Part shown: positions 1-64,000 of the stretch, in pieces
How positions within the stretch are numbered: position 1 is the first letter of the stretch
How the letters are laid out: every line of letters starts with the position of its first letter
Assembly: GCA_948567375.1 (NCBI GenBank)
Contig: OX419756.1
Span: 48,374,333-48,438,332, forward strand
Source: Lunularia cruciata
Lineage: Eukaryota > Streptophyta > Marchantiopsida > Lunulariales > Lunulariaceae
Reading direction: 5' to 3'
DNA length: 64,000 nt
The notes under the pieces: generated by a model
Told to the model about the DNA's origin: nothing
Databases searched by the model: none
The model's input: only the letters and a program-made list of their open reading frames with translations
Made by a program: the position numbers and the translations under genes

Positions 1-2074
1 TGACAAGATAGACTATTAAAGTATTCCATTCACCAGGTGAATATCCGCAAGGGCAACTCCAAGACGAGAGAGAAGAGTCGAAATCGTGGAACCGTAGGAG
101 TTTTTATGATTACTTTCTATGCAGTAACGGACTTCCCTTCAACTGGCTCGCTTTGCAACTAAACTGAAGACAATAGAGACGAGAATAGGGACTACGACCC
201 GAAACAAGCACACGCTAAGAAGTACCTGGAAGAGAGACCCACGGGGGTATGGAAGAACGGGGCATGAATGAACACAGTCCACAGACAGCAAATGCTCCAC
301 CTAGCGAAAGAAAATGTAGCTCATTCTCCTCCAGGACAAGAAATCTTGTACCAAAAATAGTTCCTCTAGCAATCGATCAGCGATTCAAATCAAGTTCGAG
401 AAAGAAAGTGTGAGTTCCTCAACCGAGGCGATGAGGCGGGCAAAAATTAGTCCACAACTTGCGTCATTCTTCCTGATTGAACTCAATTTGCTGCCCATTA
501 GGACTGTGTGACCCTCGTAAGTGCGGCAAATGATTCCGCAAATCGCACAGAACCAAGAAATTCGAGGGGAGAGTGGAATTTAACGGGGAAAAACGACCAA
601 GAATCGCCCGACCCTGAGAATTCTCAAAATCAAGCGTGTGAAGGAGTTCATTCATAATCCTAGCACTGTGTACAGTAAGCGGGACGAGCTTATTGAAGAA
701 GTCACGTCCGAAGGCGCCGCGTGGCATCTGTGAACGTGACAGACCCGCAAATGTCCGGCCACCACCTTGGGTCGTGGTCCTACGCGGTCGCCTTTCCTTG
801 GGTCGTGGACGACGGAAGCGCGACGCACATAAGATGCCAAAACGGAGGGGGCGTATGAGGAAAGAGAAGAACAGATAGAAGCGAGGTTCTCTAAATGTGC
901 AAATAGATTAGTTACTACAATAAGTACAATTTTATGGTAATTGGTATCGGATCTGGTGCATTTCACTGTTTTGCTTTAGTGTACAAATTATCGCCGGTAT
1001 TGACTTATGCTGAAGGCTATCAATCATATCGCTATTAAGAGTACGTGGATAATAAGATTCCTGAATATGATCGAAATTTGTATTTTTAGTTATATTCAAT
1101 ATTCATGGTTAAGTTCACGCAATAATACTCATGTTGAGTTAAAAAACGTGAGGTGCGTTTGCTCCACATGAACGGTTACCATATAAGGAATGCATCTCAA
1201 AAGGATTAAAATTAACAACATCCATTCATTTGCCATTCATCAAACATATGACACTACTAATCAAAACTATTTATTATGTTTAAGAAAAACACAATCATCA
1301 AGTATTTGGTTTCCTAACTATTCTTAAGTGTTATTAATATTCACTTTGATATTCTATATTTGCGTCATAAAAGATTCGGATCCATTTATTAGTGTTGAAT
1401 GTTAGCCTAGTGTAGTTTCCTTTCGTACGTTTTCTTCCCTTACAAACAAAGAGCTAGAGATTCTTTGATCTAAGGTAAAGGTTTCATTAACAGTCTAAAA
1501 TTTTCGGATTAATATCTCTCTATCATTTTTCTTTTTTCCTGTTTTCCTTTCTTTTTGCTGTTCCTTCTTCAAGTAATGAATGCCTTTACTTCATGACTAT
1601 AAGCAATCAAGATTCCAAGATTCAAAGATTGCGAAACTCTTCCATCTATTCATGAACAGTCCTTTGTATGCTAAGTCCCACTACTTACAAGCTATCTCAA
1701 GAAGATCTCAAGTTAATCAATTGCTTTGAAATTAATAATCAAACTTTGTCCATAGAATCCAAAAATGATTATCTTGGTTAATATAAGTGCACCAAATAAT
1801 CTCGAGAAATTGAATTCTATAAATTTCTTTGTCTCTCTTCTTTTATCATAAACCCTTTGCTTGTTCTATTGGATTTTATCCCTTAAAAAGAATGTGCAAA
1901 ACCCGTTCAAGTACCAACTGCTTTGATATTTTAGAATGGAGAGATGATCTTAAGTAGCTTGGTGAAAGATAGCTAACAGAAGTACTTGTTACTAAAGACA
2001 CTTCTTTGAGGTCAGTTTAGATGAATAGAACTCTTAGAGTGTAATCTTACGATGAGCAACTATTATATCAAATA
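1..2074. other. No supported gene; intergenic
   Basis: I find no coding region I can defend. Short open frames around 464-966 overlap on both strands and resemble no family I know. The right part (about 900-2074) is AT-rich. The only structured item is the short retroelement footprint at 765-808, listed separately. The stretch ends exactly where the homology to the 3' LTR of the DNMT gypsy element begins. Confidence 0.5.
765..808 (+). mobile_element. 18-bp RLE-retroelement footprint with 13-bp target duplication
   Basis: The 13-mer CCTTGGGTCGTGG occurs at 765-777 and again at 796-808. The 18 bases between them (778-795) match the extreme 3' end of the RLE non-LTR element at 18197-21933, the part ending in GCGGTCGCC followed by T's, with one substitution. 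A direct repeat flanking a 3'-terminal fragment is the mark of target-primed reverse transcription that stopped almost at once. The identity of the repeat and the match are seen directly; the mechanism is inference. Confidence 0.75.
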
Positions 2075-2518
2075 TGTCACGCCATTTGTAGTGCCGCATC
2101 TAGATGCTCAAACACTAGAGTTCCAGTGATAATAGTTAGAGTTATTTCAGCAGTTTCTCAAAGACTATTTTCCGATGGTCAGATTTTGTGTTCGGGTACT
2201 GACTTCACGGTGGGGCCCACTGTCACTTTGCACTGCTTGCACCGTCGAGTGTGCCATCAGCGGGACCGTTAGGGTTTCAGAGTTAGCTCAAGTCCAGGGG
2301 TATAGTTTCGAAGTGAGCTCTAGAGAGCTCACTTCTCTGATGTTGTGCCTTCGAGTTCCTGGCTATGGTGGACAGAGGCCGGCAAGCATCACCTGGATTC
2401 TCTATGCTTGAGTGGGTGTGGCTTGATTGTAATCAGTGCCCAATTGTTGACAGTCTATAGAGTGATAGATCAAGTATTGGTCTGAGTTGAGTTGAGAGTG
2501 GTAAGCAATCTGATTACA
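2075..2518 (+). repeat. 5' LTR of the DNMT gypsy element
   Basis: This segment is about 90% identical to 16597-17044 over its whole length. It begins TGTCACGCC and ends GATTACA, so it has TG...CA limits, and homology starts exactly at the TG. I could not identify a convincing primer-binding site directly after it. The LTR may have been longer at its 5' end, because the 3' LTR is preceded by about 90 bases that recur after it (see 17045-17166). Confidence 0.7.
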
Positions 2519-2773
2519 TAAGAGAAGTGAAGTCAGGGGGAAATCAGGTGTAGGAACTTTGAATGTTGGTGGTATCTCTAAGCTCGGTGGATCGTTGGTA
2601 GCTCGATTCAAGTTCAGTGTTTCACTAGTGTGTAGAAGCTCATTTTTTATTGATGCAGATTTGGCAGTAAGGCAGATGGTGTGTGAAAGCGCTGACCAAA
2701 TTTTGAGCAAAGAAGGAGCAAATTTCGAGCAGTGGTTGTGATTTTGAGCTCAGGAGATGAAGATATGACCAAT

Positions 2774-2862
2774 TTGTTGCGAGTTGGGCTCAGAAACCCA
2801 GGACCTAGATCTCTTGTTCCTAGACTGGTGCCCTAGCCAACTGGTCCACCCTCACTTGTTGT
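2774..2862 (-). other. tRNA-like / SINE-head-like sequence
   Basis: Read on the minus strand, the segment has a pol III A-box-like stretch (GACCAGTTGGCTAGGGC) followed about 30 bases later by a B-box-like stretch (GGTCCTGGGTTTCTGAGCCC). This spacing is typical of tRNAs and plant SINE heads. It does not fold into a clean cloverleaf, so it is a degenerate tRNA, a tRNA-derived repeat, or chance. It lies in the untranslated leader of the DNMT gypsy element. Confidence 0.35.
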
Positions 2863-3369
2863 CATAATGACTGTGCCATTGTTATCTATACACATATAGC
2901 TTTGGCTAAGAGAGGCAGTTTGATCCCATTCTTGGTGATCTTGGTAGCTTAGGACTTAGATACAAACTTCTCTTATGTCAAATGCCAAATAATGGCAGAG
3001 TCAGTCACGTGTTGTGTTATGAGATGGAGGGTTTTCGTTTAGATTTTTTGTGATTGGACCCCCTCCATTCTCTACTTCTTGTTTCTGCACCACGTTTGTG
3101 TGAGGTGCCTTCACTTTTGAGCGTTGGTGCTCTGGTGTGCTCTCGATAGTGAGGTTGGAGTGATGACCAGTCAGATTACCTTTGTTTCTTTCCAGTGAGG
3201 CAGGAAGTGATGACCTGTAGATCGTGAGAGTGCATGTTATGATGGCAAGTTATAGGTTGCCCTTTCTCCTAGTGTAGTTATCTCGGTTAGAGTTACATTA
3301 GTGGGTGGTGCTTAGTTGGTATTGGCATGTGGTGGTGTTGGCACTTGGTGAGGTACTTGTTGTTGCAAC

Positions 3370-3878
3370 TTGCGGTTGCAATTGGTGGTTCGGGTTTGCT
3401 ATTGCGATTACTTTGTCACGACGGAGTTCTTTGGGGATTCCAGAGGAGATAACACTACATTATGCAGTGGGTTTACTCGGAGTGGTGCTCGGTATCAGCT
3501 TGTATCTCAGGTCCTAGTGAGGGAAGAGATTGACTCTGAGTTGGAGTTTGACATAGGAGTTGATTCAGTTGAGAGTGCACTTGGTGTATCCGCACCGTTG
3601 TTGTGGGACATGGACTAGATTTATGGGGCCTCTAAAGGCCCTAAGCGTTACTCTGGTATAGTGGGTACCATTGAGTTGGATGACTTCATCTAGGAGTTTG
3701 GTAGTTGGTGTGATCTGCAATAGATGCGGAACCCGACTTTGTTCACACCCTTCATGGCATGGAAGGGGTTGTTTCAGCATATGGAGGGTCCACCGATGGA
3801 TGACTACCATGAGTTTAATAGAGCTCATTTGGAAGAGATTGAGTTATGGAGAGACTATTGGTCTCCACACTATGTCTC
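3370..3878 (+). pseudogene. gag N-terminal part of the DNMT gypsy element
   Basis: One frame stays readable from about 3370 to 3878 apart from TAG codons at 3616, 3691 and 3721. It gives a hydrophilic, acidic gag-like protein with an ending typical of retroelement gag N-termini (tryptophan-rich, FMAWKGLFQHMEGPP-like). The frame is cut at the insertion point of chromovirus copy A. It resumes after the second GTCTC target copy at 9526 without a shift. All three stops are explained by CAG to TAG. Confidence 0.6.
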
Positions 3879-4307
3879 TGTAAAAGACCAAAACCGAGGA
3901 GAGAAATAGGAGAATGGAAACTCACATTGGGACACTTGAATGAAGGAAAACTCCGAATGCCTAGCATGAGCTTCGGCCTTGGTATTTATAGGTAGCATAC
4001 AAGACCCTTGAAGCTTCTCAAGAAGCTTCCTTGAGCCGCTTTCTTGGAGTGCAAGCCAAGTTAACTAGGAAGCTTCTCAAGAAGCTTCCTTCTAGAAGCC
4101 ACCTACTTGGCGTGTAAGCTAAGCTAGTTAGAAGCTTCTAGAAGCTTCCTTCTAGAAGCTACCTGCTTAGGGCGCAAGTTAACTAGTTGGGAAGCTTCCT
4201 AAGAAGCTTCTTAGATGCTTCTAGAATATTCTAGGCTATTTTGTCTTTTGTTTATTCTCTACTTCGCAAGCCCGATTAACTTCGTCACTAAACTCCATAT
4301 TGTTACA
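3879..4307 (-). repeat. 3' LTR of chromovirus copy A
   Basis: On the plus strand it runs from TGTAAAAGACC to TTGTTACA; in element orientation it starts TGTAACAATATGG and ends TCTTTTACA. It carries the same cluster of GAAGCTTC units as the 5' LTR, including a four-unit heat-shock-type element at 4130-4149. It is flanked on its outer side by the target duplication GTCTC at 3874-3878. The pol frame reads about 24 codons into it before stopping at 4236. Confidence 0.95.
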
Positions 4308-5916
4308 TATTCCCCCGCCGCTAGTTGGTGACGTCCTCGTCGCCAGTGAAGCTTCGAATTCCTGGATGGCCATCTGTGCATTCTGGAGGTGAGAAAGAGG
4401 TTCCCATGTGGCATCATGAAGGGGATACCCTTTCCAAAGGACCTTGTACTCCGTGTGTTGGCGACGGCCTTGTTGAATATGGCGACGCGCAAGGATACGA
4501 TCAACTTCGTACTCCTCATGATCATTGATAGGGATAGGAAGAGGGGGAGGTTGGACTCGAGAGGAAAAGGAAGAAGGGTTAGGAACAAAGGGTTTCAACT
4601 TGGAAACATGAAAGACAGGATGGATACGCATGTGACAAGGTAAGGCAAGACGATAAGCAACAGGAGAGATAATGTGGGTGATATCAAAGGGTCCTATCCA
4701 ATTAGGAGCAAGTTTACAAACTTGGGTATCAAGTGGGAGAGGGAGGTTACTAGAGGATAGCATGACTTTATCACCAACTTCAAAGGTGAGATCACAACGA
4801 TGATGGTCTGCATATTTTTTTTGGCGATTTTGAGCAACAAGGAGGTGAGATTTGGCTTGTTGGAGAGATTGGGATATAGTGGTCAAGAATGTAGAAGTAT
4901 GAGGAACGTGAGAGGGAGGGGGAGCAAGAAGGGAATCTTGAACAAGCGGATCTTGGCCAAAATTGAGAAAGAAGGGAGAAAATCCAATGCTTGCCTGTTT
5001 GGAATTGTTGTAGGCAAATTCTGCAGCTGCAAGACATTCATCCCAGTCGGTATGGTGGACATTGACAAAGGCCCGCAACATATCCTCCAATGTACGATTG
5101 GCGCGTTCGGTTTGTCCATCAGTTTGAGGATGATAGGCCGTGGACAAAGCAAGCTTGGTGCCGAGTATCTGGAAGAGTGCTTGCCAAAACTTCCTGGTAA
5201 ATCGAGGATCACGGTCGGAGATGAGTACCCGTGGCATCCCATGATGCTTGAAGACATTGTTGAAGTAGATTTGCGCTAAGGTTGGAGCATCCACGGTATC
5301 ACAGGTTGGTGCCAAGTGGATTTGCTTACTAAGCTTATCCACAAACACCACAATTGCGGTGTGTCCTTGTTTTGACTTTGGCAAGGATGTGATGAGATCC
5401 AAGCTCACATGCTCCCAACGAGCGGATGGAATGGCGAGTGGTTGAAGGAGTCCACTCGGCTTTTGGTTGCTGGCCTTGTTCCGTTGGCAACTCTCACATG
5501 ATCGGACAAAGTCTCGAACATCTCGTGTCATGTTGGGCCACCACCATTGGCGTTGGAGGGTGCCCAAGGTCTTGTCCACTCCCATGTGACCAGCTATTGG
5601 TAAATCATGGGCTTCTTGAAGGCGCACTAGTCGAAGATCACCTTTGGCTGGAACATAGATCTGGTCTGCATGGAATAAAAGGCCTTCCTTGAAGGAGAAG
5701 GTGTTGTACTCCTTGTCGCATGCTGCCAGACGACCGTGTACCATTTGGAAGAAGGAATCTTGTCGTCGAGCTGATTGAAACTCATTGTGGACCTTAGGGT
5801 CAATGGACACTGTTGTAATTGCCGCCGTGATAAAAGGAAGATCCTTCAAATCAGGTCGTCGTGATAGAGCATCGGGAATGACATGGAACCGACCTGGTTT
5901 GTACAAGTTTGATGTC
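4236..5916 (-). pseudogene. pol: integrase plus chromodomain, copy A
   Basis: The 560-residue open frame begins in the RNase H/integrase linker. It has the HHCC zinc-binding region (HMGVDKTLG onwards, CESCQRNK), then the DDE core with the Asp in the SLDLITSLPK stretch, SDRDPRF, and the Glu in DGQTERANRTLE. The C-terminal chromodomain (EYEVDRILARR, YKVLWKGYP, ATWEPLSHL) has the aromatic residues expected for methyl-lysine binding. Chromodomains direct integration toward methylated-histone chromatin. The frame is intact but separated from RNase H by a 2-base deletion at about 5904, visible against copy B. The stop lies inside the 3' LTR. Confidence 0.9.
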
Positions 5917-6564
5917 AAACAATTGGAGTTGCTCTTCCCATCGATGATGCCGGCTCTTCATGTGCTCCAAGTGTAAGGTCTGCAACAATGGCTTGTGATC
6001 AGTTCGCATGATCACTTGTTTCCCCAAGAGATAATGCCTCCATACCTTGGTGGCATATACCATTGCAAGTTGTTCCTGATCTTGAGCAGAGTAATTTCTT
6101 TCCATTGTATTTAGTCGGTGAGACACAAAGGCAATTGGATGTAGTCCATCTGGAAATTCTTGTTGCAACACAACTCCAATTGCAAAGTTAGAAGCATCCA
6201 AATCAACCACACAAGGTAGTTGAGGATCATATGGTTGAAGAATAGGTCTTGAAGACACCATATGCTTTAACTTCTGGAATGCTTCTTCATGCTTGGTGGT
6301 CCATTGGAAGCTCGAGTTCTTTCCCAAGAGGTCAGTCAATGGTGCAGCCATGTGAGCATAATAGTGGATGAACCGTCGGTAAAAACTGGCCAGTCCATTG
6401 AATGCTCGTACTTCTATAGCATCCTTCGGGGTAGGCCAATCAGTAATGGCCTTGATCTTCTCTTCTTCCATCTTGATCCCCTCTGATGAGATCTTATGAC
6501 CCAAGAAGGTAACCTCCTTCTGCCAAAAAGCACACTTTGACTTCTTGCAGTAAAATTTCCACTG
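5905..6564 (-). pseudogene. pol: RT thumb and RNase H, copy A
   Basis: The frame continues directly from RT after a TGA at 6565-6567. It includes the FLGHKIS and AFNGLASFYRRF thumb motifs and RNase H motifs (VVDLDASNFAIG, MVYATKVWRHYL, IMRTDHKPL). RNase H removes the RNA strand during reverse transcription. A 2-base deletion at about 5904, relative to copy B, ends the reading frame before integrase. Confidence 0.85.
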
Positions 6565-7512
6565 TCATAGTCGTCTTAGGACTTCTCGCACATGATTCAC
6601 ATGTTCTGCCTCTGTCCTGCTATAGATTAAGATATCATCTAAGAACACCACCACGGACCGATCCAATAGTCCCTCCAACACTCGATGCATCTGATCCATG
6701 AAGACTGCTGGAGCATTAGTGAGTCCGAAAGGTAGAACTCTCCACTCAAAATGTCCATACCTTGTACGAAAAGCAGTCTTTTGCACGTCCTCTCCTTCAA
6801 TAGGAATTTGCCAATAGCCGCTACGAAGATCCAGCTTGGAAAAGTAGCGTGCTCCACTTAGTTGATCAAGCAGATCATCAATCCGAGGCAAGGGATATGC
6901 ATTCTTCACGGTTTGCTTATTGAGCCCACGGTAATCAATACAGAAACAAAGTCCTCCATCCTTCTTTGGAACAAATAGTACCGGTGCTCCCCACGAAGAG
7001 GTACTATGTCGTATGAAATCCTTCTCCAACAACTCTGTAAGTGTTGTTCGCAACTCCTCCAACTCCTTTGGTGAGAGCCGATAGATTGGTCTACTCACTA
7101 GAGTACTCCCTGGCAATAACTCGATCTTGAAGGGCATACCTCGATCGGAGGGTAATCCCTTTGGCAGATCATCCGGAAACACATCTGCAAACTCCTGAAC
7201 TATCCGATCAACCATTGCTTGATGCGGCACTTGGCCCTCCTCAGATTGTTCTTGTGCAATCGGCTTGATCCACACCGCGAATATAGACTTATCGTCCTCC
7301 AAAGCTTGCTCTATGGCTGCTTCATTCACAAACTTCCCTTCTAGGGACTCATCTCTCTTCCAAGCTTGCTCCATGGTTGCCTTCCTGGCAAACTTCCCAT
7401 CTTGGGACTCATCTCCCTTCCAGATTTGCTCTATGGCTACCTTCTCGACAAACTTCCCATCTTGGGACTGACTATTCTTAGGTGTCTTACTCAGAGGTGC
7501 CAGACAACCTAA
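6565..7512 (-). pseudogene. pol: reverse transcriptase, copy A
   Basis: It contains the standard Ty3/gypsy RT blocks in order: [68 protein letters not shown] and the catalytic FLDDILIYS. Upstream, at about 7270-7470, are three tandem 20-residue repeats of the type [14 protein letters not shown] in the protease-RT linker. The frame is bounded by two TGA codons, 7513-7515 and 6565-6567. At the first, copy B reads CGA (Arg), so that stop is a CGA to TGA change. Confidence 0.9.
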
Positions 7513-7947
7513 TCAGAAATTCCTACCTTGGTGTTGTACTTGAATTTGGTGTTGGGTCCAATCAAATTGAACCTTATGATATTCAAGCCAAGGTAGACCT
7601 AGAATGATATCATAATGTAGAGGTGCCACTACGAACCTCATACACTCCAAATACTCCTTCCCAATCTTGAAGGTAACAGGATGCAAGGTGCGGAATGCAG
7701 AACCCTTTCTACCATCCACCATCATCAAACTACTTCCAATCACTGGCTTGATAGGAATACCCAATTCCTTTGCCACTTGCATAGACATGCAATTCTCTGA
7801 ACTTCCAGAATCAACCAAAATTCTACAACCCCGATTAGATATCATACCTTGCAAGTGAAGCAAACTTGCATAGGTCGAGCCTTCAATCCCATTGGAACTA
7901 ATCAAGCTCCCAATAGGCGGCTCAAAATCTCCTACTGGGATTCCTCG
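7513..7947 (-). pseudogene. pol: aspartic protease, copy A
   Basis: Retropepsin with the active-site motif VDSGSSENC and the downstream IILGLPWLE motif. It lies in the -1 frame relative to gag, and its frame is open from the slippery heptamer at 7947-7953. No good ATG starts this frame near the gag end. It is therefore expected to be made as a gag-pol fusion by ribosomal frameshifting. It ends at TGA 7513-7515, where copy B keeps Arg. Confidence 0.85.
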
Positions 7948-7953
7948 TTTCCC
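7909..7953 (-). promoter_or_regulatory. -1 programmed ribosomal frameshift signal (gag-pol), copy A
   Basis: On the minus strand the heptamer GGGAAAC (7953-7947) is in the X XXY YYZ phase of the gag frame (codons GGA AAC). It is followed by a 7-base spacer and a stem-loop: arm CCCAGTAGG (7939-7931) pairs with CCTATTGGG (7917-7909), nine pairs with one G-U, with a 13-base loop. A -1 slip moves exactly from the gag frame to the protease frame, and the gag stop (7932-7934) lies within the stem-loop. The same arrangement is in copy B at 41869-41913. Function is inferred from the canonical layout. Confidence 0.8.
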
Positions 7954-8831
7954 GGATCATTCCGCTCCACAACCTCCACTTGGGCAACTTGTCGAGGTCG
8001 TCCATTCTTGAGTGGACATTCAGCAATGCGATGCCCCAACTGGCGACAATAAAAGCAACCTCCATTTTGTCGTAATCTTTCTCTATCTGTTGTGCCAAGT
8101 GGTCTTCGCTGGATAGCATCAATCTCCATTGGTACCGGTTCTTCCACTCGTGGTACGGGTAGGTTTTGTGTAGGTCGAGGTCGAGACCAAGTTGTTGCAA
8201 CTAAGGAATCAAAACGCTCAGCCAATTGCATGGCTTCTTCTACGTTCTGTGGCTCTCGCATGGTCACCTCCAATCTGGTTCGTGACTTCAATCCTCGCAC
8301 AAATCGATCCAGAACTTCACCTTCTTGGATATCTGGAATTTGCATGATGATATTCTGAAATTGTGTGATGTAGCTTCTCACCGAACCAATCTGCCTCAAC
8401 TCCGCCAATTTATCTCGTGCAACTCGGGTGGCATTTATAGTCTGAAATTGACCAAGTATTGCATCCTTGAATTCTGCCCATGTCAAAATTGGTGTAACAA
8501 TTTGTCGTTCAGCTCTTTCTACTCGGAATTGCCACCAAAGTTTTGCCACGCCATCCAACTGGCTAGAAGCCAAGAGAATTTGTTTCCGCTCGTCTTGAAG
8601 ATTGGTGGCTTCAAAGTAACGTTCACAGTCAAACACAAAATTCTCCACTATGCTTGGAACATTCTTGCCTTCAAACACCTTGGGTTTCAGAAATCGAATG
8701 TGATCTTCTCCATCTCGAATTGGCGCTCTGTCTATCTGTTCTCGTCGTTGCTGGTCTCGTTCATCCAACAATCGAGTAAGATGCTCGATTTGTTGTTGCA
8801 TTGCAAGGATAACATCCGGTATTGCGGCCAT
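7932..8831 (-). CDS. gag polyprotein, chromovirus copy A (intact frame)
   Basis: An intact 299-residue gag. It starts MAAIPDVILAMQQQIEHL, with an N-terminal coiled-coil-like stretch, followed by a retrotransposon gag domain (FVFDCERYFEATN, ASSQLDGVAKLWWQFR, WAEFKDAIL, LDRFVRGLKSRTR). Near residue 260 is a zinc knuckle CFYCRQLGHRIAEC (CX2CX4HX4C), which binds RNA in the particle. The ATG is the first in frame downstream of the PBS. This is the least damaged gene of the three chromovirus copies; copy B has three TGA codons where this copy has CGA. Confidence 0.92.
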   Translation of the reverse strand: MAAIPDVILAMQQQIEHLTRLLDERDQQRREQIDRAPIRDGEDHIRFLKPKVFEGKNVPSIVENFVFDCERYFEATNLQDERKQILLASSQLDGVAKLWWQFRVERAERQIVTPILTWAEFKDAILGQFQTINATRVARDKLAELRQIGSVRSYITQFQNIIMQIPDIQEGEVLDRFVRGLKSRTRLEVTMREPQNVEEAMQLAERFDSLVATTWSRPRPTQNLPVPRVEEPVPMEIDAIQRRPLGTTDRERLRQNGGCFYCRQLGHRIAECPLKNGRPRQVAQVEVVERNDPGNEESQ

Positions 8832-9089
8832 TGCTACTACCCTAATCCACTACCCTCAATTTATCTAGTTGATTAACACATAGATACAACACGTCCACCG
8901 TTCTCCATAAGTCACAATTGGAAGTATCAAGGGTTCCTCTTACATGGTGATCATATGTAGAAAATCCTGCCCAAAGCGTGAGGTGATGAACTGTGTGAAA
9001 CGATGCTTTGGTAATATCTGGACATGAAAGTCCCAATGGTTTGGCGGAAGTGGATTTGGTGGTCCATAAATTCCATCCATCCCATTCCT

Positions 9090-9101
9090 GCTCTGATACC
9101 A
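9090..9101 (-). other. Primer-binding site (initiator Met tRNA), copy A
   Basis: On the minus strand TGGTATCAGAGC begins one base after the 5' LTR end. This is the standard plant sequence complementary to the 3' end of initiator methionine tRNA, used to prime minus-strand DNA synthesis. Copy B has the same site with one change. Confidence 0.9.
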
Positions 9102-9102
9102 A

Positions 9103-9525
9103 TGTAAAAGACCAAAACCGAGGAGAGAAATAGGAGAATGGAAACTCACATTGGGACACTTGAATGAAGGAAAACTCCGAATGCCTAGCATGAGCTTCGG
9201 CCTTGGTATTTATAGGTAGCATACAAGACCCTTGAAGCTTCTCAAGAAGCTTCCTTGAGCCGCTTTCTTGGAGTGCAAGCCAAGTTAACTAGGAAGCTTC
9301 TCAAGAAGCTTCCTTCTAGAAGCCACCTACTTGGCGTGCAAGCTAAGCTAGTTAGAAGCTTCTAGAAGCTTCCTTCTAGAAGCTACCTGCTTAGGGCGCA
9401 AGTTAACTAGTTGGGAAGCTTCCTAAGAAGCTTCTTAGATGCTTCTAGAATATTCTAGGCTATTTTGTCTTATTCTCTACTTCGCAAGCCCGATTAACTT
9501 CGTCACTAAACTCCATATTGTTATA
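9103..9525 (-). repeat. 5' LTR of chromovirus copy A
   Basis: Nearly identical to 3879-4307. Its outer end reads TA on the plus strand's right edge instead of CA, a single C to T change. The flanking GTCTC at 9526-9530 matches 3874-3878. It contains the promoter elements described at 9207-9373. Confidence 0.95.
9207..9373 (-). promoter_or_regulatory. LTR promoter: TATA box with tandem heat-shock-type elements
   Basis: On the minus strand TATAAATA (9214-9207) lies downstream of many GAA/TTC units. The segment 9354-9373 reads AGAAG CTTCT AGAAG CTTCC, four contiguous perfect nGAAn/nTTCn units; the usual functional minimum for a heat-shock element is three. Further two- and three-unit clusters lie between it and the TATA box. 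Comparable HSEs make the Arabidopsis copia element ONSEN heat-inducible. Heat response here is an inference. Confidence 0.65.
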
Positions 9526-10044
9526 GTCTCCATCACTTCAGGCTTGGTGGCCAAGAGTAGATTGGCTGTACCTACGAGTTCTAGCTTGAGTAGTGTGGGT
9601 GGAGCTAGTGGAGGTGCACTAGTTGGAGATAGTGCTACTACGAGTAGAGGTACCGCTGTAGGAGGTGGTGTGGTATCGGGGTTTAACCCCATGGTGGAGT
9701 TCTTCCTATGTTTGAGGTAGAACTACTAGGGAGTGCGGACTAACAAGCTGAGGAGCTTGCAGGAGTTCCAACGGAAGGCTGGAGAGAGCCTACATGAGGC
9801 ATACACTTGCATGAGGCGGCTGATCAGTTTCACTCAGGGAGTTATTGAGACCCAAGCAGTCCAATTTTGGTATAGGATACTTGACAGGGAGTTACGACGT
9901 AGAGTTCGTGATGCTACGTTGTTGCAGGCTACTTTGCCCACTTTGGTAGTAGTCTTTGGTTTGGCTAAGCGTATTGACCTCAATATGGTGGAGAAGAGAG
10001 TGGTGACATCTGATTTGGTAGGGAGACCTCATCCACGGTTGTGA
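9526..10044 (+). pseudogene. gag C-terminal part of the DNMT gypsy element
   Basis: Continues the frame of 3370-3878 after the chromovirus insertion. A Ser/Gly-rich linker is followed by a typical gag segment (RSLQEFQRKAGESLHEAY, FWYRILDRELRRRV). TAG codons at 9718 and 9727 interrupt it. A frameshift of about one base near 10010-10020 throws the frame off before the zinc knuckles. Confidence 0.7.
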
Positions 10045-10179
10045 CTTCTTCTAGAGTGCAGCAAAGTGCACCATGCCCAGTTGGTTTTTGAGGATAGGAT
10101 GGACAGCCCAGACCCTATAGAGCGAATGGAGGGCCTAGTGGAGTTAGACTCTTACTCTCATTTTCAGGTCAACAGCAAC

Positions 10180-11166
10180 CAATGAGTGGTGGTGTTGCTT
10201 GTTGGACTTGTGGTGGACCTCACCATCGGAGAGAGTGTACTCAGGGCAGTGGACCTGATACCTCACGTACATCATAGCCAGCATAGAGGTAGTGTGAGCA
10301 TTGCCATAGATTTGGTCACACTAGTGACCGGTGTTTTGACCTACACTCGGAGTTACGGAGTGGTTGGGCTGTTATGGCTGGTAGTAGAGGAGCTCCAGTT
10401 CATGGAGAACGAGGTGGTAGAAGTGGTGGTAGTACCTGCCCTTACTTTTGACACAGCTATGGCTACTCGGATTGAGCAGTTGGAGCAGAGATTGGCTAGT
10501 ATGGCTATTGCTCAGAGGAAATCAGATTCGGGTGCTAAGGCTTCCACCTCATATGTTGGTGATAGAGATGTTTTGGACTTCATGTGCGGAGCAACACAGG
10601 TGGATGCATCTGTAGTAGTGAGTAGGAGTGCAGTACGTGTTCCAAAGCCTAGAGGAGCATCAGTGGAATTGGACCCACAGAGAGGAGAGGTTGGGAGACA
10701 GGTCAGACTTCCCCAGTCTTTCACGCTATCTGAGGCATTGCAGATGACATCCATGGTTCCTAGACATCCTAGTGCAGGTGTGGTTGGTGGTGATGGAGTA
10801 CATGATGGACTACCTGCTAGTTAGCCACCTACTACTACATAGATTGAGTCTAGCATGATGTTGGGGGCGGCTCAACTGATTTTGCGGCATCCTTTGTTTT
10901 CAACCAGTGACATGTTTACATTGGGAGTTGACCCAACCCCAATGTTCCGGTTGGCTGCCACGTTGTGTGAGAGTAGAGATGGTGCAATTCCTACTACTAG
11001 AGCAGAGGTGGTTGGTAGTGGAGCTAACTTGGTTGAGGAGCATGGGATCCGTTCAGCGACCAGTGGTTTATGGCAAGCAGCAGCGGCTAGACTAGAGGAG
11101 TTGCCAGCTAGACCGGCCTTTGAGAGAGCACGGTTCACACCTGGCGTTGTTCTATTGGATAACTAG
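10180..11166 (+). pseudogene. Nucleocapsid zinc knuckles and gag-pol linker of the DNMT gypsy element
   Basis: Two CCHC knuckles lie in one frame: CWTCGGPHHRREC at 10200-10238 and CEHCHRFGHTSDRC at 10293-10334. They are separated by a short stretch with two TAG codons. After a frame change, a coiled-coil-like linker (ATRIEQLEQRLASMAIAQ) and low-complexity sequence run to about 11166. Zinc knuckles bind genomic RNA in the particle. I do not recognise a domain in the linker. Confidence 0.7.
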
Positions 11167-11179
11167 AGGGGGATTTTTT

Positions 11180-11640
11180 GTTTGGTGGGACCTTCAGGGA
11201 AGGTCTATACACCACAGTGAGTCTTGTTAGACTCTGGTGCGCAGCCCCTTATGTTGGGGAAGGCTGCAATTGTCGGTCTGGAGTTACGGAAGACCAATGT
11301 GGAGAGGTGTCCATTTCAGATCCAAACATCTCTAGGTGGTGGTTCGACATAGTACATCATATGTGGAGAGCTTGTTGTCCAGGTTCAGCCTAGTCATCCG
11401 ATTGATAGCTCGGTGGTGAGAGCTCAGGCTATTGCGACAATAGCTGAGTCATATGATGTGCTAGTTGGGGAAGCAATGTTATACCCCATGGGTTTCAGCA
11501 TTGACTACTGGGAGGAGATAGCCTCTTATAGACCTGGTTGGCAATCTGGTGAGGGACGGGTATGTCACCTACCAATACGCTTTAATAGTGGCAATCTTAG
11601 GCTCACTACAGTTCGGGACCATGGCAGCATCAGTTTTAGC
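11180..11640 (+). pseudogene. Aspartic protease of the DNMT gypsy element
   Basis: The active-site motif LLDSGAQPLMLGKA starts at about 11224 (DSG codons 11230-11238). It is followed by the downstream DVLVGEAMLYPMGF stretch, which fits the second conserved hydrophobic-glycine block of retropepsins. The frame holds single-base damage and changes near 11600 into the frame used by the methyltransferase domain. Confidence 0.65.
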
Positions 11641-11929
11641 TTTCAGTGGTGCAGTTACTTGGCCTAGTGACTTGTTGGAGTGGAACGCCCATGCAAAGGA
11701 TACTCCAGTTCCAGAGGAGATCACTAGGCTTTGGAGTACAAGTGGGATTGTTCCATCCACCTTGGATGTTCCATTGTGGAGTTCAGAGGAGGTATTGCAG
11801 CAACATGCAGATCATTTGGTGCAGCAGGCTTGGAGTGGAGCCTTCGTACCATCAGGAGATGAGTGTGAGGATGAGCCTCCAAAGGCGATTGCTTTGACAC
11901 CTCTGGATACCACACTCATTGCTTGCTAG

Positions 11930-12920
11930 TATCTAGTAGAGGAGATATGCCTATTGGAGTTGTTTGGAGGGATCAGCACCGGACTAGCTGCGGTGTTACA
12001 GGCGGGTATACGAGTATAGAGGTACTTGTATGTAGAGAGAGATGAGATTGCTAGGCAAGTCTCTCTACATCATGTGGCACACTTGGCCTATTAGTATCCG
12101 GAGTTATTACCGATGTCAGTAGTCATAGGTTACCAGAAGGCCCTATCAGGAGACATTTCCTTATTGGGGGCGCATGACCTAGAGAGACATGGGCATATTC
12201 ACTTGGTGATTTCTGGATGGCCATGTTAGGAACATACAGGTGTTGGTAGAGGATTGGGTCTTCAAGATCCTTGTTCTGGTGTGTTTTAGGAGATGTTACG
12301 GATACTACGACATCTCTAGGTTCATCAGTCTGTTTCTCCAGCTTACCCTTTGAAGAACATTCCTTTGATGGGTGATTCTTGCACCAGAGTGCTGGCGAGT
12401 ACACATCAGGTCCATTCTTGGATGGGACCTGCTGTATTGTTAGATGCAGCCAGAGTGGGATCACGGACTCATCGTCTTTGTCTTTGGTGGACGAACCTCT
12501 TACTCAGAGAGGTTATATAGCGCGCTTATGATGGGATTCAATGACTTAACCAAATCCTTATTGATGATATCTTGGATGTTGGGCGTCAGTCTCAGACATT
12601 GGTAGTGGCTGATAGGTCACCTATGGCAGTGGTGAACCTAGTTGGACTGCCTAGAGCTGCATTTACCACACTCATGAGTTTCCCAAGCTCTCATGCTTTT
12701 TGAGAGGGAGGACTTGGACTTGTTTGGGACTCATAGTTACAACAGTTGGTGGAGCCCAACGCTGATGAGAGAGAGCGGGCAATGGGTTTTTGCACCGGTA
12801 TTACCGTTGTTCCAATAGTGTCAGAGGCATCTATGCGTTAGGTTTTAGGTCAGGCTATGGACCTGAACTGTTTGACCTAGATTTTGAGCCTTGGCTTGGC
12901 AGAGCAGCGTAGGATGCACT
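11930..12920 (+). pseudogene. C5 cytosine-DNA methyltransferase domain inside the gypsy polyprotein
   Basis: A single reading frame (codon starts congruent to 2 mod 3) shows the C5-methyltransferase motifs in canonical order. Motif I LELFGGISTGLAAVLQAGI (11954-12010) binds SAM. The next block, YLYVERDE, is at 12023-12046. Motif IV VISGWPC has its catalytic Cys codon at 12224-12226, and the following Gln codon is now TAG. Then come a motif VI-like KNIPLMGD (Lys where Glu is expected), motif VIII GSRTHRLCLWWTNLL (about 12458-12502), a motif IX-like ERERAMGF (about 12770-12790), and motif X with LGQAMDLNCL (about 12843-12872). The frame has 11 stops, 9 TAG and 2 TGA, and no indels needed. The order I to X is unlike rearranged DRM enzymes and fits DNMT3-like or other canonical enzymes. 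It lies between protease and RT. Confidence 0.85.
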
Positions 12921-13299
12921 TGATAAGCATCACCCCTCGGACACTTGTGAGCCTTGTGCCTATTGAGACGATTCAGGCACATGCTGGGGCGATGGACCAA
13001 GTGGACATGGTTTTCTTGGGACACATCCAGTAGCTACTAGGGAGAGTGGTCTACTTGGAGTCCATCCAGGTGAGCGTGGGCTACTTGGATTACACCCTTG
13101 GTCCACATGGGATGCAGCTAGAGGACGTGTAGAGCTTGTAGCTAGAGTGGAGGGAGTTTTTCACACAGAGGTTGGGACCTCTAGTGGTTGGGAGCATGAC
13201 ACTATTGCTCCCAAGGGCCTAGTGTAGCAGCTAGTCTGTACATTTTCCACTCCTACGACAGTTACAAAGGACACTTGGGAGCCAAATCTTGGACCCAAG

Positions 13300-14082
13300 C
13301 TTACTGGAGAGGAAAGACAAAGGGTTTGGAGGTTCTTGAGGAGCCACACAAGTTGTTTTACCTTCAGTATGAAGGATTTGGGTACTCTGAAGGGACTTGG
13401 TATATGGATTGAGCTGACTAGCGATACACCAATTTTCTGACGTCCTTATCGATATAGTGAGATGGAGAGGACATTGATTCAGAGCCGGAGTAGTGACCTT
13501 TTTGAGGTTGGTTTGGTGGCAATTTCACATGGAGAGTATGCATTAGCGACAATGATGTCAGCCAAGATGTATGGCAACTATATAGATAGGTGGATGTGTG
13601 GAGATTACCGTCCTATCAACTGACAAACCAAGGCTGATTGGTATGCCATGCCTACACTAGAGGAGATTTTTGATGCAATTGGGCATGCAAAGATCTTTAG
13701 TACTTTGGATCTTCAAGCGGGATATCATTAGTTGCCGATCAAAGAGGAGGATAAGTCCAAGATAGCATTTTGGGCTATTGATCCTCACGGCAAGGATGTG
13801 TTATATCAGTGGAGGTTCTTATTATTTGGGTTAAAGAATGCTCTTGCTGAGTTCTAGAGGGTCATGGATAGGATCCTAGCTGGATTAGATTTTTCTTGGT
13901 GTTATATTGATGACATTTTAGTCTATAGCACTATTATGGAGGAGCATGAGAGACAGTTGTTGGAGGTGTTTGAGAGGTTGAGATCTCATGGACTCAAATT
14001 ACATCCTGGGAAGTGTAGGTTCTTCCACGAGCAAGTTGAGTATTTGGGTCACACTATCTACCCCGGAGGACTTGGTGTTTAA
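13300..14082 (+). pseudogene. Reverse transcriptase of the DNMT gypsy element
   Basis: RT blocks in order: CGDYRPIN, WYAMPTLEEIFDAIG, IFSTLDLQAGYH, WRFLLFGLKNA, and the catalytic YIDDILVYS with YIDD at 13903-13914. TGA codons replace Arg near 13437 and 13621. TAG replaces Gln near 13729 (the usual YHQ position) and 13856 (the usual FQRVMD position). A TAA follows at 14080. Between the methyltransferase and RT, about 12920-13300, is a degraded linker I cannot assign. Confidence 0.8.
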
Positions 14083-14085
14083 CAG

Positions 14086-14715
14086 ACCAAGGTGGATGCT
14101 ATTGCACGTATTCCTTGGCCTATGGATGTGAGCAGAGTGCGAGCATTCCCTGGGTTGGCAAACTTCTATCGCCGCTATGTTAGAGGGTTTAGTGTCATTG
14201 CCAAGGCCTTGACAAAGCTGACCAAGCTTATATATGAGTGGTGTTGGGGAGATGAGCAGGAGAGAGCTTTTGTTGAGCTCAAGGAGAGGTTGACATCTGC
14301 TCCTATTTTGAGGAGACTGATCAGGGGACGACCATTTCAGGTTCATACTAAATGGAGTATGTTGGGGCTTGGAGTGGTGCTCACCCTGCATGATGATGAG
14401 GAGAAGGAGTTTGTGGTGGCCTATGCTAGTCACTCCAACAATTCAGCGGAGGCGAAGTATAGTTCATATGAGAGAGAGTGCTTGGTAGCAGTTTGGGCAG
14501 TAGCACATTTTTTATGTTACCTATTTGGTAACCTCTTCACTCACATCACTGATCATCAGCCGCTAAAGTGGTTGATGGAGTCCGACAAGCTTTCAAGGAA
14601 GCTTGCACGATGGGCTCTGATTTTACAGGAGTATGATTTCATGGGTGTTCACAGACCTAGAGTGGTGAACAGCGATGCAGATGGGTTGAGTAGAAACCCA
14701 TGTCCCAGCCAATAA
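14086..14715 (+). pseudogene. RT connection and RNase H of the DNMT gypsy element
   Basis: The frame is open from 14083 to the TAA at 14713. It contains RAFPGLANFYRRYVRGFS (thumb), then RNase H blocks FQVHTKWSMLGLGVVL, YSSYERECLVAVWAV and HITDHQPLKWL, ending in the typical NSDADGLSRNP linker. The first catalytic Asp position reads HTKWS instead of the usual TDAS-type sequence, so the RNase H active site may already be altered. Confidence 0.8.
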
Positions 14716-14757
14716 GATCAGACCGGAGCACGTTGGCATGGTGAGACAGATGAGGAG

Positions 14758-15936
14758 ATGGTGCCAGGTTGGCATGCATTGGCCTTTCTGTGTATATTTG
14801 CAAAGGCTTTGGTGGTATCTCTCTCAACGCATACAGGAGGAGTTATTGAGGTCATAGATCCAGAGAGTGAAGATATTGGTACAATTCAGGGAGACATTCA
14901 TGATGATGTCTTAGTGATGGACTATCTTTGCATTGGTGTTGTGGGTGGCACAGTTGGGGCCAAGGAGAAAGACCGTGTTCTTCAACGAGCCAAACGGTTC
15001 AGATTGGAGTGTAGACACCTTTTGTGTGTATGGGAGGATGGTAGAGTGCGAGTAGTACCACTTCCATCTCAGAGACCACAGTTGGTCCGTCATGCTCATG
15101 AGGAGCTAGGACATTTTGGAGTAAAGCGTACGTATAGCTTACTCTAGAATCATTATTGGTGGCGCGGTATGCAAACCAAGGTAAAGTAGTTTGTTGCCAG
15201 ATGTGTGGTTTGTGACCAAGTTAGAGCATCATTCAATGCTCCTACGCCACAGTTATACCCATTACCTATCATGGGATTGGGTTACCATTGGAGGTTGGAC
15301 TTTGTTGGACCTTTACCGCTGACTATGAGACATCATCGGTATGTTTTGGTGATGGTAGAGCACTTCTCCAAGTGGATTGAGTTGGTGGCACTTCTTGACA
15401 AGTCTAGTGAAGGGATAGCTTACTCGTTTCTTGATCGAGTTCTTAGTCATTTTGGTGCATCAGCTGAGGTTTTGACTGATCAAGGTACAAAGTTCTTGGG
15501 GGAGTTTTAGGTCTTGTGTGACAAGGCCTTGATTGATCATCGTACTATATCCCGAGATCACCCTGAGGTAGATGGCTTAGCAGAGAGAGTGGTTCAGACG
15601 GGGAAGAGAGGATTGCAAAAGTATGGTTTACAGAGAGGCCACTTGGGAGATTGGGATCTCCAATTACCTTGGTTGGCCATGGGCTATCGGTTCAGCCGGC
15701 AAGCCTCCTTAGCATCCTTCTCTCCATACTTTCTACTCTATGGACAAGATCCAGATTTACCTACAGCCATTCATCAAGATGCTATTGTAGTTTTGGACTT
15801 GGATGACCCCGATGTATGGATGAGCGCATGTTCTCAACGGGCAGAGATCTTTCGGAGAGTGATATTGATGGCCTTTGAGAACTTGGCAATTGCTCAGCAT
15901 AGAGATACTTTACGCTATGCTACCATTCAAGGATGA
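14758..15936 (+). pseudogene. Integrase of the DNMT gypsy element
   Basis: HHCC zinc region (HAHEELGHFGVKRT, CVVCDQ), then the DDE core: RLDFVGPLPL, VLTDQGTKF, and VDGLAERVVQT carrying the Glu. A typical ASFSPYFLLYGQDP block follows. TAG codons at about 15145, 15187 and 15508 and TGA at 15934 interrupt it. Canonical positions imply former CAG and CGA at several of these. No chromodomain follows; instead the frame leads to a PHD finger. Confidence 0.8.
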
Positions 15937-16335
15937 GGTTATAGACCCTCGATCCGTCAATTTCATCCAAGTGACTATGTATATCTACAACAGACAGCAC
16001 CGACGACACTTGATGTTTCTACAGGCCGCACTATCTTGAGAGTGCGTGAGGTTTTGCCATATGGAGTCCTTGTGTTAGAAGGACGTGATGGTGTTTTTTG
16101 GAAGGATCATGTGTGCAATTGTGTGCCATGCCACCTCCCAAACATTGATGGTACTGTGGACCCAAGCTTGGCACTTGTATGTGCAGGCTTGAGGTGTATG
16201 TTATGTGGCTCTTCTGGTGGAGCTGCTACTATGTTAGTGTGTGATAGCTGTTCGAGAGGATGGCATATGGCATGTATGACTCCTCTCTTCACGGTGGTTC
16301 CTCAAGGATAGTGGTTATGTCCTAGATGTACTTGA
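15937..16335 (+). pseudogene. Integrase C-terminus with PHD finger, DNMT gypsy element
   Basis: After an SH3-like integrase tail (HPSDYVYLQQ), a Cys4-His-Cys3 PHD zinc finger spans 16195-16332. It has CMLC, then CDSC, WHMAC with the His, and WLCPRC before the terminal TGA. Spacing and the tryptophan before the last Cys pair fit PHD fingers that read histone H3 tails. A TAG at 16309 precedes WLCPRC. This reader takes the place chromodomains have in chromoviruses, suggesting a targeting role; that is inference. Confidence 0.75.
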
Positions 16336-16596
16336 CCTATAGCTAGTTCATTCTTTATATGGTATAGATTGCAGACAGGCAACTAACGATGGAGCTCCAT
16401 AGCACCCGGCCTCTTGATCTTTGCCCATTAGAGGGTATACCATATACTTAGAGTAGATGGCTATCTGGAGTTAGAGGGACCTAACCGCCAGCTAGGGGGG
16501 CAATTGTGGCACTTTAGAGTCTATGTATGACTTATGTGTGAGTTGTGCTTCTATAGCTATGTATGTTGTGTAGCGATGTATATACGCACGACAGTT

Positions 16597-17044
16597 GTCA
16601 CGCCATTTGTAGTGCCGCATCTAGATGCTCGAACACTAGAGTTCTAGTGATAGTAGTTAGAGTTATTTCAACAGTTTCTCAGAGACTACTTTTTGATAGT
16701 CAGATTTTGTGTTCGGGATACTGACTTCACGGTGAGGCCCACCGTCACTTTGCACCATTTGCACCGTTGAGTGTGCCGTCAGCGGGACCATTAGGGTTTC
16801 AGCGCTAGCTCGAGTCCAGGAGGTATAGTTTTGAAGTGAGCTCTAGAGAGCTCACTTCTCTGATGTTGAGCTTTCAAGTTCCTGGCTATGGTGGATAGAG
16901 GCCGGTGAGCGTCACCTGGATTCTCTATGCTTGAGTGGGTGTGGCTTGACTGTAATCAGTGCCCAGTTGTTGGCAGTTTATAGAGTGACAGATCAAGTAC
17001 TGATCTAAGTTGAGTTGAGTTGAGAGTGGTAAACAATCTGATTA
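16597..17044 (+). repeat. 3' LTR of the DNMT gypsy element
   Basis: About 90% identical to the 5' LTR 2075-2518, starting TGTCACGCC and ending CTGATTA, where the terminal CA is lost. A G-run (CTAGGGGGGC, about 16493-16501), a possible polypurine tract, lies about 95 bases upstream instead of directly adjacent. This leaves open whether the LTR really begins at TGTGGCAC, 16505. Confidence 0.7.
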
Positions 17045-17166
17045 TTGTGGCAATTTAGAGTCTATGTATGACTTATGTGTGAGTTGTGCTTCTATAGTGT
17101 ATGATGTTGACAGCGATGTATGTTGTGTAGCGATGTATGTTGTGTAGCGATGTATATACGCACAAC
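17045..17166 (+). repeat. Duplicate of the pre-LTR segment, after the 3' LTR
   Basis: Sequence starting TGTGGCAATTTAGAG repeats 16505-16593 (TGTGGCACTTTAGAG), so the 3' LTR is sandwiched between two copies. The second copy has an internal expansion of the unit GTATGTTGTGTAGCGAT. One reading is that the LTR begins at 16505 and a second, truncated LTR follows head to tail. Alternatively it is a recombination scar. Confidence 0.6.
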
Positions 17167-18188
17167 ACATATTTGTATCTATTAATATTTTATAGTATCA
17201 TTAACTTGTTATTAAATTATAATGATTTAGTAAAATAATAATTGATATTAGTTGTTGATTGTTCTTTCAGTTGTACTCTATCTTGTAGTAAGAAAATTAA
17301 TGTAAAGGAACCAAGACTGAACGGTTTGCTACAGAGTAGGTGTATGCATTTAGTAGAAGAATTTCTCAAAATAGATCATTTTTCAAAATAAAGTATTTGA
17401 TTTTCATTTTTACATTGACTATAGAAGTTGTCCTTTGAAAAGACCACAATAGCAAACTATCAACAGCAATTTTTTATGCATGTACGAGTGATCAAAGTGA
17501 TAGAAGAGAAAATATAAATAAGGATATAAAATTAGTTCATCAAAGGGATGGTGATATTATTTTTAAGCTTTAAAGGGTCAGAATGCTTTCGTATAATTTG
17601 AATGTTACTTAACTAGATCGGGTTTTGAAAGCAATATGGTTGTGAATGTCGGTGACGTCTAGAGCGTTCCCTCGGTCATTTGGATTTCAAGAAAGATTTG
17701 GAGATTTTTTAATCATTGGAGAATATTTATTTGAAAGTTTTTTTGTAGTTCTATGTTCCAAAAAACTTCATTCAAGAAAACTAAGCGTTTTATAAAGTCC
17801 CTTTCAAATAGCTTCCGTTGCTAAACTAGCACACAATGTTTTGTGTTTAGCAAGAGATTTGGAAAGAAAATTCACAAATCATTTTACATAAGCCAAAGAG
17901 GTAAAGAGCGGAATCCTCTTTTTGTCTAATAAGAATAACATTTTAAGCTTTTGGACTTAGCTAATAGCTTAAAATTGTGCAAAAGGATATGGTCTTTAGC
18001 TTTGATTCTTGACTAGAAACCATATCCTTTACTGGCTTAAAATTGTGTAAAAGGATATGGTGTTTAGTTTTGTTTCTCTAAAATTTTAAGTTTAAGTTAA
18101 GTCCAAAAGCCCCCCTCTCACGAATCTACTTCTCCGAACTATTTGGTGTAACCAGAAACTAGTCATCTATGAAAGGAACTTGGACCCT
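17167..18188. other. AT-rich intergenic spacer
   Basis: No gene seen. An imperfect direct repeat (GCTTAAAATTGTG... at 17967-18004 and 18035-18072) encloses an inverted ACCATATCC at about 18019-18027. It could form a small hairpin, but nothing points to a function. Confidence 0.5.
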
Positions 18189-18674
18189 CATTTTAGTCGG
18201 AGTCGGCGCGGGGAGATGCGGGAGAGTGTGGAGACGGGAGAGGAGAGGGAGAGACATGAGACAATTTTGATAATTTCTGAGTGCTCTCTAGCATGTAGTA
18301 TTTGAGTGAATAGTCAATTCTCTTTGTTTTTCAATTTCGGTTCCATTTGTACCTAGATTGAAGACTATGGAGAATGGAGTAGAAAGTAATGAAGATTTTT
18401 AGTTTTTTTGGGGTTGAGAGTGATCATTATACATTGAGAGTGATGGGTTGGGAATTTTCATTTCTAATCTCTTGGTTTTCATAATTAATTTCAATGGGAA
18501 TTTAATTTGAAAATTTTGGAGATAGAAATTGAAAGTTATGAGAGTTTATAGATTTTAAGGTTTGGAGAGATTGTTTTCTTATGTGAGTTGGGATGTGAGG
18601 GGTTGTGGTTTTGCAGATATGGGGAGATATGGAGAGGAGTATCATGTGTTACTATCACTATTCTTGTGCTAGCC

Positions 18675-19313
18675 ATGGCTACACCTTCCCATGTGGGGTC
18701 GCCTAGAGCGGGTCGGGATACACCATGCCCGGTGTGTCACCGACGCTTTACCTTGCAAGGGGTAAAGACCCATGTGGGAAGGATGCACAAGGACTATGAT
18801 TGGACCTCTTGGGATGCCCACGTGAGACAAGCGACCGCATCGACAGTAGTGACACTTGGGATTATGCACGCTTCTTCTATACCTTTGTTGATCGTTCCAG
18901 GGATACCGATTGAGTCGTGGGAGTGGTTAGCTTCTCAAGCGGGTTGCATTTTGGGGTTATTTGAGACTAGTTTGCCATGTCCACGTCTATTCCATAGGCT
19001 ACCCCGCACACTCCATGATGAGGCTAGACAGGCTTTTTGCCTACCACTGGATCGTTTGTCACGTGATCCCTTGGACGAGTTAGCATGGTTCTTATTCCTT
19101 CCTCGATGGTGTCTTTGTTATGCTAGAGGAGGACGCGCGGGGCATAGAGAGATGGCGGCTAGATTTCGTCGATTCCGAGTGGGGGATTGGGCAGCGCTTC
19201 AGGAGGAGTCTATTAGGGCTACACTATTTAGGAGACAGGCCATCGCCACAGGATACCACAGATTCCACTTGATTACGACGATGTCGGACATTGGGTCAAG
19301 CGGGAGAGTTTAG
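18675..19313 (+). pseudogene. RLE element copy 1: N-terminal C2H2 zinc-finger region
   Basis: I place the start at ATG 18675, in a good plant context (GCCATGG); an in-frame ATG lies upstream at 18588. Residues about 15-36 form a classical finger CPVCHRRFTLQGVKTHVGRMH (CX2CX11HX4H). Single N-terminal fingers of this type bind target DNA in R2-like elements. The rest up to 19313 is a Trp- and Arg-rich linker. A frameshift near 19300 separates it from the RT part, as comparison with copy 2 shows. Confidence 0.7.
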
Positions 19314-19315
19314 TA

Positions 19316-21071
19316 GAGCAGCACGAGCGCTACACCCTTTGTCTATAGCGAGTCCTACTGATGAGACCATCTCTTCCCTACGCTCATTGCATCCTATAGC
19401 AGTAGAGGGACTACCACTAGAGGTCTTAGATTATCAGCCTGAGCAGCTTTAATGTCTTGATATATCACTATTTGCACAAGTATTGTGCATTGCCCCTCGC
19501 CTTTCCTCAGGAGGCTTGTCAAGGATGGTTTATGAGCACCTTAGAGATTGCTTCCAAGCAGATGATCCTTCTAGTGGTTTTACCAAGTTGTTTCAGGTGG
19601 CTGCAGCACTAGCGAGAGGAGACATTCCTATGTCTGTTAGTTGGGTCTTAGGTGCTAGTCGACTTCTCGCAATTGAGAAGGACACGGGATGCATTAGACC
19701 GATTGCTATTGGAGAGATCTTTTTGCATTTGGTCAGTCGTACCATTGTCCTTCAGCATTGTTCTCACTTTTGACAGCACCTTAGTCCACATTAGTTTGGA
19801 GTAGCTACACCTAGAGGATGTGAAGCTATATCTCTAGGCATTAGAGCACTCCTAGATATCCATCCGGAGGGGGTCGTCCTACAGGTGGATGTTGAGAATG
19901 CTTTTAATAGCGTCTCACATGCATCCATCTTTAGAGAGCTTAGGGAGGCTGGTGGATCCTTGGCGAGTCTCATTCTTTTTGTGCGGTCTTTTTATGGCTC
20001 TCTTGCTTCCCTTTACTACCAGCATGGTGGTTCACAAGAGGGAGTCACTGTCTTGGAGTCAATTGTTGGTACACGACATGGAGATCCTTTGGGGGGGCCC
20101 TTATTTGCCATGGCTCACTTTAGAGCTCTCCTATCTACTACTTTGGCCATGCCAGGTTGTGTATTTCCCTCCTTGGCAGATGATACACACATCATAGGCC
20201 TTGTAGATCAGATTAGGCAGGCCTTTGACTACTTGACTACCGAGCTACATCTAGTAGGCTTGAGAGTCAAGGTGTCAAAGTGTAGGGCATGGTCTCCTTT
20301 AGGTATCCCTCCCCACCTTGAGCTTCCAGAGGGGTGTATCACATCCACAGATGGACTTTGTGTTCTTGGAGTGCCAGTAGGATCGTAGGATTTTGTCACA
20401 CGCTTCTTGGATGCTGCCCTTGCAGAGGATGTTCTCCATGTGGATGACCTTCCATTACTAGGAGATCCGTAGGTGGCATTTGGTATACTCTCTTCCAATA
20501 TTGCTCGTCGACCATCCTACCTCATCCGTACAGTTCCCCCCTCACCGGCCTTCCTATCACGTCTGAGAGCATTTGATAGGAGGATTATGGGAGTCTTTGG
20601 TGATATTATTGGACCAGGGACTTTTGAGTGTGTGACAGGGGATTTGGAACGTTTACAGACGGCTCTTCCGATCTCATGTGGTGGAGTTGGCTTGCTTTCT
20701 ATGGAGGAGATGGCACCTATAGCGTTTTTGGGTAGTTGGGCTCTCTTGCACCCCTACTTGCCTCTCGTTTTGTGGTTGATGATAGGCCCGTTTTGGAGAC
20801 TTATGTGACAGAGGTGGAGGGAGGATCCTTTTCTCTCCAGGTGTTATTGCGGCAAACGAGAGATAGTCTATCCCCACGAGCACGAGAGGGTTTTCCATTG
20901 TTTGCTTCACTATCGTCAGATTGGACTAGAGGTTTACAGTCTTCCTTGATGGAGCGAGAGTGTGAGCATACGCTACATTCTCTCTTAGTTGACTCGTCCA
21001 TTCCTCAAGCTACTAGAGCACGTCTACGCTCTTGCTCCGGCAAGGATGCAGGCTCGTGGATCCTAGCTTGA
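19316..21071 (+). pseudogene. RLE element copy 1: reverse transcriptase
   Basis: Non-LTR RT blocks: CIRPIAIGEIFL (block 1-2), QVDVENAFNSVSH (motif A Asp), GTRHGDPLGGPLF (motif B), SLADDTHIIG (motif C with LADD instead of YADD), then LHLVGLRVKVSKC. Stops include TAA at about 19450, TGA at about 19771, TAG at about 19801, 20386 and 20470. A thumb-like region follows to about 21070. Long stretches are readable, so decay is moderate. Confidence 0.75.
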
Positions 21072-21074
21072 CCA

Positions 21075-21646
21075 TGCATTAGGGCTTTCCGACTCGCACC
21101 GGCTACTTTCTCTACAGCGATGAGGTTTTGCCTAGGTTTGGTCCACCCATTTGCATCTTCACTACTCACTTGTGAGTGTGGTTCTACACTAGATGCAGCG
21201 GCGGTCCACATGACACGGTGTCCTTTTGGAGGACAGAGGATAGCTACACATGATGCCATTAGAGACATAGTGTTTGCTATGGCACGAGAGAGTGGATACT
21301 TAGCTTGGAGGGAGTGTTCGTATGCGTTGCAGACGACACGTGTCAGGGCAGACTTATACTTGGTCCGAGATGATCAGGTGACAGTAGCGGATGTCGTGGT
21401 CATGGACCCTACGCGGGATACAGTTCGGAGGGAGTGATTACCCATCCCCCTGGATGGGCGGCGAGTGCAGAAGCAGGTCGCAAGGTCTCCAAGTATACGG
21501 GCATGCAGCAAGGTCACCTCTTTGTTCCTCTAGCCTTGGAGTTATATGGAGCGATGGACACGGCATTTGACACATTTGTCAGGGAGTGCGCGAGAGCTTA
21601 TCATGATAGGCGTCAGGGGTACCACTCTCACTCTCATACTTTGTAG
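21075..21646 (+). pseudogene. RLE element copy 1: CCHC knuckle and restriction-like endonuclease
   Basis: A knuckle CECGSTLDAAAVHMTRC (CXC-X8-H-X3-C) is followed by an endonuclease core: RADLYLVRDD, then VADVVVMDPT. This fits the PD-(D/E)XK layout with the Asp in ADL and the Asp of the DVVV strand. After a one-base frameshift near 21437, KVSKYTGM supplies the Lys/Tyr of the RLE tail (K..KY) and HLFVPLALELYGAMD follows. RLEs nick the target to prime reverse transcription. Assignment rests on these short motifs and on the domain order. Confidence 0.7.
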
Positions 21647-21941
21647 CTTACTTTAGACAGCGTGTGTACATTGCTCTACAGAGGGCAGTGGTTAGAGGGC
21701 AGTGGCTGGTGTAATCCATAGGAGAGCAATCACATTAGGTAATGTTTCTTCGGATGCTCCAGTGATGTGTAGACCGTACGACTTGCATAGCTCGGATATC
21801 TTAGGTGCGGTAGGGCAGATTTCTCATACAGACTCTATTGGGGCTTAGCCCCATGTTACCTTTTTTGTCTCTCCCTTGTACGGCTTGATGGGGTCTTCCC
21901 ATCCTTCATTTTTCCTAAGCGGTCGCCTTTTTCCATTTTAG

Positions 21942-22864
21942 CTAAAACATCAATCTGCGTAAGCTTTTCTTGTTGTGAAGAATAATAAAATGAACGGTAA
22001 GGAAGACAAAATTCTGACTACTGCATTGAACTTATGATTTGTGTTGTCTCCTCAATTGTAAGGTTATGGTGGTTCCATCGTGTAGTGGGCACTCGAGTAT
22101 TATATCCCATTATCCTTCACAGTTTGAAACATAACTCGAAATTGACTAATAGATACTTGAACCGATCTTCTTCAAATTTTCCCCAACCTTACCAACTCCT
22201 TCCTATCTACCTGACGTTAATTTCGGTGAATGAGGGATTCCCTTTATCGCCTTAGGACCGGAGATTACTCGATCAAATTCATAGCCAGAGAGAGAAAATG
22301 GTGTAGAGTTGACAAAGAGTGGTCCCCAGAGAAAAGAGAACAGAAGGGCTCCGTATTCGATTTATCATAGAAGTGGATAAGGCTGTGGGTGATGCTGCTG
22401 CTGCTGCTAATGGGGGGGAAGATAATACTCATGGTTCCGGGAGTGTTGTCAACTCCTCGAAATCTATCTCTCCCCAGGGCGCTCTTTTTCTTTGATAAAG
22501 GGAAACCCACCTGACAATTCGCTCTCAGTAGCTGTTGCTGATGCTGCTTCTACTGATGATCTTGGAAACTCGGGCAACAGATGCAATTTCAGTGGAGGAA
22601 GAGACAGATACACTGGGTTTTGTGGGGTTTTGCTGACAGGTCATGGGAAAGCAGCAACAGAATAGTGTGTTAAAGTCCGGAGCTTGTGGTTCCGGTGAGC
22701 AGCATTGGAGATAATATTAGAGCACCGGAGGAGGAGGATGATGATGATTTTGTAGCTTCAGGAATTGTGACAGTCTTGATAGTGAATAAATTGTAGCGGT
22801 CGATACAGAGGATTTCACAGGAAATTGAGATTTTTCTTCAGCAGCAGCGGAACGGTCGGACAAA
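21942..22864. other. Upstream region of the plastid-protein gene
   Basis: No separate gene supported. It contains a short CTG run at about 22393-22407 and purine-rich sequence, and probably holds the promoter and 5' UTR of the gene starting at 22865. No clear TATA box stands out. Confidence 0.4.
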
Positions 22865-25090
22865 ATGCACTGCTGTGTCTTTCCAGATCTCCCGACTGCT
22901 GCTCATAGTGTTTCCAACAGTGGGCTGACATCTGCTGGTGGTGGTGAACATTCATCATTTTCATTTAGTAGTCAAATTGGGAGAGCAATCCTCGGGACGA
23001 CGAGAACTTCTTCGCGAGCGCTTTCTTCTCGCCAGTTTTGTGGGTGTGCTACTCATGGAATAGGTTTGAGGCTGAAATCATTGACAGTGAGGGCTGAGAG
23101 TAATCTTTCTGGGAAGGGAAATGATGATGGAGACAAGGATGTGCAGGAAATGCTTGTGGAGATTGTGAGGCTTGAGACTGGAAAAGTGCGGGTGAATGAG
23201 TTCGTCGAGGAGCGGTCAAAGCATTTGACGGACATTGCTGAGGAAGCGAATGCGGAATATGACAGAATTGCTGAGGAAGCAAGGCGGACCATGGACGAAG
23301 CTGGGTCTAAGGTATGTAGCGATTCGCCTCACTTGTTTCTGGGCCCGTCCTGATTTGGATACAGTTCTGTGGAATAAGGAATTCAAAATCACTTGTAGTA
23401 TGACCTATTCTCCAGCATTCGATGAGGGACAGCAAACCTCTAGAATTTTTTTCTGTCCTATTCTCGCAAATTTAAATTTCAGCTCCAGAAACGAATTCTT
23501 TGTGATATTCTGGGACAGGAGCTTAGACTTCGGAGAGTTTTCTGCACATGATCCCCGGATATAGAGATTCTTTTTTGGGGCAAATGGAACTAACTCAAGG
23601 ACACATTCATTCAACCTCATAGCTCGGACGGTTTTAGTATTCGAGAACTAATCCCGGGAAGGGTGGAGGAGCAATATAGAATGCAGTACAAGACTCGAAG
23701 AGCAACTGACTGCTACGCGCCGTAATGCAAGATTGGACAGCAGAATGGGTAGTTTTACTTTGAGTGGCCCCCCTTCTGGCATAGGTGCTGGCGTCCATAC
23801 GGGATGCGAATCGGGTGCCCACTCAAAGTGTAGTGGCCTATGCTTCTATGTAGCAAGGCAAAAGACCAATGGGTTCGAGTGAGTACAACTTCAAATGTTA
23901 GTGTCAGATGAATGCAGAGTGGCTCCTTACAGTGACACCAGTCGCAGAAACGCTGAATTCATCTGGAGCTTCCTCTCCCTTTCTTCACCTTTCTTCACCT
24001 TCACTTTGCTACATCACTAAAAGACCAGCCCATGAAGTTAAACTGGTCAAAATAAGTCTCAACTTGTGTTCTCTCATCTCTTGTCTGAAGGTCAATTAAG
24101 AGTTGCATTTCCATGTGATTCCTCCTGTGATACCGTCAAGGAACACTGCTATATGGCCATGTAGACAAGGTTGTACCCTGTGCTTGCACGTAGCAAGGCA
24201 AAAGATGAATGAATGGGTTCAAGTACAATTTTAGATGTTACTGTCAATGTGCACAAAAGCTTCAAGAAAACCACCTAGACGTTGTGACCCACCCTTACTC
24301 GTTTTTACACTCGTCGATTACACCCCCTGGAAGCGCTTTGTGGGCTTGCTTTAGGCTTCTACACACTTATCTGGATCTAGATACTTCATAGTTTATGGCA
24401 TCTCAAGTTCTGATGTCAGTTTACAAATGATTTTGAGGGCGTTGGCGTGAAACTTGGAAGTTCCTCAGTATCTGAACTTCCCAGAACACGCTGACAGTTA
24501 TTGATGAGCTCATTCACGTCTAGGTTTTACCAACTCGAAGTCACATTCAATCAAATTATCAAGCTGCGGTATAAAGGATAAAGTTATGGATGTGATTAAT
24601 TTGATTCAGGATAAAGTGATGACAGGATTAGTATTCCTGCACATGATGTCAGGTACTCGAGGAAATGGAGATCAAGGCCTCTGCGTTTGAAGAAGAGCTA
24701 GCGGCAGCGCGTGCAGAAATAGAAGCCGATGAAGCTGATCTTGCAGCTTTTGAAAAAAATGTGGAGCAAGCCCGTAGCGAAGGACTCTTCTTCAAAGAGT
24801 TGTACAAGACCGTGAAGGCGAAAACACCTGAAGAACAGAAGCAAATCAAGGAAAAAGCGGAAGTGGTTACCAAGGCCGTCATTTCGAAGTCAGCCGGTTC
24901 CAAATCAAGGCGTACGCTGTATGGAGTGCTCATTTTCCTTCTTACCTTGTCGTTACTTGAAGCTGGTTCTTCAGCCAACGTCCAATGGCCAAAACTTGCC
25001 GTATACATTCTAATTCTACTTGCTCTCATTGTTCAATTGACCTATGAAAACATGGTCTCAGATAAAGAAAACAAAGATAAGGAAGAATAG
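22865..25090 (+). CDS. Plastid-targeted coiled-coil protein with two C-terminal membrane helices
   Basis: Two exons, 22865-23311 and 24653-25090, joined in phase 0 across a 1341-bp GT...AG intron (donor GTATGT, acceptor TCAG), give 294 residues. Residues 1-77 are Ser/Thr/Gly-rich and end in VRA, a typical chloroplast transit-peptide cleavage motif. Residues about 90-230 are highly charged and helical, rich in Ala/Glu heptads (coiled coil). Two hydrophobic helices follow at about 237-253 and 262-279, then a Lys/Glu tail. The splice keeps the heptad pattern unbroken, which supports the model. The layout suggests a thylakoid or envelope membrane protein with a stromal coiled coil. I do not recognise a named family. 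The intron holds a diverged direct repeat (about 23838-23910 and 24178-24250). Confidence 0.8.
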
Positions 25091-27386
25091 CCGTAAATGA
25101 TCAAGTTAATTTCAGTCTTATCCATGCATTCTTGACTGCAGAAATGAGCGGATCGTCGAGCTGCTACCAATAGTCTATGCCTTGAACACAGTGGGGCGCA
25201 TAGGAGAGAAAAGCAGAGCTTCGTGTAAATATGTATTCGTCAGTTGAACCTAGGACGTTGAAAAAATGTTATTTACTAGCATTTGTTGGAGGCCTTCAAA
25301 ATTTTCACACGTTGTGTGTCTGCTTTTGACGTATTTTTGTCCAATCCCCATTGGCTTTTGGGACACTGCATCCGAGTTTTCAGACATTGCACGACAAAGC
25401 CTAATTCGTGAAGTTCGTTAGTTGGTTCGTTCGTTAGTTCGTGAAGTTCGTTATTTATCCGCAAGTGGTCAACCCCGGCGTTGGTGACCACCCCGGCCAC
25501 CCTTTTGATCGTTTGTAAACAACTGGGTAGTTGTGGAGATATTCGACAGTTGGAGAAGTAGTAGGTCCGATCAACTAATCCGACAGGTTGTATACCTTGT
25601 GGTAGTGGAGCTTTTCTTTCCACGCAGTTACATGGATTACCTAGAGCACGCCAATGAACTTGTTAGGTGTCAATAAGTTAATATGAGTAGCTAATAAATC
25701 CAACTCATGGTGCACCACGATCGAGCAAGCTTCATCGTTTACCAGAATATCGTCAGCACAGAGCGCACAGTTTTGCTGTCCCTCTATAATGGCAAGCGAG
25801 GTGAAGTGAATAAATCTAAATGTGAACCTTACTAGCAGATGAATTGACATTTGCTCATAAAAGGGAGGTCAGCTAGCAAGCGCGTGAACATGCTATTTGT
25901 AGCGTTGACACGACACATGAACCGTCTGGAGCAACTGATATGGTTTCACAAAGAAGCTTTTATGCAATTTGTAGCGTTGACACGACACATGAACCGTTTG
26001 GAGCCACTGATATGGTTTCACAAAGAAGCTTTTTTAGACCGCACACGACAAATGGCCGTGTACACCAACCTGGATCAGAGTGGCAACTTACGGTACTGTA
26101 GACATCAGAAACAAACAGGTGTCAGGCTAGAAGCCTCGTACAGAAGTCTCAAAATAGAGCTTTTATCTCACAGAGCACATTCTCACGAGCGGGTATCCGA
26201 CATTCACGTAATGATAGAACGCATGTAACGCACGCCATCAGTTTCAGTTATACAACACAAGCCCACCGCAAGAAAGACGCTGGAAACTCCTAACAAATAT
26301 ATGACATTTCTGTCCACACGCAAAAGTTCACATGCTGTGTGTCCTACGAACCAGCCTTCACAGCAATTTGGCGCACAAAATTGGAAGAAAAGGATGGGTT
26401 ATGTTGATGTACTATGTTGATGTTGATCGCCAAAAGTTCTCCAAATGTAACTTTGGACTTTTAACGCGAGTTTAAATCAAACCTTCTCCGAGTATGAATG
26501 ACCGACTCGCTTAGACTGGTTCAAAGCCAACTCTGTTCAATATTACCTTTCCGCGCAAGTCTAGTAGCTATTCAGCCTCCACATCCTGGACCTGACCTTC
26601 TCGTTCATAAACAAGCCGCAGCAATTCCGGCTTCTACATAAGCCAAACAAAATATCAGCAGTAACCGAGATTCCCCGAGTGTAAGCTACTTAGAGCTTCA
26701 AATGAATTTTGAATAAGCAGATGTTTGTCGCCAAAATGTTTGATGGTACAAGGATGAAGCTCGAAAAGCTTCATATAACTCAAATAATGAACAACTGCAT
26801 CTAGTGTTCTGTCAAGGGGTCCTAATTATAACAAACGGTACAGAAAAGGCCTTTCTCTATGTGTCTGATCCAAGTCCGGTGTCGACAAACCCTCAGCTGC
26901 TCAGACTCTTCCTTTCTATAGCAAACTATGTACACTACTATCAGTGAACCAAGTTCACTCGACTAGCTGAAATAGGGAAAGATATCTGCTGTGTGGTCTA
27001 CAATGTAATGGTTGGTGAGACAAATGTAGTTTACAATATGCGCTACCCCTGGCTGTAGAGCCGGTGCAGGGTATTAATATCTTTCAGCCCGTCTGTATGC
27101 ATGAATCGTTATGCATTGGTTTTCCCAATTTGTCTGTGACAAGTCTCTCAGAAGGCACTGCTGCTATGATGCGTCGTGGTCTTTGTGGCAACACACCGTT
27201 AAAACCTCGCGTTAAATGAAGGAAAGCCCTGTCCGAGAGCGAATATGAACAAACCCATGAAAGGCTATGGTGTGCCAACACTATGTTAACATATTACTCT
27301 GTGTCCACTGGCGACTGTTAAGTTACAGTATCACTACCTTGCACAGCTTCTTCGACTGGCCATCCACTCCGAGCATCTTCCTCCTC
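25091..27386. other. Intergenic region between two convergent host genes
   Basis: No gene supported. It must contain the 3' UTRs of both neighbours. A 72-bp unit is tandemly duplicated at about 25896-26039. A run of GTTAGTTCGTTCG-type repeats lies at about 25405-25455. Confidence 0.5.
25896..26039 (+). repeat. 72-bp tandem duplication
   Basis: The unit beginning TTTGTAGCGTTGACACGACA occurs twice in a row, with few differences. The first copy starts at 25896, the second at 25968. The reading frame stays open through both because 72 is a multiple of 3, but no protein family is recognisable. Confidence 0.8.
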
Positions 27387-30300
27387 TCAACGTGGTTGAT
27401 CCATGTCCTCGGAACCTTTACGTCTACGGTTGCCCATCGACCTAGACCGGCTGTATGACTGATCCTCATCTTCACTCCTGTTTTTTGTTCTCCTTGACAC
27501 ATCTTTTACCGATTTTGAACGACGCGTGTCGATTCTCCGACCGCGTCTTCTGCTGGATCGAGGTTGGACTAGAAGTAAGCGGGACATGACGTAGTCCAAA
27601 ACCTCTTCCCTGTGGGCAAATGTGAAGTCCAAATGGGCATAGTCGAACTCAGAAAAGGATACTTTGCAGCCTGCATTTTTCATTGTTTCGTAGTGTCTCA
27701 AGACCATAGACTTCGGAATCAGCTTGTCCTTCTTCCCCGCTACCACATCAATGGGGATGTCAATTTGTCCATAATTTGCTGCGATATCTAGAGGCTTCTT
27801 GGTGCCATAAGCCTTCAGATTCCCTTCTACACCAAAGTCAAACAGATTGAAATGTTTGCTACGCATAATTTGGGCCAGATGAAGCGCCACCCCGTAAGCT
27901 ATTCCAGGCATATCCTCCATATTATAGTGAGTCATCCCTATAGCCCCGATCCAGTTCGAACTATCCCCTCCAACAGCATAGCTTATAAGTGTCTGTACCA
28001 AGCCTCCCAACGCGGGGTAGTTTTGAAAATCTCTGGACAGTTTGTTGAAAAGCATCCGGAAAAATTTTGTCGGAATATACAATCCCGGAACGATTGGTCT
28101 CAGAAATGGTTCGAGCAAAGGAAGAGCATACTGCAAAACAACGCACGAGGCTGGAGCCTTCTCGTGAAAACCAGCTGGAGAGAGGAGAATAGCTCTTTTC
28201 ATGTAGTGAGGTTTCCCCTCCAAGCGCCTTGTCACTAGGTAAATAATCATGGCAGCTCCACCAAGACTGTGTGACACGCCGCACAAAGAATAGGGCAAAA
28301 CCTCTTTCGACCCAGCTTCAGACGAGGCAACTTCTTCATCGCTCAATAGACTTAACTGCTTCAGCTCGTTCATCTTGATCTCATGGACCTTATCAAGCAT
28401 GGCAGGTATATCTTGTGTCCCATGTTCATTCACAGAGTACCTCCAGTACCTGCAACATCGATCAGGGCCGGTTGTTTAGAATCAACTTGTGCAGCCTGAA
28501 CAAAGTATTGTTCTGCGGGAATTGATAGACGATAGACATACCGTTGAGACGAAATGTTTTTGTTAACATGCTCCCGAGAAACAAGGCCACGAAAGTTCCC
28601 CAGAAATACGTCATAACCTACATAAAACAAGCGTCAAGAGTTAAGACAGATAAAACACATTTGTGATCGGGGATGTAGGGAAGGTGTGATCTGAGGCGAC
28701 CTCTAACAAATTGCCCATACAGAGCATAATGACGTGAAGAGTAGGACTACTTCATCCCTTTATGATAAAAGGGAAAGCGGAACAGAAATCAGCATGGAGT
28801 ACCTTGATCATAAGCTGCGAAAGCTTGAGACCCAACCACTCCATTTGAAACCCATCTGTATAAGGAGGCGGAAAATCTGAGATGAAGACAAACTCAAAAT
28901 CGACGGTAACTCCGCAACTCAACAATGTAAGTAGATGGTCAGACACGTACACACAAGGCATCCTAATCTCCCCAGTAGCAGATAAGTGTCTTCCAAGAAT
29001 TTAAGACGAAACCTTGACTCCAGTCAGATAAAAGCTTACCCCAGTGACGAATCAAGAATACCATGTTGAAGATATAGGACTTTCTTCGACTCGGGTCTAC
29101 ACAGAGGCAGGCCACATGTTAGCTCCGCACACATCAGAACTGCTTAGGACTTTCCGTGTAACCGTAACTCGCATCAGTTTCCAGAAAAGAGAACTAACTA
29201 AATCGGAATCCGAGTCGTTTGTTCACGCGGACAAGATGTATGACTTCGTTACCTACCTTGGTATCCGCTCCATTGCAATTACGTATCCATCACCAGTAGT
29301 CACCTTCAACGATTCGTATGGATAACTGCAAACGCAGAAGTTCATGAGAATAATTCGTGCAGAAAATGCAGGGAAATGGAGAATGGAATTGTTGCTTTAA
29401 GTTACACAATAAATAACGACTTTCTTAGTTACAAGGAGATTCATTTCGACCTACCCCAATGACGTGATAAAATCTCCACAAGTCCGCGCATCGGTGTTCA
29501 AAGTATTTCGACGCTTGCGTACTTCGCGCTTGATGCTTGGACTGGAGTCTCCTAGAGTTGCTCTGTCCATCACAACCGTGTTCTTTTCCCCTGACGTTGG
29601 AGAATCAGGGAAGAACAATTTCCTCAAGATTGCCTTGAACGTTTGAAATGGAGAAAGGAAGCAGTATATACAATTTCGAACAATGTCGAAAACCTTCTCA
29701 ATAAATAGCTCCACGCCAAGCTGCAAATCCTGTCACGAGAAAGCACACGTGAAGTATCACGTAAGGTTCAATTCGCACTGTGAACAGTCAAAGTCATGAA
29801 ACACAGTTGCCGTATAAATCTGGAGCAACAGATTATTCTTGTACTCCAGAGTACAATGCATTGCACTCCAGCTTTTCGAAATGCGTAGAGCTGAGTTTCA
29901 CCTCAATAACACCCCTTCGTCGGCTATCAGTTGTTCTATGAGCTAGGTGATCCTTGACACCATTGAAGTGTTTACTTGCAAGAGTGTACATCGATTTTAG
30001 CCTCTCACTGCTGGCACTCCTCCGTGGTGCATGCTCGATATTTCCCTTCATAGTGTATGTTCCTGAAGAAGTCTGCCTCCTGAGACCGGTCATGCCCAGT
30101 ATCCACCGAAGTGGCCATGTCAACCTACGGATGAGACGTCTTAAAAGTGAGCTCCTGCGCTCATGCCGGCTAAAGCTACTGCTGCGTGACATACGAGAAG
30201 TCATGGAAGATGGGGATGATGGCGCGCTGCCATCGTCTTCCTCCATATCTGTAGCATATTCAGATTCGTCATCTGACTCTGTGGAGTCGAAGTCGAAGTC

Positions 30301-31275
30301 ATGAACGAACTGGTTGAACGAAGACACTCGCCTGCGAGTATATTGGAGTAAGTGAGTAATGATATACTTTGAAATCACGCCGTTTCTATGTGGGTCTGGG
30401 CGAAACAAGTATACACGCGCGACCGGTAACGGCAAATGCGGTTCTCGTGATCAAACTGTAGGAGCTCTAGTAAATTAGAAAGAACTCGTGTCACTTACGC
30501 TTCCATCCATTTCGGGATACCAGGAGCACGAAAGGTCGGATGCAGCTCCCACCCCGTGACAGCCTCCAATGCATGGGTCTTCCCAGGTAATACTGCGAGC
30601 ACGATAGCTGAAAATCCATTGATCAATTTGACGACGTTGTTGAACGACTCCTGGCTGAAAGTTTTCAACGATCTGGATAGCACAACAAGAAGACGTAAGG
30701 CAGCGGGACGTAACTATCAGTTTCTACCACGAAACCTAGCCAATCGCGAAGAATAGCCTTCGAGCACGACCTTCCCTCGACAATGACCTGCAATCTGGCG
30801 CTCTTATTTGGATACACCAACATCCAAACCATCCCTGACTTCCAACAAACAAGCGCGCTTTCGATCAATTGCCATAGATCGGAAGCAGATCCACTTGAAA
30901 CGTCCTTTTTTTTAAAGTCACCAAACACATCCAGAGTTGCCAATTGCAACACGACTTGAAGATAACAAAGCAAAACCCTCGTCCTCGTGGTGGTGATTCT
31001 GGAAAGTCTGTTTATGCGCGCTTAGCGAGGTGCTCCAGTTACAGGCTGAATGAACTTCCTTAACTATGCACGCTTCTACTTGCGGCAAGATCATCTCAGA
31101 CTGTACCAGTGATTCTTCAAAACTGACAGAAAATTCGTCTAGGTGACAATGACAGGTCAACTAACACTTCCCCGGAATGTCTTCTGTCTGACAAACGTAA
31201 AACCATTTGGTATGGGATAAGAAAACCTACTCTTTGGCCACTCCCAGAACGCTGTCCACCAGCCTCTGCATCATT
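27387..31275 (-). CDS. Alpha/beta-hydrolase lipase (At1g18460/At1g73920-like)
   Basis: Nine exons on the minus strand: 31275-31232, 30672-30499, 30331-29902, 29729-29455, 29325-29257, 29096-29040, 28855-28803, 28617-28542, 28449-27387. All junctions are GT...AG with matching phases, and together give 746 residues, close to the roughly 700 of the Arabidopsis homologues. The N-terminal part (MQRLVDSVLGVAKE, then NNVVKLINGFSAIVLAVLPG) matches that plant family. A Ser-rich acidic linker follows, then the hydrolase core with YLQHG and GYDVFLGNFRG. The likely triad is Ser454 in VSHSLGGA, Asp634 in AGKKDKLIP and His665 in DYAHLDF. The elbow has Ser where many lipases have Gly before His-Ser. The C-terminal 55 residues are basic and Arg/Ser-rich. 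It probably acts on acyl-lipid esters; the substrate is not predictable. The start could also be the second Met at 31272. Confidence 0.92.
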
Positions 31276-32633
31276 CTCTTCACAAAGAGATCCACTGTCT
31301 AGGTGAACTAGAAGATCCAACAAGAAAATGACTGCAATATTCGGTGCAGTTAACAGCAGCATTCTGACAATTCAGCGGCCATGTGGTGCAGACTTCCAAG
31401 CGACTTAGGAGCAAAGATGGAAAAGAAGCTTCAAACTGGTACCAAGTCGAACTTTACCGCAATTGCAATATCCACGACACGTGCCGGCACCGAAGAGTGA
31501 TCAACAAGGAATGCAAATGCCTGGCGGTAGCGTGACGAAGAAGTGGATTCTCAGGCAAAGTAGGACGCTAACAGATCCTCGAACCGGAACTGAGTAGAAA
31601 TTTTAGAAGCAAGAGCGAAGAATAGAGTGCAAATTGGACCACAACAATTGATAAAATGCGTGGCGGAAAGACCAGATTCTGGGAAGAGAGCACGGTTACC
31701 TATCAAAGCTTTCTACAGGACTATCAAGAAGATAAAATAAGAAGACACACAGCGTTCTCGACCGGATTCTCTGCCACCGCTCCCAAACAAAAATGGCTTA
31801 GCTTCTCCCGCGGAGAGAAATAGAAATGGATAGACTTTCTATGAACCTCACAACATTCAAAATTCCCCTATTTCTCTCACCTCCGTCCTCCTTACATACA
31901 GTCTCGTCCTTATTCCCCTTCTTCTTCAATATTTTACGCACACTATCTCTTCTTTAATTTCCTCCCCATTCAGCGCATCACATGAAAAGTGTGACAGGAG
32001 CGATCAGTCCTCCTCGTCGACGCTCAATTTGGCCCCGAAGAAGGGAATTTCAAGAAACAGTTTTACTCGACAAAATCCACGTGTGGTCCGGCAATGGGGC
32101 TGGTCTTCACAAATACGTGGCGAATTGGTCACTTTAGTTAGTCTAAGTCCTCATCTAGTCCACGGCTGAGAGAAGTCACTGCCTCAAAAGCTCATCTTAG
32201 CCGTGCGTTTGGAGGTCACGTGGACACGTGGATAGCTTATCAGGTTGCTTAGTCCCTTCCCGCGTACTAAGAAGGAAGACCCAACCGGCGTATTACCACG
32301 CTGTGGGTGGCTCGAACTGGCCTGGCAAGTTCTGGTAACGTAGGCTGAAAAATCACACGGTATAGAGCTTTTACCTGACCAGTCCGACAGGTGAGAATAC
32401 GCTGTTTAAGGTTTATCCACATCAAATGGTGGAGAATTGACAGTGACTCACATGACCGAAAATTGCGGCATATGGGTCTGTTGCTGAAAGACGTCTGGCC
32501 AGTCTAGCGAGCTCCACTTGCCCATTTGATAACTGGTGCTTGAGTTACCTTCGCTTTGACAAGACTCGAGGTACACCGACCTCCAACCATGTCAAATACT
32601 CTACTTCTATACCAACCAACATGATGTTAGGTT

Positions 32634-32748
32634 ACTTGTCAAAACAGCAAAACGCAACCGCGAGTGACCACAAGAAGGAAGACTTCTTGTGGTCATCAAG
32701 CCGTACAAGGGAAAGACAAGGGGGTAAAAATGTCAAAACTTGTCAAAA
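32634..32748 (-). mobile_element. Truncated RLE-element copy with 11-bp target duplication
   Basis: ACTTGTCAAAA occurs at 32634-32644 and 32738-32748. The 93 bases between them match, in minus orientation, the last part of the RLE element (TTGTCTTTCCCTTGTACGG and onward to a diverged GCGGTTGCGTTTT end). A local palindrome around 32667-32695 disturbs the match. Confidence 0.65.
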
Positions 32749-33378
32749 TGGGAGCAGAAATACTCTAGATTTTGACTGAATTTCTTACGAACTTTCTGCA
32801 ATTTTCACTTTCAAATGAAGTTTGCGGAACAAGATGACGTGGACGTGTGAAGCGGCGATACTAGAAAGTACTGATATTCTCTGGTACTTTCGTAATTCAT
32901 CAGTTGAATACAACTATGAGATCAGAGTACAGTCGTTCAAACCAGACAGAGAATAGTATCAAGTTCTTTGAGTTCCCCGCTATGCATGTAATGGTACCTT
33001 CCCAGATGAAGCCTCGTTAGAATCAAAAGCTATTTGAAACGATGAATATTCAGCTACTCACTCATTTGAGATGTTGTTCAACGTGACTTTAAAGTGGATC
33101 ATTCATAAACATCACGCCAATCCTGAACTGATCGAATAGTTCTGGGATTATGAATCTTTCTGCAACCATGTCTCTTCTAAAGAGGCAGGGGTGCAATCTC
33201 CCGATTGGAACCTAGAAACTGAAAGAAACTGATCTCCAGGCCGGTCCAGCGAATAAGTACAGCACTCTTAAAAGAGGAGCAGACAAAGACTGTCAAACAA
33301 GTCTAGTTGAATAGCGTACTCTATGAAAGTGGAGTAGGCACAACAACCGTGATTCGTGATTGTGCAATCATGTGGGGA

Positions 33379-33435
33379 GAGTTTCTCTTGGAAAAGGGGC
33401 GACCGCTTAGGAAGAATGAAGGAGTTTCTCTTTGG
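33379..33435 (-). mobile_element. 30-bp truncated RLE-element copy with target duplication
   Basis: GAGTTTCTCTTGG (33379-33391) and GAGTTTCTCTTTGG (33422-33435) flank 30 bases that match the RLE-element 3' end on the minus strand, ending in CCTAAGCGGTCGCC then a short C/T run. Confidence 0.75.
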
Positions 33436-33594
33436 TAGTTTGTTTTCTTGTGTACTTCGTCTCATCTTACTTGGGAACTAGAGTATGGGGTGAACAAAAA
33501 GCGCTTTGAGAACACCCCTAAGATGTTTAAGTGCCATCTAAGCAACTGGGGCAGTGAATAATGACTTGAAATTCGTCTACTGAAATAGAACACA

Positions 33595-33700
33595 GAATGT
33601 GAAAAGAAGGGGGAAAAAGCGACCGCGTAGGAAAAGCGAAGGATGGGAAGACCCCATCAAGCCGCACAAGGGAGAGACAAAAAAGGAATGTGAAAAGAAG
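33595..33700 (-). mobile_element. 76-bp truncated RLE-element copy with 15-bp target duplication
   Basis: The exact 15-mer GAATGTGAAAAGAAG occurs at 33595-33609 and 33686-33700. The 76 bases between (33610-33685) match the last 75 or so bases of RLE copy 1 (21858-21933) in minus orientation with few substitutions. This is a perfect case of a 5'-truncated non-LTR insertion. Confidence 0.9.
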
Positions 33701-34389
33701 AGAATTGTCGTATTTATATCAATTTCAATTAAACCGTGCGATGCGAAAACCATCACCCGTGCAAGAAATCTTAAGACCTGACAAGACACGGAGTATCAGT
33801 CGTGGCACAACGAGAGATGAGTATTATTTTATTTTAGAAATGTCACTAAATAATTAGAACAATATACCCTAGGGTAAATTTAGAAATAAAAATACAATAT
33901 ACCCTAGGGTAAATTAGAATTAGAAATTTTGACAGTTGCTTGATTTCATATATTGAAACAAAAAGGATACGAAATCAAAGAAGACAAAAAGGAATTGATT
34001 AAATACATCGACTTTGGATATGGCGAGTGCTCGAATCGGCCTAGAGATTGCACATATAAAAGATTTTCAGTAAACCAAAGTTTCAAAACTGCCACTTTTA
34101 AATGATTATATACATATCAAGGGTTAGATTTGGATAAGTGCCATTCTTAATGAAATTTGCACTGGTTGAAACCGTAAATGTCCATATATTTCAAAATACT
34201 GAAATCGAATTTTATTTTTTTTAAACATTACAGCTTCCAGATTCTTTAAGAGTGGAAATGTTCTCGAGATGTTTTTATTTCTTTCAAGAAAGCGTACTAA
34301 AATACGCATGCGCATATCTTTTTTCCATAGAAAGGTAGTTGCACTTCTTGCGAATTCCAGTTATGTAACTTTTATTAATTTTAGGAGAA

Positions 34390-37300
34390 AATTTTACGAG
34401 GAAACATGTGGAGAATGTGGAGAGATGTGAGACTCCATATCTATAATTTCTGAGTGCTCTCTCGTATATAGCACTCTAGTGAATAGTAGATTTTCTTAGT
34501 TTTCAATTTTGGTTCCATTGGTACCTAAATTAAAGACTATAGAAAATTGAGTTGAAAGTTATGAGTATTTTAAACTTTTTTTAGGGTTTAGAGTGATCAT
34601 TACATATTGAGAGTGATGGGTAGTGAATTTTCATTTTTAATCTTTTGGTTTTCATGATGAAATTTCATGGAAATTTAGTTTTAAAAAGTTTGGAAATTAA
34701 AAGTTATTAAAGTTTATAGTTTTTAGGGTTTTGAGAGATTGTATTTTTTATGTGAGATGGGATATGAGAGCTTGTGGTTTTGCAGATATGAAAAGATATG
34801 GAGAGGAGCATCATGTGTTGCTATCATTATTCTTGTGCTAGCCATGGTTACACCTTCCAATGTGAGGTCGCCTAGAGCGGCTCAAGATACACCATGCCCG
34901 ATGTGTCACCAACGGTTTACCTTGCAAGGAGTAAAGACCCATGTTGGAAGGATGCACAAGGACTATGATTGGACCACTTGGGATGCCCATGTGAGACGAG
35001 CGACCACATTGATAGTAGTGATATTCAAGATTATGCACGCTTCTTCTATCCCTTGGTTGATTGTTCAAGGGATATCGATCAAGTCGTGGGAATGGTTAGC
35101 TGCAAGTGGGTTGCATTTTGGGGTTATTTGAAACTAGTTTTCCATATCCACGTCTATTCCATACGCTATCCTACACACTCCATGATGAGATTAGATAGGC
35201 TTTTTACCTACCACTTGATCATTGGGCACGTGATCCCTTGGACCGAGGTAGCATGGTTCTTATTCCTCTTACTCTATTAGTGGTATCTTTGTTATGCTAG
35301 AGGAGGACGTGTAGAACATAGAGAGGTGGCTGCTAGATTTTGTCAATTCCGAGTGGGAGATTGGACAGCCCTTTAGCAAGAGTCTGTTAGGGCTACATGG
35401 TTTATGAGACAAGCATTGCCATTGGATACCACAAAGTCCATTGGATTACGACGGTGTAGGATATTGGGTCATGTGAGAGAGTTTAGTAGAGTAGCACAAG
35501 CGCTACATACTTTATCTATAGTGAGTCCTACTGATGAGACTATCTCTTCTCTACACTCACTACATTGTATAGTAGTAGAGGGACTACCACTAGAGGTCTT
35601 AGATTATCAGCTTGAGCACCTTTTATGTTTTGATAGGCCATTGTTTGCACAAGCATTGTGCACTGCTCCTCACCTTTCCTCAAGAGGCTTGTCACGGATG
35701 GTTTATGAGCACCTTAGAGATTACTTTCAGGCAGATGATCCTTCTAGTGGTTTTACCAAGTTGTTTTAGGTGGTTGCAGCAATAGTAAGAGGAGACATTC
35801 CTATATTTGTTAGTCAGGTATTAGGTGCTAGTTGACTTCTTGCAATGGAAAGGGACACTAGAGCATTAGATCAATCGCTATTGTAGAGATCTTTTTGCAT
35901 TTGGTCAATCATACCATTGTCTTTCAGCATCATTCTCACTTTTGATAGCACCTCAGTCCACATCCATTTGGAGTAGCTACACCTGGAGGATGTGAAGCTA
36001 TATCTCTAAGCATTAGGGCACTCCTAGACATCCATCTAGAGTGGATTGTCCTATAGGTGGATGTTGAGAATGTTATAATATAACATAACATATAAAATAT
36101 AATTTTAATATCGTCTCATGACCATCCATCTTTAAAGAGCTTAGCGAGGCTGGTGGATCCATGGCAAGTCTCATTCCTTTTGTGCGGTCTTTTTATTGCT
36201 CTCATGCCTCCCTTTACTACCAACATACTTGTTCATAGGAGTGAGTCACCATCTTGCAGTCAGTTGTTAGTGCACATCAAGGAGATCCTTTGGGAGGACC
36301 CTTATTTTCCATATCTCACTTTAGAGCTCTCCTATCTACTACTTTGGCCATGCCAAGTTGTGTATTTCCCTCCTTGGCAGATGATACACACATCGTGGGT
36401 CCTGTAGATTAGATTAGGCAGGCCTTTGACCACTTGACTACCGAGGTACATCTAGTAGGCTTGAGAGTCAAGGTATCAAAGTGCAAAGCATAGTCCCCTT
36501 TAGGTATCCTCCTCACCTTGAGGTTCAAGAGGGTGTACCACATCCATAGATGGACTACGTGTTCTTGGAGTGCCAGTAGGATCCAAGGATTTTGTCATAC
36601 GCTTCTTAGACGTTGCCCTTGTAGAGGATGTTCTCCATGTGGATGACCTTCCATTACTAGGAGATCCATAGGTGGCATTTGGTATACTCTCCTCCAGTAT
36701 TGCTGGTCAACCATCATACCTCATTTGTATAGTTCCCCACTCATTTGTCCTTCCTATCACATTTGAGAGTATTTGATATGAGGATTATGGGAGTCTTTGG
36801 TGATATTATTAGACCAAGGACATTTAAGTGTGTGATAAGGGATTTGGCACATAGATAGATGGCTTTTCTGATCTCATGTGGAAGGTTTGGCTTGCTATCT
36901 ATGGAGGAGACGGCACCTATAGCATTTTTAGGTAGTTAGGCTCTCTCCTCACCCCTAATTTCCTCTTGTTTTGTGGTTGTTGATCGGCCGGCTTTGGAGA
37001 CTTATGTGATAGAGGTGGACGGGGGATTCTTTTCTCTCCAAATGTTATTACAGCAAACAAGAGATAGTCTATCCACACTAGCACAAGAGGATTTTCCACC
37101 TTTTGCTTCACTATTGTTAGATTGGACCAAAGGTTTACAATCTTCCTTGATGGAGTGACAATATGAGCATACACTATATTCTCTCTTAGTCAACTTGTCC
37201 ATTCCTCAAGCTACTAGAGCAAGTCTTTACTCTTGCTCTGGCAAGGGTGTAAGCTTTAGGATCCTAGCTTGACCATGCATTAGAGCATTCCAACTTGCAC

Positions 37301-37786
37301 CAGCTACTTTCTCTACAATGATGAGGTTTCAACTAGGTTTGGTCCACCCATATGTATCTTCATTACTCACTTGTGAGTATGGTTCTACACTAGATGTAAC
37401 AACGGTCCACATGACATGATGTTCTTTTGGAGGATAGATGCTTAGATTCTTAATAGCATCCCTAATGATAGCTATTAGGGATGCTATTAAGGACATAGTG
37501 ATTGCTATGGCACAAGAGAGTGGATACTTGGCTTGGATGGAGCGTTCGTATGCTTTACAAATGACATATGTCAAGGTAGACTTATACTTGGTCCAAGATG
37601 ATCAGATGATAACAACGGATGTTGTGGTTACGGACCCTACATGGGATACAATTTTAGAAGGAGTGATTACCCATCTCCCTAGATGGGCGGTAAGTGCAAT
37701 AGCAAGTTGCAAGGTCTCCAAGTATAGGGACATGCAGCAAGATCACCTCTTTGTTACTCTAGCCTTGGAGTTATATGGAGCAATGT
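34390..37786 (+). mobile_element. RLE-type non-LTR retrotransposon, copy 2 (3'-truncated)
   Basis: Colinear with copy 1 from its leader (GAGTGCTCTCTCGTATA...) through the C2H2 finger (CPMCHQRFTLQGVKTHVGRMH at about 34890-34960), RT and RLE (VDLYLVQDDQ, TTDVVVTDPTW at about 37580-37650). It stops at about 37786, inside LALELYGAM, and joins unrelated sequence, so its 3' end is missing. Many stops and frameshifts exist; it is more decayed than copy 1. An inverted duplication sits in it at 37449-37495. Confidence 0.8.
37449..37495. repeat. Near-perfect inverted repeat within RLE copy 2
   Basis: Arms of 20 bases (left TTCTTAATAGCATCCCTAAT, right its near complement) flank a 7-base loop. Copy 1 (around 21240-21268) has only one arm. 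The left arm is therefore a templated inverted duplication unique to this copy. Confidence 0.8.
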
Positions 37787-37865
37787 GATACTCACATTTT
37801 TTGTTTTGTTCTATTTTGTTAAAGTTTTGAAGAAGAAGTGAATTAAGAAAGCTGGATTACAAAGG

Positions 37866-40310
37866 AAAGAATGGAATTGTGTGTCTTTGGAGTAAACCCA
37901 AAGAAGTCAACCTTGGGTCAGGAACCGAAAGTACTTGGATGGGGTTACAAAGAGACAAATCCAAAGAAGGGTATATTTGGACCAAGAAACAAAGGCCCAT
38001 ACCAAGATGGTGTAACAACCTTTCTATGTGTGAAGCCAGGCAAGAAAGTACACTTCAAGAAATGACAAAGGCAGGAGAAGAATACCTTGACAATGATAGG
38101 AAACCAACACGCAAAAGAAGTGGAAGACAATTTTCAATTTGATTGAAGAATGATTGCACTTCAAGGGACTATAAAATTTTGATTACATAAGGGGAAAATG
38201 AATATGTCAAATAGATATCTTTCCTCTGAGTATTCATCCTACAATAATATGCATTAAGAAGTTGATTGAGAGTGAAATTTTCCAAAGTCTGGAAGGGGTT
38301 AGAGTGTCGCATCCAAGAGAGGAGATAGGTTTTCAGTGCCGTAGAACTAGAGAGCAAATCATGGCAAAGAAGGCTAAGAATTCACTCGTAGTGAGGAGTT
38401 TTGCAATTCATAGATTAGATGTCATAGCTAGGATTGAGGTCTTGAATAGACTTCAAATTACATTCCTGGCATGGAATTGGAATTTTAGTTTTCCAGGCCT
38501 CATGGCAGAGATAGCTGCCAGTAGTGGTGGAGAAGGCCCCAAAGTTAAGGAGAAGTGAGGAAATTTGGCCCGATGGACTCATGCAGATTGGAGGTTAGTA
38601 TTGGGGAAGGAAGCAAGAGAGGCAATTGGGATCACCTTTTATTTGAAGTGTGATGCTACAAAGGAGACCGTGATATCATAAACTCGTTCTTCACCCCGCG
38701 TACTAACAATGGCTACAAAGTGGAGTCCTATTAGGACCCAATCAAGTGGAGCATTGTGGAGCATATAATGGCTATATTCAAACCCAAAAGAATGACATAC
38801 AAGAACATGCAGCAAGCAATCTTCTTCCACCAGATGTTTGCAAGAGTGAAGGTGAACTAGGCAAAGTGCTTCCACCAGCAAATGAGGTGGATGATCGTCA
38901 ATTGGAGAACCAATTTGCCTCCACATTACTTCACACTGTTTGCATCACACTTCTACTTCAGATTAAATTTGTTGACAATGGAGGAGAGGCAGCATATGGT
39001 GTCACATTTCCATCTTGATCTACGACAAGAAGCGGATGAAAAGGAGCAACAATATATGTTACAATTGCAAGCCGGTGATGATTACTTCATCAGAATGGGA
39101 TAGAAGGAGATGGTGGAAGGTAGAAGTCTAAAGACAAAGAAGCAAACCAAACCCAAAGAGGTAGCATTGCCCCAGACACAATGAAAGACCCAAAGACTCA
39201 ATCTGTAAGGTAAGAAGATGGTGAAGGAGAAGACCACAGAGATAGAGTCTAAACGAGAGACAAAGTCCAAAGGAAGAAACTTAGAAGAAGCCGAGCTCAC
39301 ACTACAGAGTGAGGAATCTAGAAGTGAGAGTGATGGTGAAGAGGAAGTCCAACAATCTATTGGGGCAGCAAAAGATGAGGCATTTCATGCGGTGATTGAT
39401 CATATGGGAGGAGGAGATAATCCTTGCTTAGAATTGGCCATGCATGAGATGGATGCAAAGCCAAAGAAGGAAGAAGAAAGCTTGGAGGCAATATCACTGA
39501 AGATACAAAGATCAAGACTTTGGGGGAAGGCTCTGGCGGAGGAAACAAAGTACAAAGACAAAGCCAAAGACAAAGCCAAAGACTTTGAGGGAGTAAAATA
39601 CTTAACGTAAATTGTGACTCCATTGTTGGAGTTGTTGAATATGCAGAAGAAGGTAATCCCGCAAGATCATATGAAGGTGAAGACTGAGTTGCAGGTGATG
39701 AAGTATCTATTGGATGAAGTGAAGGGATTGAAGGAGAGTGTAACCCAAAGAGAAGAAGAAGTTGAGGAACTTTAGGTGGATGTAGTCTTGAAGAAGAAGA
39801 CTTTAGAGAACTTGCAAGAGAGTTTCAAGAAGTGGGGAAGAGAGATGCACAGTCAAGCCACAGATTTGAAAGAGTAGATGGTGTTGTTGGCAAAGATGAA
39901 AGAGGAGGTCAGTGAATTTTGCATCAAAAGTATTCATGTAAAGGTGATGGTGACTGTGATAGAGCAAGAGTTAAAGAGCTTGAAGAAGAGTGCAGCAGGA
40001 AAATATCAAGCATGGCAGAGGGAGTTGGAAATCCGACACCAAGAGGAGGAAAGATTGTGAGGCTTGGTTAGAAGTGTTGAGACGTAGAGTGCTTAGTATG
40101 CCAAAGAGAAGAAGATGCTTGTTGTTGAGTATAAAGATGAGTTAAAGATGTACCAAGAAAAGTTGAAGGCAGAATGATCTTGGGGGTATGCACGAGAGTT
40201 AGTAGGAGAAGTGGTTGGAAGATTGCAAGCAATGTTGAGCAAGAAGTCTAAAGGGAGATTGCAAAAAGCAAGACTGCATGAATTGAAATTGCTTGTGCAA
40301 GAAACTCGGA
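37866..40310 (+). pseudogene. Relic of a coiled-coil protein gene or unknown mobile-element ORF (first part)
   Basis: Several open segments in shifting frames read as one degraded coding region. A region at about 38700-39160 is Lys/Arg- and aromatic-rich (IMAIFKPKRMTYKNMQQAIF). From about 39200 to 40310 the sequence is strongly charged with heptad periodicity (EEVSEFC, LKSLKKSAAGKYQAWQREL), a long coiled coil. TAG codons break it at several points. I do not recognise the family. Chromovirus copy B interrupts it, and it resumes in frame at 45966. Confidence 0.5.
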
Positions 40311-40719
40311 TGTAACAATATGGAGTTTAGTGACGAAGTTAGTCGGGCTTACAAAGTAGAGAATAAGCCAAAATAGCCTAGAATTTTCTAGAAGCATCTA
40401 AGAAGCTTCTTAGGAAGCTTCCCAACTAGTTAACTTGCGCCCTAAGCAGGTAGCTTCTAGAAGCTTCTAACTAGCTTAGCTTGCACGCCAAGTAGGCGGC
40501 TTCTAAAAGGAAGCTTCTTGAGAAGCTTCCTAGTTAACTTGGCTTGCACTCCAAGAAAGCGGCTCAAGAAAGCTTCTTGAGAAGCTTCAAAGGTCTTGTA
40601 TGCTACCTATAAATACCAAGGCCGAAGCTCATGCTAGGCATTCGGAGTTTTTTCTCATTCAAGTGTCCCAATGTGAATTTCCATTCTCCTATTTCTCTCC
40701 TCGGTTTTGGTCTTTTACA
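40311..40719 (+). repeat. 5' LTR of chromovirus copy B
   Basis: TGTAACAATATGG ... TCTTTTACA, 409 bp, highly similar to 45557-45965 and to the LTRs of copies A and C. It holds tandem GAAGCTTC blocks, a three-unit heat-shock-type element at 40454-40468 and TATAAATA at 40608-40615. Confidence 0.95.
40454..40615 (+). promoter_or_regulatory. LTR promoter with heat-shock-type elements and TATA box, copy B
   Basis: CTTCT AGAAG CTTCT at 40454-40468 is a perfect three-unit heat-shock element. AGCTTCTTGAGAAGCTTC-type blocks recur at about 40510-40535 and 40570-40588. TATAAATA at 40608-40615 lies about 20 bases after the last block. The layout matches copy A. Confidence 0.6.
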
Positions 40720-40720
40720 T

Positions 40721-40732
40721 TAGTATCAGAGC
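40721..40732 (+). other. Primer-binding site (initiator Met tRNA), copy B
   Basis: TAGTATCAGAGC directly after the LTR; it is the TGGTATCAGAGC site of copy A with one G to A change. Confidence 0.85.
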
Positions 40733-40990
40733 AGGAATGGGATGGATGGAATTTATGGACCACCAAATCCACTTCCGCCAAACCATTGGGACTTTCATGT
40801 CCAGATATTACCAAAGCATCGCTTCACACAGTTCATCACCTCACGCTTTGGGTATGATTTTCTATATATGATCAACGTGTCAGAGGAACCCTTGATACTT
40901 CCAGTTGTGACTTATGGAGAACGGTGGACGTGTTATATCTATGTGTTAATCAACTAGATAAATTGAAGGTAGTGGATTAGGGTAGTAGCA

Positions 40991-41920
40991 ATGGCCGCAA
41001 TACCGGATGTTATCCTTGCAATGCAACAACAAATCGAGCATCTTACTTGATTGTTGGATGAACGAGACCAACAACGACGAGAACAGATAGACCGAGCGCC
41101 AGTTCGAGATGGAGAAGATTGCATTTGATTTCCAAAACCCAAGGTGTTTGAAGGCAAGAATATTCCAGGCACAGTGGAGAATTTTGTGTTTGACTGTGAA
41201 CGTTACTTTGAAGCCACCAATCTTCAAGACGAGCGGAAACAAATTCTCTTGGCTTCTAGCCAGTTGGATGGCATGGCAAAACTTTGGTGGCGATTCCGAG
41301 TAGAAAGAGCTGAACGACAAATTGTTACACCAATTTTGACATGGGCAGAATTCAAGGATGCAATACTTGGTCGATTTCAGACTATAAATGCAACCCGAGC
41401 TGCACAAGATAAATTGGTGGAGTTGAGGCAGATTGGTTCGGTGAGAAGCTACATCACACAATTTCAGAATATCATCATGCAAATTCCAGATATCCAAGAA
41501 GGTGAAGTTCTGGATCGATTTGTGCAAGGATTGAAGTCACGAACCAGATTGGAGGTGACCATGCAAGAGCCACAGAACGTAGAAGAAGCCATGCAATTGG
41601 CTGAGCGTTTTGATTCCTTAGTTGCGACAACTTGGTCTTGACCTCGACCTACACAAAACCTACCAGTACCACGAGTGGAAGAACCGGTACCAATGGAGAT
41701 TGATGCTATCCAACGAAGACCACTTGGCACAGCAGATAGAGAGAGATTACGACAAAATGGAGGTTGCTTTTATTGTCGCCAAGTTGGACATCGCATTGCT
41801 GAATGTCCACTTAGGAATGGGCGACCTCGACAAGTTGCCCAGATGGAGTTTATGGAAAAGAATGATCAGGGAAACAAAGAATCCCAGAAGGAGATTTCGA
41901 GCCGCCTACTGGGAGCTTGA
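40991..41920 (+). pseudogene. gag, chromovirus copy B
   Basis: Same protein as 7932-8831: N-terminal coiled-coil-like stretch, gag core and zinc knuckle CFYCRQVGHRIAEC. TGA codons at 41048, 41126 and 41639 replace CGA codons that copy A still has at the same places. The gag frame runs to TGA 41918, overlapping the pol frame by about 45 bases. Confidence 0.88.
41869..41913 (+). promoter_or_regulatory. -1 programmed ribosomal frameshift signal (gag-pol), copy B
   Basis: GGGAAAC at 41869-41875 is in gag phase (GGA AAC). A 7-base spacer and a stem-loop follow: CCCAGAAGG (41883-41891) with CCTACTGGG (41905-41913), eight pairs and one A-A mismatch. Together with copy A this implies a perfect 9-bp ancestral stem. 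The -1 slip gives the protease frame of 41917 onward. Confidence 0.78.
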
Positions 41921-43251
41921 TTAGTTCTAATTGGATTGAAGGCTCAACCTATACAAGTTTGCTTCACTTGCAAGGTACGATATCTAATCGGGGTTGTAGG
42001 ATTTTGGTTGATTCTGGAAGTTCAGAGAATTGCATGTCTATGCAAGTAGCAAAGGAATTGGGTATTCCTATCAAGCCAGTGATTGGAAATAGTTTGATGA
42101 TGGCGGATGGTAGAAAAGGTTCTGCATTCCGCACCTCGCATCCTGTTACCTCCGAGATTGGGAAGGAGTATTTGGAGTGTATGAGGTTTGTAGTGGCACC
42201 TCTACACTATGATATCATTCTGGGTCTACCTTGGCTTGAACGTCATAAGGTTCAATTCGATTGGACCCGACGTCAGATTCAAGTACAACACCAAGGTAGG
42301 AATTTCCGATTAGTTTGTCTGGCACCTCTGAGTAAGACACCTAAGAATAGTCAGTCCCAAGATGGGAAGTTTGTTGAGAAGGTAGCCATAGAGCAAATCT
42401 GGAAGGGAGATGAGTCCCAAGATGGGAAGTTTGCCAGGAAGGCAACCATAGAGCAAGCTTGGAAGAGAGATGAGTCCCTAGAAGGGAAGTTTGTTAATGA
42501 AGCAGCCATAGAGCAAGCTTTGGAGGAAGATAAGTCTGTATTTGCGGTGTGGATCAAGCCGATTGCACAAGAACAATCTGAGGAGTGCCAAGTGCTGCAT
42601 CAAGCAATGGTTGATCGGATAGTTTAGGAGTTTGCAGATGTGTTTCTGGATGATCTGCCAAATGGATTACCCTCCGATCGAGGTATGCCCTTCAAGATTG
42701 AGTTATTGCCAGGGAGTACTCTAGTGAGTAGACCAATCTATCGGTTCTCACTAAAGGAGTTGGAGGAGTTGCGAACAACACTTACAGAGTTGTTGGAGAA
42801 GGATTTCATACGACATAGTACCTCTCCGTGGGGAGCACCGGTACTATTTATTCCAAAGAAGGATGGAGGACTTCGTTTCTGTATTGATTACCGTGGGCTC
42901 AATAAGCAAACCGTGAAGAATGCATATCCCTTGCCTCGGATTGATGACCTGCTTGATCAACTAAGTGGAGCACGCTACTTTTCCAAGCTGGATCTTCGTA
43001 GCGGCTATTGGCAAATTCCTATTGAAGGAGAGGACGTGAAAAAGACTGCTTTTTGCACAAGGTATGGACATTTTGAGTGGAGAGTTCTACCTTTCGGACT
43101 CACTAATGCTCCAGCAGTCTTCATGGATCAGATGCATCGAGTGTTGGAGGGACTATTGGATCGGTCCGTGGTGGTGTTCTTAGATGATATCTTAATCTAT
43201 AGCAGGACAGAGGCAGAACATGTGAATCATGTGCGAGAAGTCCTAAGATGA
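41875..43251 (+). pseudogene. pol: protease and reverse transcriptase, copy B
   Basis: Protease VDSGSSENC at about 42010; linker with three 60-bp tandem repeats at 42355-42534; RT with [31 protein letters not shown] and FLDDILIYS (about 43177-43203). TAG at 42625 replaces a CAG of copy A. TGA at 43249 replaces CGA. Confidence 0.88.
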
Positions 43252-44873
43252 CTACGATAGTGGAAATTTTACTACAAGAAGTCAAAGTGTGCTTTTGGCA
43301 GAAGGAGGTTACCTTCTTGGGTCATAAGATCTCATCAGAGGGGATCAAGATGGAAGAAGAGAAGATCAAGGCCATTACTGATTGGCCTACCCCAAAGGAT
43401 GCTATAGAAGTACGAGCATTCAATGGACTGGCTAGTTTTTACCGACAGTTCATCCACTATTATGCTCACGTGGCCGCACCATTGACTGACCTCTTGGGAA
43501 AGAACTCGAGCTTCCAATGGACCACCAAGCATGAAGAAGCATTCCAGAAGTTAAAGCATATGGTGTCTTCAAGACCCATTCTTCAACCATATGATCTGCA
43601 ACTACCTTGTGTGGTTGATTTTGATGCTTCTAACTTTGCAATTGGAGTTGTGTTGCAACAAGAATTTCCAGATGGACTACATCCTATTGCCTTTGTGTCT
43701 CGCCGACTAAATGTAGCTGAAAGAAATTACTCTGCTCGAGATCGAGATCAACTTGCAATGGTATATGCCACCAAGGTATGGAGGCATTATCTCTTGGGGA
43801 AACACGTGATCATGCGAACTGATCACAAGCCATTGTTGCAGACCTTACACTTAGAGCACATGAAGAGTCGACATCATCGATGGGAAGAGCAACTCCAATT
43901 GTTCGACATCAAACTTGAGTACAAACCAGGTCGGTTCCATGTCATCCCTGATGCTTTATCACGACAACCTGATTTGAAGTCTCTTCCTCTCATCACGGCA
44001 GCAATTACGACGGTGTCAATTGATCCCAAGATTCATAACGAGTTTCGGTCAGCTCTACAGCAAGATCCCTTCTTCCAAATGGTACATGGTCAGCTAACAA
44101 CAGGTGACAAGGAGTACAACACCTTCTCCTTCAAGGAAGGCCTTCTATTCCATGCGGACCGGATCTATGTTCCAACCAAAGGTGATCTTCGCCTTGTGCG
44201 CCTTCAAGAAGCCCATGATTTACCCATTGCTGGTCACATGGGTGTGGATAAGACCTTGGGTACCCTCCTACGTCAATGGTGGTGGCCCAACATGACACGG
44301 GATGTTCAAGAATTTATCCAATCATGTGAGAGCTGCCAACGTAACAAGGCCAGCAACCAGAAGCCGGGTGGACTCCTTCAACCGCTTGCCATTCCATCAG
44401 CTCGTTGGGAGCATGTGAGCTTGGATCTCATCACATCCTTGCCAAAGACAAAACAAGGACACACCGCCATCCTCATCACATCCTTGCCAAAGACAAAACA
44501 AGGACACACCGCCATCGTGGTGTTTGTGGATAAGCTTAGTAAGCAAATCCACTTGGCACCAACCTGTGATACCGTGGATGCTCCAACCTTAACACAAATC
44601 CACTTTGATAATGTCTTCAAGCATCATGGCATGCCACGCGTACTCATCTCCGACCGTGATCCTCGCTTTACCGGGAAGTTTTGGCAAGCACTCTTTCAGA
44701 TACTCGGCACCAAGCTTGCTTTGTCCACGGCCTATCATCCTCAAACTGATGGACAAACTGAATGCGCCAATCGTACATTGGAAGATATATTGCGGGCCTT
44801 TGTCAATGTCCACCATACCAATTGGGATGAATGTCTTGCAGCTGCAGAATTTGCCTACAACAATTCCAAATAG
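43252..44873 (+). pseudogene. pol: RNase H and integrase, copy B
   Basis: After a TAG at 43258 and a 1-base deletion near 43300, the frame is open to TAG 44871 (CAG in copy A). RNase H has VVDFDASNFAIG and IMRTDHKPL; integrase has HMGVDKTLG, CESCQRNK, ISDRDPRF and the DGQTECANRTLE block, where an Arg has become Cys next to the catalytic Glu. A 45-bp tandem duplication at 44427-44516 adds 15 residues before the first integrase Asp region. Confidence 0.88.
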
Positions 44874-45556
44874 GCAAGCACTGGATTTTCTCCCTTCTTT
44901 CTCAATTTTGGCCAAGATCCGCTTGTTCCAGATTCTCTTCTTGCTCCCCTTCCCTCTCAGGTTCCTCATACTTCTACATTCTTGACCACTATATCCCGCT
45001 CCAACAAGCCAAGTCTCACCTCCTTGTTGCTCAGAATCGCCAAAAACAATATGCAGACCATCATCGTCGTGATCTCACCTTTGAAGTTGATGATAAAGTC
45101 ATGCTATCCTCTAGTAACCTCCCTCTCCCACTTGATACCCAAGTTCGTAAACTTGCTCCTAATTGGATAGGACCCTTTGATATCACCCACATTATCTCTC
45201 CTGTTGCTTATCGTCTTGCCTTACCTTGTCACATGCATATCCATCCTGTCTTTCACGTTTCCAAGTTGAAACCCTTTGTTCCTAACCCTTCTTCCTTTTC
45301 CTCTCAAGTCCAACCTCCTCCTCTTCCTATCCCTATCAATGATCATGAGGAGTACGAAGTTGATCGTATCCTTGCACGTCGCCATATTCAATGAGGCCGT
45401 CGCCAACACACGGAGTACAAGGTCCTTTGGAAAGGGTATCCCCTTCATGATGCCACATGGGAACCTCTTTCTCACCTCCAGAATGCACAGATGGCCATCT
45501 AGGAATTTGAAGCTTCACTAGCGACGAGGACGTCACCAACTAGCGGCGGGAGAATA
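44874..45556 (+). pseudogene. pol: integrase tail and chromodomain, copy B
   Basis: A small deletion near 44998 shifts the frame. Downstream, the integrase tail (NWIGPFDITHII) and the chromodomain (EYEVDRILARR, YKVLWKGYP, ATWEPLSHL) are readable apart from TGA at 45392 and TAG at 45500. The purine-rich stretch GGCGGGAGAATA before 45557 is the likely polypurine tract. Confidence 0.85.
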
Positions 45557-45965
45557 TGTAACAATATGGAGTTTAGTGACGAAGTTAGTCGGGCTTACGA
45601 AGTAGAGAATAAGCCAAAATAGCCTAGAATATTCTAGAAGCATCTAAGAAGCTTCTTAGGAAGCTTCCCAACTAGTTAACTTGCACCCTAAGCAGGGAGC
45701 TTCTAGAAGCTTCTAACTAGCTTAGCTTGCACGCCAAGTAGGCGGCTTCTAGAAGGAAGCTTCTTGAGAAGCTTCCTAGTTAACTTGGCTTGCACTCCAA
45801 GAAAGCGGCTCAAGGAAGCTTCTTGAAAAGTTTCAAAGGTCTTGTATGCTACCTATAAATACCAAGGCCGAAGCTCATGCTAGGCATTCGGAGTTTTCCC
45901 TCATTCAAGTGTCCCAATGTGAATTTCCATTCTCCTATTTCTCTCCTTGGTTTCGGTCTTTTACA
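45557..45965 (+). repeat. 3' LTR of chromovirus copy B
   Basis: 409 bp, TGTAACAATATGG ... TCTTTTACA, followed by TCGGA (45966-45970). It differs from the 5' LTR at several positions, so copy B is older than copy A. Confidence 0.95.
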
Positions 45966-46182
45966 TCGGAAGAGGAGAGCAAAAGATGTAGATATGAACA
46001 CTCTTTTGATTTGTTTGAGGGAGAGAGTAGATAGGAAGATAATTGAGGTAGAAGACAATGTAAGTCTCAAATTAGACTTAGTAAATTCAGTGTTAGAGAG
46101 ACTTTGGAGTAGTGTGAAAGAATATAAGAAGTCCAAAGTTGCAGAAGTAGGAGTGCATGTGTCTTTGGAGTTGTCCTCTTAG
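45966..46182 (+). pseudogene. Coiled-coil ORF relic, continuation after copy B
   Basis: Joining across the TCGGA duplication keeps the reading frame of 39.9-40.3 kb. The frame then runs through a charged, helical stretch (LRERVDRKIIEVEDNVSLKL) to TAG at 46180. This is the end of the relic; chromovirus copy C begins 11 bases later. Confidence 0.5.
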
Positions 46183-46192
46183 ACATTAGAGA

Positions 46193-46604
46193 TGTAAAAG
46201 ATTGAGATTGAAGACAAAATTAAGAGAATAGAAACTCACATTGGGACACTTGAATGTGGGAAAACTCCGAATGCCAAGCATGAGCTTTGGCTTTGGTATT
46301 TATAGGTAACATACAAGGCCCTTGAGAAGCTTCTCAAGAAGCTTCCTTGAGCCACTTTCTTAGAGTGCAAGCCAAGTTAACTAGGAAGCTTCTCAAGAAG
46401 CTTCTTTCTAGAAGTCGTTGACTTGGTGTACAAGCTAAGCTAGTTGGAAGCTTCTAGAAGCTTCCTTCTAGAAGTGCAAGTTAAGCTAGTCAAGAAGCTT
46501 CCAAAGAAGGTTCCTATATACTTTTGGAATATTCTAGGCTAATTTGGCTTATTCTCTACTTTATTAGCCTTACTAACTACGTCATAGAACTCCATATTGT
46601 TACA
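46193..46604 (-). repeat. 3' LTR of chromovirus copy C
   Basis: Homologous to the LTRs of copies A and B with clear divergence; it begins TGTAAAAGATTG and ends ATTGTTACA on the plus strand. The GAAGCTTC clusters are still recognisable. Confidence 0.9.
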
Positions 46605-49600
46605 TATTCTCCACCGCTAGTTGGTGATGTCCTCATCGCCATTGAAACTTGAAACTCCTAGATGGCCGTCTATACATTCTGGAGGTGAGAGAAAGAGGCT
46701 CCCATGTAGCATCATAAAGGGGATACCCTTTCTAAAGGACCTTGTACTCTATATGGTGTTGACGTCCTCATTGAATTTGGCAATGTGCAAGGAAACAATC
46801 AACTTTGTACTCCTCATGATCATTGATAAGGATAGGAGGAAGAGGAGGTTGGACACGAGAGGAAAAAGAAGATGGGTTAGGAACAAAGGGTTTCAACTTG
46901 GAAATGTGAAAGATAGGGTGGATGCGCATATGACAAGGTAAGGCAAGTTGATAAGCAATAGGAGAGATGATTTGGGTGACATCAAAGGTCCTATCCAATT
47001 AGGGGCAATTTTACGGACTTGGGTATCAAGTGTGGGGTAGGTTATTAGAGGATATCATGACTTTATCACCAACTTCAAAGGTGAGATCACGACTATGGTG
47101 GTCTGCATATTGTTTCTAACAATTTTGAGCAACAAGGAGGTGAGATTTGGCTTGTTGGAGAGATTGGGATATTGTGGTCAAAAAGGTTGACTAATGAGGG
47201 ACCTAAGATGGAGGAGGAGCAAGAAGAGAATTTTGAACAAGCGGACCTTAGCTAAAATTGAGAAAGAAAAGAGAAAATCCGGTGCTTGCCTATTTGGAAT
47301 TATTGTAGGCAAATTCTACACTACAAGATATTCATCCCAATTGGTATGGTGGATATTGACTAAGGAACATAGCATATCTTCCAAGGTACATTTTGCATGT
47401 TCAGTTTTTCCATCTATTTGAGGATGATAGGCCATGGACAAAGCAAGCTTGGTGCCAAGTATTTAGAAGAGTGCTTGCCAAAACTTCTTGATGGATTGGG
47501 GATCTCGGTCAAAGATGAGTACACATGGCATCCTATGATGCTTGAAAACATTGTCGAACTAGATTTGCACTAAGGTTGGAGTATCCATGGTATCAAAGGT
47601 TGGTGCCAAGTGGATTTGCTTACTAAGCTTATACACAATCACCACAATTGTTGTGTGTCCTTGCTTTGTCTTGGGCAAGGATGTGATGAGATCTAAGCTT
47701 ACGTGTTCCTATTGAGCAGATGGAATAGGGAGTGGTTAAAGGAGTCCACTTGGCTTCTGGTTGTTGGCCTTGGCCATGTTGGCAGCTCTCACACGATTGG
47801 ACAAACTCTTGAACATCTTGTGTCATATTGGGCCACCACTATTGGTGTTAGAGGGTACCCAAAGTCTTGTCCACACCCATGTAACCAGCTATAGGTAAAT
47901 CATGTGCTTCTTGAAGGCGCACAAGTCAAAGATCACCTTTGGCTGGAACATAGATCCGGTCCTCATGGAATAGAAGGCTTTCCTTGAAGGAGAAGGTGTT
48001 TTATTCCTTTTTGCATGCTATAAGATGACCATATACCATTTGGAAGAAGAGATCTTGTTGTAGAGCTGATCAAAACTTGTTTTGGACCTTGGAGTCAATT
48101 TACATCGTCGTAATTGCTACCGTGATGAGAGGAAAAGACTTCAAATCAAGTTGTCATGGCCAAGCATCAAGGATGACATGGAACCAACTTGGTTTTTACT
48201 CAACTTTGATGTCAAATAATTGGAGTTGCTCCTCCCATCGATGATGTTGACTCTTCATATGTTCCAAGTGTAAGGTCTCCAACAATGATTTTTGATCGGT
48301 TAACATGATCACTTGTTTCCCTAGGAGATAATGCTTCCATACCTTGGTGGCATATACCATTGCAAGTTGTTCCTGATCTTAAGTAGAGTAATTTCTTTCA
48401 GCTATATTTAGTTGGTAAGACACAAAGGCAATGGGATGTAGTCCATCAAGGAATTCTTGTTGCAACATTGTTCCAATTGCAAAGTTAGAAGCATCAAAAT
48501 CAACCACACAAGGTAGTTGAGGATCATATGGTTGAAGGATGGGTCTTAAAGACACCATATGTTTCAACTTTTGGAATGCTTCTTCATGCTTGGTGGTCCA
48601 TTGGGAACTCAAGTTCTTCCCTAAGAGGTTAGTCAATGTAGTGTAGCCACATGAGCATAATAATGGATGAACCGTATGTAAAAACTAGACAATCCATTAA
48701 ATGCCCATACTTTTGTAGCATCATTTGGAGTAGGCCAATCAATAATGGCCTTGATTTTCTCCTCTTCCATCTTGATCTCTTTTGATGAGATCTTGTGACC
48801 CAAGAAGGTGACCTCCTTCTACCAAAAGGCACACTTTGATTTCTTGCAGTAAACTTTCCATTTTTGTAGTCATCTGAGGACTTCTTGCATGTGATTCACC
48901 TTTGTCTTGCTAAAGATTAAAATATCATCCAAGAATACCACGTATCAATCCAATAGTCTATCAAACACCCAATACATCTTATCCATGAAGACTGTTGGAG
49001 CATTAGTGAGCCCAAAAGGTAGAACTCTCCACTCAAAATGCCCATACCTTGTGCAAAAGGCAATCTTTTGCATATCTTCCCTATCAATAAGGATTTGCCA
49101 ATAGTCACTACAAAGATCCAACTTGGAAAAATATTGTGTTCCACTCAATTGATCAAGCAAGTCATCAATCCGAGACAAGAGATATGCATTCTTCATTGTT
49201 TGCTTATTGAGCCCATGGTAATTAATACAAAAATGAAGTCCTCCATCCCTTTGCAACAAATAGTACCAGTGCTCCCCAAGGACAGGTACTATGTCATACA
49301 AAGTCCTTCTCCAACATCTCTGTAAGTGTTGTTTGCAACTTCTCCAACTCCTTTGGTGAGAGCCGATAGATTGGTCTACTCATTGGTGTACTTCCTAGCA
49401 ATAACTTGATTTTGAAGAGCATACCATGATTGGAGGGTAATCCCTTGGGTAAATCATCTAGAAACACATCCACAAACTCCTGAACTTTCTAATCAGCCAT
49501 TGCTTGATGAGGCTCTTGTCCCTCCTCGTATTGTCCTTTGTGCAATTGGCTTGATCTACATTACAAATATAGACTTCTCTTCCTCCAAAGCTTGCTCTAT

Positions 49601-51225
49601 GGCTACTTCACTAACAAACTTCCCATCTAGAAACTCATCTCTCTTCAAAGCTTGCTCCATGGTTTCCTTCTTGGCAAAATTCCCGTCTTGGGACTCATTT
49701 CCATTCAAAGCTTGCTCTATGGCTACCTTCTTGACAAACTTCCCATCTTGAGACTGACTATTCTTAGGTGTCTTACTCAGAGGTGCCAGACAACCTAATC
49801 AGAAATTCCTACCTTGGTGTTGTACTTGAGTTTGTTGTTGGGTCCAATCAAATTGAACCTTATGACGTTCAAGCCAAGGTAATCCTAGAATGATATCATA
49901 GTGTAGAGCTGCCATTATAAACCTCATACACTCCGAATACTCCTTCCCAATCTTGAAGATAACAAGATGCGAGGTACAGAATGCAAAACCTTTTCTATTA
50001 TCCGCCATCATCAATCTACTTCCAATTACTAGCTTGATAGGAATACCCAATTCCTTTGCTACTTGCATAGACATACAATTCTCTAAAATTCCAAAAACAA
50101 CCAAAATCAATCAAAATCCTATAACCTTGATTAGATATCATACCTTGCAAGTGAACCAGACTTGCATAGGTCAAGCATTCAATCCCATTGGAACTAATCA
50201 AGCTCTTAGTAGACGGCTCAAAATCTCCTTTTGGGATTCTTCATTTCCCTAATCATTCTGCTCTACAATCTCCATCTATGCAACTATATGATGTCTCAAT
50301 TGGCAACAATAAAAAAAACCACCATTTTGTCATAGTTTCTCTTTATTTTTGGTGCCAAGTGGTCTTTGTTGACTGGCAACAATCTCTATTGGTGTTGGCT
50401 CCTCCACCCGTATGTAATGTATTGGTAGGTTTTGTGGAGGTCAAGGTTGAGACCAAGTCGTTGCAACCAAGGAATCAAACCATTTGGCCAACAGCATGGC
50501 TTCCTCCAAGTGTTGTGGCTCTTGCATGGTTACCTCTAATTTGGTTCTTGACTTTAAGCCTCTCACAAATTGATCCAAAGGTTCACCTTCTAGGATATTT
50601 GGAATTTTCATGATGATGTTTTGAAATTGCGTGATGTAACTTCTTACAAAGCCAATCTGTTTCTATTTTGCCAACCTATCCCGTCCAACTCGTGTGGCAT
50701 TTATAGCTTGGAATCTATTAATTATTGCACTCTTGAATTCTTTCCATGTCAAGATTGGTGCAACAATTTATAGTTTGGCTCACTCTACTCCGAATCTCCA
50801 CCATAGATTTTCTACTCCATCCAATTGGCTAGAAGCCAAGAGAATATATTTTTGCTCATCTTGTAGATTGGTAGCTTCAAAATAACATTCACAGTCAAAC
50901 ACAAAATACTCCATTGCACCTAAGAGATTCTTGCCTTCAAATACCTTGGGTTTAGGGAATTGGATTTGCTCTTCTTCTTCTCAAACTGGTACTCTCTCTA
51001 CGTGCTTTTGTCGTCAAAGATCTTGTTCATCCAACAATCAAGTAAGGTGCTCAATTTGTTGTTGCATAACAAAGATAACATTGTGCATTGCCGCCATGGT
51101 TGCTACTCTATCACACCACTCCTAATCTATCTAATTTATTAACACATAGAAGTAGTACATCCACTGTTCTCTATAAGTTACCACCAAAAGCACCAAGGGT
51201 TCCTCAGATATGGTGATCATATGCA
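46193..51225 (-). mobile_element. Chromovirus copy C (5'-truncated, degenerate)
   Basis: Minus-strand copy with its 3' LTR at 46193-46604, integrase/chromodomain remnants at about 46620-48200, RNase H at about 48240-48640, RT at about 48880-49450, the tandem-repeat linker at about 49560-49760, protease at about 49799-50110 and gag at about 50220-51105. It ends at about 51225 in the gag leader, where unrelated AT-rich sequence starts, so the 5' LTR is missing. It has many frameshifts and stops and is the oldest of the three copies. Confidence 0.88.
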
Positions 51226-51689
51226 TAAAATCATATTTTGCATATCCAAACTCATATTTTGCATGAGGAATATATAAGAAGAACTCAAATTATTGACATA
51301 TCTAACCCGGGCCCAACTTACCATGTCATGAACAATATATAACCAAAAACTTACCTTAGGAATATATAACCTAAACTTAAATCATACCTTGCATTGTAAA
51401 CCAAAACTTAACTCACTAATATTATTTCTTATTAAAGCAACCATATATAATATAAACTGAATATTCAAGTCATGTGATAATCTATAACCTTTGAGTGGAT
51501 AATCATATGCCATTCTCGTTTTCTTTGCTTTCAATCTAAAATGATGACAAGCATAGAAGATCCACAATAATCCTTGAATGAAAGACCATTTTTTAAGATG
51601 TGTTTAAGAACCCACCGCTGTGGCGGTGGAATGTAGACATGTATTCACAAATAAAGACCTTTTTTTCTTCTCTACCATAGATGTCTCCT
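51226..51689. other. AT-rich spacer
   Basis: Junction between the truncated chromovirus and the Harbinger relic. Nothing recognisable. Confidence 0.4.
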
Positions 51690-53500
51690 TAAGATTGATG
51701 TGTTCCGTCCACTTCATCATCTATCCACTCCTCCATTTCTTCCTTTGGGTCTCATCTATTGATCAAGAAGTTGTGCAAAAAAACACATGCATTGGTCCAT
51801 CACAAGAGGTATTCATTTCTATTTATCTTGATTTTCAACTAAACTTGGACTTCTCATAGTGAATGCTATCAACACTTGAAAATTCCTATATAGTACTCAT
51901 TGATGACAAGTATCCTAACTACACATTTTTTAAAATCTTTTATGTCATAAGTTTGATGTACCTTAAATGAACATATTGTATGGCTCATGGGGACATAGCT
52001 TGAATAACCAAGTAGATATTGGTGGTGTTTAAAAGAATTATTATCTTCTTGTAGATTCAAGTCCTTCCAAAGTGGCAACCTTTTTAGACAAGTCATATCA
52101 TGATAAGAGCTTGGCATGTGTTAAAATTACAACAAAACCTATAAGTATCACTATATATATACAAATTGTACATCTTGAGAAATAAACCCAAATTTTCAAT
52201 CACAAAACTCTCACAAGCAAAATCAAAAGCAACCTCTCTCTTTCAAATACTACCTTAGGGTATCTAACCTCTCTCTAAACAACCAAAATAGGGTAGGAAA
52301 TCACCATTGGATATGGCCTTTGTGTGTGAGGCCATATCTAATGGTCATTTCTCATGGAATGAACCCAAATTTGTAGGGATCAAAACTATCAAATATGGCC
52401 TATACATGATATGTCTCTCTATCATGTGAGATCAAGCTTCTCTCGTAACTTTCAATATAACCAAATCCTAAAGGAACAAAGATAACTTGTAATGTGCTCC
52501 ATTGTCAAGTGATATGAGGCATCTCTCACAGCTTTGAATGTAACCAAAACCTAAAGGAACAAACATAACCTCAATGAGCAAAGATAAAACTCTTACCAAA
52601 ACAAAAAGAAATGCTAAAACATCTCTTATCCAAGGAGAAGTTAATTATTCTTCTCTTATCATCGTAGATAAGTTGTACATTGAAAGAGTAGGAACCTTTT
52701 CAACTATAGTATATTTCCTCATCAATTTTAGGATGTTGGGCCAACAAAAAGAGAGTCATGTCCACCAATCCCATGCACCCAAGAAAACATTTTAATCCAA
52801 AAGCCTTTGATATCCTTTCTCTCTCTTCCTTGTTGGGCCAAACCATCTCTTTCTTCAAATTTGCAAGAATGGCCGTGATAACTTTGTTGGTGAATTGAGT
52901 AGAAGATCTAGAACTAATATCCCACATATTAGTTGCCTTGCCATGTAGGCACCATTTTAATTGTGTCCAAATCCATGTAATGTAATGGTAAGTTTGATCT
53001 ACATGGGTGCCTTTTCCCTCCCCAACTTACACTAGCAAAAACTACATGGTCTCCATTGAGCTCAAGTAAACTATAAAATGACAAAATATCCATTCTCATC
53101 AATTGTTTGAGTGGAAGGTGGTCTATATTTTTTAACAACATACAAAATTTCACTTTGCATGCACATCTAACTTTAATCTCCCATGTAGCACACAAAATAT
53201 GCAAAATCTCACCATGTTATAAGTAATTTTCCCTCCTTGATGCAAAAATCATCTAAATCACTTTCAGATTCCTCCATCCACTCATCTACCTCCCATAACT
53301 CCTTTTCACTTTTGTTGTCATACTCAAGCTACTTATCATCAAACTCACCTTGCCAAAATGCCAACGTCTCCTACATATACTTCTTAATCTCATTTGTTGA
53401 CTCAATGTGCAGATTAATTTGGTGCATGGTGATGAAGCATTTGTGCTCAAAGCACCATGACTTTTAGGGGTATTTTCAATCTCCCAAAATATTCCCCTCA
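51690..53500 (-). pseudogene. PIF/Harbinger (HARBI1-like) transposase relic
   Basis: Read on the minus strand from high to low coordinates: an acidic linker (about 53460-53240); FTNKVITAILANLKKEMVWPN and FLGCMGLVDMTLF (52927-52700), which is the first DDE block with Gly to Met beside the Asp; YSFNVQLIYDDKRRI (about 52640); SSYHDMTCLKRLPLWKD with HQYLLGYSSY and TICSFKV (52117-51869), where the second Asp position reads Tyr; and a C-terminal ACVFLHNFLINR (about 51800-51770). A non-homologous stretch at about 52130-52600 separates the middle blocks. The active site is destroyed. No terminal inverted repeats found. Confidence 0.7.
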
Positions 53501-53509
53501 TCTCTACCT

Positions 53510-55965
53510 CCTTTGCATCTACAATCTCTCTTGTGATATCAAAGTCTTTACCTCTTGTGTGCCTACAACCTCACGGGAAGATAAACATCTCTATCTCTCT
53601 ACAAAATGATCACTTTGCACTCTCACCTTATGCCCCACAACTCTATCCCACTATGCTAGAACTCCACTTTCTAAAATGTTCATGGAGCCTTGCAACATGC
53701 TTCCCGTGCATATGCAATCTCTCTTTCACAAGTCACACTCTATTTTAAAATTGTTTCCATTATGTCTCAAAATTTATTCCTCCGTCCCTCTATCATGGTG
53801 AGATCTATGAATTGTGGCAAGCTCATTCACTTTCTGAATCATCTATCACATGAGCTCATGGCAAGCTAGCTTTCTTTACAATTCAACTACCAAGTGAACT
53901 CAATCCTTATTTGTTTGATGTTATTTCAAGTCTTCTCCTCATCTCCAAACTAGCATGCTCTTTCAAAATGAGTCAATGTACAAGAACAATTCAAAACTGA
54001 TCCACATTTCATATTAGAAAACAAGTTTGATCATTAAAGTGCCTGATTTGAACCGACCACTTGATTCTTGATGAAAGTGCTTAATTAGTACACTATACTA
54101 TGATAAGTTTTTTACAAGAGACATCCATTCCTCATTTTTATGGGGAATAAGTCCAATGGTAACAATTTTTGGCACACGTTAATATTCTATGGCTATGAGA
54201 AAGGATCTACAATATTTCCTAGTACTGTCATCTTTCCTCTACATAACAATTTCCCAAGAGACTCATTAAAAATTAAACATGACTTTTACAAGTGGTGCAA
54301 TATTTATTTATAAAATGCACTAATGCATATATTTGTGGTGTATTCTACCCTAGTATAATGTTAAATGAGAAATGTATTCTCTTCCTCCTTGCTTACAAAC
54401 CAAACTATATCAATATATTTTATCTCTTTGAATTAAAGATAGTTATTGCAATTATAAGTAGATCAAATATATTTCTAAGCCCAATTAGATTTCTTAAGAA
54501 GTAGTTTTATTTATAATATTAATAACATTTATTTATTTATTTCACTGAAACTTTTTTATATTCAAATGAGCTTTACAAGGTTTTGTATATCAGAATTTGA
54601 CTGAGTTTATAGATTAATGAAGTTAGCCTCATTCAATTTTTATTTATAGCGTATGAGGAAAAAAATACTATTATTTTATAAATAAAATAGAAGTATTACT
54701 TGAGTGCATAAAAATATCTTATATATCAATTTTTATATTCATATGAAGCATTCATGAATGTCTTTTTTTTTTGTCACACCAAACTTCTACTTTATTCAAA
54801 TATAGTGCCTAATATTTTAGTATGAAATTGAAACTCGCTTTATATAAATTAGTCCAAAATTTAAAAATAAAATTACCATATATTTTATTTCTATAAAGGA
54901 TTTCAATCTAAAATATATATATTTTGAGTATGTATATTGGTGAGCAATTATACTTGTCAATTTTTTTACATTAAAAAAGATAATACAATTAGGTTTTATA
55001 GAAATATCTTCTTAAGATAACTTGAAAAATCAACTGAAAGGTAAATTCTATAAACGAGAGAAGTATAGGATAATTCAAATTCAGGGCGTATCATTGCTAT
55101 CATGTAAGAAGTTTACTATTCTGTTTATAAAGAAGTTTTTGAAGTTCAGACTAATTTTATCAACAGTATGAATAAATTGTTTTGAGCAATGAATAAATAC
55201 CACTGCTCACAACAATCAATACCTAAATCAATGGTTTTGGATGCTAAATATAAATCCACATTGCATTATAATATTATATGAAGAAATTGCCAAATTTTAT
55301 GCTTTGAGCAAGTACATACTACCCGAAAAAATTTACTTATCTTGATCTTTAAAAAAACCGTGTTGGCAAACAAATTCCTTTATGTTTGAAGGATAAAATT
55401 AACCATTCTTGAAAAATGCACAAATATTCCATACAGGCTTCTATGTATCTAATTATATCATAATGTTTGAGTTCCAAAGAGTAAGACCAGTAAATACTAT
55501 ACTTTTAGAGATTGAGATATATTTTAATTTCTCAAGTCTTGATAAATATTTCTATATCAAGATATTTTGTGGCTCTCCTTCTTCACTTTAACTGTCAACA
55601 ATATCATGTTTGAACAAATATTTAAAAATGTGTGAAAACTTCAATTAAATGTTTGTTTTTCAAAAATTTTAAAATATTTCTATGTAGAGGGTATGACATG
55701 CATGGCTATATGATATCAAACTTGGGCTTGAAAGAATATTAACTTTTAAATGGTTGTAGCAAAGTATATTTTAGTCTTGCAAGATAAGTATAAAACAAGA
55801 GGCTTGACTTCAAAGAATATTATCTTCAAATTCTTCACTATATAGCAAGATACAAGTATTCTAGCTATATATTTATGAAGCTATGGCCTTGCTTGTTGCA
55901 CGTTCAACCTAAGCACCCACCTATATATTTACTTTTGCATGGCAAATTTGGAGATCCCTTGTCCC
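53510..55965. other. AT-rich intergenic region
   Basis: Very AT-rich, without long open frames or repeats that I can recognise. No gene supported. Confidence 0.5.
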
Positions 55966-55969
55966 TTTA

Positions 55970-58900
55970 AGGTGGAAGAGAGTTTGAGAGAGTGTGGAGC
56001 AGGAGGGGAGAAGGAGAGATGTAAGAGGAAAGATTTATATTTTCTGAGTGCTCTCTAGCATACAACACTCTCGTGAATAGTTGATTTTGCTTGTTTTTCA
56101 ATTTCAGTTCCATTGGTACCTAGATTGAAGACCATGGAGAATTGAGTAGAAAGTTATGAGGATTTTAAGCTTTCTTTAAGGTTTAGAGTTATAATTACAC
56201 ATTGAGAGTGACGGGTCTAGAATTTTTATTTCTTACTGGTTTTTATGATTAAGTTCCATGGGAATTTTGTTTGAAAATTTTGGAGATGGAAATTGGAAGT
56301 TACAAGTGTTTATAGTTTTTAGGGTTTGGAGAGACGGTATTTTCTTATGTGAGTTGGGATGTGAGCGGTTGTGGTTTTTCAAGTATGTGGAGATATGGAG
56401 AGGATTATCATGTGTTACTATCATTATTCTTATGCTAGCCATGACTACACTTCCTTATGTAGGGCCACCTAGAGCGGTACGGGATACACCATGCCCGGTG
56501 TATCACCGACCTTTACCTTGCAAGGAGTAAAGATCCATGTGAGAAGGATGCACGAGGACTATAATTGGACCACTTGGGATACCCATGTGAGGTGAGAAAC
56601 CACATTGATAGTAGTGACACTCTAGATTAAGCAAGCTTCTTTTTCCCTTCAATGACCATTATAAGTATACTAATCAAATTGTTGGAATGGTTAGTTTCTC
56701 AGGTGGGTTTCATTTGGGGATTATTTAAGACTAATTTTCCATGTCTACGTCTATTCCATAGGCTACCCCACACACTATATGATGAGGCTAGACACGCTTT
56801 TTGCTTACCACTTGATCATTTGGCATGTGATCTCTTGGACAAGTTAGCATGGTTCCTATTCTTCTTACTCCCTCCATGATGTCTTTGTTATGCTAGAGGG
56901 GGAATGCGGGGCATAGAAAGGTGGTTGATAGATCTCATTGATTCCAAGTGGAGGTTTGGGTGGCCCTTTAGGAGGAGTTTGTTAAGACGACACATTTTAG
57001 GAGATAGGTTTTGCCATAAGATACCATAGAATCCATTCAATTATGACGGTGTAGGTGAAGTGGGAGAGTTTGGTAGAGTAGCATGAGTGCTACACCCTTT
57101 GTCTATAGCTAGTCTTATTGATGAGACTATCTCTTCCTTACACTCATTACATCATATGGCAATAGAAGGACTACAACTAAAGGTCTTAGATTATCAACTT
57201 GAACAACCTTTATGTCTTGATAGATCACTTTTTGCAGAAGCATTGTGCACTACTCCTCACCTTTCCTCAAGAGGCTTGTTAGGGATAGTTTATGAGCACC
57301 TTAGAGATTGCTTTTAGGTAGATGATCCTTCTAGTGGTTTTATTGAGCTGTTTCAGGTGGTTGCAATAATAGCAGGAGGAGATATTCTTATGTTTGTTAG
57401 TTGGATGTTAGGTGCTAGTCAACTTCTTGTGATGGAGAAAACACGAGAGGCATTAGACCAATTGCTATTAGAGAGATCTTTTTACATTTGGTTAATCATA
57501 CCATTGTCCTTCAACATCATTCTCATATTTGATAGCACCTTAGTCCACATCAATTTGGAGTAGCTACACTTGGAGGATGTGAGATTATATCTCTAAGCAT
57601 TAGGGCACTCCTAGATATTCATCTAGAGTAGGTCATCATATGGGTGGATATTGAGAATACTTTTAATAGCATCTCATGTGCATCCATCTTTAGATAGCTT
57701 AGGGAGGTTGGTGGATCCTTGGTGAGTCTTGTTCATTTTGTGCGGTCTTTTTATTGCTCTCTTGCTTCTCTTTACTACCAACATGGTTGTTCACAAGAAG
57801 GAGTCACCGCCTTGGAGGCAGTTATTGGTACACGTTAGGAAGATCTTTAAGGGGTGCTCTTATTTGCTATGGCTCACTTTAGAGCTCTCCTACCTACTAC
57901 ATTGACCATGCCAGGTTGTGTATTTCCCTCCTTGGCAAATGATACACACGTCGTGGGCCCTATAGATCAGATTAGGTAGGCCTTTAACCAATTGACTACC
58001 GAGTTACATCTTGTAGGCTTGAGAGTCAAGGTATCAAAGTGTAGGGCATAGTCCCCTTTAGGTATCCCTCACCACCTTGAGCTTTTAGAGGGGTATATCA
58101 CATCTACAAATGGACTACGTGTTCTTGGAGTGCCAATAGGATATGAGGATTCTATCACACGCTTCTTAAACAATGCCCTTGCAAAGGATGTTCCCATGTA
58201 GATGACCTTCTATTACTAGGAGATCCATAGGTAGCATTTGGTATACTCTCTTCTAGTATTGCTTGTCAATCAACTTACCCCATCCGTACAATCCATCCTT
58301 CCTTGCCCTTCTTATCACATTTGAGAGCCTTTGGTGATATTATTGGACCAAGGACATTTGAGTGCATGATAGGGATTTGGCATGTAGATAGATAGCTCTA
58401 TTAATATTTTATGGAGGGGTTGGCTTTCTATCTATGGAGGAGATGGCACCTATAACATTTTTGGGTAGTTGGGATCTCTTGGCATCCCTACTTTCCTCTT
58501 GTTTTGTGGTTGTTAATAGGCCAATTTTGGAGACTTATGTGACAGAGGTGGAAGAGTGATCCTTTTTTCTCCGGATGTAAGTGTGGCAAACAAGAGATAA
58601 TCTATCTCCATGGGCACAAGAGGACTTTCCATCTTTTGCTTCACTATCATTAGATTGGACTAGAGGTTTATAATCTTCCTTGATGGAACAACCATATGAG
58701 CATATGCTACATTCTCTCTTAGTTGACCATCCATTCTTCAAGCTACTAGATCATGTCTTTGCTCTTGCTCCGGCAAGGATGAAGGCCCTTGGATCCTAGC
58801 TTGTTCATGCATTAGGGCATTCTGACTCACACCAACTACTTTCTCTACAATAATGAGGTTTTGCTTAGGTTTGGTCCACCCATCTGCACCTTCATTACTC

Positions 58901-61870
58901 ACTTGTGAGTGGTTCTAGACTAGATCCAACAACGGTGTTGTACTTTTCTTTTCTCTCTATGGGAACACACATGGTGCCTAGCTATGGAACTACAGATCAG
59001 AGGCTAGAGGTTAATCCGTAATGACTAGATTGAACACGCATGTGACCCTATCGCCGGAACCCTCCTTTCTTGTAACTAATATTCTTGCTATCAAGAAGGG
59101 TAGTATCAGGCAACCTAACCTATCATCACAACACACACTCCTGGTCTGCTGGTCATCACTTCCAACATTACCAAGGAGAAATACACAACACTCATAGAAG
59201 GAAATAATCTAAGCGCAACGCCCGCACACCAATCCAAGCCAACTGGGCATACAAACATGCATACAAGCACAAAGAGGATCCAATCACAAAAATATGGCAA
59301 CAACTCTATGTTCTTTTTATCAGAAAAGAGCTTCAAAGCCTTCTTGCTATGTCATTTCAACCTGTACTCCAAGCCTCCTCCCATCTGTACTTCAGATCTC
59401 AACAAATTTCTAATCCATGTAGGAATTTTCTATGTCTTTTTGATGGGGAAAAGTCTGTGTAGCTCATATGAAAATAACTATTTCTATATATCTTTGATTC
59501 AATGGGAAGCCTGTGAGATCAGCTTTCCAATGATATAAAATACACTTCAATCAGATCACTAAAACTTGTCTGACAAGCTCTCAGAGTTGGCCAGGTTTCT
59601 GCAACTTTCACTTGAATTCTCAAATCTTCTTTTTAGGGTTTGCTCCTGGTTCTTGGCAAATTTTCCCCAGATTTCTGATTCAGAAATACACTTGATCCTC
59701 ACAAACACTCTAGCAACCTGAAACCCTCAATCATAGTCACAAGATAGGAGAATTGATATCAAATCAAGATGAAAGAGAAAATTGCTCTACCAAGCTTATG
59801 ATAGTATTTTAAGCATAATGTTTTGCATCAGATCTCCCTCTTCACACATCTAAAACCAACCAAATTTTCCAAAATAGCTGGTTGTGTTCTTGTCTAAACA
59901 TTTGCAATTTTTGGTAGCCTAATCCAACCCCAGTCTTTATATGTGGATCAATTCTTGAGCTGGGCTAACTTGTGAGCTCTACAGACCCAAGTATACTTGA
60001 TCCGAGACCTTGATTTCTATATTTAAAGAATTTACATGAAACCTTCACAAAAAAGGTGAAAACCCTATCCACCAACAACTCTTGAAATTTTCATAAGGAA
60101 ATTCAAACCACAACTTGGCGAGTGACCAAACTCCAAACCTGGTCATTAGCTCTTCTCCAAAACCTTACACCTCAAAAGCTTCAACTTCAATCAGTTAAAT
60201 CTGATTTGAGATTAACCCAAAACTAAAATTTCTTGCACTCAATATTGTGAAAAATTTGTCTACTCTTCAATCCCACTGACAAATAGTGAAAATGTTGCAA
60301 GAAGCTCTCTCCATGGCCTACTTTGTGCTCATGGGTATGAATTTTACCCCCCTTATTCATTCAATCATATCCCTCCTAGAATCGGCTCAAATTGTGTAAT
60401 TTCTATCTTAAGATTGTAGCCTGTCATCTCTTATTTCCAACTGTGGTCTTCCCTTCTCAAATGGTCTCCCTGAAATCCCTCAATGGTCAAAAAACTCTTG
60501 ACTTCTCTCTTGGGACCCCAATCTCTTGCACATTTGTCCTTTAGTCTTTTTCCTTTTTGACAAATGGACCCCACGACTCCACCTTGAATCTTATGAGCAA
60601 AATTTTAGGTATTCCCCAACTATAGAAGCACATATATGGTCAAGTCACATACATGCTCATAAGTAAGCACCAGAAGGACAATAGGATCTGGATTTCCCAT
60701 CACCGACTCCATGAATACCGCCCCGAAATGTATCACCATTCAATCCCGTAAGTCATCGTGGTGTAAAATCTGAAGCCTAATGAGAAAAGTATTTAGAAGT
60801 GGCAGATTGGGAGCATGGGACATCTCATGCTCAAATGCTTCCTCCAATGCTCCAACACTCGCGCTCTGCTACAACTCTCACTCCCAATGTCCTTCTCCCC
60901 TTGAGACTCTCCAAACTAAAACACACCCGTCTCTCCACTTGCCCTCATCTTTATTCATTAGAGCCCTCAAATATGATAAGATTGTAACCCCCATGGCCAA
61001 TCACATACATGTACATAGATGACTCACATGGCAACATCTAATCCGTCGGATCCAGCATACAATCTACCTCACTAACGTGAAGATAAACTATGATAACTTT
61101 TTTATGGCCTACGCAAACCAAAACACGACAAGGGTCCATATGACATGATGTCCTTTTGGAGGACAAGGGATAGATACCCATGATGCTATTATAGACATAG
61201 TGTTTGCTATTACACTAGAGAGTGGATACTTGGCTTGGAGTGAGCGCTCGTATGCTTTACAAATGACACATGTTAAGGCAAACTTATACTTGGTCCAAAA
61301 TGATCAGGTGATAATAGTGGATGTCATGGTTATGGACCCAACATAAGATGCAGATTTGGAGGGAGTGATTACCCATCCTCTTAGATAGGCGGAGAGTGCA
61401 GCAATAGGTTGCAAGATCTCTAAGTATAGAGGCATGTAGTGAGGTCACCTCTTTGCTCCTCTGGCCTTGAAGTTATATGGAGCAATGGATACTGAGTTTG
61501 ACACATTTGTTAGGGAGTGCACAAGAGCTTATCATGTTAGGCGCCAAGGAGTACCAATCTCAATCTCATGCTTTGTAGCATATTTTAGATAATGTGTGTT
61601 CATTGCTCTACAACGGGCAGTTGCCGGTGCAACCCATAGGAGAGCAATCACACTAGGTGATGCTTCTTTTGATGCTCTAGTTGTTTATAGACCATATGAC
61701 TTGCATAGCTTGGATATCTTAGGTGCAATAGGGCAGATTTCTCATATAGACTCTATATAGACTCTATTGGGGCTTAGCCTCATTTTACCATTTTTGTCTC
61801 TCCCTTGTACAACTTGATGGTGTCTTCCCATCCTTCGTGTTTTCTATGCAGTCTCCCTTTCTTTTTAACA
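55970..61870 (+). mobile_element. RLE-type non-LTR retrotransposon, copy 3 (interrupted)
   Basis: Colinear with copy 1: leader at 55970-56440, degraded C2H2 region at about 56490, RT remnants at 57100-58400 and the knuckle region near 58860. It is then interrupted at 58936-61130 and resumes at 61131 with the RLE part (NDQVIIVDVMVMDPT-like, about 61290-61340). It ends at about 61870 in the typical TTGTCTCTCCCTTGTAC 3' region. Many frameshifts and stops; no intact frame. Confidence 0.78.
58936..61130. mobile_element. 2.2-kb TG...CA insertion, probable solo LTR or non-autonomous element
   Basis: It splits RLE copy 3 at a point continuous in copies 1 and 2 (around 21205 and 37405). Its ends read TGTTGT and ACGACA, a short imperfect inverted repeat typical of LTRs. 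Flanks are AACGG on the left and AGGG on the right, a 4-bp duplication with one mismatch (or 5 bp if the last A is shared). It has no coding capacity, so a long solo LTR is the simplest reading. Confidence 0.55.
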
Positions 61871-61879
61871 AACATACTT

Positions 61880-64000
61880 GCTCTATATACAATCTAATTA
61901 TAAGTTTGCTTCTTTTAAAGTAAAATTAGTTCCATCGATGCGAAGAAGTATATTCTTTATACCCGTCCTTCATCCTTAAGCACAAAAATACTAAATTTAG
62001 TGTTTTTCTAATCATAGTGAGAATGATCAAGTATTAATAAACAATACTAGGTTTATAATAAAGGGATAGCTCCGTCAAAAGAAAGCATGAGAATTTATCC
62101 TTTTAGAGCGTCTTCCTTTTTATATCAAAACAGTATGTTTGGTTCAAACTAAATGAAATTTTACTCATAATTTATTAATAATTAAAAAATACATTATCCA
62201 AAATATTATTTAGGTTTTTTCTAGCAGTGTTCAAATTTAAGAATAAAATGGTAAAATATTTTACTTTGTTTAAAGTTAGTCCTTACTCAAATATGAACAT
62301 TCGTACTTTTACCCAAGCAAGAAATTAATAATTATGAACTTAGAAACACAATTTCCTCCAAAACTAAAAGAGGATACATAAGAAGGTTGTAAAATTATAA
62401 ACGTGTCTCATAAACATGTAGTAAAATTTTGAATATATTTGGATATATAAATAAATATAAATATATTTGAATATATTAGTGTTTTGAATATATTTTGATT
62501 TTATATGAAAATAACCTACAAAGCATATACTTAACTAAAATTTGTAATGAAATTTTCATTTATATGTTAATATTTCTCATGTGTTTGTCAAAATTTGGGA
62601 AATTAAAGAGTTGGTTCTTCTAAAAGTAGAATAGTAAACTGAAGTAGTTAGTTAAACCTAGATTCCACACTTTAAAAGGAAGCATAGTAAAAGTATCACA
62701 ACAAATGAAGTTAGAGGTGTAGAACTTATGGATATATATCTCTCAATGAGTTATCGAGGTTCATGCTAAATGTTCATTTTTGTAAAATATTTTTATTTCA
62801 GTCAAGATTTGTTGAAACTCATTTTCTTATATAAGAGTAGTGGTCTATGATCCTATATGCAAACCTATGCAAATTTTACTTAACTAACTTTTTGGACAAA
62901 GGATGAAATTTTGTAGCATTCGACTTCAATTGTTTCTTAGTGAATTTTTTACATTTCTCTTAAGCTAATATAGGATGTAGAGTGTTATATAATAATTTTT
63001 TTATCAAAATGATAGATTTACAATAATTAGTTTTCAAAATTGGCACAGAATTCAAATTCAGAATATAAATAATTTATAAGTTTTATTTGTAGGATGTTAA
63101 ATATAATTATGCTTAGTAACACTTGGAAAATTGACTTAAACGACTTTTAACATCAAAATCGACTAAATACTTTGCTAAACTGAAGAACGATTCCTTTAAT
63201 GGTTATCGGTTTATTCTATTATGAGGTATACTGAACCGTTGTTGTATATATGTTAAGTGTGTTGTTTTTATTATAGTTTATGCATTTCTTTATTAGGATT
63301 TCAAAATCAAAATATAAAAACTATGTCATAATTAATAAAAGCAAAAATTCTAACACGTTCCCCGAATAATTTTCCCATTCAAACCTCTATCACTATACAT
63401 CGAATAATGTCAATAAAAATACTTAGTATAGAAATTATTAACAGTTAAATGAAACGCATTATTATCTAACGTACAATATTTTACTACTCATAGATTTTAA
63501 CTTGTACTAAATGTTATTTCTTGGATTTCGTCTTACTCGTTTTCCACTAAACATTCGGTGTGAGTTATGATGCTGTCGAATATCCAACTCATCCCACTGT
63601 GCAAATTAATCTACCTTGTTTCTGACCCTCCCCAAAAATGTAAATCGTTCTAGTCGTTGCTACATGTTTAACATGCATGCGTAAATAAATTTAAAGTAAT
63701 TTCATCATATTCATATATTGCCCATCTAGCGTTAAATGTTTTCAAAAAATAAAGATATTTAAGACACATAATACATAGGAGGTGAAAGATGTATTATGCA
63801 TTAGATACAAACATAAAAATTTACAAATTCCTCAAAGAAGGAGATTCGTTAATAATTTGTTAAGTGCTTTTATTAAATGGAGGGAATGATATAATTTCTC
63901 TATGTACATTTATTCTTTTGGAGATCCATCCTCTTCAGATGTATTATGAACAGTATGCCCGATAGTATATATATTTCATGCATTTACTCGGATGAAATAT
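61880..64000. other. AT-rich intergenic region
   Basis: No open frame, repeat or RNA gene that I can support. Confidence 0.5.

Follow-up and report, generated by a model that had tools for sequence, protein, structure and literature searches.

Chromoviruses follow the order protease-reverse transcriptase-RNase H-integrase (PR-RT-RH-IN), and their integrase ends in a domain that reads chromatin; PAT-like elements carry split direct repeats in the plan A-body-B-A-B. A mobile element that carries an enzyme used for silencing mobile elements presents a paradox, which the open-access literature reports from two algal groups. To our knowledge, KnitGypsy-Dnmt3 is the one gypsy-borne enzyme of this kind to have been tested. 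It was described from Klebsormidium nitens by de Mendoza et al. (2018, PMC5890265) as an unrearranged Dnmt3 domain in a Gypsy polyprotein, and the legend to their Figure 4 calls the repeat structure of the K. nitens elements DIRS-like. The enzyme gave no methylation in yeast, a result that its authors call inconclusive. The text of the same paper names DIRS and LINE elements as the dinoflagellate carriers; it proposes that the DIRS elements of Symbiodinium, which encode a DNMT able to methylate CG in yeast, self-methylate their cDNA, discusses genome-wide effects in Symbiodinium, and proposes RNA methylation for the LINE enzyme. A 2025 paper citing de Mendoza et al. (PMC12344493) places DNMT3s in retrotransposons of streptophytes and dinoflagellates and speaks of Copia and DIRS. 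An initial annotation of the locus treated here had credited de Mendoza et al. with copia carriers in dinoflagellates, wording that agrees with the 2025 paper and departs from the text of PMC5890265. The accessible text of PMC6453930 and PMC9516144 makes no mention of DNMT3s in retrotransposons.

The window analyzed here, a stretch of 64,000 nucleotides from the bryophyte Lunularia cruciata, contains a Ty3/gypsy-like element of about 15 kb (2075-17167) with the order A1, gag, protease, MTase, UAG, RT, RNase H, integrase, PHD finger, polypurine tract, B1, A2, B2, all on the + strand. A1/A2 and B1/B2 are split direct repeats, and the plan is A-body-B-A-B. The initial annotation had placed a C5-methyltransferase at 11930-12920; that interval does hold the MTase but covers only a part of the interrupted 15-kb element to which the domain belongs, and its picture of the element can now be extended by the split direct repeats, the PHD finger, and a nested insertion. 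The 5′ leader and the start of gag (2517-3878) align with the corresponding 5′ region of other copies; two blocks that lie 7 bases apart in the window are separated by several hundred further bases in most of them. Gag is then interrupted by a younger chromovirus on the − strand (3879-9523), recognized by its terminal repeats and Pfam matches and foreign to the element. Its terminal repeats (3879-4305 and 9103-9523) are 98.4% identical; RVT_1, Integrase_H2C2, and Chromo score above the Pfam cut-off and rve below it. The remainder of gag (9524-11199) has zinc-knuckle-like stretches near 10190-10350, found by eye in the translation (CWTCGGPHHRREC and CEHCHRFGHTSDRC), and gave no Pfam match over 10186-10824. 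An aspartic protease (11200-11570) is read from the translation, with DSGAQPLMLG from 11230; it has no Pfam match, but the search read the MTase frame there, and the protease and RT of this copy lie in a frame different from that of the MTase. The protease stretch of a relative, L002, matches Asp_protease_2 with an E-value of 8e-4, below the cut-off. Downstream of the MTase lie the reverse transcriptase (13600-14058; PF00078, E 2e-28), RNase H (14329-14634; PF17917, E 8e-29), an integrase with H2C2 zinc domain and rve core (15064-15564; PF17921, E 5e-18, and PF00665, E 1e-10), and, in the position that the chromodomain takes in chromoviruses, a C-terminal PHD finger (16195-16329; PF00628, E 3e-9). 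As for the surroundings, the chromovirus occurs three times in the window, at 3879-9523 (−), 40310-45966 (+), and 46191-51235; the first two copies are 94% identical, and the integrase and chromodomain were found in the first, the one nested in gag of the MTase element. Another element, at 18222-21950, 34410-37785, and 55988-61875, has copies that are 80-84% identical, with a weak C2H2-finger-like start and a reverse transcriptase, and resembles a non-LTR element.

The decayed DNMT3-type C5-methyltransferase domain occupies 11921-12964 (+) in a single frame with 12 stops (10 TAG, 2 TGA). Taken alone, it reaches 13.7 bits (E 0.042) against Pfam DNA_methylase, where the cut-off is 22, and finds DNMT3A in the PDB with an E-value of 9e-6, so that support from this single sequence is modest. 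A search of 5.8 billion proteins returned 157 relatives at E<=1e-3, of which 120 are listed; among the matches listed, the best has an E-value of 1e-137 at 67% identity, and the named sources are Calypogeia fissa, Marchantia polymorpha, M. paleacea, Riccia sorocarpa, and Sphagnum species, with one record filed under a bacterial genome bin. A profile built from the window domain and 28 of these relatives (29 sequences) matched DNMT3A at 2e-20 and DNMT3B at 3e-18, and HaeIII at 1e-5. Matches of the same profile to 4onj (2e-9) and DRM2 (1.5e-7) cover the N-terminal part only, and no PDB chain named DNMT1 or CMT appeared at 0.01. The label of 4onj reads just "DNA methyltransferase"; we take it to be tobacco DRM. 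The 157 homologues and the profile make the identity of the domain certain. In the family alignment, motifs I (LFGG), IV (GWPC), VI, VIII, and X follow one another in canonical order rather than in the rearranged order of DRM enzymes, as had been claimed from the window. By its profile matches and motif order, the MTase is classed as DNMT3-like and not DRM-like, again in line with the initial annotation, and a DRM origin was rejected on the far stronger match of the profile to DNMT3A. Of the 29 aligned sequences, which come from distant sources, most of those that reach the catalytic PC, ENV, and HRPR-type motifs retain them. The window copy has altered motifs VI and VIII and is therefore dead; its decay also includes the stops and frame shifts between protease, MTase, and RT. 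A structure model from this analysis has a pLDDT of 75 and a pTM of 0.81, and a search of IMG/VR was blank except for one weak match.

Whether the domain belongs to the element or landed in this copy alone was assessed in the genome (566 Mb, 74 contigs). The MTase query returned 13643 candidates, of which 116 were scored: the window and 115 further copies, 85-89% identical to the query. By a hand count from the table, 54 of the 116 have no stop in the MTase. Left-end junctions between A and the body number 2379 with up to 2 mismatches (control 0), A-to-B junctions 2954, and B^A junctions 1630, the last an undercount because the pattern is CpG-rich. To avoid choice by MTase, the first 20 left-end sites in list order were taken and the place expected for the MTase was examined; this list-order sample leans to better-preserved copies, since all lie on contig C1 and have 0 pattern mismatches. 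The MTase segment stands at the expected distance in 17 of the 20, a count that includes L061, which fell outside the script filter but is visible in its alignment row. At L066 the place holds pol sequence from about 2.2 kb further on, with about that much missing before it, and the other two left ends show no element sequence there. The list-order copies are mostly decayed: one of 16 scanned has a stop-free stretch, and gapped rows inflate the other stop counts. A host gene fragment peculiar to this copy, or a chance match, could draw on the subthreshold Pfam score of the window domain, yet it is refuted by the 17 of 20 left ends, the 157 homologues, and the PR-MTase and MTase-RT combinations that occur as single proteins in other species, and we give it a negligible probability. 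The case that the initial annotation had named as overturning it, a segment private to this copy and lacking from its sisters, thus does not hold, and its claim that the domain belongs to the element holds. A1 (2075-2516), which starts TGTCACG and has no B repeat before it, is 90% identical to A2 over 449 columns; the two differ at 36 of 442 aligned bases, and 34 of these changes are transitions. This 8.1% compares with a range of about 0.4-3.7% among 14 copies, each value the sum of two slightly overlapping pieces, and it follows that the family jumped recently and that the window copy is old. The window thus holds a dead member of a high-copy, recently active family of Ty3/gypsy-like retrotransposons.

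Between the MTase and RT of this copy, alignment with other copies and L002 reveals a TAG (13225-13227) followed by CAGCTA. In a sample of 20 copies chosen by MTase similarity, 19 have an in-frame TAG at this place, always followed by CARYYA (CAG-CCA, CAG-CTA, or CAG-TCA), and the 20th is rearranged at the site. L002, a contig of 9285 bases misfiled in a cyanobacterial genome bin, has an MTase that is 46% identical and two long open ORFs in the order Gag-PR-MTase, TAG, RT-RH-IN-PHD, which join in frame at TAG-CAA-TCA, likewise CARYYA. In tobamoviruses and other plant viruses, UAG-CARYYA is described as the context of type I readthrough (text of PMC5382211). Because this context is found in 19 of 20 copies and in L002, the MTase most likely forms the end of a Gag-PR-MTase protein, with the polymerase part reached by readthrough. 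The initial annotation rightly set the MTase between protease and RT; its placement simply inside pol does not stand, since the UAG separates MTase from RT in this genome.

Relatives of the polyprotein were collected as 168 proteins (P0121-P0288; all 48 of one search and the 120 listed of 952 in another), with domains called by profiles built from the set itself. Thirty are PR-MTase without RT and 47 are RT-RH-IN-PHD without MTase, some of which may be cut by contig ends; 35 follow a second architecture, RT-RH-MTase-IN-PHD, and 43 are others, mostly shorter pieces. The stop is absent from 11 MTase-RT-RH-IN and two PR-MTase-RT-RH-IN proteins (with or without PHD), each a single protein, the latter two being P0212 and P0222 (named K. 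nitens). Some of these fusions may be model errors, because P0222 is a gene model and the Marchantia gene models P0145, P0146, and P0150 join MTase to RT by omitting the stretch around the stop. Among named sources, an MTase precedes RT in K. nitens (P0222) and in Closterium NIES-54 (P0249 and P0274), so that the proposed link to charophyte gypsy elements is borne out within this family. Carriers of the second architecture include Tetrabaena socialis P0271, whose MTase match is partial, and proteins from metagenomes, P0158 (196 members) among them; the PHD finger is present in both architectures. An apparent protease beside the MTase in the second architecture was retracted, as the DSGAQP-like match in P0158 is unsupported by the protease profile. 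Members of the lineage without the enzyme may also exist, given that metagenome protein P0231 (PR-RT-RH-IN-PHD) and Haematococcus lacustris P0250 (RT-RH-IN-PHD) show no MTase match. The second architecture forms a supported clade in the MTase tree (100/99, 7 rows). That tree was built without host DNMT3 outgroups, has P0133 on a very long branch that we took as mis-cut, lost P0033, and was used for this clade only. Its sequences are compatible both with a single capture followed by relocation and with two captures.

The right end of the window element begins with a polypurine tract, AGGGGGG (16494-16500), read from the sequence; it lies immediately 5′ of B1 and adjoins B1 in other copies, and L002 has AGGGGGGG in the equivalent place. 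B1, the internal copy of the right terminal repeat (16503-16593), matches B2 in two pieces of 91% and 97% identity; A2, the internal copy of the left repeat, identified by comparison with A1, spans 16596-17044; and B2, the right terminal repeat by the same kind of comparison, spans 17044-17167 and ends ...ACAACA. Among the 20 MTase-selected copies, 13 right ends read B-A-B, including L011, where A2 extends about 90 bases into the body, and L028, where further A follows; two have A2 and inverted element-like sequence, two B alone, and three are truncated, rearranged, or nested. The inverted sequence, joined to A2 in place of B2 at L014 and L022, includes an RT piece 99% and a gag piece 80% identical to copy L026. 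In the list-order sample, 13 of 17 right ends are B-A-B. The element termini are TG...CA and the internal junction is CA-gc-TG (gt in the window), which L002 shares (ACGACAGCTGTCACG). Perfect 4-bp target duplications flank nine of the 14 MTase-selected copies with both flanks (13 fetched and the window), compared with 1 of 182 crossed pairs, and lengths of 3, 5, 6, 7, or 8 bp match in at most one of the 14; the window copy agrees at three of four bases and is not among the nine. For the list-order sample, 17 copies with the MTase in place were examined; two showed no A or B where expected, and the remaining 15 (13 B-A-B, one single unit, and one with an extra piece) all have a perfect 4-bp duplication, compared with 0 of 210 crossed pairs. 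In total, 24 of 29 copies scored have one, and the DNA between the duplications starts at A (TG...) and stops at B (...CA). Ten A-to-B sites picked for their seeming lack of a nearby left end yielded one solo A-B unit with a duplication and nine with B before A, like ordinary right ends; seven of these nine were called by eye, as the script label needs an unmutated junction. L085 departs from these forms: its right end reads A-B, then sequence from upstream of the polypurine tract, then B. The copy is flanked by a perfect 4-bp duplication, and its structure may bear on the origin of the A-to-B junction.

Since the split repeats lie between these 4-bp duplications, the element is most likely inserted by its integrase and not by a tyrosine recombinase, despite repeats like those of DIRS and PAT elements. 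The A-body-B-A-B plan of PAT-like elements would fit insertion by a tyrosine recombinase as in DIRS/PAT elements, and the K. nitens repeats are described as those of DIRS (PMC5890265), but the 24 of 29 duplications, the TG...CA ends, and the Pfam matches of the L002 ORFs, which include an integrase core and no recombinase, leave this reading very improbable, and it was rejected on the duplications in both samples. The polypurine tract before B and the start of the body after A suggest that the LTR used for reverse transcription has the form B-A; no tRNA primer site was identified. A circle opened at one B^A would then yield the observed A-body-B-A-B form. The reciprocal form, A-B-A-body-B, was not seen: there is no direct B before A1 in 19 left flanks inspected by eye or in 15 short flanks, which weakens random opening of a two-LTR circle. 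The left flank of L012 lies in an inverted B-like stretch. L002 seems to hold one A-body-B unit; its bases 1-127 and 9159-9285 are identical, as in a circle closed by an assembler, with no other repeat in the contig. These matching ends could be a consequence of the repeat plan or of a genuinely circular DNA.

Decay of the window MTase was compared with the 20 copies. The median C>T/G>A changes per site are 0.167 at CG, 0.173 at CHG, and 0.038 at CHH, and C>T at CG and CHG thus runs at about 4.5 times the CHH rate (MTase stretch only). Such decay fits host methylation of the inserted copy at CG and CHG, as expected, and has no bearing on the element's own enzyme. A crude dN/dS estimate from the MTase-selected copies (20, with 18 for RT-RH and 17 for IN; rearranged ones dropped) gave, for MTase, RT-RH, gag-PR, and IN in turn, 0.47, 0.39, 0.61, and 0.71 with variants common to two or more copies and 0.80, 0.83, 1.21, and 1.00 with singletons. 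These values are a weak sign of selection on the MTase.

Taking these results together, we lean toward a reading in which the window holds a dead copy of a Gag-PR-MTase/UAG/RT-RH-IN-PHD family whose MTase, dosed by readthrough and packaged, methylates the element's own cDNA before integration. Ribosomes would mostly stop at the UAG and release Gag-PR-MTase, and some would read through into the polymerase part. Because it would be made at the Gag level as Gag-PR-MTase, the MTase would be packaged in the particle, where it could methylate element cDNA de novo, and the new copy would arrive in chromatin with its mark in place. The integrase may be guided to a histone state by its PHD finger, and the 4-bp duplication would be the product of a DDE integrase. 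Host CG and CHG methylation would then silence inserted copies and drive the C>T decay that is observed. Several observations count against this reading: KnitGypsy-Dnmt3 gave no methylation in yeast, selection on the MTase shows weakly, some relatives run without the stop, and most list-order copies are broken. Action of the MTase in trans on the host genome, for instance on host silencing genes or rival elements, would accord with the canonical catalytic motifs retained by the relatives, with the thousands of copies, and with the genome-wide effects discussed for Symbiodinium (PMC5890265). We consider it unlikely, however, as either arrangement, with the MTase joined to Gag-PR or set between RNase H and integrase, places it inside the particle polyprotein. 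A domain that has lost DNA methylation and is kept for another role in the particle, for instance to bind RNA or to act like an RNA methylase, could explain why KnitGypsy-Dnmt3 gave no methylation in yeast, and de Mendoza et al. suggested RNA methylation for the LINE enzyme (PMC5890265); with catalytic PC, ENV, and HRPR-type motifs kept as widely as they are in the family alignment, this role is quite improbable.

Self-methylation of cDNA, the reading that we favor, also enters a bolder one, which we hold only tentatively and put forward as a possibility. Here, the elements would form an old, separate lineage of retrotransposons in green plants (chlorophytes, charophytes, and bryophytes) that keeps its own DNMT3 in two polyprotein positions and has an LTR of the form B-A, with the polypurine tract before B and the primer site after A. 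The integrase would act at the internal B^A junction (ACA-gc-TGT) and not at the LTR ends, and the inserted DNA would be a permuted A-body-B-A-B form, self-methylated before it enters the chromosome. If true, reverse-transcribed DNA would have a third route of insertion, one that combines DIRS repeats with LTR-element chemistry. A major, recently active family in a bryophyte, whose named relatives include Marchantia, Sphagnum, and Closterium, allows the question of whether and why it methylates itself to be tested in genetically tractable land plants, and the UAG signal predicts a dose, with methyltransferase at the Gag level. Split repeats flanked by integrase-type duplications also mean that a tyrosine recombinase cannot be assumed from DIRS-like repeats, a point that matters for the classification of such elements.

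In the open-access literature, KnitGypsy is named in PMC5890265 only, and we found no report there of an MTase-gypsy family in liverworts and Sphagnum, with the high copy number and young copies of the present genome, of an MTase that ends a Gag-protease ORF before an in-frame UAG-CARYYA, of DIRS-like split repeats between perfect 4-bp duplications in such elements, or of the second order, RT-RNaseH-MTase-integrase-PHD, from metagenomes and Tetrabaena. Compared with known systems, the window family shares the name-giving features of a DNMT3-bearing Gypsy, a Dnmt3 domain in a gypsy polyprotein with gypsy-type domains and DIRS-like split repeats, with KnitGypsy-Dnmt3 as described in the text of PMC5890265. 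It differs in its bryophyte host, its thousands of copies, the in-frame UAG-CARYYA after the MTase, and the 4-bp duplications, and it has a PHD finger, a term absent from the main text of that paper. The K. nitens protein P0222, which may be KnitGypsy-Dnmt3 itself, has the same order as the window family (PR-MTase-RT-RH-IN) and, unlike it, no stop after the MTase, but it is a gene model. SymbioDIRS-Dnmt3 of Symbiodinium also places a Dnmt3 in a retrotransposon polyprotein, but it is DIRS by name, its enzyme works in yeast, and the text of PMC5890265 sees no relationship with the Gypsy case. Chromoviruses differ from the window family, in which a PHD finger replaces the chromodomain at the integrase C terminus (in the window and in L002 alike) and an MTase and split repeats are added. 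DIRS/PAT elements have similar repeats, but in place of their tyrosine recombinase and lack of target duplication, the window family has an integrase, 4-bp duplications, and no recombinase match. The kind of element is therefore already known from KnitGypsy-Dnmt3, and the family described here is a new and richer form of it.
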